DNA from: Euonymus europaeus
Taxonomy: Eukaryota > Streptophyta > Magnoliopsida > Celastrales > Celastraceae
Reading direction: 5' to 3'
Assembly: GCA_963580455.1 (NCBI GenBank)
Contig: OY756970.1
Coordinates: 3,782,001 to 3,846,000 of the forward strand
Length of the DNA stretch: 64,000 nt
Part shown: one piece after another, positions 1 through 64,000 of the stretch
Layout: each line of letters begins with the position of its first letter
How positions within the stretch are numbered: position 1 is the stretch's first letter
Position numbers and translations under genes: made by a program
The notes under the pieces: model-generated
Databases searched by the model: none
Told to the model about the DNA's origin: nothing
Seen by the model: only the letters and a program-made list of their open reading frames with translations

Positions 1-1752
1 CTATACTAATCCTATGAAAACCCATATCATAATTTTCACTGTCGACCATATTTTTGGAAATAGAGAAGATCGTGATCATCTACCATGAAACTAAGCAGGA
101 ATCCCTATGATCCAACATCTTTCAGACCTTATTCAAACATTTGTTTAGCTTATGTAAATGTATTAAAAGTTCTATTGCTGATAACTAACTTACTAGAGAC
201 AGACAGTAGTATGAAGACAAGCTTCAAACTTGAAACAACAAAAAATTAAATTAATCCATAATAGTAAAACTAAATTAGAAGGGATGGAATTTTCTTTAAT
301 TCATGCAATGACTACTAGGCATAGCTAAACAATGCCACTGGTATTGCTCAGAATCAGGACATCTCCGCCTGCTGATCACAGTAAAGCAACATATGAGGAT
401 ACACATGCGTTTTCTAATCTATTTCAGTCAAACGAAATGAATAAACAAAGGGAAATTTGTGCATGTGTTAGTGTATTTTTTAAAATCCCATTTAAACATT
501 TGAAGCAACTTGAAGAAAAATGGGCATCTGTGTTGGACAGAAGGGTCACCATGCAACAGAAAAATGGATAATCTGCCAAACCATAAGTTAGTGGGTATAA
601 ACAAAAATAAGCACACATTAGTTTCCATAAGTTATTTTCAACTTAAATTTCTTTTTCCCTTTTTCTTTTTAACTTTCTGTATGAGTATTTGTTGTTGGGG
701 AGGTTGGAGTTAAAGAGCCTATGCTTAGAATATGGAACAAACAAGTCTTACATAGGAAATGACAAAATGCATTATCAGAAAATTTATTTTGCTAGACTGC
801 TATATCCATTTCAGATACAAATTCTTGAGTCAAAGAACTACTAAATCAGTCTATCGGCAGGAAAATATTCCATAGGCAACAATTTTTTACATCATAGGCC
901 ATTAACCTCCTGCAACTTTTTCACACCTATAAAGCCCCTTACTATGCCATTCCCACGGGACTTGAACAGTCTACAATCATCCATAGAGATCCATCCATCC
1001 TAAACCTTGAATTATCACACCCCAAACATAAAGGAGTTCACACTTGACCCAGTGTTAGAACACGAACTTCATCATGGCATAAATTACAGAAAATATCAAT
1101 GTAACAATGGTAGCCCGAATGGGTTATAAAAACCTACAAGGATCCAACATATTTTTACATCTTGTGTGCCACAACATGTTACTTTTTGCAGAATTCACAC
1201 AATTGTGCGAAAAGTCAGAAATTGATCTCTGATAAATCCGGTAACAAAAAACCATATACTATCTTGGGATAAGTTCAAAAAATCCCAACAATTTTTCTCG
1301 ATTCGCAACTTAACAACAACTTAATGGTTGAAAGCATTTGATATAATTTTCAAACAATAAGCTACTTAAATTTAATTTGTTTGGCGAAAGGTTGATCTGA
1401 ATGTAGGCTTCGAGGCAATATTTCTAGATTTTTTTTAACCCCAGTGTCACTGCAATAACATGTTTATGTAATTATATTAACATGTCAATCCAACTCTACC
1501 TACTAGATAATATGTAAATATCCTTCAAGACATATTAACACAAGTGAAATGACATGCATCATGAAAATTGAGTGACACTCCTCACCATAACACATGTATT
1601 ATGCCTTCTTTCTAAACTTTGGTTAATTACTGTCTACCTCATCATTTCTTACATATGGAAATATCCTATATCCAAACACAGAGATATGTTCATCATGAAT
1701 CCAAAAATAATAATAAATTAAATAAAAAGGAACAAAAGCAATTGTTGTGGGT
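1..1752. other. No recognisable gene; possibly a large first intron of the adjacent hydroxylase gene
   Basis: I see no coding similarity on either strand; the short open frames here are low-complexity and unrelated to known families. Because the exon at 1765-1995 is a first exon on the minus strand and ends at a possible splice donor, this stretch may be its first intron, with the remaining exons left of position 1. That is inference only. Confidence 0.4.
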
Positions 1753-1764
1753 TCAACAACTGAC

Positions 1765-1995
1765 CAAGAAAAGAACATGAGCAACTGTAGCCTGAACAAG
1801 CTGTTGAAGCAAAACACCCTTAACCACCATGGCAAGCGGCACCAAATTTTTCTCTTCCTCCTCTTTTCTGGTATGCAAGCGGTACCTATCCAAAGGCGGC
1901 AGCAACCGATAAAATCCGGAATACAACCAGTACACCACAATTGGGGCAAAAGTACCCATGGCTTCGTCGCTCACATATCCTTCCCAAAAGACCAT
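1765..1995 (-). CDS. SBH: Sphingoid base (sphinganine) C4-hydroxylase, N-terminal exon only
   Basis: The enzyme hydroxylates carbon 4 of sphinganine or ceramide to make phytosphingosine-type long-chain bases in the ER. The exon encodes about 77 residues that match the N-terminus of plant SBH proteins: an SDE-x-x-GT-x-APIVVYWLYSG membrane segment, then a YRLH stretch, the acidic run EEEEKNL, and VVKGVLLQQ leading into a second hydrophobic helix. ATG is at 1995, preceded by an AT-rich leader. The open frame would run on for three codons to a stop at 1753, but similarity ends at about 1765, where GTCAGT could act as a splice donor. The histidine boxes that bind the di-iron centre lie in later exons, and I do not see these at 1-1750 on the minus strand. 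Either intron 1 exceeds 1.7 kb and the gene continues outside the window, or this is an isolated exon of a pseudogene. The family call is confident; integrity is not. Confidence 0.75.
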
Positions 1996-2453
1996 CTTTT
2001 ATCCAACGTAGAAGAGCAAATAAATCAAATTAGCTCAAAATTGGCGGTGGGAATTCATCGAGCAACTGAATTTTCAACCTGATAAGGAGAAGAAAAAAAA
2101 CAGAAAAATCAGGAATTAAACGGAAAAGCCTAGTCCGGGGATGCTCCAAACGATAAATTTTCCAACAGAAAAGCCGATATTCGATTTTGCAAAATTGAAC
2201 AAACAAATCGAAAGGAACCAGGTTCACTGACTTGCATGATCGCGAGGCCATGGAGATGATAATGTGATTTTCCGTCGTCCAGATCTGCTCCTACCTTCTA
2301 TTTCGATCGACAATATCTGATCGATGGATGGGAGAACAAGAAGAGTTGAACCCATTCACACATTGCCCCTCGGGCAAACAATTTAGACCAACATATTTGC
2401 TAGTTTTTCCTTAGAAATGCAATTTTAAATTAGCATTCCTAGTATTATAATAA
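1996..2453 (-). promoter_or_regulatory. Leader and upstream region of the SBH exon
   Basis: This non-coding stretch lies directly upstream of the SBH start codon on the minus strand. It should contain the 5' leader and core promoter. I cannot pick a single TATA box or transcription start with confidence. A possible leader splice donor (AAGTCAGT on the minus strand) sits near 2230. Confidence 0.3.
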
Positions 2454-2719
2454 GGCTATGCTTGCTTGAGACGGGTTGGGAGCGGTAAAATAGAAAACTG
2501 TTCATAAAAGTGAATCTTTATTTGATATTTAGTATGAGACGGGTTAGATTTGAGAGATTTTAATGTGAGTGAACACTCTAAAGCCTTCATTTTGAGAGGT
2601 TAGAAAATGAGTATTGGGAGGGGTTTGTGAACCCCTTCAAACACATTGAGATATTCGCGCCAAGCAAGGGTTCGGAACAAGCAAACCCCTTTACACCTCT
2701 CCTAAGCAAGGCCTAAAGA
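2454..2719. repeat. Possible small inverted-repeat transposon (MITE-like)
   Basis: The left edge reads AAGGCTATGCTTGCTTGAG. The right edge, read on the opposite strand, is TTAGGCCTTGCTTAGGAG, giving imperfect inverted ends about 265 bp apart. The interior is non-coding. No clean target duplication was found, so the call is weak. Confidence 0.3.
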
Positions 2720-2799
2720 TAAGGGTTACTGATTGATAAATCTCTCAAAATTATATTCTATACTGATAAAGACATTATTATCAAGTCAACACCCATTAT

Positions 2800-3841
2800 T
2801 TACACTCCCACTGCTGATGGGTATCATTTTGGTTCTTCGACACCAACTTCGCATGCACGCTCTCATTGCGGATGCAAAGTACTTGGGCCTTCCAGCTCTC
2901 ATCTTTCGCTCTCGCAGAGCCATGTTCAGTTATATTAAAGAAAGAGTGTGAAGGAAAGTGGCCTGTTGGAAAGAAAAATTCCTTTCTCAAGCTGGACGGG
3001 GTATTCTAATTAAGGCTGTGGTTCAGGCGATACCATGTTTTGCTATGAACATATTTAAATTCCCGATTGCTTTGTGCAAGGATCTCAACAAGATGGCTCG
3101 AAATTTCTTGTGGGGATCTCGAAATAAGGAGAGGAAAACGACTTGGGTGGGCTAGCAAAAGTCATGTAATCATCAATCTAAAGGTGGTTTGGGGTTCCGA
3201 GATATGAGATCTTTTAATCTTGCTATGCTTGCCAAGCAAGGTTGGAGGCCTATCAAATTCTCAGACTCCCTTTGTAGTAGGTTTTTCAAAGCCAAATACT
3301 ACCCTTCCTCTTCCTTCCTGGAGGCTCAAAAAGGTTATAGGCCATCCTATGGATGGTCTTCTATCTTGGAAGGAAGAAACATACTACAGCAGGGTTTGGC
3401 ATGAAGAGTTGGCAATGGTAATTCAATTTCAGTTTGGCATGATAAATGGATCCCCTCTTACTCATCGGGGAAGGTCAGCTCCCCCATAGGAAATCATGAC
3501 CCAAATTTGCGTGTCTCCAATCTTTTTGATTCTGATTCTCGGGGTGGGATAAGAGCAAGGTGGAGCATATGTTTAATGCAGCTGATAGAGTGGCCATTAT
3601 TAACATTCCTCTCCATGGTTTAAGATGTGCTGATACATTGATATGGTCACATAATACCCATGGGCAGTTTACAGTAAAATCAGCTTATCGGATCGCTAAA
3701 AGCATCCATGCGTCTACACCCCAGCAACCCTCACAAAGTGCCTGGAACAATCTTTGGAAATTACAAATCCCGCCAATTATAAAATATTTTGCATGGAGAC
3801 TTAGCCACAATGGTTTGGCAACTATGTATCATTCTACTTAG
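2800..3841 (+). pseudogene. LINE (L1-type) reverse transcriptase C-terminal fragment, degenerate
   Basis: Conceptual translation across frames shows the order typical of plant non-LTR retrotransposon ORF2: KYLGLPALI (about 2878), then WKEKFLSQAGRGILIKAV with FLWG (2960-3125), GGLGFRDMRSFNLAMLAKQ (about 3184), VWHDKWIPS (about 3434), and a terminal region TVKSAYRIAK followed by WNNLWKLQIPPIIKYFAWRL (3670-3800) that precedes the zf-RVT zinc-binding domain. In-frame stops occur, for example after ERV at 2949 and after TTWVG near 3153, and frameshifts occur near 3400 and 3540. The endonuclease and the reverse transcriptase catalytic core are absent. This is a dead, truncated copy; 5' truncation is usual for LINEs. 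Confidence 0.85.
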
Positions 3842-4061
3842 ATTAAAAAAATGTCATGTATGTTACAAGCAATGTGGAAAATATTTTGTAAGATCTCAAG
3901 TGCTGCATTTGTGTATTGTTTTATTGTTATAATTTCTACAATCTATTAAAAAAAATGCCAATAACACGTTTGGGGGACCTCTTTTTGGTTGTTCCATGTA
4001 CAAAGACCCCCTATTTCTTTCATTTGCATTTTTTTCTACTTCTGATTTTGATGTGAGAGTG

Positions 4062-4160
4062 ATGGATTTCGACAGCCTTTCAAGGAGGGATCTTCCATCG
4101 CTCTTCAAGAAGAACAAGATCACAGTTAACATGACCAATATTGCTATACCTTGGTGAATA
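4062..4160 (+). pseudogene. Possible 30-codon gene fragment resembling a plant LSRR..LCKKNKI..NMTN N-terminus
   Basis: From the ATG at 4062 the frame reads MDFDSLSRRDLPSLFKKNK followed by ITVNMTNIAI and stops shortly after. It resembles, from memory, the conserved N-terminus of some plant nuclear proteins in which an LQALCKKNKIPANMTN motif follows the start. No continuation is visible before the Mutator-like element at 4299. It is probably a stranded exon fragment; the match is short. Confidence 0.3.
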
Positions 4161-4298
4161 TGAAGTTAGAAAATTTTCCATCAACTAATCCATTCTCTAG
4201 ATTATTTTCTTAACACATATCACAGCGATCTGAAGTGAAACTACCGCTATGCAAACTACTATCATAGAAAAGTGGAAGGGAAACTATAAAATCTAAAA

Positions 4299-4395
4299 GG
4301 GTAAATGGTATAGACCCCCCTAAAATATGGCCCAAGTGGGAAAAAAACTCCCAAATTATGAAAAATTGGATATAACCCCCCAGACGTTTGTTACC
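4299..4395 (+). repeat. Left terminal inverted repeat of the MULE
   Basis: It begins GGGTAAATGGTATAGAC and continues through CCCCCAGACGTTTGTTACC. It aligns with the reverse complement of 9351-9446 with scattered substitutions. Confidence 0.92.
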
Positions 4396-5033
4396 CTTTT
4401 AGATAACGGTAAACCCACATGTTTAGCTCAATTTTAAACTATAAAATTGATTAAGTTGCTTAATTAATTATTTTTAATTAAAAATGATTAAAATTAGGAT
4501 AAAGGCTCCAACAACTTCTTCCTTTCCCTCCACTTTGTTATTTGCTAGGGTTTTGGTTGTGTTCTTCTTTGAATCATGTCCAACAATGGGGTTTGAGATT
4601 TTCAGTCATGTATGAGTGTGATTCATCATAAGAACCACATTTTTCCATCAAGTTTGAAGATCAACATGTCTGGTATGTTTCCCTTTTTATCCTTCCCTTT
4701 TCATGTCTGGTACGGTATAATTGAGCTGAAGCAACCGGCTTGAAAAAAATGAAATCGCCACCAATTGATTTTTAAGGTGCAATTGGACACCCAATATGGT
4801 CTACGAAAAAGAAATGGGTAAGGGGGTCTATTGAGCATGGGGAAGGTGTTAGGCACCCCACAACTCCCGAAAAACGGTTGCCTTGAAAATGTTCTCTTAC
4901 TTGGCTCGAATTTTGTTTTGAAAGAGTTTGTATGTCCCAATTGCTTTAATGAATTTCTATATATGCTAGAAAGTCCATGTTTCAATTGAGTGGGTTTGAC
5001 CCCATTAATATTGTGGCAATTTGATGCTTGAAT

Positions 5034-5463
5034 GAAAAATCCACTTGAAGTGGTTTTGATGATTTGAAAAGGGTGCACGGGATCACTACAGTCATTCCCG
5101 GCTTGGCTGAAAATATTTTTGGAGAATGATGAAAAATCCACTTGAAGTGGTTTTGATAATTTAAAAGAGGTGCACGGGATCACTACAGCCATTCCCGGCT
5201 TGGCTGAAAATATTTAAAAGATGGATGAAAAATCCACTTTGTAGTGGTTTTGATAATTTGAAAAGAGGTGCACGGGATCACTACAGCCATTCCCGGCTTG
5301 GCTGAAAATATTTAAAAGATGGATGAAAAATCCACTTTGTAGTGGTTTTGATAATTTAAAAAGAGGTGCACGGGATCACTACAGCCATTCCCGGCTTGGC
5401 TGAAAATATTTAAAAGATGGATGAAAAATCCACTTTGTAGTGGTTTTGATAATTTGAAAAGGT
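5034..5463. repeat. Tandem array, unit about 97 bp, about 4.5 copies
   Basis: The phrase GAAAAATCCACTT recurs at 5034, 5131, 5227, 5325 and 5423 (spacings 97, 96, 98 and 98). Each unit also carries TGCACGGGATCACTACAG and CATTCCCGGCTTGGCTGAAA. It lies inside the solo LTR. Open frames across it on the minus strand are by-products of the repeat. Confidence 0.95.
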
Positions 5464-6479
5464 TGTGAATTTTCGGGAATTCGATTGATGCATCAAATCG
5501 ATCCACAGACACCGGCTAGGTCCGATTAAGCCATACTTACAAACACATTCTTTATGAGAAGAGAGAGAATATATTTAAGGCTCATTAGATGAGTCAAATA
5601 TCTTTAAACCCGCTCTTGAGTCCTTAAATAAATTCTCCTAATCCCTAAAAATAAGTTTGCTTTTTGGTTCCACGAAAATCAAGTATTCTGAATAAATGCC
5701 GACAAAAACCCCAATATCTTGAAGGTTCTTTTGGTATTTAAACAGAATACGAGTTTCTCATATTAGTCTTGGTGTCATTTTTTAAGGTGCAACGGCTTAG
5801 ATTTAATTGTTATCGCGTTGCGTCTTTTTTATGGCATAACAATGAAATAAGATTCTAAGTATGCAATCTAAATATTCACAGTTTGCACAAAGCTTAAACA
5901 TGCATACTAAGCACTCATATTTCAACATATCTATATGTTTCTAACATCCTAAATATTCATGTATGCATTTTACTATTTACATCCATTATTTACATGGGTT
6001 CCAATTTATATGACCTTGGGCTTACTAATTTCTATCCCAACAATCTCAAAGGCCAATATACAACTAAAGCCTGAAACAAAAACCCAAATAATAAAATATA
6101 CAAAATCCATGTGAAAAGAACAAAAGCCCTCTTATTTTTTCTAATATCCGGCCCATTAAATAATAGTCTTCTAACCCATATGTATAAACTTGGCCCAATC
6201 CTCAAATCATCTACTTTTGGGCCAACTAAACCACAAAATGAAACATGAAGCCCACAAGTCTTTTTAAATAAAACCCAAACTCAAATCATGCATTTCTAGC
6301 ACAAAAACTTTAAGCCCAACAAATCAATTTTGGAATGGAAGCTTCTTCTTCCTTATCAGCCTTGCTGCTTTTCGAACTACTGGTTACAGAGCCTCCATTT
6401 TTACAATAACTGTAGCTTGACTCTTTTCTTAAAATGAGACATGTATGTGTAATATGATGGGACTAGAATGCACATGTAT

Positions 6480-7230
6480 AAACATAAACAAAACGCACGT
6501 GTATATATATACATTCTTAGCAACATATCATGCAGTATACATTATATATCTATAGCTATATCTCCAGTAAAACACCTGTATGTAATACACCCACATATAT
6601 ATACAACATCACCTATATACATATACACGGCACCAACACCCGCTCACACATATACATATACAACATCACATATATACATATATGATACGCACACTCACAC
6701 ACACACATATATACATATATACATGGCACCACACACATATATATATATATACCTATTACACGGCACCAACACATATATATATATATACCTATATACATGG
6801 CACCAACACACACATATATATATATATACATATACAACATCACATATATACATATATGATACACACACTCAACACACATATATATACATATATACATGGC
6901 ACCACACACATATATATATACCTATATACACGGCACCACACACATATATATATACCTATATACATGGCACCAACACACATATGTATATATACATATAGAA
7001 CATCACATATATACATATATGATACACACACTCACACACACATATATATACATATATACACGGCACCACACACATATATATATATACCTATATACACGAC
7101 ACCAACACACACACATATATATATACATATACAACATCACACACATATATATATACCTTTATACACGGCACCACACACATATATATACACGACACCAACA
7201 CATATATATATATATACACACACTTCATAA
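6480..7230. repeat. Compound CA/TA microsatellite-minisatellite
   Basis: About 750 bp is composed of short TATA and CACA runs punctuated by recurring CCTATATACACGGCACCA-like or GACACCAACACA phrases and a GATACACACACTCA phrase. The composition yields spurious Tyr/His/Thr/Ile-rich frames on both strands. The higher-order unit, tens of base pairs long, recurs irregularly. Confidence 0.95.
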
Positions 7231-8053
7231 CAGTTACATATGTGATGACAGTGATAGTACCTCTGCTAACAGTAAGCGTCGATGATGATGATGGTCCGAT
7301 GATGGTGGTCAATTGAGATGCTTCCCGTAGTGATGATGAAGTGGGTGGTGAGGTGAATGCCGGTTGAGAGGGTGATGAGGTCGAGGATGGTGTTTCTGGG
7401 TGGAGGATGGTGTTTTTGTGGCTGGGTTCTCTCTCCGATTCTGTTTCTCTTTTCCTGGGCTTCGTCACTCATAAGCTCTCTCCCCTTTCCTCCCGTGCTT
7501 CTCTAGTTTTTCTTTTTCTCTCTTTTGCCTTTTTTCCGTTTCGTGCTTCTCGGGTTTTTCTTCCTCTCCCCCTTGTTTTTTTCTCTTCTATTCCGTCTTT
7601 TTCTTTCTCTAAGCTCTGGTCCCCTTCTTGTAGTATCCCAATCCCCCTCCTCTCTCTCCTCACGTCTGGCCATCATTATTTTTTATTCACTCCAACCCAT
7701 GCTCCACCGATCAATCCAACCTGTCAAACCCATCATTTTTCTTTAAGTGCACCACCAAAACTTGTCTCCACTAGCCTCTTTTGTCTCTTCCCATCCTTGC
7801 TTGGAAGCTTCTTGGTGACGGGCTTTGAAAATGTAGATTGCTAGGTTTGGGCCAAGACATGAGTTAGCATTTGGATAGTTGGACTTATAAACTTCATTTT
7901 CTCTTGTGAACATTTGGACCAAGTGGGAGAAGGATTGGGCCTTTGATTTTTGTTTTTGTACCTTATTTATTTTATATATTTTTCTATGTTGTTTTTCTGT
8001 TTTTTTTTATTTTCATTACATGGAGGAAATCCGGACAAAAATGGGGTATAACA
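7231..8053. other. Pyrimidine-rich non-coding part of the solo LTR
   Basis: This stretch is CT-rich on the plus strand (7430-7680), then T-rich (7940-8020), and ends with the LTR terminus GGGGTATAACA. The open frames here have strongly biased composition and no domain resemblance. Confidence 0.5.
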
Positions 8054-8058
8054 TGAGC

Positions 8059-8884
8059 TGTGCTTCTTTTATGTATGAAGGTACCTTTATTTGTTTGCTC
8101 GTGTGTTTTCTGCATTTAGCTTATTGCGATTTTCTATATTTCTTTGTAGAATCAGATGATGAATATGTTCAAGAGTATTCTGGTGATACTAGTGAAACTA
8201 ACAGTAGTGATTATGGAGAAGAAACTGACTGCCATAGAAGTAGAATGGCAAATGTGGGAGAGGAAGGTAGAAGAAGGTTGTCTACAGATACCATAATCTT
8301 GACATTTCAAAGGACAAGGCTTACCTAGCAAGGCTGAGATTCTGAAAACTTATTCTCACCTCATAAATCCTATGCCTGGAGAAGAACAATGATCAAGTAC
8401 TGAGTACACTATTTTACAACCACCAGTATATAAAAGAAAGCCTGGTAGACCTAAAAAGGCAAGAATAAGAGGGCCTGATGAGTTGCCAACACAAACAGCA
8501 GGTGCTTTGAGCAGAAAAGGTCAAGTACTAAGATGTAGGCATTGCAATATGACAGGACATAATGTCAGGACTTGTCCTGCATTAGCATCTAGACGAGAGG
8601 CAGAGGCATTGAGACAAGCAAGTCGAGAGGCAGAGGCTTTGTCACAAGGAGATGAGAATGTTGATAATGGAGAGACAAAGGCTTTATCACAAGTTGTTGA
8701 TCCCACACCAAGTAGTCCATCACAGGTTTCACATCCACAGATTCATCATGTCAATCCACCACCAGTTAGGCCTTTTCTTCCACCGAGATCAACATCAAGG
8801 AACAAGTCTCCTATCAAAGTCAACCGTGGTCTTCTTAGACCAAAGATTCCTCTTGTTAGGGCACCATCTCCACTCCAAAAGTAG
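8059..8884 (+). pseudogene. MURA-type transposase remnant (C-terminal zinc knuckle)
   Basis: An acidic stretch (ESDDEYVQEY..., about 8148-8230) resembles the acidic N-terminal part of plant MULE transposases. It joins almost directly to a C-terminal segment: TYSHLINPMPGEEQ (about 8349-8390), an in-frame TGA at 8390-8392, KRKPGRPKKAR, and a CCHC zinc knuckle CRHCNMTGHNVRTC (about 8534-8575), followed by a Ser/Pro-rich tail that ends at 8884. The MULE DDE catalytic core and the SWIM finger are missing, so an internal deletion near 8310-8335 removed the catalytic part. It cannot encode an active transposase. The order and motif spelling are typical of the family. Confidence 0.8.
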
Positions 8885-9350
8885 CTTTCAGTTGTTGGTT
8901 ACTTGGTTCATGTAGTAACTCCTCTTTTGTTCTTTTATATTTTGGACATGAAGTAATTCTAGATATATTTTGGACATGTTGTATGCTGACTTTCACTGTT
9001 AGTTTAGTCTCATGATATGTTCACTTTTGCTGGATATGATATTAATGGCTTGTAGTTTTCTTGTTTTTATGTAATGGTTGCATTTCATATGACTAATATT
9101 GGATTGATGCATTATTTCCTTGGAATTGAAATTGTTCAATTAGCTGCTGATATCTTTCTTTCTTATAATAATTATGTTCAAGAGATTTTAGACAGATTTT
9201 GGATGAATGTTTTTCTCAGTTTTTAGTTCACTTTAATTGTCATTGTCAATACGCCCCTATAGTTTAATCTAATAGCATTTACCCCCTATAATATAGACAG
9301 TTATTCCTGCAGCTTAATCACATTTATACAAGTTGACCGTCATCTCAGAC

Positions 9351-9446
9351 GGTCAACAAACGTCTGGGGGATTATATCCATTTTTTTATAATTTGGGGGT
9401 TTTTCTCAATTAGTCCATACTTTAGGGGGGTCTGTACCCTTTTCCC
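9351..9446 (-). repeat. Right terminal inverted repeat of the MULE
   Basis: Read on the minus strand it starts GGGAAAAGGGTACAGACCC and continues through CCCCCAGACGTTTGTTGACC, matching the left end. The 9-bp duplication AATCTAAAA follows at 9447-9455. Confidence 0.92.
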
Positions 9447-9585
9447 AATCTAAAAATAGTCAGCCTAACCAAACCAAAACGTTAAGACAACATAAAATTA
9501 ACATTATAAACGGAATCACATGTCATCTTAAGCATATAACACAATGTTAAATGTTATATGGATTACCTTATTTTATCAACAATAA

Positions 9586-9613
9586 CCTGCGCGAAGCGCT
9601 GGCATACTTCTAG
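9586..9613 (+). mobile_element. Helitron-like 3' terminus
   Basis: A short GC-rich hairpin (CCTGCGCGAAGCGCTGG, 9586-9602) is followed after 7 nt by CTAG and a flanking T. Helitrons end with a hairpin just upstream of CTRR and insert between A and T. The 5' TC end was not identified and may lie beyond the MULE, which could have landed in the Helitron. Confidence 0.5.
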
Positions 9614-11180
9614 TAACAACTTAAACTCAAATGTATGACTCTCTCTTATCAGAAATCAAATTCAAATAAAAGATGAAAATAGTAATAACTAACTAAAACA
9701 ACTTTTATATGAAAAGTATTTAAATTCAACCCACCCTACTGCCACTACATTTGAAATCAAAGATAGTTCCAAATCCACTCAAATAATTGCATACGTACGT
9801 ACACTATAAATAGTTCATAAATTCATCAACTTCATCACATGGGCTGAACTACAAAACAGTCTAGTCAAATAACTGTACAAAAACAGTCTACTTTTTTACC
9901 ATTAGATTAAATTGTATAATCTCCACCATTGAAAAAAATAACTTTTGTCTGGTTCGATTCAGTATCTACAAAGTACTTCAAGATATAATAATGTTCGTAA
10001 TTTTATGTACTTTTTATTGTCTAGAAATTGTCATTGAATTTGATTGATTAATAACTTAATTTTGGTTGTTAACAGATGTGGCCATATCTTATATAGAAAT
10101 CAAAAAAAGGTGGATTGGATGTAATTGAAACCATCGTGTTTTTGGAATGCTCTTGAGCCGGCCCATCACCAATACGATTTTTCTAGCAATAATGATATAG
10201 TTATGTTTTTTAATACAATTCAAGACAAAGGACTCTACGTGGTGCTTCACATTAGACCTTGTGTTTGTGCATAATGACATTATGGGAACGTAATTACTCT
10301 ACTTTTCTTTATCCTTTTCTTAGAATAAGATAGCTTTACATTTCATTAGTATAAGTTGTTATTTCCTGTTTTTACTTTGCTTGATTAGGTTTCCTTAAAG
10401 TTTTCTTAGTTGAAGCAAAGTTAGAATTCGCCCTTTTTAATCTTTCAATTCCGTCGATTGATATACATCACGTATCTAACGTTCGTATTTAATACAATAT
10501 TGTGTCTAGAGTACTCACTCGATTGACTCGACAAGATTTTTTTAGGAACAAATTTAGCGACCATAGTGGGAGAACAAGTATGTCTAAGAGAACAACAAAA
10601 CATAATAATCTGATTGATGGCGCTGAAAATACCACTACGGAAGCGATATAGAATGCGAAGATCGTTCTTCACATCCTAATGAAGAAAAACAATCTTTGAA
10701 TGCCCAATTAGGGTCTCTTTGCAACACTCGCCGATTAGAGGAGGTGTTTCGTAAGATATGTGGTGAGATAGTTGATATTCTCAAACCACACTTTCAATAT
10801 CATGAAGGTGTAGTAGAGTCGAATAGTGCTCGTATTCAAGAGAATACGGCTATCGATACTGCATAAGTGATTGAAGGTAAAAAGCAAAATGATGAATAAG
10901 TGTGTCGTGTTGTCAATGAAGTTGGGATGTTTGTAAATGAATGTTCACATTAAGAGGTAGGTCGTGTTATTCATGACATAAATCATACAATTAGTGAATT
11001 GTCAAGTCCTTTAGCAAGACAAATAAAAATCAAATGAACATTGAAAACTGAGAAAAAATGTTTTGAGTTTACATTTAACGGTTCAAAATTTTCATACTTT
11101 TTTACGAACCATTTGATTTGTGTTTGGCACAACAATATACCATTGGATTTTTAATTCCGATCAAAAACACATTCATAATT
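9614..11180. other. Intergenic, no convincing gene
   Basis: AT-rich sequence. At about 10700-10930 a frame reads as a helical, hydrophilic peptide interrupted by TAA codons; I do not recognise it. A 12-base string GAATTCGCCCTT occurs at about 10425. Confidence 0.4.
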
Positions 11181-11229
11181 TTTGAAAAATAAAATAAATT
11201 TTTTATCACACGAAAATAGGTTTATAGCA

Positions 11230-11480
11230 GGGTCTGCTGTAGTCCAACATTTCATTACGGTAGGAGTTCTAGCAGAGGTTCTGGAAGGGCTTCTAGAAGA
11301 AGTTCTAGTAGGGATTCTGGTCCTTTTGTTGGTCGAGGTGTTACTATTGGTAGAGGTGTTTTTGCTGGTAGAGGTGTTTCTGCTGGTAGAGGTGTTACTA
11401 GTGGAGGTCCTTCAACAGGTCATGGAGTGCCACCACGATGCAAGTTAGGAAAGCACAACTTACACATGAGAGGTCTTTGA
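11230..11480 (+). pseudogene. Degenerate Gly/Arg-repeat coding remnant
   Basis: Four copies of a GGTAGAGGTGTT-like 18-bp unit (about 11345-11400) encode GRGV-type repeats downstream of a Ser/Arg-rich stretch, in a frame that soon hits a stop. It looks like the remnant of a low-complexity RGG-like tail. No family can be named. Confidence 0.3.
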
Positions 11481-11502
11481 GGGGCAGCATTGTTGAGCCA
11501 CC

Positions 11503-11716
11503 TACGATGCCTATTGAGATGACGTGACCTGCACGAAGGAGCATGAGGAGAGTGCTTGCAAAAACTTCAAATTCAAGGGGCAACTATTGCTGCCAGGTAC
11601 ACCAACTGTACGATGCCCATTGAGATGACGTGACCTGCACGAAGGAGCATGAGGAGAGTGCCTGCAAAAACTTCAACAATTCAAGGGGCAACTATTGCTG
11701 CCAGGTACACCAACTG
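11503..11716. repeat. Tandem duplication, unit about 106-108 bp
   Basis: Two adjacent near-identical copies, 11503-11608 and 11609-11716, both run from TACGATGCC through GAGATGACGTGACCTGCACG to GGTACACCAACTG. The second has a 2-bp insertion. High similarity suggests a recent duplication. Confidence 0.95.
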
Positions 11717-12022
11717 CTTGAGTGCAACTCAAGCATCAACAAGCAACCCCAACCACAATACATAGGACAATACTAGTCTAAGTCCATGCTTAATATTTTG
11801 AAGACAATGCTTACTAGTTTTATGTTTTAAGACCATTTTGATGCTATTGTGCTGTGTTAGACCATGCTTGATGTATTCTTTAGTGTTTTGGACACTCTTT
11901 TGGACTATAATATGTACTAAATATTGTCGTGTGTGTTTAAGTGCTATTTACATTATTTTTTTAGTGATATGCTTATGATAATGATAAATAACTCATATTT
12001 TAGGAGCTCATATCTAAATAAA

Positions 12023-12300
12023 AAGTGTTAAATATTAAGTGAAACAAATTCGCTAAACTCTAACGGGCTGGTGTATCGGATTTCATGTTATAACCTAAAC
12101 AATAAGTATTAAACCCTGAGCAAAACAAATTCACTAATTCATAATGGACTAATGTCTTGGATTTTCATGTTGTTGACTTAAACAATAAGTGTTAAACCAT
12201 AAGAAAAATGAATTCGCTAAACCCTAACGGTCTAATAATTAATTAGAATAAAATCATAAAACCAAATAAATATTAAACTCTAACGGGCTCAAGTACCCGA
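12023..12300. repeat. Degenerate tandem repeat, unit about 82 bp, about 3 copies plus a partial
   Basis: AAGTGTTAAA-like phrases start at 12023, 12104 and 12187. Each is followed by AAATTCGCTAAACTCTAACG-like and GGATTTTCATGTT-like segments. A partial fourth copy lies near 12265. Confidence 0.8.
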
Positions 12301-12983
12301 ATATATTTTCAATAAAAATGCAGAAAATAACAAATATATATTCTACTGTCATGGTGTAATAAAAATTCAACTCGAATATACAGTTTACATATCATATATA
12401 TGAATTATATTGTTTTTTAAAAATAATATAATTGAAAAAACGCAATAAAATTATTGACAATGAGTTTTGTTAAAAAAAAGTTTTACGCGCTGAGTTCTAA
12501 TATGTAATTTTTTTTTCCGAAATCTAATATGTATTTTAAAAAATAAAATGTTTTGAAATTTTGTTTATAAGAAAATAATTATAAAATATAAAATAAATTA
12601 ATATTATTAGACATATTTTCTAAAATGTCTATCCTAACCCACTTATATGACTTTTGGTTTTTTTTAGTCCTTATCATTTTCCTAATTTATTTAAGTAGCC
12701 TCCTTCAACGCATCAATTTAATTAGTTTATAGATTTATTATTTTTTTTAAAAAAATCTTAATATAAAAATTTAGAGAAAATGAAAGTTATTCTTCTTACT
12801 CAGAATCAGAAAAAGCAGGATGCCTCTGGAAGCATCAATCCAAGAACACGGAGGAACCATCTGGAAGCATCAGCATTTAACTTTAACCACAATTCCAAGA
12901 GGAAAAAGGAAAGGAAAAACCAGAATTGCTTCGTTCCTTACCGTTTACACTCTCGTAACTACTAACTACAGAGAGTCGCCAGG

Positions 12984-14837
12984 ATGAGGTAACTCTTTAT
13001 GTTGCTTCAAACGAATTGATTGAGGAACCCTAGAGATTGTTGTGGTATTTTTTATCAGTTCGGTTTTTTTTTTATGAGCTATTTGTGAAAATCACAAATC
13101 AAAGGAACCTTTGCCTTTAGTTATGGCGTAATAGTTAAGGTTCTAGACTTCTAGGGCTTGGCAGTGTGCTGCTGAAGTAATTTTCGCTCAGTTTGGTTTC
13201 TGACTTCATTTCCTCTCATAGCCTGCAATAAAAGCTCAATAAAGTAGAATCCAAGCTAATAGATAGTTGGGCTTTTAGTTATATGTGTGTGTGTACACCA
13301 GTGGCCATTGCAAGTTCAGTTCCGGAAGAGAGTTGATCATTCAAAGAAGAAGTATTTGTATGCGACTGTTTGTATAACTTATGAAACAGACCGATGTTAG
13401 TTGGAGTTTACTATATGATTCAGTTTCACTATATCTAAAGCTACATTTATTTACTGACACTACAGAGTTCTTGATCACTTTCGTTCGTCTTTTGGTATGA
13501 ACTGCTAAGAAACACTTCATAGATTGTCTCTGTATGAAATTTCTCAAAATTGTGTTGCAATTCTTAGTTCTCGCTGTTAATTGGTGATACATGGGAAAAA
13601 ATCAAATTATTTAGAATATAAAGTTGGGATTATTAGTACATCAAGTGAGGGATTTTGTTAGCAAGGATCACTGTTGATGCTCCGTGCTAGTGGGTTTCAT
13701 TTTCAACCCATGTTTAATATCATTCCTAGCAGAATTAAACCTTGGCATGTGATGCGTAATATATCAATGCTTTTGAATGAGTGTCATTAAGGCAATGTTC
13801 TGCGTTTAGTATGCTAATTTTTGGCTTTACATTAACAAGTCTTTGTAAGTAGTTATGTTGATGTGATGCTAACTCTGTCATTGAGTATTCGACTTTCAGC
13901 CGACATCCTTTGGTGAAGTGGGCACAGAGGTCTGATAAGCTGTACATAACTGTTGAGCTGCCTGATGCTGAAGATGTGAAATTCAAATTGGAGCCTGAGG
14001 GAAAATTTTATTTTGCTGCTACTATCGGAGCAGAGAAGATGCCCTATGAAGTTGACTTTGATCTATTTGACAAAGTTGATGTAAATGTAGGTCCCCTCAC
14101 TTGTCTTACTCTTACCCTGTCAGTTGAATCCGTTAGCTATTCATCAAGTACTGATCCTAGAATTGTGACTTGCAGAAGAGCAAGGCTAGTGTCTCCTCAA
14201 GACATATCTGCTACCTTGTAAAGAAGGCTGAGAACAAATGGTGGGACAGATTGTTGAAGCAGGGGGGAAAACCTCCTGTGTTCTTAAAAGTTGATTGGGA
14301 TAAATGGGTTGAGGAAGATGAGGAGCCGGGAAATAAGTGTGAGTCCTACCTCTCTAATTGTAAACCATTCTTTATTCGTTCGTAATAAAAGATTTTTATG
14401 TTTGGCTCGACTTTTTGGGTACTGTGGATGCAGTCGGAACTGATATGGACTACGGCGACTTAGATTTTTCTGTAAGTGGACTTTTTCATGTCATGTATTT
14501 TGTTAGATGGTATTGTGCGTATTTAAAATATTCATGCTTTGCGCTTTTCCCTGTCAGAAACTGAATATGGGTGAAGGCATGAGCTCTGGTGCAGCTGGCT
14601 TGGATGATGGTAAGTTTTACAATTTCCACACACACAAAATATGTACACTAATTAAGGTGTCGAGAATTGTCTCTGGAGAGACTCAACAAACTTGTTTGGA
14701 TAATCTATAGTGATCTGAGGTGCCTTATCCTGCATGCAGAAATCGATGATAGTGACACAGAAGAGGAAAATCTTGAAGGTCCATCGTTGTCAGCGCACAC
14801 TGAAGAAGCGCTGCCAACGGAGGATAGAAAGTCATAA
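12984..14837 (+). CDS. p23: p23 / HSP90 co-chaperone (CS domain), complete, six exons
   Basis: p23 proteins bind the ATP-closed state of HSP90 in the cytosol and nucleus and slow or tune its ATPase cycle. The exons are 12984-12988, 13900-14086, 14176-14338, 14434-14471, 14558-14609 and 14740-14837. All introns are GT-AG, and the total of 543 nt gives a 180-residue protein with no break. The 5-nt first exon (ATGAG) rebuilds the plant p23 start MSRHP. The CS domain spans residues 1 to about 115 with hallmarks WAQRSDKLYITVELPDA, ICYLVKKAENKWWDRLL and KVDWDKWVEEDEE. The C-terminal tail is short and acidic (EIDDSDTEEE), as needed for HSP90 contact, with only a small Gly/Met patch (NMGEGMSSGAAG). 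It lacks the long GGM repeats of Arabidopsis p23-1, so it is intermediate between the p23-1 and p23-2 types. It is convergent with CPB downstream. Confidence 0.93.
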
Positions 14838-16327
14838 TCAACGGCCAGATATGAAAGTGATGCCAAGAGAGAGAGTTTGATGCTTCTCATAAGTAGTGTT
14901 TTGAAACAATGCAGCTGCCCTTGTATGTGCATAGTTCAGTGTTTTTAACATAATCATACGCGATAAATGCTTTACTTGATGAGTTGTTAGTTTAATACCA
15001 AAATGGCTTGAAGAGTTTTCAATATTGTTGGATAATAGTGCTGCCTACTCCTTTGTTCCTTCCTCACATTACAGTATTTCTGAACTATTTTAGGCTTTTC
15101 TTCTTGTTGAGTTGAGCCTGGTGATGACGATAACAATACGGTACGGAGCGGTAGCAACTAATTACTACATTAATGTAATAATTAGTTGATTTGTTCCAAG
15201 TACAGTGAAGTTTGCAAGAACTAAATCTGTCAAGGCCGTTTATCCTATGGTGGGAGAAGCCATGCATGGGAGCTCAATTAGCAATTTTTGATTCTAAAGA
15301 AACAGTTTTTGAAGATTGTAGGCAACTCTGAAATCATGGTTGTACCTGCTGGCATCCCTAATCTGGTTATTAATTGGGGTTTGCGCCCTTTAATCCGCAG
15401 TATTGTGAGGTTCCACCTAAAGTCCGAACCTTTTGACTCTTGTAGATCTGGTAATAGGGCCTGTCCATAGGGTAGTTGACACAGACTGCATCAAACCGGA
15501 GCGGAGCTGAGAGAGAGTGCAATTATTGTATCCAAAGCTTCTTTTTTTTCCCCAAAAATTGTGTTAAATTATATTTTTTTTCCCAAAAAAAACAAATTAG
15601 GGTCTAGAAGTGATTTAGTGTAATGTTTTAGTGTGTTCAGATTTAAGAATTTTCCCTTTCAAAATATTCTATTAACATTATGAATACCAAAATACTCGAT
15701 AACACATTTAAAAGCATAATCTTCAGGAACTGGGCTGGTAGCATTTCTACACTAGTGTTCTTGAGTCTCAGTTTCCTCAAGCCTTCCCCTCTTGGTTTGA
15801 AAGAAAAAAGGCTGCATATCATATCTGCATCATGCCATATTCTCTTGGTCTAGAAGGAACTAAGACAGCTATGCTTTGCCATGGCTTCCCATTATCGAAC
15901 AGATATCACCCTTACTAATACATTAAACCAATGAAAACAACACTGGTGCTGCGCAGCAAATAATGATGTATATTTGGATATTAGCGATTAATCATACTTT
16001 CAACTGTTTCTAGCCAAGTAAATATTCCAAATATCCAAGTAAAATTGTAAAACTTATTAAAACTTATTAAACTGTCTCTTCAAATTTCTTTCCGAGTTTT
16101 GAGCACAGGGATATTTTGAAAACAGAAAATTGATACCTTATAATCCTGAACATACAAAGATGAGATGAATGTAAACCAATGAGCCAAAACATCAAGGTTA
16201 TATCAAGATGGAGAACTAAGGGAAGGAGATGATGTATAGTCCAGACTGCTTATAGTAATCATTATTTTGAATAAGAATTTAGAAACAAACATAATGCGTC
16301 ACCCAATATATGATGGACAACCCCAAA
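14838..16327. other. Convergent intergenic region (3' ends of p23 and CPB)
   Basis: It contains the two 3' untranslated regions and about 1 kb of AT-rich spacer. Poly-T and poly-A tracts lie near 15540-15600. I found no gene and no clear TE boundary. Confidence 0.5.
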
Positions 16328-18582
16328 TCAGCTGTCAGGCAGTCTCATTTGCACGACTTCAGAAGGAGGACGCAACGTGCAAACCATCTCTCTAGTCTTT
16401 CCAAAATAGACCTGCAACACAGACGTTCATGTTCCTAGTGGAGTAGTATATCATGATAGTCTTGAATGGAAACAATTCAAAAGCCATTTTTTAATGACAA
16501 ATGCCGCACAGGCAGTATCCTTAGCACATAATAAAATATGATGAAAATAGAAATCATAATACCTGGTCCAGGGAATTCCTCAGTTTACCCTCCATTTCTT
16601 CTATCATTCTGCCCATGTTACACAGATGACCCTCTGCAACAGTCATGTCCATATTCATCTACGAAAGATTTTAAAAAAGTCAAGGACAACTTATAAAAAG
16701 TATATACATACGTAAGTTGAAAACTGACATTTATAAACCTGCCTTTGGTCAATAACTAAGGGAAATTGCAGAGGCTTTTATTGCTAGAGATTGCAAACGA
16801 CCATAAAGAGTTTACACAACTCTCACCTTTCACTCACATATATTGCCAGGTAAAGGAAAGTATAAACGTAATATTTCTGAAGGAAGATTGATACTTGAGT
16901 AGCCTGATGATTTGTGAAAATTAACCAAGATCCTAAGAAGCATCGACACTCTTTTTAGTCCGACACTCTTAGGACACGGAGAAGCTCAGACAAGTGTCAA
17001 ATACGTTAAAAAGATTATCCCTTTTTAAATAAATAAAAAAAACTCATTAATGGACACGCTCATGCCAAGCGTGTCCTATAAGTTGACCTTTTCTTAAATA
17101 ATTATTGTAATTTAATTAAAATAAGTTTAATAGAAAAGTGTTTTTTGACCTAAAAGGCCAAAATAGAAACACGCTCACTGCGCCGCTGCAGGTTTGTTCG
17201 CGACCGCCAACTGCTGTTGCCCTGTTCCTGCATTCGTTCGCGGCTGCTGCTGTGTTTGTTCGCACCTGAGTTCATCCCATAAGCTCTCTGTTTTCTGCAA
17301 CTACTATGTTTTCATTGGACATGAGGCTTCTCTAGGGTAATTTCTTCAATTCTTTAGACTAGTGGGCATCATAATTCTTTTGCTGCCTCAACTACTGAAA
17401 TGTGTTTTTGAATCTGTGGATATTTCGTAATGTCTTACATAAGGACCACAACCGATAGTACTATTGGTGCAGCCTCAGTTGGGACACCATCGAATGTTGG
17501 TGTTGAAGATTCAATCAAACCTCTTTGGGGGTATGTCACAAAGGACTGACAAACCTGTGGAAGGAGGTGGAGGAAGTATTCTGTGGCAATGTAATTTTTG
17601 TTATGTTGATTGTATTGTTTAGGATTATCTTGATTGAATATATATATTAAAATACATATTAAACAATTCCTCAAACGTATCCGTATCCTACTTTTTTGAA
17701 AAATCATGTATCCATGCGTCCGTGCCGTGTCGTGTCGTGTCTTATCCGTGTCCCGTGTCCGTGCTACCTAAGATGAGATCTCATATTTGGGCAAGGGTGC
17801 AATGGCTAATATACACTATAAAGTATAAGTATATAACTATTTTCCTCTATTGCTTTTCTTTTTCTACCTGGAACAACATCATCTGGAAAACTAGAAAAAT
17901 ATAAATCGAGCAAAAGCAGCATGCGCCTCATGTGATTACAAACATCAAGCAAAAGCAGTGTCCACCTCATCTGATTACAAATATAAACACAGCTAATGAG
18001 TTCCTTGGTTTAGTGGGAAAAACACATTCAAACCACTAACTTTAACATATTCAAACCAATAATTTTCTTATTAAAGGAATCGAATAAAAACAATTTCCAC
18101 AATATCATTCTCCCCAAAAAAATCACTCCTTATTTCTAGTAAATGCTTACACGCAACACAAACAATATTCATTATTCTTGGTTTTTTCTTTCTTTCTTTT
18201 TTATGTTATGAGGGTATTAGGGAATAGGTCCCATCATTGGAAAAAAGTAGTGTTTCAATATGCAAAAGATGACTCTTAACAACAAAATAAAGTACCTGTC
18301 GCCTGATTGAACCCGATAAATTGAATGAGCCTGATGACTCGTTCTTTGTTGTCAAATACAGCATAACAGTACTGGTTAAACAATAATGTGCCATGCCTTC
18401 CTCTTCAGGCCCCACCTTAATAACAGATTGGAGTTGTAACAGACTAAGAAATTGGATGACAAACACACTCACATCTCAAAGGGAAATGGGGAAATGGGGA
18501 AAAGGAGAAGAACATTGGGAGAAACAAATGGACGTGTTGCAACACCACAGATCGAAAATCGTATGTTTCCTGGAGGAAATAT

Positions 18583-18624
<42 letters not shown>

Positions 18625-20630
18625 TGAGCTCCTTCGACCTTGACCAGGCTTCAAGCCATCTTGATAATCATAAATGATGGCAAACTGGTCAAATGTATGT
18701 TGTGTCTAGTCTGGCTGGTAATTAATGTATACAGCTCACCTTTCTTTATCAAGAAGCATGCCACAAAGCCTTCGCTCTCATCCTCCCACATATAGACAGA
18801 TGAGATGCCACCTTCATAATACCTAACAATATGTTGGTTGATCAAACTGAACAATCTTTGAATTCTACATAAAAGTAAAAATGTAAAATGACAAGGAAGA
18901 AATTTGTCAGGCTTTATGAGAACAACCAATTGTCAAGCCTACCATTTTGAACTGGTCAACATGAAAAGAAACTGAAAATCATTTTCTTCACATAAATAAC
19001 AAATAATCAGTCTAAAGATTGCCAAATCATAAAACTTAAGAATCAGTCAATAGAAAAGAATATTTATCAAAAAATAGAGGTCAATAGAAGAAGGGAAAAA
19101 ACCCTCTAGAGAATATGTTCAGAAACACAATTATCAGAAAACAATTTATCAAGGACGAGGCAAGTAAAGGACCTCACTGGTCACGATAAATGGCAAAGAC
19201 ATCATTGGCTTCAATTTCAAGTTTCCTCAACTCTGATGATGGATAGGGTGCATCTTCCAAAGGTGGATGGTATTTATTAGACCAAGGTGATCTACAAAGG
19301 AAGAAAATCAATAATTAGAATTGAAAGACATCCCAAAACAATATAGCCAAAAATTACAGGAATTCTATATAATAAGCAAGATAAACAGCACAAAACCAAA
19401 GTCATAGATCCAAAGCATAATCGCAAAACAAGACTCATGCACTGGATATCAAAGAAATCACAATTTCATAACACTTCTCACTGTAAGTGGAGCTGATATT
19501 TTTTGTTATAATATATTTCCAGTCAACCAAAATTTTCTAGGCACAAGGTTTGTGATCAGAAAATTTGATATAATATGTTTAATAAACTCAAAACCTGAGA
19601 GTCTTGAGGGACTGCATACAAAGATGCTAAAGCACAGAGTGAGAGAGCGACAAACTTCAAACTTTTGGAGCGCCTAAGTACTATTTTTCAATGAGCAGTT
19701 ACCAAAATTGAGGAATATATAAAAATAGGGATAGAAAATAAACATACAATTATACATATCCATACACATGTATGTATCAAAATTCAAAAAGCCAGAAACC
19801 ATGAACAAATTATACATATTTATAAAAGAAAAAACAGCAGATCAACCTGAAATCAGTGTTAATGAGACAATCTATCAAAAGGTGGACATACTAGATTTCA
19901 TCTCTTCGGTGCTCAACCATTTTAAAAAAAAAAAAACAAAAAGGAAGAAGTAATTATCATCAAATTTTACCTGTAAGAGTCCGCATCACGATTGTATTCA
20001 CACAAAATGAACTCCTTTCCAGAATCAGTATCAAATAAAACCTATATATCAATTGTAATAAGTTTCAAGTTAAGCGGTGATAATGGAAATTTCAAGTATG
20101 AAATCTTCTTCATTTATTCGGAAAAGGAAGGAGAGTGAAAAATCTTCATCAGAATCTTTTACAAGTTTTTAAAGAATCCTAAGCTACAAATTGGCACAAG
20201 AAAAAGTATTTTCCGGATTGCCAATCACTATAAGCAGCTTTGACAATGCATTAACGGGGCACATAAGAAGTTAATAACAAGAAACGAAATCTGATAATTT
20301 ATCCGCAAAAAATTAGATGACCTAAAAAGGCAAAATTTTAAAATCGAAAATTTGATTTCTCAAATGTGATACAAATGAAATGATAAATTTTTGTTCCGAT
20401 TCGTTTTCCTCATCAAACAGAACATTTGCATAACCAACCCAACACAACACAACCCTAACTAAGATGAAAAATCAAAAGATCCAGGAGAGAGAGAGGAGGA
20501 CCTGAAGGGGCTGATCGACTTGTGAGAGTAGATCGGAGGAGTGATTGGGCAATAGACTTAGAAGAGCAGAGAGAGCCGTCTCCGACTGCTTTGGGTGTAT
20601 TCTTCGCATCAATCCCATCGCTGCCTCCAT
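16328..20630 (-). CDS. CPB: F-actin capping protein subunit beta, complete, eight exons
   Basis: CPB pairs with CPA to form the heterodimer that caps actin filament barbed ends in the cytoplasm, blocking subunit loss and addition. Exons on the minus strand: 20630-20502, 20041-19971, 19291-19178, 18822-18740, 18659-18586, 18415-18296, 16658-16563 and 16411-16328. They total 771 nt and give 256 residues, the usual plant length, with every junction in phase and GT-AG. Recognisable segments in order: [10 protein letters not shown] start, [117 protein letters not shown] and [16 protein letters not shown], ending LPDS. The 1.6-kb intron 6 contains a hAT remnant. No disabling lesion is seen, so it is probably functional. 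Confidence 0.96.
16939..17765 (+). mobile_element. hAT-like transposon remnant in CPB intron 6
   Basis: The ends are AGCATCGACAC on the left and, on the opposite strand, AGCACGGACAC on the right. The 8-bp flanks TCCTAAGA (16931-16938) and ACCTAAGA (17766-17773) differ at one position, fitting an aged hAT target duplication. The interior near 17495-17605 encodes, across one frameshift, PLWGYVTK then a glycine run and ILWQCNFC, the start of a BED zinc finger as in plant hAT transposases. The rest of the transposase is absent. Subterminal GTGTC repeats (17730-17762) are also typical of hAT elements. Confidence 0.65.
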
Positions 20631-20837
20631 TTCTGGATTTGATTTTGATTTTTTCTTCTCAACTCCAATTCCACAATACGAAGCAAAAAACTAAATCGAG
20701 TGGCTGAAATATAAAACAATTCTCTCAAATAACTGTATGAAAATACTCTTCATTAAATTAGGTATTTTACACTGCATTTTAAAAAAAAGAGTTAAATATT
20801 TATTTTGTCCCAATCAATAATTTAATATTATTTATTC

Positions 20838-21300
20838 CACTACAAAAAAATTAAATTTGCTAATTATCGACAAAATTTATTGTAGGTGATCCTAAAAATT
20901 CATCGATAATATTAATTATCGATCAGAAATTTATGTTGTTAAAACGCTCATGGATAATCGAAATACTGATGCGGAAAATTTCGTTGCTAATTATTGACGA
21001 ATTATTTCTGTTGGTCAATATCAACAAAAAAGTTCATAGCTAATTTATCGGGAAAAAAAATCATCAATAATATGTTGAAAAAAATAATTAAATTTCATCT
21101 GTAATCCTTTTGCAAAAAAATATGTTTTTTATTCCATGGGTAATCCATCGGGAAAAAAATCGTCAGCAAAAAATAATAATAAAATTGTTATTATTGCTCT
21201 GTTAAATTTTTCGTTAAATAAGCTAAATTTTCATACTCATTATTGTCATATCTTTTTCATAATAAAATTTTAAAAAAATATATTCGCGGATGTTGACTGA
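20838..21300 (+). mobile_element. Possible CACTA-type transposon end with subterminal repeats
   Basis: CACTACAAAAAAA at 20838-20850 matches the terminal motif of CACTA (En/Spm) elements. It is followed by recurring ATTATCGA or ATCGGGAAAAAAAATC-like phrases on both strands, reminiscent of subterminal repeats. No matching opposite end was found, so the extent is unknown. Confidence 0.35.
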
Positions 21301-22110
21301 GTCAACATCCACTTGTCGTGTATTAAAATGGATAGTACATCGCTCAGTCTTTTTGTCAGATTGGACACTAGTAAAACCCTAATTCGACCATCATCAATAT
21401 TTGGAACAATTAATTATACTTGAACCTCCTAAGTTTAACTCATATTTAAAAGTAAGTCTTATAATATGATAATATTATTGGGCTTGAGTTTTCATTAAAA
21501 TATAAGATCATTATGGACTTTACCTTTATTGGCTATAAAACATTAAACCCCTCCAAATCGGACTTTTTTTGAGAATTAGAGTTAGGTCTTAATTTGTTAA
21601 CTCTTAAGAGTAAAAGGATAGCCAATATTCTTTTTATAGTCAATGGCTAACTAATTTTTAAATTTATTAAGTCTATAACTTATAGAAAAGCTGAAGAAGA
21701 GAGAGTGTTATTTCATGTTGCCGGTCAGCACTTGAAAAAATAACACCCGGACATGATTTCAATAATTATTAAATTAATTTTATTTGATTTTTAAAAACAT
21801 GGATACCAGGTTGTTCCCATGTCAACAGCAGGAAAAATAACTCCTGGATTTGGTTTAAATAATTATTCAATTGGTTATAACATCATTCCCACAAAACCAG
21901 CTTATACATTAACAAAATGAATACATTATCCATGACTTTAAGAATTCTAATAGTCATGATTCTTGGGAAGCCCCATAAGTGCAGCCATATTACTCTTTAA
22001 ATGTTATAAAGAAGTTGTTTCTAAAAAGTAAAAAGAACAACACTATACTTTAAAAAAAATACTATAAATTACAAGCACCAAAAAAATTATGATAATAAGA
22101 TTAAAATGTA
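21301..22110. other. Intergenic, no gene recognised
   Basis: AT-rich non-coding sequence. It ends just before a Helitron-like hairpin. Confidence 0.5.
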
Positions 22111-22113
22111 CAA

Positions 22114-22141
22114 TCCGCTCAAAGCGCGGGCATTCGTATAG
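22114..22141 (+). mobile_element. Weak Helitron-like 3' hairpin
   Basis: CCGCTCAAAGCGCGGGC forms an imperfect hairpin and is followed by a TATAGT ending, similar to the better candidate at 9586-9613. The canonical CTRR is not intact. Confidence 0.3.
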
Positions 22142-22169
22142 TTAAGGATAAACTTGAAAAGCTCCACAA

Positions 22170-22795
22170 TAAAGAGAGTTCAACAATTCAAAACCGTCAA
22201 ACATGATCTTTGTACACTTTTTACTGTTATTTTCTGACAAAATTTACTAGTATAGGGTTCGTATATTGTTTCATAGCCAAAATATTAATTTTCCAAAATG
22301 GTGAAGACCTCTAAAGGACCCCTTTTTGAAAGAGTTAACAATGTCAAAGTATTAAAGTTTAGGGATACACCTTTTATTATTATTTTTTAAGTCTAAATTT
22401 TTGAGTCTTGGTTTCGTAGATTTTTTCGTTGTCAAACGTTGCCAAAAGACCAACTTCATTCCAAATTTGACAAAACCTTTAAAAACTTCTTCATTGAGAG
22501 AATTGACCTTAAAACTCCTTTATTGAGAGAGTTTAGCAATTTCAAAGCATCAAAGTTGATCGATGTATATATTCATCGTTATTTTATGCCTAAATTTACT
22601 AGTATAATATCTGAAGATTGTTTATTTGCCAAAAGACTAGATTTTGTTTCAATTTGGACAAAACCTTTAAAAATTGTTTCATTAAGAGTGTTGAACAATT
22701 GTGAACCATCAAAGTTGATCGTTGTATATTTTTTACTGTTATTTTATTTCAAAATTTACTAGTATAGGCTCCTTAAATTGTGTCATAGCCAAAAT
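22170..22795. repeat. Degenerate tandem repeat, unit about 160-180 bp, about four copies
   Basis: AATTTACTAGTATA recurs at about 22241, 22593 and 22753. Each is preceded by GAGAGTT..AACAATT, CATCAAAGTTGATC and TACTGTTATTTTA-like phrases and followed by CATAGCCAAAA or TTGCCAAAAGAC. A more diverged unit fills 22300-22450. Confidence 0.75.
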
Positions 22796-22897
22796 AATCA
22801 CATATATTTAGGGTTCTATTAGATTTTCAAAAGCAAAAAATCAATAGTCATTCGTATTCATATACTACAAGTAAATAAGCAAGAGGATGATAAACTA

Positions 22898-24759
22898 CAG
22901 AATATGGCATGGGAAGTGAAGTATCAACAAATGATGATGTCTATAGCTATGGAATCCTCCTACTAGAGATGTTCATGATCTATCCATTTTGTACTCATTT
23001 TAGTGCTTTAATTTCCATATGTTATTGTCTATAAATGGATGGAATGAGTACATTTTCTATGAGAATCTTTGATGTTTTGAATTTCAGAAGATATGTCTCA
23101 AAGTGTTGCAAAATCAGTAAAGCTGGGATTCTGATGCAGAAGAGTTTTACACTGCTGGCGTGCTGAAAATGTCTCAAAGTGTTGCAAAATCAAGCGCTGG
23201 AGCACTCTATAGCGTGCTAAAAATGTGAAGATAGCCCAGAGAGTTTTACATTGCTGGCGTGCTGAAAATGTGAAGAAGTGCACGAGCGCTGGAGTACGTT
23301 CTAGCGTGCTAAAACTGCCCTTACAAATCATGGACTTTTTTACTGATGACACGCTGGAGCACCTGAGGCCGCTCGAGCATTACTCGGCGAAAATGACAAA
23401 TATCTGCAAACTTTAAATATCTGCAACTTACTAAAAATAGTAAGTTACATATATTTATGAAAAGTAAGTGAAAAGTTATGGTTAGCTATTGTTTTTATAT
23501 GGTGTGGCCACCATTCCAAGAAGGACACCAACACAACACAAGAGAGAGAACTTGGACAAAAAGAGAAAAGGAGGCAGCTTTTGTTGTTGTTCTTCTTCTT
23601 CTTCAAGATCTTCCAAGAAAGCTTCAAGAGGTCCTTCCATCCATTGAAGAGGGTTTTCTTCTTTTACTCTAGTTCATTAATCTTGTTAGATCATTTCTTT
23701 CTTGAACATGGTTTGTAACTAAAGCTTTTCTATTGGGATTGTGATGTAACCCATATTGAGGATTATGAGTTAATAGTTGTTGTTATACAAATTCAGTTTA
23801 TGGTTCTTGTCTTTAATCTCTGTGCTTATAAGTTTGTTGTGTATTTAGATGTTTGATCACCATTTGAGTATGCTTATAAACTAACCTAGCTAAGACTAAG
23901 GAACGATCCGAATTCACATGTCTTAGTGGAATTGAGATTGAGGAAATTAATTGTCGAATCTGAGATCACGGATTAGATGATTAATTGGTTGTTATAGTTC
24001 TTTAGAACTTAATGGGTCATTAGTCTTGTGTTAACAACTGCGATCGAACAAGATAAACATTTGTTAGTGATACGTGTTGGCACCGCGATCGAACGAACCA
24101 ACATATTTAAGAAAAGAATCAACCTTTGAACTGGAATTGAATCTGTATATTTGATAATTGTTACTCATAGTTCGATTGTGTGGTGAAATCATTATCCCAA
24201 TATTTCCTCTCAATTACTTGAAAACCAAGATTTTTAAGCTTTATTTTAATTGTCAAGTTAAGTAATCCTAGTGAATTATTATTTGTCCTTGTGGGATTCG
24301 ACCTCGTACTTGCATTCGTTATACTACTATATTCGATTCGTGCACTTGCGAGATTTAACACATCAGTTCACATGGAAGAGGCAGACAGAGGACATGTTCA
24401 AAGATGGTTTGAACCTTAATAACCTTGCTAAATCTAGCTTGCCTCAGCGAGTGGTTGAGATTGCAGATCCTATACTTCTTCTAGAAATAGTAGAAGGGGA
24501 CACTAGTGTAGACAATAATCATCATCGTAGAATCATGGAGGCCAGTTACAAAATTCATGAAGAATGCTTAATCTCAATAATTGGAGTTGGAGTTGCTTGT
24601 TCTGCAGAATTCCCAAGAGATAGGATGAACATCAGCGATGTCGTAGCTGAGTTTCGTGTGATCAAGAATAAAGTTATTCAAGGTGGTATACATGAATACA
24701 AACGTACTAGACCTACAATCCAAAATGCATGTATTATTGTTATTTTAGAACTTAACTAG
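22898..24759 (+). pseudogene. LRR receptor-like kinase, last exon only, split by a solo LTR
   Basis: A splice acceptor (AACTACAG) precedes an exon that starts with tyrosine-glycine kinase subdomain VIII/IX sequence: YGMGSEVSTNDDVYSYGILL, then LEMF. The frame is cut at 22975 by a 1390-bp insertion and resumes in phase at 24371 with KRQTEDMFKDGLNL, LPQRVVEIADP, LISIIGVGVACSAEFPRDRM and ISDVVAEFRVI, ending in a stop at 24757-24759. This matches the C-terminal kinase lobe of the FLS2/EFR-like LRR-RLK subfamily, in which an intron precedes this exon. The conserved GKRPT reads WKRQT here. The LRR ectodomain, transmembrane segment and N-lobe are not found upstream. It is a gene fragment already non-functional, or made so by the insertion. 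Confidence 0.85.
22976..24365 (+). mobile_element. Gypsy-type solo LTR inserted in the RLK exon
   Basis: The element starts TGATCTATCC, ends TTAACACATCA, and is flanked by a perfect 5-bp duplication GTTCA (22971-22975 and 24366-24370). Removing it restores the kinase reading frame. The 3' part has the phrase GGGATTCGACCTCGTACTTGC followed by GTGCACTTGCGAG, typical of the end of plant Gypsy LTRs, which gives plus orientation. There is no internal coding or primer-binding site, so it is a recombination-derived solo LTR. It contains short direct repeats at 23096-23310, with GTCTCAAAGTGTTGCAAAATCA at two sites about 75 bp apart. Confidence 0.9.
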
Positions 24760-25414
24760 AATATAACAACGGCTATATATCCTTCTGATTTTAATGCAGA
24801 TTTACCTACTTTTTCACCTTGAAAACCATTTTCTTATCGAGTTTTATTGTAAATGTGTCAATTTAAGATTTGATTATCTAATTATTTTTCTAGTACAGAT
24901 GAGCATGTTTAAGAACATGTTTGGAGGACTTGTGGATCATATGAAGTTGGATTGTGCCTTGTGGCCCTTTTTGTATTGATTCTACTTTTATAAGTTTCTT
25001 GCCAATTGTCTAAGATGGATGAATAGCATAATGATTATGTTTTTGTATATTTATTTATCGGGTTAAGTACTTAAATGATCTTTAAGTATATGAAATATTT
25101 TATTTGGTCTTTAAACTTTTTTGCACTGCCTATTTGGTCCGTAAATTTTCTAACATGATTTAGATAAGTTTATAATTGCATGTTAGATATATAATTCTAG
25201 TTTGGTATATTTTTTTGTAAATACTGTCTCTGAATCATTAATTGACATTTTTTAATGAATTAAATTCCATGCTTTTTTATTATCAAAGCTTTGGGGTATT
25301 ATGCTTCATTTTTTACTTTAGCTTTGATCTCAACGAGTAAAATGAAATTAGGCAATCTTGCTGTGTCACGCCAACATAGTTTAACAATAGTGAGTCAGAG
25401 TCAACAATTTTCTT
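24760..25414. other. Intergenic, no gene
   Basis: AT-rich. At 25065-25150 there is an ATTTGGTC(T/C)(T/G)TAAA-type phrase repeated twice, similar to ends of common plant DNA transposons, but I could not pair it. Confidence 0.4.
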
Positions 25415-25568
25415 TGTACTCATGACTTTTTTCTTTCTTGACTGTCAATATTTGATACTTAAGACCAAGTAAAAGGCCTTGGTTATGTGAACGAGTGTGA
25501 GTCTTTGCTTATATAAATCAAATCCCTTAAAGTTCTTCAAATGATGTGGGATAATAGTCTTGACACTC
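25415..25568 (+). repeat. Direct repeat flanking the old Copia, left copy
   Basis: It matches 30731-30888: both run from TACTCATGACTT through TTCTTTCTTGA, a GAGTCTTT or AGGTCTTT phrase followed by CTTATA, and end ATAGTCTTGACA. The pair brackets the Copia insertion and may be the terminal repeats of a small older element, or a simple duplication. Confidence 0.7.
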
Positions 25569-25757
25569 CCCTGCACTTGTGCATTGGCTATGTCAGACTT
25601 TACTAGTGGACATCAACTTGGACTCAAGTCGATAAGACTTGATCCAAATTTGACTATAACCAAGCTAAAATCAAGTTTAATAGCGTATCAAAAAATTCAC
25701 CATACTCAGTATAAATTATCATTGTCTGCTTTGAATCAATCGATTTACTATGGATAT

Positions 25758-25888
25758 TGTGAGAGTTGTATCTATATTAGGAAATCCTATTCCAATTAGG
25801 AAATTTGTACCTAGGAATCGTAGAGTTATTTTGTATATACAACAATGTAATACCGAGTTATTAAAATAAGAAATATAGAATTCTTACA
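25758..25888 (+). repeat. 5' LTR of the old Copia
   Basis: It begins TGTGAGAGTTGTATC and ends TTCTTACA, next to the primer-binding site. It matches 30593-30724 with several substitutions. Confidence 0.9.
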
Positions 25889-26370
25889 TGGTATCATAGC
25901 CATATTGTCATCTAGGGTTTCATCTCTTCCTGGTTATTGCGAGTGACTCGCAGATCATCCGGTTTGTTCCGTATTTCGTCCGGTCTGTTAGATCTCTTGT
26001 GTGTGCGCGTTGTTCCTCTCTATTTAAAAGATTTGTGTGCGGCTTCACAAGTTTTGTACTTGTCTCGGTTGAAGTTTTCATGCAATTTGGTTTTGGCAAA
26101 TTTGTTGAGTTTTGGTGCGGTGAGCGTGGATATTGCTATTAGTGCTTATTTGTTTTTGGCTAGGTATAAGTGCAATTTGGTAATCTCCTTTGGTTGGGAT
26201 TTCAATTTTATTTTATTATGCACTGTTTTTGGATTTATGTGGTTAGCCGTGAATTTGGTGCTACTTAAGGTTTAATTTGGTTTGCTGGGAATTTTATTTG
26301 AGCTGATTAAGTATGACTTGAGAATATTTATTGTTGATCTCTGATATTTGTCTCTAAGTTTGGTGCTATT

Positions 26371-27270
26371 ATGGCTTCGGATGATCGGAATCACTCCATC
26401 AATGTTCGCTTGACTATTGATAATTATTCGTATTGTGCAAATGTTATGAAGAATTTTCTCCTTGGGAGAAAGAAGTAGGGTTATGTTTCTGGATCTATTC
26501 CGCGACCCACTGATGAAAAGAAAGAAGGTTTTGCCTTGTCTGTTGATAATTGGGACTCTGAGAATGCCCAAATTCTCATTTGGTTTCATAATTTTGTTTA
26601 ATCTTGGATTGGTATGATGTTTGCTAACAAGTATACAACTGCCAAAGATGTCTGAAAATATATGTTTGAATTGTTTTAGGAGGTTAATATTGCCAAACGT
26701 TATGAGTTAGATTTGACTATCATGTCCATTCAACAGTAGGAGAGATCCTATAGGACTATTATTGAGAGATTACTAATCTGTGGGATCAGTTGGCTTTGAT
26801 GGTATAGAAGAGTATTAAGGCTTCTATTGATTATCTAAAATTTAGGGAATACGGGTGCCTTATTGAATTTCTTACTGGCCTTGACAATCTATTTGAAATA
26901 ATTCGTGGGAGTATATTACATTGCTCTCCCATTCCTACAGTTCATGCTGTTGTTCGAGAGCTTAAATCTGAGGAAACTAGACTTAAGACTGGCTCTTCAG
27001 TGAGTCCTACATCATCTATTTTCTGGCCTCTCATAAGTCTCCACTGTTACCTACTCCTACTAGTTATGGTTCTACTACTTTATCTACTCGCGCTTGAGGT
27101 CATCTCTCACAGGATGAATGTGCCTTCTGTCATCAAGAGGGACATTGGAAAAATCAATGCCCAAAGAAAGGTGCTCAACCCTCATCTACGAGAAAGATTC
27201 TTGCACTCACCACTACAGTGCGTATCCCTGATTTAACTGATATACATGCTCAACTCTCTCATCTTTAGCA
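26371..27270 (+). pseudogene. Copia gag remnant (old element)
   Basis: From ATG 26371 the frame reads a capsid-type region with NYSYCANVMKNFLLGR, NWDSENAQILIWFHN and FANKYTTAKDV, broken by at least four in-frame stops before about 26720. Downstream, near 27112-27165, a zinc knuckle CHQEGHWKNQC is visible in another frame. It is clearly non-functional. Confidence 0.85.
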
Positions 27271-27354
27271 GATGATGACTTTTTTCCAATCATTTGCATC
27301 CGCCATGACTTCTAGTACTTTAGGTTTGCTACATTCTCTGTTAGGTATTTCTTC

Positions 27355-30300
27355 CTCTGTTTGGATAATTGACTCTAGTGTTGCATTCCATGTGACTCCT
27401 TACAAATCCCTATTGCATAATTGTGTTTCTCCTCCATCCCTTATGAATGTCTATACTGCTAATTGTACTTCTTTGTCTATGGCTTCTATTGGTTCTATTC
27501 CTATGTCTTCGTCCACTCATGTTTCTTGTCCTCATATTTTGTATGTTTCTAAGTTGTCCATCAATCTTTTGTCCATTAGTCAACTTGATAGTGCTGGTTT
27601 TGACATTCATTTTGGTTCTTCTGTATGTTGTATATAGGATCAAAAGTCAGGAAAACAGATTGGGATTGGGCTTAGGATTGCCGATGTTTATGTGGTGAAG
27701 CAGTTGCATTTGCCTGTTGTTTCTTCAATCGCTTTTTTTTTCTTTCCACTTAGATGAACTATCTAGTTCGTTTTATCTTTGGCATACTAGGTTAGGTCAT
27801 TTGTTTGCTGAGCGTTTAAACATTTTTTCTTCTTCAGGGAAATTGGGTCGAGTCTCCACTAGTGATATATTTGATTGTCGTGGTTGTAAACTTGCTAAGC
27901 AAACTACATTACCCTTTAATAAAAGTGCTGCAATTTCTTCTTCACCTTTTTCTCTTGTTCATACTGATGTGTGGGGGCCTACACCTATTGCTACCAAAAG
28001 GGGATCTGTTTATTATGTTTCTTTTCTGGATGACCATACTCGATTTACTTAGGTTTATCTCATGAAACACAAGTATGATTTTTATCATATTTATCGTAAT
28101 TTTCAGTCATTGGTCACCACTCAGTTTTCAGCTACTATAAAATTTTTACGTTCTGATTCGGGAGGGGGGGGGGGGGGAAGAGGTGAATATCTTAAGAGAG
28201 AGTTCACTGAGTATTTTTATGATAATGGTATCATTCACGGTCTTCTTGTTCTGATACTCCAGCTCAAAATGGTTGAGCTGAACTCAAACATCGTCATATT
28301 CTTGAAACTGCAAGGTCTCTTCTATCTTCTTCTGTTCCTATTTCTTTTTAGGGTGAAGTTGTTTTCACTGCTACTTTTTTGCATAATAGGATGCCCACTC
28401 CTCTTCTTCATGGTAAATCTCCTAATGAGGCTTTCTTTTCTCACCCCCTAACTATTCTTTGCTTCGAGTTTTTGATTGTTCCTGTTTTGTTCTGCTCCCA
28501 AGAAAGGATCGCACTAAACTCAGTGCTCGTTCTACTCTCTTTGTTTTTCTAGGGTATAGTCTTGATGCTATGACCTTATCTCTCACTGACTGTATGTCTC
28601 TTGTCATGTTGTCTTTCTAGAACATCTTCCGTACTATCTTCTTCCATCTCTAACTCATTTTGTCTCTAAACAAGAGTTAGTTCATATTGACCTTTTTCCT
28701 GCTGATGTTGCTTTTGATGAATACATTTCTACTATCTCATATACTACCATGTTACCTTCAACTTCCTCTTCTGATTCAACCTCTATTCCTATTGATTGTT
28801 CAACGGTTTACTCCAGCATCAAGCAACGCTTCAACCCATCTTTGGTGTCTTCTGTATTGCCTAATCCTTCTGCTGCTCTGCAATCTGATCCTGCTCCAGC
28901 TCCAGTGTCTAATGCGGTAATGCCACTACATCTGATCTACCTCACAGGTATCCTCTTTGGGATCGACGTCCTGTCACAAAACTTAGTCTTCTTTCTACTT
29001 ATTTTTCTGTTTCTTATCGTACTACTTCATCTGCTATTCACTATTTCTCTGAGCCTCCGTCATACAGGGAAGCCTCTTAGGATCCACATTGGGTGAGCAC
29101 GATGGTTGATAAAATTTCTACTCTTGAGAAGACTTCTACTTGGGAGTTGGTGCCTACTCCTCCGGGGAAGAATATTGTGGGTTGTAAATGGGTCTATAAA
29201 GTCAAGACTCATTTTGATATCTCTTTAGAGTAGTATAAGGCTCAGCTTATAGCTAAAAGGTTTTCCTAGGAATATGGTATTGACTATGAGGAGACTTTTG
29301 CTCCTGTAGTCAAAATGATTTCTGTCAGGACATTAATTTTTGTTGCTACAATCAAAAGTTGGTCATTGTACCAGATGGATGTTAAAAATGCTTTTCTTAA
29401 TGGTTGTCTTTCTGAAAAAGTTTATATGCGACCTCTTCTAGTTTGTCTCATCCTCCTGGATATGTTTGTCGCTTGTGCAAGGCTCTCCATGGTTTCAAAC
29501 AAGTTCCTCGAGCTTGGTAGGATCGCTTTCAAGAAGTTGTCACTCAGCTTGGGTTTCATTCTAGTGATCATGATTTTGCTATGTTTCTTCTTCATATAGA
29601 TGTTGGTATAGTGACACTTTTTCTTTATGTTGATAATATGATTATCTCTGGATTTGATCTCACTGCTATTGCTCGTGTGAAAAGGCATCTTTCCAGTACA
29701 TTTGAGATGAAAGATTTGGGTCACTTGCGTTATTTTCTTGGAATTGAAGTTGCTTATTCTCCTAAAGGCTACTTCTTGTCTCAGGCCAAGTGTGCTAATG
29801 AAGTGATCCATCATGCTTGTGTCACTGATTCTAAAGTTGTTGCTACTCCAATGGAGCTCAATCTCAAACTCAATTCTACTAATGGGACTCTTCTTGAAGA
29901 CCTCACTCTTTATCGAGAGCTTATTGGATGTTTGGTCTATTTGACCGTCACGCACCTAGATTTAGCTTATGTTGGTCACATTATAAGTCAATTTGTCTCT
30001 GCTCCACGCTCTTCTAATTGGGGTGCTTTGGTTCATATTCTGCGCTATCCTCGTGGCACTAATTTCCAGGGTGTATTAATGTCCTCCACCTCTTGTCTGG
30101 TACTTCATGGTTATTCTAATGTTGATTGGGCTGGTGATGTCATGGATCGTAAGTCTACCTCTTGTTTATGTGTGTTTCTTGGCGATTCTCTTATCTCTTG
30201 GAAAAGCAAGAAACAATATGTTGTTGTTTGTTCTGCCACTGAGGATGAATATTGAGCTTTGGCTCATGCTAACGAATAAATTGTTTGGCTTTGTTGGTTG

Positions 30301-30585
30301 CTTTTTTATTTGAGTGTTCCTAAGTCTACTTCTACTCCTATCTATCGTGACAATAGTAGTGTCATTCAGATTTCTCACAATACGTTCTTTAATGAACAAA
30401 CCAAGCATATTGAGATTGACTGTCATACGACTCGTAACCTTATTCATGATGACACACTCACTCTCCCTTTTGTTTCTTCTACTCTTCCGTTGGCTGATTT
30501 CTTTACAAAAATTCACATTGTTGCTCGCTTTAGATTTCTGCTTGACAAACTTTCGATGATTTCCATGCAATCAATCTCAGTTTAA
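27355..30585 (+). pseudogene. Copia pol remnant (protease, integrase, RT, RNase H; old element)
   Basis: The segments in order are: a protease site WIIDSSVAFHVTP (the active-site DSG has become DSS, about 27360); integrase zinc finger LWHTRLGH...CRGCKLAKQ (27780-27900) and core HTDVWGP (27960); a disrupted core acidic region beside a run of 14 or more G at 28165; [15 protein letters not shown] (29365) and the YVDD box altered to YVDN (about 29630); [13 protein letters not shown] (29710); and RNase H with VDWAGD...SWKSKKQ (30122-30215) and FNEQTKHIEIDCH (30390). Stops and frameshifts are frequent. It is homologous to, but much more decayed than, the element at 35344-40506. Confidence 0.9.
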
Positions 30586-30592
30586 GGGAGGG

Positions 30593-30724
30593 TGTGAGAG
30601 CTGTATCTATATTTGGAAATCCTATTCCAATTAGGAAATTTGTACGTAGGAACCCTAGGGTTATTTTGTATATATAACAATGTAATACTGAGTTATTAAA
30701 ATAAGAAATACAGAATTCTTACGA
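30593..30724 (+). repeat. 3' LTR of the old Copia
   Basis: It begins TGTGAGAGCTGTATC just after a polypurine tract. The end reads CTTACGA rather than CTTACA, a small mutation at the terminus. GATAT duplication follows. Confidence 0.9.
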
Positions 30725-30730
30725 GATATA

Positions 30731-30888
30731 TTTGATACTCATGACTTCGTTCTTTCTTGATCGTCAGTCTTCGGTACTTAAAACAAAGGAAAATAATGTA
30801 TTGGTCATGTGAGAGGGTATAGGTCTTTACTTATAAGACACTTCAGTTTGAGTTCTCCAAGCGTTGTTAGATTATAGTCTTGACATAG
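30731..30888 (+). repeat. Direct repeat flanking the old Copia, right copy
   Basis: It is the counterpart of 25415-25568, separated by the Copia and about 190 bp. It ends ATAGTCTTGACA. Confidence 0.7.
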
Positions 30889-32329
30889 TGAATTTGTTTA
30901 TTTTTCATGCTCGAAGTGCATCATATAATTTTTCATGGAAGGCTCCCAATCAATGAGAAAAACAAATATAATATATTGCAATAAAATAATAATTAGCGAG
31001 CGCCATGAGCTTAACTCAAGCTTTACATATGTGTTTTTGGATTTTGAATTCATATATTAAGCTCGAATCGAGCTCAAACTCGAGCCTCTTAATTATGCTT
31101 GAGCCAAACTCCAATGCCCAAACATTCTGCTCTGTTGAGAATCATTGACTTATCTACTTTAAAAGAAAATTTTGATACACGATTGTAATCATTGACTTAG
31201 ATATATCACTAATCTAGTCAAAACTTAGATACAATATACAACCATAAAAAGTATAAAAAAAAATTGACACAAAAAAATAGACTAATAACACAACTTTTAA
31301 ACTGTGAAATAAGCTATCAGGTGTTTGATGGGGCTTATAGCTTATAGTAGCTTATAAGCTAACAAATAAGTTGTCAAGTGCTTGATGAACCTTATAAGTA
31401 AACACTAGTTATTTATCAATTATTACACGAAATGTATAATGTATTTAACTCGAAGTACAAATTACTTAGTTTAATTATTAGACAATAATATTGTTTATAT
31501 ATTAGAAATTTAAAAAAGAAAATTAAACTAATCTCTCTGCTCTCCCTCATATGAAACAGTTTGTGGGCGATTTTATCATGCACGCTTGTCATTGTGCTAT
31601 GACTTTAAAGTTGTTATTGATGATTTTGCTTCTCAAAATGCAATGCGGTTTTAAATATTTATGTGATTTCATCTAATTATTTTTTTAAAACAATCATTGT
31701 AATGACAGGTTTTAATTTCAATCTAATGAAATTCAAGGCGTGATGACCTAACCTTCCAAAATTGGGTTCCAGCCATCAAAAATTTCTTGTTGTTCTATTT
31801 CCTTCAATTTTGATTATTAATTTAGAATTTAATATTAGATATCCAAAAAAAAAATTCAGGGCACTGGCTTGAAATATGGCAAGACCTACCTTGCTACAAA
31901 ACCCATATATAGTACCACCACACATATGAAAATATATGTGCTCATACTGCATGACTGAACCTACATGCATAGCTGGAGATATTTCTAGTTTTGTCTTCGA
32001 CATGATACTAAATTCTCACTCTGAAGGCACGCTGCTAATCATTTTAATTTCTACCATCTTATTCTTCTCTGTATTGGTTCATTCTTAAACACAAATGCAG
32101 GCATGCAAGTCGAGCAAATAGCTAGGGAATGAAGTTTCTTGCAAAGAACATATCTGCTACCATTCCCCATCTGCATACAATATTCATGTGTAGAATTCCA
32201 AAAATCTCACCAGATAATTCTACAAGTAATATGCAAGAGTGAACTTGAATTATAATAAAGTACCTCTTACCGGTCAAGAAGAAGAAAAAAACAATATCTG
32301 AGAAAGTTCAACGATAAATAAACACATAC
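30889..32329. other. Intergenic, no gene recognised
   Basis: AT-rich. At 31320-31400 there are TTATAGCTTATAGTAGCTTA-type self-complementary phrases common at plant DNA-transposon ends, with no clear boundaries. Confidence 0.4.
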
Positions 32330-32420
32330 ATTTAGGGTTCTAGCAGATTTTTCAAAAGCAAAAAATCAATAGTCCTTTGTATTCATATATTACATGTAAA
32401 TAAGCAAGAGGATGATAAAA
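32330..32420 (+). repeat. Second copy of the RLK intron segment
   Basis: This 91-bp stretch (TTTAGGGTTCTAGCAG ... AAATAAGCAAGAGGATGATAAA) matches 22806-22893, which lies just before the RLK exon. Identity by eye is about 90 percent. It diverges exactly where the RLK exon would begin. Confidence 0.85.
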
Positions 32421-32826
32421 GCACAAAGTCATGAGAAGGCTTGCTGGGCATTTTTGGTTGTGATGCAGCTATACAAAATACAAAATGAAAGAATAGAACA
32501 TTGCATATAAAGTAAATAATCACAATCAATGGGCAGTAGACATAAAAATTCAGCTGACTTGACCTGAATTGAGCTGGAAAAATAGAAAAAAAACAAAAAA
32601 AACTTGCACTCTCGAGGACCAAGCAGGAAAAGCAAAAGGTATACAAAAGCTGGGATAAAACACTCCTAAGAATATCATAAATATATGGTAGATGGTAGAT
32701 GCATGTTTTTTGTTCCCTTAATAGACTGTTCTGTGAGATTATTACGATCGCTTTGAAATAAGCCTTAAAAGGTTTTTTTTTGACAACTTAAATTAGCGGT
32801 ATTGGGAGCGATATTGCTAGCTTATG
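32421..32826. other. Intergenic, nothing recognised
   Basis: Non-coding AT-rich sequence between the RLK-intron repeat and a foldback repeat. A short minus-strand frame of hydrophobic composition has no recognisable similarity. Confidence 0.4.
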
Positions 32827-32893
32827 CACCTTGTTTGGCAAAGCGGTGTCGTACAATAGTACTGCTTTGGGCACCGCTATGCCAAACAAAGTC
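32827..32893. repeat. Foldback inverted repeat
   Basis: The left arm TTGTTTGGCAAAGCGGTGTC (32831-32850) pairs with GGCACCGCTATGCCAAACAA (32870-32889), leaving a loop of about 19 nt. TTTGTTTGGCA is a common plant MITE terminus, so this may be an extreme deletion derivative of a foldback element. Confidence 0.65.
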
Positions 32894-33334
32894 CCCCACT
32901 ACTTCAAATAAGTTGACAGTTCCTTTAAGAAATAAAATAGTACGGATTTATGTCTAGAATAAAAAATATCTCAAATTAATTGGACATAACCTCTCTCATG
33001 GTCTCCCCTACTTCATATACTGCTTCCTACTTTGTACTTCTTCTTATTCCTCTCTAAATTTTCAGATTTTCACAAAATTAGACTCCAATAATAATTGTCA
33101 CTCACCTCAAAAATATTTAGAGATAAATGTCAAATTACAAATTAATGAAAATTAAAAGCCCATTAATTAAGTCAAAGGCTCAAAACCATCTAAGGAACAC
33201 GAGTCCAATAGCATGGGCCATGAGGCCCATTACCCTCTAACCGACTTGTTAACGAAATCAAAATCAACGAGTCTCTTCCGTAAACCACTCGTTTAGCTTC
33301 CGTCTCCACCATCTGCCACGACATAACGACTGCC

Positions 33335-36300
33335 ATGCTCCTCGCCTGCACAGACTGCATTTTCTCCGCTTCGATGCTCCATCCCATCTCTCGCAGCTAC
33401 AATTCATTGTCCTGGAGGGCGACTAGTCATAACTCACCGAGCCCAGCAAGGAAAAATCGGCGACTCTCCATAGTGAGTTTGATCACCAACTCTGACTCGT
33501 TCGAAGTAGGCCGTCTCATTGGCAGCTATGGCTTCATGAATGTCACAAGGTAACAGTTTTAGGGGTTTTGATTTATCTGTTTCGTTTGCCGGAGGACTTG
33601 TCTTGTCATCTTGTGTGTTTAAAAGAGAAATCCAAGCAGTTAATCCCACTAGGCCTTCTAGTCCATGGTGTTTGTTTTTGGTCTCTGTGTACGCATTTGG
33701 GGTTTTCAGGACCTTGATACGGAAGTCAATTTGGCATGCCTGTTCTCCATTTTTGTTTTTGGAGGACAGCATTGAATGAAACATTTGAAGTTAAATTATA
33801 TGGTAAAACCACTTTGAATATTTCTTTTATGGAGAAAGGTAGCCTTCACTTGCCTCGGAAGGGGGTTCGGAGTTCAAGCATACACACAAAAGTGTTATTT
33901 TTACTTGGAAGATACTTTTGGTGGGATTACTACCATTTAAAGAAGACGGTATTAAGGAACAATTGCTTTACATGTAAAGTCTTGATGGAATTCTTGCACC
34001 ATATCTTCCTTCATTGTCAATTCTCAAGAAGCTCAAATTAGGATTTTTAATATGTTTGAAATTTCTTTGGCGTGTTGTAGTATAAATTTGAGATAGAGCT
34101 TAAAGCTTGGCTTTTCTTAATTGACGAAGGGAAAATTCAAGCCCTTTTCAAGGTCAGCTTTGCGATAGCTTCCACCTTTTGTTGATTTGCATGCATTCGT
34201 TGTTATTATAGTGAAGGTTGGATTGAGTTGGTGGTCAGCTTAGCAATAGCTTCCTTCATTTGCTGACGGACAGCTTTTGGTGCACACTTCCTTCGGTTTG
34301 TCGAATTTTTGTTGAGGATTTCAAGACTTTTAGATAATTCTATGAACATTATAATTTATTTCTACCAGAGATTTCCAACTCTGATCAGTTTAACAACTGC
34401 TCTTCTTTTTTTTTTACCTGGATACAACTTTTGGTGCAGACTTCCTGGGGTCTCTCAAAATTTTTGTTGAATAATTTAATCGACTATGAATTTGAAATTT
34501 ATTTCTATCATAGATTGTCAACTTAATGCCTGTTGGATGAACTCTGATGTGTCGTACTTTGATGTATTAGATTACAGATTACTTGTCTGCTTTCATGCTC
34601 ATATGTTCTCTTACAACTTAGCTCTTTTATTTTAATGCAAAAGAACCTTATTAAAGGGATAAAGCTTTAGTGGATAACCAGAATGCTGTTTTTGGCCATT
34701 TGCCCGGTTTCATTCATATATATATCAAGTTAAAGCGTTCTTTTTAACTTCATGCTTTTAAGACGTGTATATTTCTTTTTTTAGCTCCTGGTTACTTTTA
34801 ATTGGTATGCCATGATTTTATTTTCAATGACTGGAAAAGGGTTTCTATTTGCTTATTTTTTAGGTGTTCGACTCCTTTTAGGTATTCAGGAGTTTGGGAT
34901 AGAAGAGTTCTGAATTGATATTTAGTGACGCTCTGTCATAGACTTGACCATTATTTTGTTGTGGGGCAGTTATAAACGAAAAGTGAAGAAAATTTTCTAG
35001 TCATATGCTTGATGTTGATGTTGGCATGTGCTCGTTATAGAAGTTAATAAAAGGATAGCCGTTTGAAAGAAAAAATATTTAATAGCCTCATTGGAGTAAT
35101 TTCCTTTATTATTGTAAAAATGAGGTTGGTAGTTCCAATAAGGTATTGACTTGGAGCTCACTTGTATTCTCATTTGCTTAGCTTTGTTTGAAAAAAGGTA
35201 AACAACTCCTCTACACAAGGCTCTTGTAGTGTCGGGGTCAGGGACAAATAAGTTGTACATAGACCGTACCCCACATAATATGTGGAGAGACTATTTATAG
35301 GAATTGAAGATGTGAACTCTAGGTTGCACCACTGCAACTTTATTGTTAATCGGATGGCTATCGGATGCAGCAGCTAGGTTTTCATGTTTCGGTTTAATTT
35401 TCTTCACACCTTTGTATTACTATTCAATAAGACTATATACAAGCCTAAACACATAGACATAAGACTAGAATACCCTTAGGTATTCTAACACTCCCCCTCA
35501 AGTTGGAGCATAGATATCAATCATGCCCAACTTGTTACAAATGTATGCTACCCGATTCCCAGAAAGGGCTTTAGTAAATATATCAGCTATTTGTTCTCCA
35601 GTTTTGATATGTTGCACACAAATCAATCCTTTCTGGATTTTCTCACGGACAAAATGACAATCAACTTCAATATGTTTCGTCCGCTCATGGAACACAGGAT
35701 TAGAGGCTATATGGATAGCTGCTTGATTATCACACCACAACTGTATAGGAATTGAGTCTTTTATACCAATCTCTCGAAGCAGATGATGTACCCACATAAG
35801 TTCACAACTAGAATGAGCCATAGCCCTATATTCAGATTCTGCACTCGACCGAGCTACCACACTTTGCTTCTTACTCTTCCATGAGACCAAGTTCCCTCCA
35901 ACAAAGACACAATAACCTGTAGTAGACCGCCGATCTATTGGACAGCCTGCCCAATCCGCATCACAAAATCCTTCTATTCTACTGTGACCCTGATCTCCAA
36001 AAACAACGCCACGAGCTGGGGCACTCTTAAGATATTTTAGAATGTGAACAACCGCATCCCAATGAGATGTTCTAGGAGATGACATGAACTGACTAACCAC
36101 ACTCACTGGAAAGGCGATGTCAGGACGTGTTACAGTGAGATAATTGAGTTTCCCAACCAGTCGCCTATACCGTTCAGGATTCGGGAGTAAATCTCCCTCC
36201 TCATCTGTGAGTTTCACATTCGGTATCATGGGAGCATCACATGGCTTGGCTGTAGTCAAGCCTGTTTCTTCGAGTATATCAAGAACATATTTCCTCTGAG

Positions 36301-39300
36301 ATAGAAATATACCTTTCTTACTTCGATACACTTCAATCCCCAAAAAGTATCGAAGAGAGCCGAGATCCTTTGTCTGAAATTTAGTACGAAGAAAGGATTT
36401 GAGAGCGATAATGCCCGCACTATCACTCCCAGTAATCACAATATCATCAACATAGACCACTAGAAGAATGCACCCACATGCTGAGTTGCGATAGAAAACT
36501 GAATGATCATGAGCACTGCGCCACAATCCAAACTCAAAGACTACTTCGCTGAAACGTCCAAACCAAGCACGAGGGGACTGTTTCAACCCATACAATGATT
36601 TCTGCAGGAAACACACTTTCGCAGACTCCCCCTGAGCAACAAACCCAGGTGGTTGCTCCATGTATACCTCTTCAGTCAGATCACCGTGAAGAAAGGCATT
36701 TTTGATATCCAATTGATACAGGGGCCAATGATATGTGGCAGCCAAGGATATAAAAAGCCGAATGGAAGCAAGTTTAGCAACAGGAGAAAATGTTTCAGAA
36801 TAATCAACCCCATAAATCTGAGCATAACCTTTAGCAACTAACCGAGCCTTAAGGCGAGCTACAGAACCATCCGGATTTACTTTAACTGTGAAAACCCATT
36901 TGCAACCAATAGCATGCTTACCCACTGGAAGGGAAACAAGTCGCCAAGTACTGTTCTCCTCAAGAGCAGCCATTTCATCTAGCATGGCCTTCCGCCAACT
37001 AGAATGAGAAAGAGCTTGGGAAACAGACTTAGGAACAGAGACAGAGTTGAGAGAGGAAACCAGAGACTGAGAGATAAGAGATAAACTGTTATATGACACG
37101 AAAGATGAGATAGGATAAGTACATGAACGTTTACCTTTGCGAAGAGCAATTGGGAGGTCGAGACTGCTAGCAGTTGGAGAAGGGGGATCTTGAGACGAAG
37201 AAGCAGGTAGAGGTAAAGCATCCAGATCAGACGTTGATGTCATTGGAGTGTTCACTGTAGGTATCACGGGGGGAAAGACAGTGTGGCGAGAAAATGTCTT
37301 GGTAATGGGAGGGCGAGAAGATTCAGAAGAATTGTCTGAAGTACTAGTATGGTAGACAAGAAACTCATCCTCAGGAGCGTATACAGGTACAGAAGGTTCA
37401 GAGACAAAGGGCGTAGACTCAAAAAAAGGTAACATCAGCTGAGACTAAGTATCTTCCTAGAGCAGGAGAAAAACATCGATACCCTTTTTGGTGTCGAGAA
37501 TACCCTAAGAAAAGACATTTAAGAGACCGGGGATCGAGTTTGGACACCTGTGGTCGGACATCCTGCACAAAACAGACGCAGCCAAAAATATGAGGGGGAA
37601 GAGAGAATAGAGGACGAGAAGGGAACAGAGTGGAGTAAGGAATATGACCATTAAGAACTGAAGATGGCATGCGATTAATCAAATAGCAAGCAGTATTAAC
37701 AGCATCAGCCCAAAAGACTTTGGAAACATTCATAGAAAATAACAGAGCACGGGCAACTTCCATCAAGTGACGATTTTTTCTTTCAGCCACCCCATTTTGT
37801 TGAGGGGTAACAATACATGAAGATTGGTGAACAACGCCATTGGCAGTGAGAAAAGACGATAGAGAATGAGAAAAATATTCTTTAGCATTGTCACTTTGCA
37901 AAACACGAATAGAAGCATTATGTTGTGTTTTGATTTCAGCATAGAAAGCACAAAAGATAGAATACAACTCAACACGATTTTTCATTAAATATAACCAAGT
38001 GACACGGGAAAAATCATCAACAAAAGTGACAAAATACCGAAATCCAGATTTAGAAACAATAGGACAGGGACCCCAAATGTCAGAATGAATCAACTCAAAA
38101 GGGGACGCAGCCCATTTATTGACTCGAGGAAGATAAGACACACGATGGTGCTTGGCAAATTGACAGGCCTCACACTCCAACTTAGACACAGACCGTAAAC
38201 TCGGACAAAGACGTTTTAATACATTGAAAGAAGGATGACCAAACTGACAATGCAATTGGTAAGAGGAGAGGTAACTTGTTGAAGCAAGGGACCGTGGCAT
38301 TGGTGGAGAGTCAGCAACAAGAACGTACAGACCATTGGATTCACGACCTCTACCAATAATCTTCTTCGTCACAAGATCCTGAAAGACACAGGAATCAGGA
38401 AAGAAGTGAACAGAACAATTCAAAGCACGAGTAAGTTTACTAACAGACATCAAATTAAGAGGAAAATGAGGTAAACAAAGCACAGAAGACAGAGACAAGG
38501 AAGAAGTAGGAGAAGCAGTGCCACTACCAAGAACAGGAACACTAGAACCATCAGGAAGTATGACACTAGGGAACATGGGAGATGACTGGAATGAAGAAAG
38601 AATACTTGTATTGCTTGCCATATGATCTGTAGCTCCAGAATCAATGACCTAATTGGGTGAGGAGGAAGTGAGACATGCAGTGGGGTTACCTGACTGAACA
38701 AGAGTAGCAGCATGGGCCGAGTTCTGAGTGGCTTGAAACTGAGCAAAACGAGCATATTCATCGGTAGATATCACAACATGACCATCAGAACTTGTAGCTC
38801 TACTAGGAATAGCTAACAATCCGTCGTGGGTGACAACATTAGCTACTCGCTGAGGAGTAGTCGGTTTCCCATGCAACTTCCAACAATTCTTTTTTTAAAT
38901 GACCCTGTTCCCCACAATAGAAACAGACTCGAGGACCGCCACGTCCTCCACCATCACGACCACCATTGCGACCACCTCTACCACCACCATCTCGACCACC
39001 TTGAGTACTCCATCCAATTAGAGCAGAAGTCTCACCGACACTGGATCCTCCAGGGGACTCCCGAGTGGAATCCTTACACACCATTCGCAACCGAGAGAAT
39101 GCCTCAGCAAGTGATGAAAGATCTGTGTCTGTAAGAAGTTGAGACCGAGGCACATCATAAGTAGAGTCCAATCCGGCAAGAAAACACTGGACAATTATCT
39201 CCTCCTGTTGTTCCTGCATCTTCTTCACATCAGCAGTAATAGGATATAAAGTCTTCATCTCTTCAAACATTCTCTTAAAGGTAGTATAATAATCTACCAA

Positions 39301-42300
39301 AGTGCGGCCCTTCTGATCAGCACGATACAATCCGGACAACAACTCATGAATATGAGATAAATTCTTCTTACTCGCATACAAGGAATCAAGATACTCCCAC
39401 AATTCCTTGAGTGAATCACAATGACCCACCATATCATCCACCGAAGGATCCATAGTATTTTGAATCATATTATATAGTTTGTCATCGTCCTTCATCCACT
39501 GAGCCTTAGCTGTGAGCTCGGTTGGAGGATCATCGGTTAGATGTTTCTCCATGTCAATACCCGATAAATACCGGCGAATGATGCGCTTCCATTGTTGATA
39601 ATTTGAACCATTCAATTTTCGATCTGTAATCCGGGCGGTTGCAGCAACTATTTCAGTAGTAACCTTCTTCTCACCAATCTCTGCCATTTTTATTCAAGAA
39701 ATGCAGAAACAAAATAAATATCACAGTACCACTTAAACAAGGCAGACAGGTAAGCCAAAAAACACAAGCCACACTCGGCCAGCCTCTTTGGAAACCAAAA
39801 AAGTCAGCAGTCTCTCTGGAATCACATATACTCAGCCTGACTTCTCTGGAAACACAGAACCAGAGCAGAAAACACACTAGGAAAGGCAGAAATCGCCGGA
39901 AAAAGCTGACTGAAAATAACTGGAGAGCAGTCGCACAAGGCACTGCTCGAGATAGCCAAAAATCACCGGAAATGTCTCCACAGAAATCACCGGAATCCAC
40001 AGAAGTCACCGGAATCCACAGAAGTCACCGGAAATGTCCCTGCCCAGACCTGACGACCACTCGCGCGACACCAGCAGACCTCGCGCTCGGTCGCGCGACA
40101 CCAAACGACTCGCACGACACCAGCAGACCTCGGGCTCTGTCGCGCGACACCAGACGACGCGCGGGACACCAGCAGACCTCGGGCTCTGTCGCGCGACACC
40201 AGACGACGCGCGCGACACCAAACTGCGCTGCTTGCTCCTCCGGAAGGGTCGCGCGACACCAAACTGGTGTTCCGGAACGTACTGCGCTGCTCGCAACTCG
40301 TCCTTCCGATCGACTGATTCAAGCTCACTGGAACTTACAAACTTACGGCTCCGATACCATGTTAATCGGATGGCTATCGGATGCAGCAGCTAGGTTTTCA
40401 TGTTTCGGTTTAATTTTCTTCACACCTTTGTATTACTATTCAATAAGACTATATACAAGCCTAAACACATAGACATAAGACTAGAATACCCTTAGGTATT
40501 CTAACATTTATCATTGGGGCACATATTCGCTTTTGAAACAGCTCTCGTGCACAAAGCTTCCACAGTGGGCAGGAATAGGCTAGATGTATGCAGCCTTCCC
40601 CCACATAATATGCAGAGAGGTTGTTTAGCTTTTCCTATAACTTCCTTATTTCTAGAATTGTTTTTTATATTTACATGTACTTCTTTTCTTCAGCTATTCA
40701 GGTTTTCAATCGGGGACAGAAATTGAATTTTCTTCTAGAGCTATGGGGCAATTGGGACTTCAGGATGTGGGAGAAGGCAGTGTAAAAATCAGGTTCATTT
40801 TCGTGGATGGATGAGAATTGTACCTTAGGCATAGATAATAACACTGAGATAGGTGGATTCAGTATCTTTTCTTGTTACTGATACTATTAATGGCAGTTAT
40901 TTTGCAGACTTTATGAAGGTAGAATAGCACAAGGTTCGCTTAGAGGAACTCCAGTTATCTTTAAGGTAGTCCTTTAGTGAAATAATAAAGGATGTGATTC
41001 ATTTAATAGAATAATTCAATTGTTTTTCGAAATTTTTTGAGTTGTTAAATAGCATTAAATTTGCAAAAGAGCAAGCATTGCTACATTTCCAATATATAAT
41101 TTCATTTTTGATAATATATTAAGCTTTTTCCCTTTTACATTGATAGGTATATATGTTTCAATTAGAGGAATGCACTTATATGATTCGCTTGTTCCTTTAG
41201 TTATTAGTTGTGGGGCTTTGGCTTTACTTTCTAGTCTATGCTACGCTATGCAGTAGCAGTTGCTTTTAGCTTTTGCATTTGTATTCATACTTGAAATTTT
41301 TGAAGAGAAATGTTGTGCGCTAATTTGAGTCCTGCAGAACTTTACTGTTACGTGATTTTGATTTGGATTTGGTTCAGTTCTTGAACACAATATAATCCTC
41401 TCAAGCATAACATACTTAGCCATGAAGGTTTTCCCTGGACGACGAGCTGGTGGAAATGATGCTGATATGATGGCCGCAAATGAGCTAAGTGCTCATGTTT
41501 TCCTTCAGGTAAAACAAAAAAGTATTTTAAAGTGCCAACGGGATATGAGTTATATTTTGGCTATTCTCTCTTGCTTCTGTCCAGCAGTATTTTAGTTTCT
41601 CGGGGTGAATGACTCATACTCATTGATGCACTCTGTTATCTTTCAGGGCAGTTCAAAAGGTATCTGTCAGAACCTTGTGCTTCTTCTTGGTGGGTTTGAG
41701 ACAAAAACTGGAGAGCAGGTTTATCATAAAATTTCGTTATTGCCATATTTTTAAAGTACAAGGAATTATCTGTATTGGTAAATTTAAATTGAACCAAAAG
41801 TAATGCTCTACAGTGGCTTGCTTTCCGTAAAGATGGGAAGTACAGTGCAGCAGATTATGCGAAGGTTACCAGTGAAAACATGACAAAAAGTCGTTCGCTC
41901 AGACAGAACTATTGGAATCATTTTGATCATGAGCAAGCAATTAAACGCAGAAGCTTTTTTGTTATGAAGCTATTTCGGGGTGTGATGAGTGGTCTGGCTT
42001 ACTTGCATGACAATGAAAGATTACACCAGAGTCTTGGACCATCATCTATTGTTCTCAAGTGAGTTCCATAGTTATCTCCTTAGCTGTTATATTTCTGAAC
42101 TTTTGTATTAATGTCGTGCATATGGTTTCTCATTTGTGTCTTGCTCAAAAGAAAAAAAGGTTGGTTATTTGTGTCGATAAAAGTTTACAAGATAGTATTC
42201 TTGTCAATGCCAGTACAATGACTGAGAGAGATGCTGCTTACTTAGTTCCACAACTTCGGGATCTGGCCTTTTCAGCTGATATTAGGTACAGTTTTGTTCC

Positions 42301-45300
42301 TTTTATATTTATTTAAACTGACCATATTTCAGGATACAGTTCAGTGAGGAACAATATCTCTTTACACGGCCTTACGTTTTTTATAGGATATTAATGAGTG
42401 TAGGGAAGTCGTTTATTCTATTGGCATCATGATAATGCATAGTTGTTTTGTGGTTTGCCTCCATATGTGATTTTGAAAACAATAACATAACTACAACAAT
42501 AGAATTGCTCATTCACTTGTAAAAGATAAGTGGTGATTCATATATGATATTTGTTTGATAAAGCTGTTCAATGTATGACGATATGCCCCATTTTTTTGTA
42601 TACACGCCATTCCTCAGATGGCCAATGTGGCTGATTTTGTAGCTAAGTTATGTCATTTAATGAGCAAACTGCAAATACTTGAGAGAAGATTCTTGTACAT
42701 TTAATCTTCTGACTAACCTTCCATGAGGACCTCAGAACTCGGTACAACTCCCTTATTGAAGTGAGGATCACCTGTGTATATGGAGGCGATTGAGAGCTGA
42801 CCCCTAACCGGCTTAGGGATCTCTTGGCAAAACTACTCATCCATCTTAAATTTGTATTCTAGGCACCATCTTGTTCCTAGAGAGTATGCTAACCAGCAAA
42901 CTGATTAAAGTATCTTCAATTCTTTCAACTTGAAATACCAAAAAGGTATTAGGGCATGTGAAATTAACTTCAGAAGCTAGTCTAAGTTTTGGAGAACCAT
43001 AGAAATAAACTAAAAATCTTTTTGGCATTTTATCATAAGGTAGACGGAGAGAAAACTAAGATGAGACTCCATCATAGTTGAAGTTATCTTGCTTTTGTTT
43101 CTATATTCTTTTCTTCTAGCTATCAAAGCCTGGCTATATTTTTAGTTTATCTTGTTTGAGAACATAGAACCTCTCGGAGGTTGTGCCACATGGGATCCAC
43201 TCCTGTTGACTAAATCCTGGATGGAAGCAGCTACTTGCAAACCAAATATTGAAAAGTATGTAATTGGATGTTATCATATTTTTTAGGTGGTTATCAAATC
43301 ATTGGTTTATTAGAAGTTGGAAGTGCACTCAAATTTCATAAAGCTCCCTGACACACACCTTAAGAAAAGAGAAGAAAGACTCAACGCATAATTTTTTTTG
43401 TGTATAAAGGGCTTTTCTTTCCCATTAACTGGTGTGGCTTGTCAGGTATTCATATTTAGAAGAAGGTCTTGGAACATTGTCAGAGGGACTCTGGAGAAGG
43501 GCATCCACTGCTGGTGCCTTTACTCCCATGGAGAAGAGAGCATTTGGAATAGCTGATGACATGTAATTTTTGAGTTCATTTTCATCAATGCGCGATTGGG
43601 ATTTTTAGGCTATTCAATTCAGTATGTGGCCTTTCTTCTCTTGTCACAGATATGAAGCAGGTCTTCTTTTAGCGTATTTCGCTTTTGTTCCATTTTGTGA
43701 AGCAGGCACAATGGACAGCCTTTCTTTGCAAGTAAGTTTGTTTGTTTCTGATTTTCCATCAATTCTAGCATAGATTTTATCATCATATAGGTGAGGCTGT
43801 CAAGTTTTGAAGCAAAGTAAATAAAGAAATATATAGATGAGAATATGTAAAGAAGTTCACCAATAACCCTTTTCTTTGACTGTATGAACTTTCAGAGGCT
43901 CTTGGAGAGCACTTTCCGACTTGATCTAGAAGCAACAAGAGAGTAAGTTGTCAGTTATATGCCACAAATGATGTATTCGTCACTTTGATGATATAGTTTT
44001 TCCTCTAGCTATACCATCTAAAAAGGATGAACTTCAGTTTCCAGTAACATATATTCATGAAATATTGAGATCAGGTTGTAGAATATTTTCTTTTTCTGGC
44101 TTGTTTGATTCTGGACATTTTCCCTTCATCATAACTTATTTATTGCATGGGACACGTTGTAGGCTTTTAAGCAATCTTTCTGTAGGGAGTGAACATGTTG
44201 ATATACAATAGGAAAATTTTGATGGATGGAATTATATGTAGAAGTGAACATGTTGGATTAGGTTTGGCATTCTGCTAATAAGTTTGTGGACAAACTGTCA
44301 TAGTTGCTGTAATATATTAATTATACTTACGTTTGGTAGTATGAGAGTGTGACATTGTATCAACTCGTATTCGTCTCTAATTCTTAAAGTGGATTGTATC
44401 CTTTCATTTAATTTCCTGCTTTTGAAAAATATTTTTGGCAGTCTTTAATGGTCGGCTCTCTTTTGCTGTCTCCTTTATGTTTTTTGCCCCTTTAATTTAT
44501 GTGCAGGTATTGTCTAGCAGATGACCGTTTACTCGAAGCTGTCAAGTTTCTTGATCTTGGTGATGGTGCTGGTTGGGAATTACTTCAGGTATGACTACTT
44601 TTGTTATCTTGTTGACCTAAGCACTTTTCCTCACTTGTCTTGAATATCATGGAAAGATGGAACATTCTACCTCAAAGCCAAGAAAGTGACTCATAAATGG
44701 TAGTAGTAACATCTGACATAACATTAAAATATTTTTCATTACAATTTTCATCCAAAGGAGATATGAATAAGTATAAGACGATCAGCCACTCCGTCCCTAG
44801 TTCATAGCTGATAAATTTGCATTCTCAACATTGCCGAGTATTATCAACTCACTCTTGTCTAGATTCGCCTTAGATTTTTCGCTACTTCAAAGAAAACTTA
44901 GTTTTTGATAGACCTCCACCAGTCTATTAAACAATAAAAGATGAGTCATTATTCCCCCTTTCTCTCCTGATATATTCTAAAGCATGCAGTCAACTATACA
45001 ACCTTCCACCATGTTTCTCCGCCTTCATCACAGAACAAGAGGACTTCTTCCTTCACCAAAATGCTATATTTTTGTTTATGAAGGGGGAAGGAGATGTTAC
45101 TCACTTCATGATTCACTTAGTCCAATAATCTACAAACGCCGTTCTATTTGTCAAAGCAAAAAGAAAGTATTTTCATGGTTGACCGACACTTTATTGTGTG
45201 TGTGAACTTATCCCAAGTGTAGGGTATCGGCAAGTAGTATATTTCGGAAGTCCGGAGTCGAGTCTCGAGGAGGAAGTGTTTAGGATTCTTGGAAGTGAAT

Positions 45301-48300
45301 GCAAATGTAATGTATTTATGCAATTTCACAATGAATAACACATATCACACATGAAAATAAATTTGGTCCGATTCAATCGGTAATTTGATTTTCAATTCAA
45401 GCAAGTAACGAAATTGATTCAATTCAAACAATTAATTAAAAAACTCTAGTCCTAATCCATCATGGTAGATAATCCTCTCTCATGCTCAATGTATCCAAAT
45501 TCAATCATGCGAGCACAATTAAATCAAAAGCATTCAATTAATGAAATTGGACTTGGGTTTATGATGACTTCGATACAAGGGATGTTGGTTAGAAAATCTT
45601 CAAGATTTAACGATAAATGCTTAGAATACAACACACCAAATAATATGGATTAATATTCCCCTTTGGACTTGGCCTAATCGTCAAACTAGATTTACACTCA
45701 AATCTCTCCAACATAACAACAGCATGCTCATTTCTAAACACCCAAGTCACAACTATCAAGAAATCAAAATAAGAACTCCATAACAATGGATTCCATGGCA
45801 TACATTGAGCAATCAAGATTCAGATCTACCACCTAGGATTAGGAACTAGAGATAAGGACTACTCACTCATGATCATATCAATAAACATGCTCATATATAT
45901 CAAAATCGGTATGCTTACAGAAATTTTGGATGAAAAACTGAACAAAAGCTTGAGAGAAGAAAATGCTGAAAAAGCTGCCTCTAATGGTGAATCCTCCCTT
46001 CCAACCCCAAAACTAGGGTTTTTACCCTTCACTTTCATGTTTAAGACCTATTCTATCCTTACAAATTCATTCCCCATTGGTTACAATCCATATTTCCCCA
46101 AAATGTCCTTCAAAAATTGATTTCCGGAATGCAGAATCGCGACCAGCGTCCGGACGGATTACACTTCCGTCCGGACGGATATTGAATCTGTCTCCTCCCA
46201 AGAGTAATCCATCCCGAGGGATTATTATCCGTCGGGATGGATCTGTCCGGACGGCCAAAAGTGGCGTCCGGACGGATTACTCTTGTTTGCTCTCTGCCTC
46301 CGTTTCTTTGTAACTTGTCCGGACGGCTTCTTCTTGTGTCTGGACGGACCTTCTTAAATTGATGCAAGACCTCCTTTTTCTTCTCTCTTCAAGTATTCCA
46401 ATGCCTCTTCTAATGATTTAACTCCATATGAGCCGTTTTCTGCAAGATTTAATGGCGACATTGTAAGAAGCTTAACAACAAGTTAAATGAATTATTAAAG
46501 CCTAAATACCCCATAATTCTATTATGAAAATCCCAATTACGAGGTATTATCACACCCCCCAACTTGAATGTTGCTAGTCTCTAGCAACACAAACAATGAA
46601 TTAAACTATATAATTTTTTTTTTTTTCAATACTTCGAACTCACTTTTATAGGAATCACGATTGCATTTCGCACATGCAATAAGCCTTTAAACCCCTAGGT
46701 CACCCCAGTGGACAAGTTGTAGTCTTGTGAGGGTTTATCAGAGCGATACCCACAAACACTCTACAAGGGATCCATACCTACTTTAAACATGCAATTTAAG
46801 ATTCTTAAGGTCAAATGAGCAAGGTGCAAAGCTAATTTCCCAATTTCCTAATTTTCAACACTAATAAGATCCTGGTTAAGCCAATCATAATCCACTTTAG
46901 AGCAATCTAGAAAGTTTAGTAATAAGGAAAATATAAGTGCAACCAAGCAAACCTCTATTGAAATTCACACAAGTATGATTTCGTTGTGAACCCTTTTAGT
47001 GTTCCCAAATTCCCAACCCCTTGGCATAATTTAAACATAAATGATTGTAATGGGTAATTGACCCACACAATTAGAGTGAAATGCAAGTGTTTATGAAAGA
47101 TAGTTTAGGGTGGACATAGCTTTGTGAAAGGAATTACCTACAAATGTAACAATAGCATTCATCAATAAGCTTGATTACCTTCAAATTGAACTCATCACTA
47201 GGAACAATGGTTTGAAAAGAAGCGGAAGTGAAGGTAGGCTATTTCGGATCTAGGTAATATGTCACAAAATTGAGTTCTCAAATTGAGCTACTCATTCATT
47301 ACCTCCAAATTGATTTTTTTTCTTTTCTTTGCACCTTCATACCAGTTGTTCATTTGTTTGGTGTTGCTTTTCATAACTTGAAAACTTTAGGGCTAGCATA
47401 TTCTCTCTTTTTTTTTTACATATGATTGAACTTATGCATAACCCTCATCGATTCTGGTAATGAGTATCACTTAGAATTTGGATTTAAAATCTCGACTCAA
47501 TCTTGTGATGAAATATTAGGGAGTTGGCTCACTCAATTTTTCTGGTTCTCACAAGTTTTTTTTTTAATATATTGGAGCAAAAGATATCTTACACATGAAT
47601 TAGGGTAGGCTCAATATTTGTCCCAATGAGTACGTTCAATCCGAGAGTCACAAGCAAAAGATGAATGACTATATATTACATTTCTCAGCAATCAATTGTA
47701 ATGCTTCAAAGCTATTGAAAACATGCTTATGGAATAATCAATGAAAGAATAAAAGAATGAAATGAATCCCATAATTTATTAATGAAGAATGGCTCAAAGA
47801 ATGTATGAGTAGTAGTTATTTCAAGCAAAAGGGAGTCACAACTTCAATCATTTAAGTGTTTCAATCTTACAAGGCTCATTTAACCACACATTTGATATGA
47901 AAATATGTCTAAATTGCATCCCACATGAATTAATCATGATCACACCATTTCCTCACAAGCAATGATTCATAAGAAATTGAGACTATCTACTTTACACTTG
48001 CAAATTTTTGACCAATAAGGAGAAATTGAAATGTAAAAAGTATTTACGAATCCTTTGGTTTCCTTCCCTTCCCTCTTAAGTTAATCTACTCCTTTTCACA
48101 ATCTTTTTTTTCTTCTTTAATATCATTGACATTCAATCACTTAAGGACAATTATAAGGATTTTCATACCATACTTTTCACAATGGTTTGAATTGAAGAAC
48201 CAAGAACACAATCTGAAAAATTAGACAAACCATAGGTCCAAATATAGTTCAATCATTCAAATAATACAAGAAAGATTAGTTCTGAAAGTGAGGTCAAAAG

Positions 48301-51300
48301 TAGCAGAAATAAACACCTCATAGTAGTACATCAGTTCAGTTTTAGACTAACAAAGAATATGATAACATTCGAATACTCCAAATCTAAACTGTGCATCTAT
48401 GGCCCCGGTGGTGGCGGTGCAAACTGAGAAGGTGGCTACTGAGGCCAATCAGGATGTCTAGTCACTAGAAACTGAAGCATAGAGTGCATGTCTTGCTGCC
48501 TCCTCTCTATCTGTGCAAACTGCTCCATCTGCTGTTGCTCAAAACTCTCAAATGTCCACTGAAGGCTAGCAACATTAGTCTGTAAATTCTGCATCATACC
48601 CAGTACCTGCTGGTAATCTACCTGACCTGCAGATGAGCTCTCTCCTAGCTCAGCATCCTCCTCATCCCGGGCTGGGGCAAATTTCTTTTTTCTACTGGCC
48701 CACGATTTTCTCATGCTCTTATGGTCAATAGGCCCAAATGAATTGGTGGCTGTGTCTAGATCCACCGTAGATCTAACCCCAGCCCTTAATATTAGTGCAG
48801 TAATCAATGCTCCAAAAAGAATGCTAGCTACAGCCTCGAAATGTTTCTTATGACATTCAAATAATTGATTCATTATGAAATCGGACATGTCAATATACTT
48901 CCTAGAAGCAATAGCATATAGAAGACGAGCCCTTTCCACACTCACATCTGCAGTCCTACCCTGTGGGAGTATATTATAACAAGATGACTCATGTAAAGGT
49001 ACATACACCCACTTCAATAGCCCCTTCTTCAACCCTTTATTTCGCCACTCAGAACCAGGTACAAACAAAGTTTGCATAATTGTACCCCAGTTCTCACTCT
49101 CATCCCCGTATCGGAATTCTTCTGCATATGAACTAGTTAGGGGTAAATTCAAAATTCTCCGTATACCATTTTCCGAGATTATCACCTCCCTTCCTCTCAC
49201 CATGGACTAACCTCTTATCACCCCCCTCCTCATATGAGTCAATGATATTGGCAAAGAATTCTCTCACAAGATTTTTATGACCTGATTTTTATGACATGGT
49301 CCCGTAAATTCAACCAACCCTTGCCATTGACGCGTTAAAATTCTGGGTTTCCAATTCAAGCAATCATACTTAACCTCCGTGGTTTCCTGAAAATCATCTA
49401 ATTTCCATCGACGCTCAATAACTACAGGCTTTTTCTTCCAGTAACCCTCATAGTCTTCCTGGGCTACTTGACTCACAAATGAAGGAGGGGGTGGTGAGTT
49501 CGTCCTCCCTAGTAGTGGCAATTCTAGCACGTTTTGGAGGCATTGGTGAAACTCAAAAATTTCGACACTTAATCCTCAATCAACTTCCAAAAATAAAAGA
49601 AACAACTCCCCAACAATATATATGGTCAATCTCCACCAACAATTTCACCAAAATTAAGTTCAAAACCTCACCATAATTCTACACAACAACAATCTCACAA
49701 AAATACTCGAACAACAAACACCACAAAATCAACACAAACACCACAATGCCCACTCCTAGGCCTCCATTCAGTTCAATCCACAAAGAATAATCAAGAATCA
49801 ATCAAAAAGTGGAAATGATTCAAAATTTTACCTAGAACCCTAAATGGGTTTGAGTTGGAGAAGATGAAGCCCCAAAATCATGAAACCCTCATTGATTCTT
49901 GTTGGAATGGAGTGTGGGATGGGATTTTCTTAGGTTAGATGGTGATTTGGAGAGAAATTTGAGAGGAAAAATGAGGAAAGGAACCGGCAAGAGAGAGAGG
50001 GTCGTCTGAGAGAGAGAAGCAAGAGAGAGAGAGAAATCATGTGTGTTTTCTGGGTTTTAATCCAGAAAACACACAACCGTCCGGACGGATAACAACCCAT
50101 CCGGACGGATTGGTCTTTGGTTGAGGCAGAGCCTCACCCACTTATTCCGCCCGGACAACCCACTGGGGTCGTCCGGACGATTTGGTCCTGCCTCACCCGG
50201 TTCATCGGTCCGGACGTCCCAATGGAGTTTCCGGGCGCGTAAGTCCACAGGTGAGGCAGGCCTCACCTGTCAATTTTTTCAATTTTCAGGTTTTTTTTAA
50301 AAAATAAATAAATACAATCATTCACATTTATTCCACACCCCCTAACTTAAACAAGACGGGTTGTTATCCGTCCGGACGTTGGTTAGTTTATTCAAAAATA
50401 AAAACTTAAAAATAGACAGGTGAGGCACTGCCTCACCTGTAGGCATGCGCGTCCGGACGAGCCATTGGGCTGTCTGGACAGGTTAATTGGGTGAGGCAAT
50501 CTGCCTCACCCATAGACCATTCCGTCCGGACAGGTTGTTATCCGTCCGGACAGTTCTGTGTTTTCTGGATTAAAACCCAGAAAACACACATGATTTCTCT
50601 CTCTCAGCCGGCCCTCTCTCTCTTGCCGGTTCCTTTCCTCATTTTTCCTCTCAAATTTCTCTCCAAATCACCATCTAACCTAAGAAAATCTCATCCCACA
50701 CTCCATTCCAACAAGAATCAAGGAGGATTTCATGATTTTGGGGCTTCATCTTCTCCAACTCAAACCCATTTTGGGTTCTAGGTAAAATTTTGAATCCTTT
50801 CCACTTTTTGATTGATTCTTGATTATTCTTTGTAGATTGAACTGAATGGAGGCCTAGGAGTGGGCATTGTGGTGTTTGTGTTGATTTTGTGGTGTTTGTT
50901 GTTGGAGTATTTTTGTGAGATTGTTGTTGTGTAGAATTATGGTGAGGTTTTGGACTTAATTTTGGTGAAATTGTTGGTGGAGATAGACCATATATATTGT
51001 TGGGGACCATATATATTGTTGGGGAGTTGTTTCTTTTATTTTTGGAAGTTGATTGAGGATTAAGTGTTGAAATTTTTGAGTTTCACCAATGCCTCCAAAA
51101 CGTGCTAGAATTGCCACAACTAGGGAGGACGAACTCATCACCCCTCCTTCATTTGTGAGTCAAGTAGCCCAGGAAGACTATGAGGGTTACTGGAAGAAAA
51201 AGCCTGTAGTTATTGAGCGTCGATGGAAATTAGATGATTTCCAGGAAACCACGGAGGTTAAGTATGATTGCTTGAATTTGAAATCTAGAATTTTAGCGCT

Positions 51301-54300
51301 CAATGGCAAGGGTTGGTTGAATTTACGGGACCATGTCATAAAAATCTTGTGAGAGAATTCTTTGCCAATATCATTGACTCATCTGAGGAGGGGGATGATA
51401 AGAGGTTAGTATCCATGGTGAGAGGAAGAGAGGTGATAATCTCTGAAAATGGTATACTGAGAATTTTGAATTTACCCCTAACTAGTTCAAATGCAGAAGA
51501 ATTCCGATACGGGGATGAGAGAGAACTGGGGTACAATTATGCGAACTTTGTTTGTACCTAGTTCTGAGTGGCGAAATAAAGGGTTGAAGAAGGGGCTATT
51601 GAAGTGGGTGTATGTACCTTTACATGAGTCATCTTGTTATAATATACTCCCACAGGATAGGACTGCAGATGTGAGTGTGGAAAGGGCTCGTCTTCTATAT
51701 GCTATTGCTTCTGGGAAGTATATTGACATGTCCGATTTCATAATGAATCAATTATTTGAATGTCATAAGAAACATTTCGAGGCTGTAGCTAGCATTCCTT
51801 TTGGAGCATTGATTACTGCACTAATATTGAGGGCTGGGGTTAGATCTACGGTGGATCTAGACACAACCACCAATTCATTTGGGCCTATTGACCATAAGAG
51901 CATGGAAAAATCGTGGGCCAGTAGAAAGAAGAAATTTGCCCCAACCCGGGATGAGGAGAATGCTGAGCTAGGAGAGAGCTCATCTGCAAGTCAGGTAGAT
52001 TACCAGCAGGTACTGGGTATGATGCAGAATTTACAGACTGATGTTACTAGCCTTCAGTGGACATTTGAGAGTTTTGAGCAACAGCAGATGGAGCAGTTTG
52101 CACAGATAGAGAGGAGGCAGCAAGACATGCACTCTATGCTTCAGTTTCTAGTGACTAGACATCCTGATTGGCCTCAGCAGCCACCTTCTCAGTTTGCACC
52201 GTCACCACCGGAGCCATAGATGCACAGTTTAGATTTGGAGTATTCGAATGTTATCATATTCTTTGTTAGTCTAAAACTGAACTGATGTACTACTAGGAGG
52301 TGTTTATTTCTGCTATTTTTGACCTCACTTTCACGACTAATCTTTCTTATATTATTTGAATGATTGAACTGTATTTGGACCTATGGTTTGTCTAATTTTT
52401 CAGATTGTGTTCTTGGTTCTTCAATTCAAACCATTGTGAAGAGTATGGTATGAAAATCCTTATAATTGTCATTAAGTGATTGAATGCCAATGATATTAAA
52501 GAAGAAAAAAAAAGATTGTGAAAAGGAGTAGATTGACTTAAGAGGGGAGGGAAGGAAACCAAAGGATTCGTAAATACTTTTTACATTTCAATTTCTCCTT
52601 CTTGGTCAAAAATTTGCAAGTGTAAAGTAGATGGTCTCAATTTCTTATGAATCATTGCTTGTGAGTAAATGGTGTGATCATGATTAATTCATGTGGGATG
52701 CAATTTAGACATATTTTCATATCAAATGTGTGGTTAAGTGAGCCTTGTAAGATTGTCTCACCCACTTATTCCGTCCGGACAACCCACTGGGGTCGTCCGG
52801 ATGATTTGGTCTTTGGGTGAGGCAGATTGTCTCACTCGGTTCATCCGTCCGGACGTCCCAATGGATCGTCCGGAAGCGTAAATCCACAGTGGCCTCACCT
52901 GTCAATTTTTTTCAATTTTCAGGTTTTTTTTAAAATAAATAAATACAATCATTCACATTTATTCCACACCCCCCAGCTTAAACACGACAATGTCCTCAAT
53001 GTCAAAAACCAAATAGAGGTTAATGTGAAGGATTGTATGCACTCAATTTATTATCCCCTGTACACAAATTTTTACCACAATAAATGTGGACGGGATCCTC
53101 AAGATCCCGAGATTCGACTAATTCTTGAAAATTTTCAAGGTATGGCTTCAACCGTTGGGCATTGACCTTAAATTTTTTTCCATTCCTAGGGTCCTCGATC
53201 TCAATGCTTCCATGTTGAAAAATAGTTCGAACCATGAAAGGTCCGGTCCACTTGGTACGTAACTTCCCGAGAAAGAGATGCAACCGAGAGTTATAAAGTA
53301 GTACCTTTTGGCCAACATGGAACACTTTTCGCACAATGTGTCGATCATGGTACATCTTCATCTTTTGTTTGGCAATTTTTGCATTTTCAATGGCATCATT
53401 CTGAAGCTCTTCAATTTCTTGAAGTTGGAGTTTCCTATGCCCCCTACTTCATCCGGTGGGTCATTTAGATTGCGAGCAGCCCAATAAGCTCTATGTTCTA
53501 ACTCAACCGGTAAATGACAAGCCTTACCATAAACAAGTCTGTAAGGTGACATTCCAAGAGAGGTTTTAAAGGTGGTATGGTAAGCCCACAAAGCATACAC
53601 CAATTTCAGTGACCAATCTTTGCGATTGGGGTTCACTGTTTTTTCCAAAATTCGTTTAACCTCTCTATTGGCTAATTCTACTTGACCACCTGTTTGGGGG
53701 TGGTATGGTGTTCCCACTTTGTGTATAACCCTATATTTTTTCATCAATGTTCGAACCGGGTTATTGCAAAAATGAGAACCACCATCACTGATTATGGCAC
53801 GAGGCATTCCAAACCTAGAAAAGATGTGATGTTTCAAAATTTTGATCGCAACTTTGTGATCATTGGTCCTAGAAGGGATAGCCTCAACCCACTTGGACAC
53901 ATAGTCCACACCAATCAAAATATATAGGTACCCAAAAGAACTAGTAAACGGCCCCATAAAATCAATTGCCCAACAATCAAAAATTTCAAGAATTGTAATG
54001 GGATTAAGGGGCATCATATCACGTTTAGTCAAATTCCCTAGTCTTTGGCACCTATCACATGATACACAATATGTATGAACATCTCTATGCAAAGAAGGCC
54101 AATATAAACCACATTGAAGAATTTTAGTGGCAGTCTTTCGGGAAGAGAAATGTCCTCTACAAGCATAAGAATGACAAAATGCCATGACACTTTGGAACTC
54201 ATGGTCAATGATACATCGCCTAATGATTTGGTCTGAGTAATATTTGAATAAGTAGGGGTCATCCCAAAAGAAACTACGCACATTGTGCAGAAACTTGGTT

Positions 54301-57300
54301 CTATCCAATGGGTTGGCATTTTCCCAGAAACCAAGAAATTGGCAATGTCAGCATACCAATGAGTCAAGCTAGAGGAGATGGCATTCACATGAAACAGTTG
54401 TTCATCTGGAAAATGTTCGTTAATGGGAAGTCCATGATCAAAAAGTTCTTGTCCAGGAAGTCTAGAGAGGTGGTCAGCTACCACATTTTCAACTCGTTTC
54501 TTATCCTTAATCTCTAAATCAAATTCCTCAAGGAGAAGGATCCATCTCAACAATCGACGCTTAGCATCCGCTTTTGAGAGCAAATACTTGAGAGCCGCAT
54601 GATCTATAAAAATTATGACTTTAGACCCAACCAAGTAAGACCGAAACTTATCTAAGGCAAAGACTACGGCTAGCAACTCTTTCGGTTGTGGTGTAGTTCA
54701 CTTGAGCTTCGTTGAGGGTCTTACTAGCATAGTAAATAACATGAGCTTGTTTCTCTCTTCTTTGCCCTAAAACAGCCCCTATCGCTACATCACTAGCATT
54801 ACACATAAGTTCAAAGGGTAAAGCCCAATCCGGGGCTTGCATAATTGGGGCAGTGATGAGGGCTTCTTTCAAATGATCAAAAAATTGTTGGCAAGGTGTT
54901 GTCCATTCAAATGGAACATCAAGGGCTAGAAGGTTTGACAAAGGCTTAGCTATGGCACACCCTTGACACATCTAGGGGAAGGGAGTTTTTGGATTAATTC
55001 AATTTTTGACTTGTCCACTTCAATCCCCTTTGACGACACAATATGCCCAAGCACTATCCCCTGGGTGACCATGAAATGACATTTTTCCCAATTGAACACT
55101 AAATTGCTCTCCTCACATCTTTGCAATACTTGTGCCAAATGACCTAGACATTGCTCATAAGTGTCTCCATACACAGAAAAATTATCCATAAAAACCTCGA
55201 CAATTTTCTCAACCATGTCACTGAATATGCTCATCATACATCTCTGAAAAGTGGCAGGAGCATTGCACAACCCAAAAGGCATACGCCGATAAGCATAGGT
55301 CCCAAAGGGACAGGTGAAAGTGGTTTTGTCTTGATCCTCTAAGGCAATTTCATTTGGTTGTACTCAAAATATCCATCAAGAAAACAGTAGTAAGCCCTCC
55401 CCGCGACTCTCTCAAGCACTTGGTCAAGAAATGGTAAAGGAAAATGGTCCTTCCTAGTTACCAAATTGAGTCGACGATAGTCAATGCACATTCTCCACCC
55501 AGTTTGAATCCGAGTGGGTATCAACTCATTCTTGTCATTCTTTACTATCGTGACTCCTGATTTCTTAGGAACCACTTGGGTGAGAGATACCCATTTGGAG
55601 TCAGTGATTGGGTAAATGATCCCAGCATCAAGTAACTTGAGTACTTCCCCCCTAACCACTTCTTTCATGTTTGGGTTAAGTCTCCTTTGCATTTGTCGGA
55701 CTGGTTTAGCCTCCTCTTCCATATATATACGGTGTGTACACATAAGAGGGTTAATTCCTTTCAAGTCCGCAATTATCCAACCAATGGCTCCTCTAAACTT
55801 CTTCAAAATCTCTAAAAGTTGTGTTTCTTGAGTAGAGGTGAGCAAAGATGAGATCACTACTGGGTAGGACTCTTGCTCTCCTAAAAACACATACTTCAAC
55901 TCACTTGGTAAAGGTTTCCTATCCGGTGTTGGCGGATGCACTTGAGATGATTCAGTCTTAATGGGAGAAGGCTCCAATTCCTCTGTTGGAGGGATCCAAC
56001 GTCCAACTCCATGAATAGGTAAAAACTCTAAAGCTTCCTTCATATCATCCTCCGCCATTAAAGATTGGCTAGCTATTTCACCCAAGGCTAGCACGCTCTC
56101 AACTGAATCCCTTGCAAGTGTCAATTCTAGATTTTTCTCAACATAAGGTTTGAACCCAATCTATTTCTCGGATGTCCTCACACTCTCCCACTCCCTTAGC
56201 CACATTGAAAATGTTCATCTTTACAGTCATATTTCCAAAGGAAATTTGCATCACTCCATTCCTACAATTTATTAAAGCATTCGCAGTTACTAAGAAAGGT
56301 CTACCCAATATGACCGGAATAGATTGACTAAAGCTCGGGAGTGGTTGTGTATCTAACACAATAAAATCAACCGGGAAGTAAAATTTGTCCACTTGGACCA
56401 ACACATCTTCAACAATCCCCCTAGGCACCTTAATGGATCTATCGGCTAATTGCAAGGTGATCTTAGTGGGTTTCAACTCACCTAACCCCAATTGTTGATA
56501 GACTGTGTAGGGAAGGAGGTTCACACTAGCTCCTAAGTCAAGCAAAGCTTGCTCAATTCTATGGTCACCTATGACACATGCAATAGTAGGGCACCCAGGA
56601 TCTTTGTACTTAGGAGGAGTGGACGATTGGATAATGGAACTAGCTTGTTCCACTATGAAAGCATTCTCCTTAACATTCAATCTTCTCTTGACTGTACAAA
56701 GGCCTTTGAGAAACTTGGCATAGAAAAGCACTTGCTTAATGGCATCTAAGAGGGGGATATTGATCTTGACTTGTTTGAATAAATCAAACATTTCCAAATT
56801 AAGTGCCTCATTGGCCTTTTTTCCTAGCCTTTGAGGAAAAGGGATCCTAGGAATATACTCATCTTCTTTCCTAAGAGTCGACTTCTCATCACTTGGTTTT
56901 CCTTTGTCCTTTTCTCTTTCTTCATCTCTCTTTTCCTCATCGTCAACTAAAGGATTGGTGGGCTTGTCTCACAATGCACTATCGCGAATTTCATCCTCAC
57001 CTCCTAACTTATTTACCTCTCCATTGGCTCTATCTACCACTCTCCCACTCCTTAATGCAACAGGCCTCAAAGCGGTGATGGCTTGAACTTGCCCATTCAC
57101 ACCATCACTTGAGGTTTGACATTGGTTGGCTTGCTTAGAGGGGTTTGGGAATGGTTGAGATGGAAATTTTCCTTTCTCAATAGAGGTCAAAGCTTGGGTA
57201 ACCTTGGTCATTTGGGTCCTAAGATCCTCCATAGCCCTATTGGTTTGTTCTTGCCACTTTGATGCTTTTTTATTTTCACTCATTTGGGCATTCATGAACA

Positions 57301-60300
57301 TGTTAAGAGTATCTTCAATAGATCTCTTAGGTGGTGGGATATATGGTTGTTGGGGTATAGGCATACCTTGAGAAGGAAGTGGTACTTGTTGGGGTGGATT
57401 GGGGAATTGTGGAAATTGAGAGTTTCCATCATTCCTCCACCTAGTATTTTGTTGGTTCTTCCATCCGGAATTCCCCCAAGAAGGGTTGTTTCCTTTATTC
57501 TGGTAAGGGTAGGACTTTTGAAAATTATTCTCATACATTTCTTGTCCAAACAACACTTCCTTGCAAGCTGGAAGTGATTGACAATCATCTGTCCTATGAT
57601 CCCTAGAATCACATAGAGTACAACTTGAGTCCTCCCCCACTACCAAATGCACTGGTGCACTAGACTTGAAAGTTTCGAGTTTCCTAGACATGTGTGCTAA
57701 TTGGGATTTCAAGTTTTCAGTTTCACTCACCATCGATTTCCCACTAGATGATGGAGAAGGCTCCCATGATTTGGACGCCTCTGCAAACTCTAAACTCTCT
57801 AGTTGCCTAGTTGCAATGGCTAGTTTGGCTTTCAAATCATCTTGGTCACTTGACACAAACTTGTCATGAGCGGAAGGAATGGGGTCATGTCTAGACACTG
57901 GAGGAGGTTCCCAAGACTTAGACTTTTTCGCTAAGCTATCAAAGAATACAAAAGCTTTATCAGCATCCCTATCATAAAAATCACCTTGAACCATAGTGGA
58001 CACTAGACGCTTCAGAGAAGAAGTCAAAGAACCATGGAAGAAATTCACCAATTGATACTTCTCAAAACCATGATGAGGGCACATAAAAAGTAGGTCTTTG
58101 AACCTTTCCCATGCTTGAAAAAAAGTTCCATGATCTTTACAAGAAAAGTTCATGATTTGCTTTTGAAGCGAAATTGTTCGATGGGTAGGGAAAAACTTCT
58201 TAAGGAATTCCTCTTGCATTACCCTCCATGTAGCAATGGATTGGGGCCGCAAAGTTTCGAACCATCTTTTGGCATGGTCTTTCAAAGAAAATGGAAACAA
58301 CTTCAACTTCAAAACTTCCTGACTACAAGCAGCATCCCCAAATGTCACACACACAGATTCAAATTCATGCACATGAGAATATGGATTTTCCGATTCCATA
58401 CCATGGTACTTGGGAATCATTTGAAACATGTTAGACTTAAGATGCACATTCTGTTGATTCCTTGGCAATATGATGCATGATGGTTGTGCTTGACTTGAAG
58501 GATGGGTGAGTTGTCGCAAAGTGCGATTCTCATGTATTTGAACTTGGTCCAAGGGAGGAAAATTGAGATTATCCCCCCCTTTGATGATTTTGTGGCCCAT
58601 GATGCATATGAGGATGATCATATTGCAATTGCACTTGCGGTGGGAGCTCAACAGGAGGGGGCACATATGGTTGCACAATGGATTGAGGTAACATGTTAAC
58701 ATTAGGTTGTGAAGGGTCATCATCCACAGGTTGTGGATTACGAGCAAGTCTCTCAAGTTGAGCCTGTTGAGCATTAATTAATTGAAGCAACATATTCACA
58801 TCAATATCTCCCTCTCGAGGGCGATCATTCACACTAGCATTCTCGGACTTAGCATCATCTACTCCCTCTGCTAAACTAGAATTCCCTCTAGGCATAGACA
58901 TGATGAAATATGATCGAGGGAAATCAAGAAATACACCAACACCAAGATATCAATCAATAAATAGGGTATCAATGAGAGGCAATCAATCAAGAATAGCGAT
59001 AATGGCACAAATCTCTCGCACTCAACGTTTCCACTACCACAACAGCAAACAAATGGCATCCATCGCCCACAGGACCTAAGTTAATCTCGTCCTCCAATTC
59101 TTCTCCTCATTTATTTCTTTATTATTTTTTTAAATGATGGACAGTAATAATAAAAAGGTATGAAGTCACCCTTGAAGCGAGCCCAAAAGTGCCTCCTATT
59201 GTCGTATGGTGAAGAGCATCTACAAGCATCTACAAATCCACCCGATTGTCCTTCTTACACGCCTCCCCGACAACGGCGCCAAAAACTTGACCGACACTTT
59301 ATTGTGTGTGAATTTACCCCAAGTGTAGGGTATCGGCAAGTAGTATATTCCGGAAGTCCGGAGTCGAGTCTCGAGGAAGAAGTATTTAGGATTCTTGGAA
59401 GTGAATGCAAATGTAATGTACTTATGCAATTTCACAATGAATAACACATATCACACATGAAAATAAATTTGGTCCGATTCAATCGGTAATTTGATTTTCA
59501 ATTCAAGCAAGTAACGAAATCGATTCAATTCAAACAATTAATCAAAGAACTCTAGTCCTAATCCATCATGGTAGATAATCCTCTCTCATGCTCAATGTAC
59601 CCAAATTCAATCATGCAAGCACAATTAAATCAAAAGCATTCAATTAATGAAATTGGACTTGGGTTTATGATGACTTCGATACAAGTGATGTTGGTTAGAA
59701 AATCTTCAAGATTTAACGATAAATGCTTGGAATACAACACACCAAATAATATGGATTAATATTCCCCTTTGGGCTTGGCCTAATCGTCAAACTAGATTTA
59801 CACTCAAAATCTCTCCAACATAACAACAACATACTCATTTCTAAACACCCAAGTCACAACTATCAATAAATCAAAATAAGAACTCCATAACAATGGATTC
59901 CATGGCATACATTGAGCAATCAAGATTCAGATTTACCACCTAGGATTGAATTTGTCTCCTCCCAAGAGTAATCCGTCCCGACGGATTATTATCCGACGGG
60001 ACGGATCCGTCCGGACGGCCTAAAGTGGCGTCTGAACGGATTACTCTTGTTTGCTCTCTGCCTCCGTTTTTTTGTAACTTGTCCGGACGGCTTCTTCTTG
60101 TGTCCGGACTGACCTTCTTAAATTGATGCAAGACCCCCTTTTCCTTCTCCCTTCAAGTGTTCCAATGCCTCTTCTAATGATTTAACTCCATATGAGCCGT
60201 TTTCTGCAAGATTTAATGGAGACATGGTAAGAAGCTTAACAACAAGTTAAATGAATTATTAAAGCCTAAATATCCCATAGTTCTATTATGAAAATCCCAA

Positions 60301-61389
60301 TTACGAGGTATTATCAATGGTCAAAGGCATTCTCCATCTCACGTTGACATCCACCCTTTTTCTTTGAATGACATCCACCCTCATTAGCCATCAACCCACC
60401 CAGTGTCCAAAAGTTTGTCTTCATTAGCTTCCACTTTCCTGAGTTTGCAAGCCAACACCAGACATCAATTTTGTACACATGTTCAGCTAGCCTTGCCCTA
60501 TAGTTTAAGAATTTGCATTTTGTAAACCACAGTGTCCTAGATCTTTACTCCAAGCTACCACATCCATTTCAAATTCAATGAGTTTTCCTCATGTATACTT
60601 CCCCTCACTAATTTGCAATCTCTCGACGTTTAACGGTTCAATCATATTGTTAAGATTAGTTACTTTGTCATTAAACTCAATAAGTTAACTTGTTGGATTG
60701 GGATTAGACGCAACACTAAGGTTACTCTCACACAAGGCGCTCACTTGGGGCAACTACAAACAGGGGTTTAAATTGTGGAAACTAAGTTTAAACCTAAGAC
60801 CTTCCGTTCCAATACCATTTTAAGATTAATTAGTTTGACATTCTACCCAAGAAATTAACTTGTTGGATTGAGGCTTTTCACATTATTTATACATATTCTA
60901 ACACATATGAGGTGTTTCGCATTATTTATACATATTCTCAAGCATGGAATACCACTTAGCTCCAATAAATTCGACCGCTTTCTAAATTCAACCACTGTTG
61001 AAAGCGGATCTAGATGTTATGTGGTTAATATGATCAGTTTGTCCAAGAGAAAATTAGATTAGGTTTTTTGTTCTATCCCGAAGCCTTGAATTCAGTGGGA
61101 ATCCTGTATGTTGTGAATTAAAATATTCTTTATTTTGGTCTGGTTAGAATTAAGTTTCATGTGTACTCCTGAATATTTGAATAGGATAACTGCATTTTTC
61201 TTTTCTTTATTTGATATGGTTTCTGCCATAGTCGCCAGTTATTCTCAGCATTTTAGTCATTGTTTCCGATGCCTTGCTCTACAACATTCTAATGACTGGC
61301 TGCAGGCAATGCTGAATCCTGACTTTAGAAAGCGGCCAGTTGCTGAAGCTATTCTCAAGCATCGATTTGTGACTGGCGCTGTTCTTTAA
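33335..61389 (+). CDS. Plastid-targeted protein kinase-like protein (probable pseudokinase), complete, 12 exons over 28 kb
   Basis: Exons: 33335-33549, 40694-40792, 40908-40965, 41428-41508, 41647-41718, 41814-42058, 42214-42285, 43446-43562, 43650-43731, 43896-43942, 44507-44588 and 61306-61389. The total of 1254 nt gives 417 residues, with all junctions in phase and GT-AG. The first 60 residues are Ser/Arg-rich and poor in acids, like a chloroplast transit peptide. The kinase-like fold follows: [22 protein letters not shown] (candidate lysine near residue 124), [89 protein letters not shown] and the closing [15 protein letters not shown]. The HRD motif is HQS (246-248) and DFG is DLA (273-275), so catalysis is doubtful. 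I recognise a conserved plant family but know no name. Introns 1 and 11 host a Copia and a Gypsy element; splicing must remove about 7.1 and 16.7 kb. Confidence 0.9.
33770..34110 (+). pseudogene. LINE zf-RVT fragment in intron 1 of the kinase-like gene
   Basis: In two frames the stretch reads [17 protein letters not shown], then a FFTWK motif in the shifted frame, then [20 protein letters not shown]. This resembles the zf-RVT zinc-binding region at the end of plant LINE ORF2 (usual form NRCxLC...DHxLLHC). It is short, frameshifted and non-functional. Confidence 0.5.
35344..35490 (-). repeat. 3' LTR of the young Copia
   Basis: It runs from TGTTAATCGG to TATTCTAACA on the plus strand and is identical by eye to 40360-40506. 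Confidence 0.97.
35498..37435 (-). CDS. Copia reverse transcriptase and RNase H (young element)
   Basis: This long frame of 645 codons holds the C-terminal half of the Copia polyprotein. It starts with a Ser/Pro-rich linker, then the RT domain: [50 protein letters not shown], the catalytic YVDD (in [11 protein letters not shown]) and [13 protein letters not shown]. RNase H follows with [38 protein letters not shown] and [11 protein letters not shown], and it ends just before the LTR. Catalytic residues look intact. The upstream boundary is a one-base shift in a T-run near 37428 that separates it from integrase, so the nominal start codon is not a biological start. Confidence 0.93.
   Translation of the reverse strand: MLPFFESTPFVSEPSVPVYAPEDEFLVYHTSTSDNSSESSRPPITKTFSRHTVFPPVIPTVNTPMTSTSDLDALPLPASSSQDPPSPTASSLDLPIALRKGKRSCTYPISSFVSYNSLSLISQSLVSSLNSVSVPKSVSQALSHSSWRKAMLDEMAALEENSTWRLVSLPVGKHAIGCKWVFTVKVNPDGSVARLKARLVAKGYAQIYGVDYSETFSPVAKLASIRLFISLAATYHWPLYQLDIKNAFLHGDLTEEVYMEQPPGFVAQGESAKVCFLQKSLYGLKQSPRAWFGRFSEVVFEFGLWRSAHDHSVFYRNSACGCILLVVYVDDIVITGSDSAGIIALKSFLRTKFQTKDLGSLRYFLGIEVYRSKKGIFLSQRKYVLDILEETGLTTAKPCDAPMIPNVKLTDEEGDLLPNPERYRRLVGKLNYLTVTRPDIAFPVSVVSQFMSSPRTSHWDAVVHILKYLKSAPARGVVFGDQGHSRIEGFCDADWAGCPIDRRSTTGYCVFVGGNLVSWKSKKQSVVARSSAESEYRAMAHSSCELMWVHHLLREIGIKDSIPIQLWCDNQAAIHIASNPVFHERTKHIEVDCHFVREKIQKGLICVQHIKTGEQIADIFTKALSGNRVAYICNKLGMIDIYAPT
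37419..38621 (-). CDS. Copia protease end and integrase (young element)
   Basis: The frame follows directly after the protease active site [11 protein letters not shown], whose DSG lies just upstream, between a TAG stop (about 38649) and the methionine used here. The GAG-pre-integrase zinc finger reads [15 protein letters not shown] and CEACQFAKH. The integrase core shows [16 protein letters not shown] and [12 protein letters not shown], the D-D-E triad of Copia integrases. The C-terminal part ([13 protein letters not shown]) is the usual link to RT. A T-run shift ends this frame. Confidence 0.92.
   Translation of the reverse strand: MASNTSILSSFQSSPMFPSVILPDGSSVPVLGSGTASPTSSLSLSSVLCLPHFPLNLMSVSKLTRALNCSVHFFPDSCVFQDLVTKKIIGRGRESNGLYVLVADSPPMPRSLASTSYLSSYQLHCQFGHPSFNVLKRLCPSLRSVSKLECEACQFAKHHRVSYLPRVNKWAASPFELIHSDIWGPCPIVSKSGFRYFVTFVDDFSRVTWLYLMKNRVELYSIFCAFYAEIKTQHNASIRVLQSDNAKEYFSHSLSSFLTANGVVHQSSCIVTPQQNGVAERKNRHLMEVARALLFSMNVSKVFWADAVNTACYLINRMPSSVLNGHIPYSTLFPSRPLFSLPPHIFGCVCFVQDVRPQVSKLDPRSLKCLFLGYSRHQKGYRCFSPALGRYLVSADVTFF
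38839..39687 (-). CDS. Copia gag (young element)
   Basis: This is the capsid-nucleocapsid precursor. ATG at 39687 follows the untranslated leader. The N-terminal MAEIGEKK, the [17 protein letters not shown] block and the [14 protein letters not shown] block are typical of UBN2-type Copia gag. A Gly/Arg-rich stretch precedes the zinc knuckle [12 protein letters not shown], where an extra base in an A-run near 38890 shifts the frame so that the last cysteine of the CCHC is read out of frame. The downstream continuation in the other frame reaches a TAG before protease. Confidence 0.92.
   Translation of the reverse strand: MAEIGEKKVTTEIVAATARITDRKLNGSNYQQWKRIIRRYLSGIDMEKHLTDDPPTELTAKAQWMKDDDKLYNMIQNTMDPSVDDMVGHCDSLKELWEYLDSLYASKKNLSHIHELLSGLYRADQKGRTLVDYYTTFKRMFEEMKTLYPITADVKKMQEQQEEIIVQCFLAGLDSTYDVPRSQLLTDTDLSSLAEAFSRLRMVCKDSTRESPGGSSVGETSALIGWSTQGGRDGGGRGGRNGGRDGGGRGGPRVCFYCGEQGHLKKELLEVAWETDYSSASS
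39965..40260. repeat. Tandem repeats in the Copia 5' leader
   Basis: Two arrays are adjacent: about 18-bp units ending in AGTCACCGGAA(A/T) at 39965-40040, and a GC-rich unit of about 49 bp (GCGCGACACCAGCAGACCTC) with starts near 40070, 40119 and 40168, extending to about 40260. They lie between the primer-binding site and gag. Confidence 0.9.
40360..40506 (-). repeat. 5' LTR of the young Copia
   Basis: Identical by eye to 35344-35490. The primer-binding site follows directly on the minus strand (40347-40359). Confidence 0.97.
45180..46552 (-). repeat. 3' LTR of the Gypsy element (full-length form)
   Basis: 1373 bp. It retains a 343-bp segment (45841-46183) absent from the other LTR and carries five copies of the GTCCGGACGG palindrome between 46147 and 46330. 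Confidence 0.93.
46553..47862. other. 3' non-coding region of the Gypsy element
   Basis: AT-rich sequence between the polypurine tract beside the 3' LTR and the left arm of the inverted repeat. I see no coding function. Confidence 0.6.
47863..50285 (-). repeat. Left arm of the 2.2-kb inverted duplication in the Gypsy element
   Basis: It starts at CAATCTTACAAGGCTCATTTA, the reverse complement of the sequence ending at 52756. Matching continues through the accessory ORF and leader to about 50112 at high identity, then through GC-rich palindromic motifs to the centre near 50340. Confidence 0.9.
48436..49544 (-). pseudogene. Accessory ORF, sense copy (plant retrotransposon aORF), broken
   Basis: The first part (start near 49544, MPPKRARI...) includes [18 protein letters not shown] and [16 protein letters not shown] shift near 49270 breaks the frame. 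The second part (49203-48436) includes [57 protein letters not shown] and a Gln-rich coiled-coil-like tail [20 protein letters not shown]. It ends at TAG where the other copy has CAG. It resembles the putative plant transposon domain encoded by extra ORFs of Athila/Tat elements. Its role is unknown. Confidence 0.8.
50430..52756 (+). repeat. Right arm of the 2.2-kb inverted duplication
   Basis: It mirrors the left arm in opposite orientation and ends GCCTTGTAAGATTG at 52756. The GC-rich block that immediately follows (52757-52975) is a direct repeat of 50136-50345. Confidence 0.9.
51089..52219 (+). pseudogene. Accessory ORF, antisense copy, broken
   Basis: It is the inverted counterpart of 48436-49544, antisense to gag-pol. 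ATG 51089 begins [16 protein letters not shown]. Frames shift near 51330 (where a frame with [20 protein letters not shown] takes over) and near 51500. The last frame runs to the natural end PSPPEP at 52219 and so preserves a longer C-terminus than the sense copy. This copy has distinct lesions, so both arms decayed independently after duplication. Antisense accessory ORFs are known in Tat-lineage elements, so either orientation could be ancestral. Confidence 0.8.
52757..52975. repeat. GC-rich block, direct copy of 50136-50345
   Basis: Both begin CTCACCCACTTATTCCG and run through CCCACTGGGGTCGTCCGGA and CACATTTATTCCACACCCCC. They bracket the right arm of the inverted duplication. Confidence 0.9.
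53020..54308 (-). pseudogene. Gypsy integrase
   Basis: The HHCC zinc finger ([12 protein letters not shown]..., CGHF-like region, [11 protein letters not shown]) is followed by the core with [14 protein letters not shown] and the glutamate in [13 protein letters not shown]. The C-terminal domain ([29 protein letters not shown]) lies in a second frame from 53361 down to 53020, so there is a frameshift near 53360. The catalytic D-D-E residues appear present, but the frame is broken relative to RNase H upstream (near 54309). Confidence 0.9.
54309..54971 (-). pseudogene. Gypsy RNase H and RT connection
   Basis: The region reads [36 protein letters not shown] and [14 protein letters not shown], then, after a frame change near 54660, [35 protein letters not shown] and [16 protein letters not shown], ending in [10 protein letters not shown]. 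These are standard RNase H landmarks of plant Gypsy elements, here in two frames. Confidence 0.9.
54950..56124 (-). pseudogene. Gypsy reverse transcriptase
   Basis: The N-terminal part includes [39 protein letters not shown] and [15 protein letters not shown]. After a break near 55335 the frame resumes with [16 protein letters not shown] and FMDNFSVYG. The last is the catalytic box, usually FMDD in this clade, with the second aspartate changed to asparagine. Together with the frameshift this predicts an inactive enzyme. Confidence 0.9.
56138..56797 (-). pseudogene. Gypsy aspartic protease region
   Basis: The landmark [20 protein letters not shown] carries the active site as DLGAS, a form common in Athila-type elements. 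[16 protein letters not shown] follows. It lies between gag and RT and is separated from gag by frame changes near 56800-56970. Confidence 0.85.
56969..58901 (-). pseudogene. Gypsy gag
   Basis: The N-terminus starts near 58901 (MSMPRGNSS...) in one frame and shifts near 58600 into the long frame that runs to 56969. The capsid region includes [38 protein letters not shown] and [20 protein letters not shown], typical of the retrotransposon gag domain. A single zinc knuckle [14 protein letters not shown] is followed by a Gln/Pro/Asn-rich tail. One frameshift near the start makes it a defective copy. Confidence 0.9.
59263..59280 (-). other. Primer-binding site of the Gypsy element (tRNA-Asp type)
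   Basis: On the minus strand TGGCGCCGTTGTCGGGGA lies 7 nt after the LTR terminus. It fits the 3' end of plant tRNA-Asp apart from one position and supports Athila/Tat affiliation. Confidence 0.85.
59288..60316 (-). repeat. 5' LTR of the Gypsy element (deleted form)
   Basis: 1029 bp. It joins CCTAGGATT directly to GAATTTGTCTCC, lacking the 343 bp present at 45841-46183. ATT microhomology at the joint suggests an end-joining or slippage deletion. ATGGT duplication follows at 60317. Confidence 0.93.
60317..61305. other. Rest of intron 11 of the kinase-like gene
   Basis: AT-rich intronic sequence with two related phrases around AAGATTA(A)TTAGTT and GAAATTAACTTGTTGGATTG (near 60650-60700 and 60820-60880). 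It ends in GACTGGCTGCAG, the acceptor of the last exon. Confidence 0.5.
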
Positions 61390-62270
61390 GTCACTGGCTT
61401 AGAACAACATGTTTTGTGAAAATAATAAAATTCACTGTAATCTAGTGTTCAATTAATTGAAAGGAGATTCTTTAATGACACTTTTTCATGGACATATTTG
61501 AAGTTGCACTTGATAGGGAGATTTTGCTTACCACTGATCAACCCATTGATCGATGGTTTACAATAGCTGGTATCATATGTTTGGCATGATTGATAGCATA
61601 GTGGTGGATCTCTTTGGAATTAAATCGTATAGATTTGGAAGATCTAGAATTTGATTCTTAATGGAATTAATACAATTGTTGCCACGCGTTGGGTTTTGAT
61701 CCAATTTATATTTATATGGTGTCATTTTTTATTAAAAAAATATCGAGATTATACTTCCACTTCTGTTATGATATGTTTTTAGTTGGAATTTTTGATTTTT
61801 AATAATATTTAGGCCAAAATGCCTATATAATAATAGGGTGTGACTATTCCAAACCACCCCCTCCCTGTTAATAATGCCTATATAATAATAGGGTGTGACT
61901 ATTCCAAACCAACCCCTTCCCTATTAATAATAGGGATCTACTAGATACAAGAACAATGATGGGACCTATTCGATAAGCAGTTCTGAAATTCTTCACTTTA
62001 TATTTTCTCTCTTTCCTCTCTCCTCTCTCTATCACCGTCTCTCCTGCTTAAATTCCTTAAATTGTTATGTTAATTTTCATTTTTTTATTTTTTTATTTTT
62101 TTTAAATATGTTAATTGTGTTAGCATAAAACTAGTTATATGTTAATTATGTTAATTTTTTATTTTTTATTTTTTTAAGTATAGCCGCGAAGCTGTGCTTA
62201 AAAAACTAGTATAGTCGCACAGCTATACTTAAAAAAATTCGAAAGCGGCTGTACTTATAACTATTATTTC
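61390..62270. other. 3' flank of the kinase-like gene and spacer
   Basis: It contains the likely 3' untranslated region, an AATAAA-like signal (AATAATAAAATTC near 61420), a 55-bp tandem duplication at 61818-61927 and a pyrimidine-rich stretch at 62000-62060. AAGTATAGC and GCTATACTT form a short inverted repeat at about 62177-62235. No gene seen. Confidence 0.5.
61818..61927. repeat. Tandem duplication, unit 55 bp
   Basis: AATGCCTATATAATAATAGG starts at 61818 and 61873. Both copies continue through GTGTGACTATTCCAAACCA and CCCTATTAATAAT or CCCTGTTAATAAT. Confidence 0.9.
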
Positions 62271-62274
62271 CTCA

Positions 62275-62455
62275 CTAGACAACCCCTCTCTTCCAAACTC
62301 ATTTATCATGTTTATTCCACGTGTCAATTCTCCACCCACTAGGCAACCCCCTACTTCCAAACTCATGTGTTCATTCCAAGTGTCAAATCCCCATCCCCCA
62401 CTAGGCAACGCCCCTCACCCTACTTCCAAATTCCACACCTTGCTCCTAGTGTTTT
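62275..62455. repeat. Degenerate tandem repeat, unit about 63 bp, three copies
   Basis: CTAGACAACC or CTAGGCAAC(C/G) starts near 62275, 62338 and 62402. Each is followed by CTTCCAAACTCAT or CTTCCAAATTCC, and the first two also by a TTCCA(C/A)GTGTCAA phrase. Confidence 0.8.
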
Positions 62456-62976
62456 TTAGGCATTTAAGAATTGGTTGAGGAAGTCATGAGCATTTCGGGT
62501 GGCAAGCCATGAGTATTCTTGTCCTAAATCAAATAGAGAAGGAGTAGGTGCGTTGAAATAAAGACTTTGAGGCATTTGAGGCTTGTGCTGTTAGACACTC
62601 ACTGAACTTTTTTCAAAATGAAGTTGAAGCACCGTTCCAACACTGGATGTGACAATGCCTGACATGGGTATATTAATTGCTTCCACATATAATGTTATAT
62701 TACACGTTCATCTTAAAAGAGAGCACGACATATCTTCCATTTCGTACAACCCCCACCATTTCAGCGCATTGCTATCACAATAGGACACATAAATGATAAC
62801 CATTATGTCCAGATTAGTTTGACAAGGAATTTCACACGTCAGTTTGTCAAATACATGAGACAATTCTATAGGTTTGCAGGCATAGAGAGGGGGTTAAAAC
62901 TAAGGGGGTGTTAATTTACCCCAAACCATAATAAAAAGGGCTCATCTTTAAACAAAATCTCTAATCATAGCTACTC

Positions 62977-62980
<4 letters not shown>
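62456..62980. other. Upstream spacer of the EXORDIUM-like gene, no gene seen
   Basis: Mixed AT-rich sequence without coding similarity or recognisable TE ends. Confidence 0.4.

Positions 62981-63033
<53 letters not shown>
62981..63033. repeat. (AT)n microsatellite
   Basis: About 26 uninterrupted AT dinucleotides, roughly 250 bp upstream of the EXORDIUM-like start codon. Confidence 0.97.
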
Positions 63034-63036
<3 letters not shown>

Positions 63037-63295
63037 TACCTCTTTCGAAATCACGAAACATCACTGTTGCACCAAGTAATTTGAACCTCAAACTTGACAT
63101 CTCAACATTCTCTTTGACCATTTCTCCTCACTCTTCTTTCCTTCAAAATAGGTGATTTTGTGGTCTATTTGACCCTCCTACACATAATCTACCACAAAAA
63201 CTTCGTGAGACTTATTAGCTTTTATACCTTTCTGTGACTTCAATATTATTATCTTCATGCATGAACTGTAAAATACAACCTTGACATTACAAATC

Positions 63296-63892
63296 ATGGT
63301 TGCTTCTTCTTCTTTTTCTTCTTCTTCTTCTTCTTCTCACCTTAATTGTTGTTTCTTGTTTATGATCCTCATCTCTTTGTCTCTCAATGCTGCATTGCCT
63401 TCTCTTCCTGCCTTAACCTACCATGGAGGCCCTCTAAAGACAGGAAATGTTAACTTGCTTTTTATATGGTACGGCCAATTTGGGAAAGTAGAAAAAAATG
63501 TAATTAGGGTACTCGTCAAGTCCTTAAACTACGACGAGGGCCTGAATCTTCAACCACAAGTCTCCTCGTGGTGGGATATGGTTGAAAGCTATCAATTAGC
63601 TGCCAGGAAGAAGGGTGGTGCAATCACCGTGAAGGTGGTGAAGACGGTGGCTGATGCCGATTGCTCGGCTGGCAAAAATCTTACCAGAGATAATGTGTCT
63701 TCGATTTTCAAGAAGGCGGTTGGAAAGGATGTTGATATGGTTCCAGTGCTTTTTACGGCTAGGGATGTTGCGGTGCAAGGGTTGTGTACTACAAGTGGGA
63801 AGTGCTCGGAGCATGGACTTTATGGTCAACATCTCATCTCTATTACCATATTTTATTTATGCAAGTCTTTTATTTTCTCATATCCATTTTAA
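63296..63892 (+). CDS. EXL: EXORDIUM/PHI-1-like secreted protein, 5' part
   Basis: EXORDIUM-family proteins are apoplastic and linked to brassinosteroid- and carbon-dependent growth. The start MVASSSFSSSS at 63296 (an upstream ATG at 63281 is in frame) leads into a hydrophobic signal peptide CCFLFMILISLSLNAALPSL. The mature start ALTYHGGPLKTGNVNLLFIW and WYGQFGKVEKNVIRVLVKSL are strong family signatures, followed by VSSWWDMVESYQL, VKVVKTVADADC and MVPVLFTARDVAVQGLC. Similarity stops at about residue 185 (EHGLYG, about 63825). The frame then reads an unrelated hydrophobic tail to a stop at 63892. The family is usually about 300 residues, encoded without introns, so about 110 C-terminal residues are missing. 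Either an intron starts near 63825 and the rest lies outside the window, or the copy is truncated. Confidence 0.85.
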   Translation: MVASSSFSSSSSSSHLNCCFLFMILISLSLNAALPSLPALTYHGGPLKTGNVNLLFIWYGQFGKVEKNVIRVLVKSLNYDEGLNLQPQVSSWWDMVESYQLAARKKGGAITVKVVKTVADADCSAGKNLTRDNVSSIFKKAVGKDVDMVPVLFTARDVAVQGLCTTSGKCSEHGLYGQHLISITIFYLCKSFIFSYPF

Positions 63893-64000
63893 GGGATAAA
63901 TATTAATAGACTACATAATATGGTGATGGCATAATAGCCTTTTTCATTATTTAAAAGATATTGAATTTGATTGATGTGGAGATAAAAGTTTGAAAATTGT

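Follow-up and report, generated by a model that had tools for sequence, protein, structure and literature searches.

The window, that is the whole stretch of 64,000 nucleotides that was analysed, holds on its minus strand a Ty3/gypsy LTR retrotransposon in which the region past pol, with its accessory ORF (aORF), occurs once in sense and once in antisense orientation. The features of this element are as follows, from the whole element to its parts in sense direction.

45180..60316, minus strand: LTR retrotransposon, filed as Athila-type Ty3/gypsy, both LTRs present (LTR match in self-BLAST, flanks, target-site duplication, Pfam domains)
45175-45179 and 60317-60321: target-site duplication (TSD) ATGGT, 5 bp, intact, in the flanks of the element
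59288..60316, minus strand: 5' LTR, without about 340 nt found in the 3' LTR
59264..59281, minus strand: primer binding site (PBS), 6 nt beyond the CA end of the 5' LTR
56969..58774, minus strand: gag ORF, 601 aa, open, PF03732
53020..56968, minus strand: pol region (protease, RT, RNase H, integrase), split across several reading frames
52757..52988, minus strand: D2, the leader directly past pol, with internal PPT-like AAGCTGGGGGGTGTGG and palindromic modules; direct repeat of D1
52750..52755, no strand: junction J1, CAATCT (sense) common to the leader linker and the outer arm end 47862-47867
50450..52755, plus strand: arm 2, probably the inverted copy, with the antisense aORF 51089-52219, broken, PF20167
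50357..50358, no strand: junction J2, where the D1-D2 similarity ends and the inverted copy starts
50180..50449, no strand: centre or loop, palindromic modules and AT-rich DNA, taking in the greater part of D1 together with the inner end of the inverted copy
50133..50357, minus strand: D1, the second leader copy, running on into arm 1, with internal PPT-like AAGTTAGGGGGTGTGG
47862..50179, minus strand: arm 1, presumed original orientation, with the sense aORF 48436-49544, broken, PF20167
45180..46552, minus strand: 3' LTR, with the terminal PPT TTCAAGTTGGGGGGTG just before it in sense direction

As the host of the duplication, the element itself was characterised by a profile scan of stop-to-stop frames, which detected PF13650, PF00078, PF17919/PF17917, PF17921 and PF00665 in pol; the last stretch of pol, 53020-53357, is without a Pfam match and was assigned by eye. 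The order gag, protease, RT, RNase H, integrase is that of the Athila lineage, with the pieces lying in several frames, and there is one RNase H only, its two pieces in different frames and the integrase zinc-binding domain coming after it. A second, archaeal-type RNase H, which is described as the mark of the Tat clade (PMC6317226), gave no match in the pol frames scanned with Pfam. Moreover, the PPT-like runs in D2 and D1 are closely similar to the terminal PPT of the element. The primer binding site fits, in sequence and in spacing, what we take to be a tRNA-Asp site, and no tRNA genes were found within the window. With the Athila/Calypso lineage the element shares the domain order with its single RNase H, a PBS 5-6 nt from the LTR that may be of the tRNA-Asp type, an extra PPT in the post-pol linker and a sense 3' aORF with PF20167, whereas here the linker has become an inverted duplication in which the leader and the aORF are each present twice, the aORFs standing head to head. 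For comparison, Diaspora and Calypso use tRNA-Asp as primer with the PBS spaced 5 bp from the LTR (PMC1142308), Athila4 and Calypso have an extra PPT in the linker past pol (PMC2829016), and ATHILA ORF-1, the kind of 3' aORF to which the PF20167 one belongs, is given for 16% of Athila elements (PMC6317226). The domain order, the linker PPT and the sense PF20167 aORF, rather than an RT tree, are what we file the element as Athila-type on. The copy is broken; neither pol nor either aORF lies in a single reading frame as it stands. By its retroelements, a Phi_1 gene and the named integrase relatives given below, the window reads as plant DNA, and self-BLASTN found no other family member in the 64 kb.

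The comparison of the window with itself (BLASTN) pairs 47862-50179 with 52755-50450 in inverted orientation, at 94.3% identity over 2342 columns with E=0, and a chance origin of the match is excluded. A sequence-only reading had located an inverted duplication at 47863-52756 inside a Gypsy element, with arms of 2.2 kb or more, and the pair detected agrees with these limits to within a base and matches over 2.3 kb. In sense direction the order is pol, D2, inverted arm, centre, D1, arm and 3' LTR. In a global alignment, 74 of the 2282 ungapped sites carry a substitution between the arms (49 are transitions and 25 transversions), and there are 10 indel events, among them indels of 14, 17 and 19 nt. 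PF20167 is found in each arm, and the reading of one sense and one antisense aORF holds, the sense one lying in the LTR-proximal arm. Because this 3'-LTR-proximal aORF has the sense orientation, as in the sunflower element described below, it is probably the pol-proximal arm that is the inverted copy. A nested DNA transposon or a fold-back transposon was considered as the source of the arms and ruled out: by eye, no separate target duplication is visible at the arm ends, and on one outer side the arm borders the leader of the element. The same reading had also described a short GC-rich centre, which is true of its shoulders, where 50-bp bins reach 68% and 58% GC, and not of its core, which is AT-rich at 26%; taken as a whole, 50180-50449 has 43% GC versus 40% in each arm.

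The limits proposed for the aORFs, 48436-49544 and 51089-52219, are right as judged by tblastn with a 385-aa Tripterygium wilfordii protein bearing PF20167, whose matches start at 51089 in arm 2 and at about 49543 in arm 1. In arm 1 the sense copy scores 64.5 bits against PF20167 and is broken by a shift of frame close to its start, seen as two tblastn frames, and by an out-of-frame stretch at about 49210-49288, while in arm 2 both ends of the ORF share one frame and the stretch between lies in another. Selection keeping the aORF copies is not supported, both copies being broken. In fact the ORF and the remainder of the arm, its inner part left out, have diverged to the same degree (29/1091 versus 27/960 sites), and over a shared stretch of 219 codons the 15 differences fall 9, 4 and 2 at codon positions 1, 2 and 3, therefore without the third-position excess such as selection leaves. 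The sunflower element Athila 14 is described with a 3' aORF(+) carrying Transposase_32/PF20167, one aORF of 487 aa (PMC11728184), which agrees with the present element in Pfam domain, in post-pol position and in sense orientation, and differs from it in that two broken copies, one of them inverted, are found here.

Relatives were sought with proteins and with DNA. None of 516 candidates matched the arm 1 ORF at E<=0.001, and one of 195 matched the arm 2 ORF at E<=1, namely Tripterygium wilfordii LOC119998837 with 49% over 90%. The integrase matched 7874 of 7960 scored candidates at E<=0.001, and among the 120 matches listed those named by species are mostly flowering plants, with one bacterial label. 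No relative was found in viral, bacterial and archaeal DNA collections, which by this composition say little on plants. Among the literature titles and openings of abstracts that were listed, none described an internal inverted duplication arising naturally in an LTR retrotransposon; a case may nevertheless be published.

Besides the arms, self-BLASTN also detected a direct duplication that the sequence-only reading did not contain, namely that of the leader D, about 230 bp with its internal PPT. Its modules are palindromic and rich in TCCGGACG and GCCTCACC, of which 28/28 and 10/11 positions in the window, respectively, lie inside the element (both strands, overlaps counted). The inner ends of both arms fall in small palindromic modules. 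The inner-end module of arm 2 has 76-79% identity to the D1 module and 75-77% to the D2 module, and its alignment to these modules skips about 58 bp of the arm 1 leader. Because the similarity is only 75-79%, a single-template fold-back of the cDNA onto the leader itself is not sufficient alone. The simplest account with a single template would be that the ancestral leader had two sets of modules and that arm 1 has since lost one of them.

At J1, the leader reads ...GGGTGAGA-CAATCT-TACAAGG... and the outer end of arm 1 reads ...GTTT-CAATCT-TACAAGG..., which amounts to a microhomology of 6 nt; among 200,000 random inverted junctions at least 6 nt are shared in 0.22% (P=0.0022). The linker of the leader is preserved in arm 2 as GGGTGAGG-CAATCT-GCCTCACC. 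Since arm 1 is without the AA of this linker, the ancestral CAATCT at J1 is deduced from arm 2 and from a linker of similar sequence within D2. No clear microhomology was seen at J2 on inspection of the junction.

The two LTRs provide a clock for the arms. Outside CpG, 64 of 2205 sites differ between the arms and 28 of 961 between the LTRs (Fisher p=1.0); over all sites the counts are 74/2282 and 38/1029 (p=0.53), with K2P distances of 0.033+-0.004 and 0.038+-0.006. The equal divergence outside CpG therefore dates the duplication to the reverse transcription from which this copy came, or to a time close to it. The 95% interval of the arm-minus-LTR divergence outside CpG runs from -1.3 to +1.2 percentage points, therefore the arms are as old as the copy to within about 45% of that age. 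Within the innermost 250 alignment columns, 18 of 230 sites differ between the arms; with these columns left out, the arms differ at 56/2052 sites versus 38/1029 in the LTRs (p=0.15), or 49/1999 versus 28/961 outside CpG (p=0.46). D1 and D2 have diverged more, at 16/216 sites (p=0.006 versus the arms and 0.025 versus the LTRs), or 10/187 outside CpG (p=0.075 and 0.11). This higher divergence of D and of the inner ends may come from faster change in methylated, CpG-rich, hairpin-prone DNA, or from paralogous module sets, and it counts against the simplest model.

The explanation that we favour, with moderate confidence, is that two template switches, made during the reverse transcription of this copy or close to it, produced a second, inverted copy of the aORF region past pol. 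The minus-strand cDNA starting from the 3' LTR would run through the aORF and the leader D with its internal PPT, making arm 1 and D1; just past D it would quit the RNA and copy the aORF region off the minus-strand cDNA, making arm 2, and the palindromic leader modules may assist this switch. At the outer end, the AGATTG terminus of the cDNA could pair with the CAAUCU in the RNA between D and the aORF, and the cDNA, back on the RNA, would copy D again as D2 and continue into pol. Under the two switches D is duplicated directly because the return point sits behind the departure point. The intact 5-bp TSD and the position of both inner ends in palindromic modules speak in support of template switching. 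A template-switch origin had already been proposed from the letters, and the arm/LTR timing, the direct duplication of D and the 6-nt microhomology at J1 bear it out in part, while a replication switch soon after insertion stays as its main rival. On the other side there are the divergence of D1/D2 beyond that of the arms and the 18/230 differing sites in the inner columns, a J2 without clear microhomology, an ancestral CAATCT that is presumed and is not in arm 1, and a divergence interval that also permits a post-insertion event. Moreover, the single-template form of the model needs two paralogous sets of leader modules and a later deletion in arm 1, because the inner modules are only 75-79% alike.

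Such a post-insertion event would be chromosomal: a stalled or broken replication fork could have switched strand at the palindromic modules and returned via microhomology, which yields the same order of D, inverted arm, D and arm. Fold-back inverted duplications are described in yeast and human chromosomes (PMC7467729, PMC3907307, PMC10622511), and the slightly lower divergence of the arms than of the LTRs once the inner 250 columns are left out goes in the same direction; it would, however, have to come soon after insertion to match the equal divergence, and its breakpoints would by coincidence have to lie past pol and before the 3' LTR; we regard it as rather unlikely, though to be taken seriously. 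Inheritance is improbable, that is, inverted arms already present in a master element and kept alike by template switching or conversion between the arms in each cycle. Homogenisation of the arms at each reverse transcription also predicts equal divergence of arms and LTRs, and an older duplication would account for the extra divergence seen in D1/D2 and in the inner ends, yet the homogenisation is then required to spare D. An extension of this idea, which we hold to be quite improbable, is a hairpin-carrying Athila sublineage that has its inverted aORF from the master, keeps the arms alike by switching and limits itself via siRNAs against its own aORF region. Finally, inverted duplications are a known failure mode in long-read libraries, so an assembly artefact, from a fold-back read or from mis-joined haplotypes, was weighed too; it is very improbable, since the 49 transitions, the 25 transversions and the indels of 14, 17 and 19 nt between the arms form a mutation-like pattern at the same level as that of the LTRs, and D is duplicated in direct orientation.

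As for the RNA, the sense strand of 47862-52988 (5127 nt) has a predicted MFE of -4272 kcal/mol, and in the predicted fold 2198 of the 2306 bases of arm 2 pair with arm 1 in register, whereas an equal length of gag-pol, taken as one control, folds to -1460 kcal/mol. The proposal of a long hairpin RNA is thus upheld as a folding prediction. A transcript through both arms would likely fold into a hairpin of about 2.2 kb that Dicer could cut to siRNAs matching the aORF region of relatives; 1065 perfect 21-nt windows are common to both arms, and the predicted RNA would in principle be a good Dicer substrate. Engineered Cen5-ATHILA5 hairpins in Arabidopsis are reported to give 21- and 24-nt RNAs and, in mutant plants, to bring back the non-CG methylation of ATHILA5 elements (PMC11410651). 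They are like the present arms in being inverted ATHILA internal sequence and unlike them in being man-made and studied in mutant plants, so that they indicate what such an RNA can do, not what this locus does. A natural precedent is Mu killer of maize, an inverted duplication of a transposon coding region with a proposed hairpin RNA; its long-hairpin model is disputed by a study that found short antisense transcripts instead of a long hairpin in silenced plants and ties silencing to them, while a minor part of the long hairpin is left possible (PMC3440606). The two loci are alike in being natural inverted duplications of transposon coding sequence; Mu killer, however, concerns a DNA transposon with genetically shown silencing, while here it is an LTR element whose part in silencing is putative. 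Silencing of the whole family by hairpin siRNA is a plausible prediction.

To sum up, the rearrangement is real, dated and unusual, it lies in a known kind of element, and its reading as a product of template switching is likely. By the LTR clock, a rearrangement of this sort can come about when a single retrotransposon copy is made, or close to that time, and possible turning points of the enzyme are marked by the palindromic leader and its internal PPT. Plants could begin the silencing of a transposon family from natural hairpin loci, among other ways. If the locus is transcribed, it would offer a natural trial of whether a single defective copy is able to silence the family it belongs to; if it is not, it is still a well-dated example of a complex template switch.

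Besides the Athila-type Ty3/gypsy element at 45180-60316 (-), the window carries two tandem arrays, Ty1/copia-type ORFs, an RVT_2 fragment and, about 3 kb away from the element, an ORF with a Phosphate-induced protein 1 domain:

5032-5461, tandem array of a 98-bp unit, 4.4 copies
6670-7187, tandem array of a degenerate 34-bp unit, 15.1 copies
29581-30255 (+), additional RVT_2 fragment
35498-39687 (-), three ORFs with gag, integrase and RT of Ty1/copia type (PF14223, PF00665, PF07727)
63281-63892 (+), ORF with Phosphate-induced protein 1 domain (PF04674)

Within the gag of the Athila-type element, a borderline Rfam match to snoR71 was seen in antisense at 58065-58171 (+), scoring 42.2 bits against a gathering threshold of 40.

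As revealed by comparison of the two LTRs, a segment of about 340 nt (45841-46180) is present in the 3' LTR and absent from the 5' LTR; GGATT-like bases are common to both ends of this segment, and palindromes TCCGGACG lie inside it, so these nucleotides have probably been lost from the 5' LTR.
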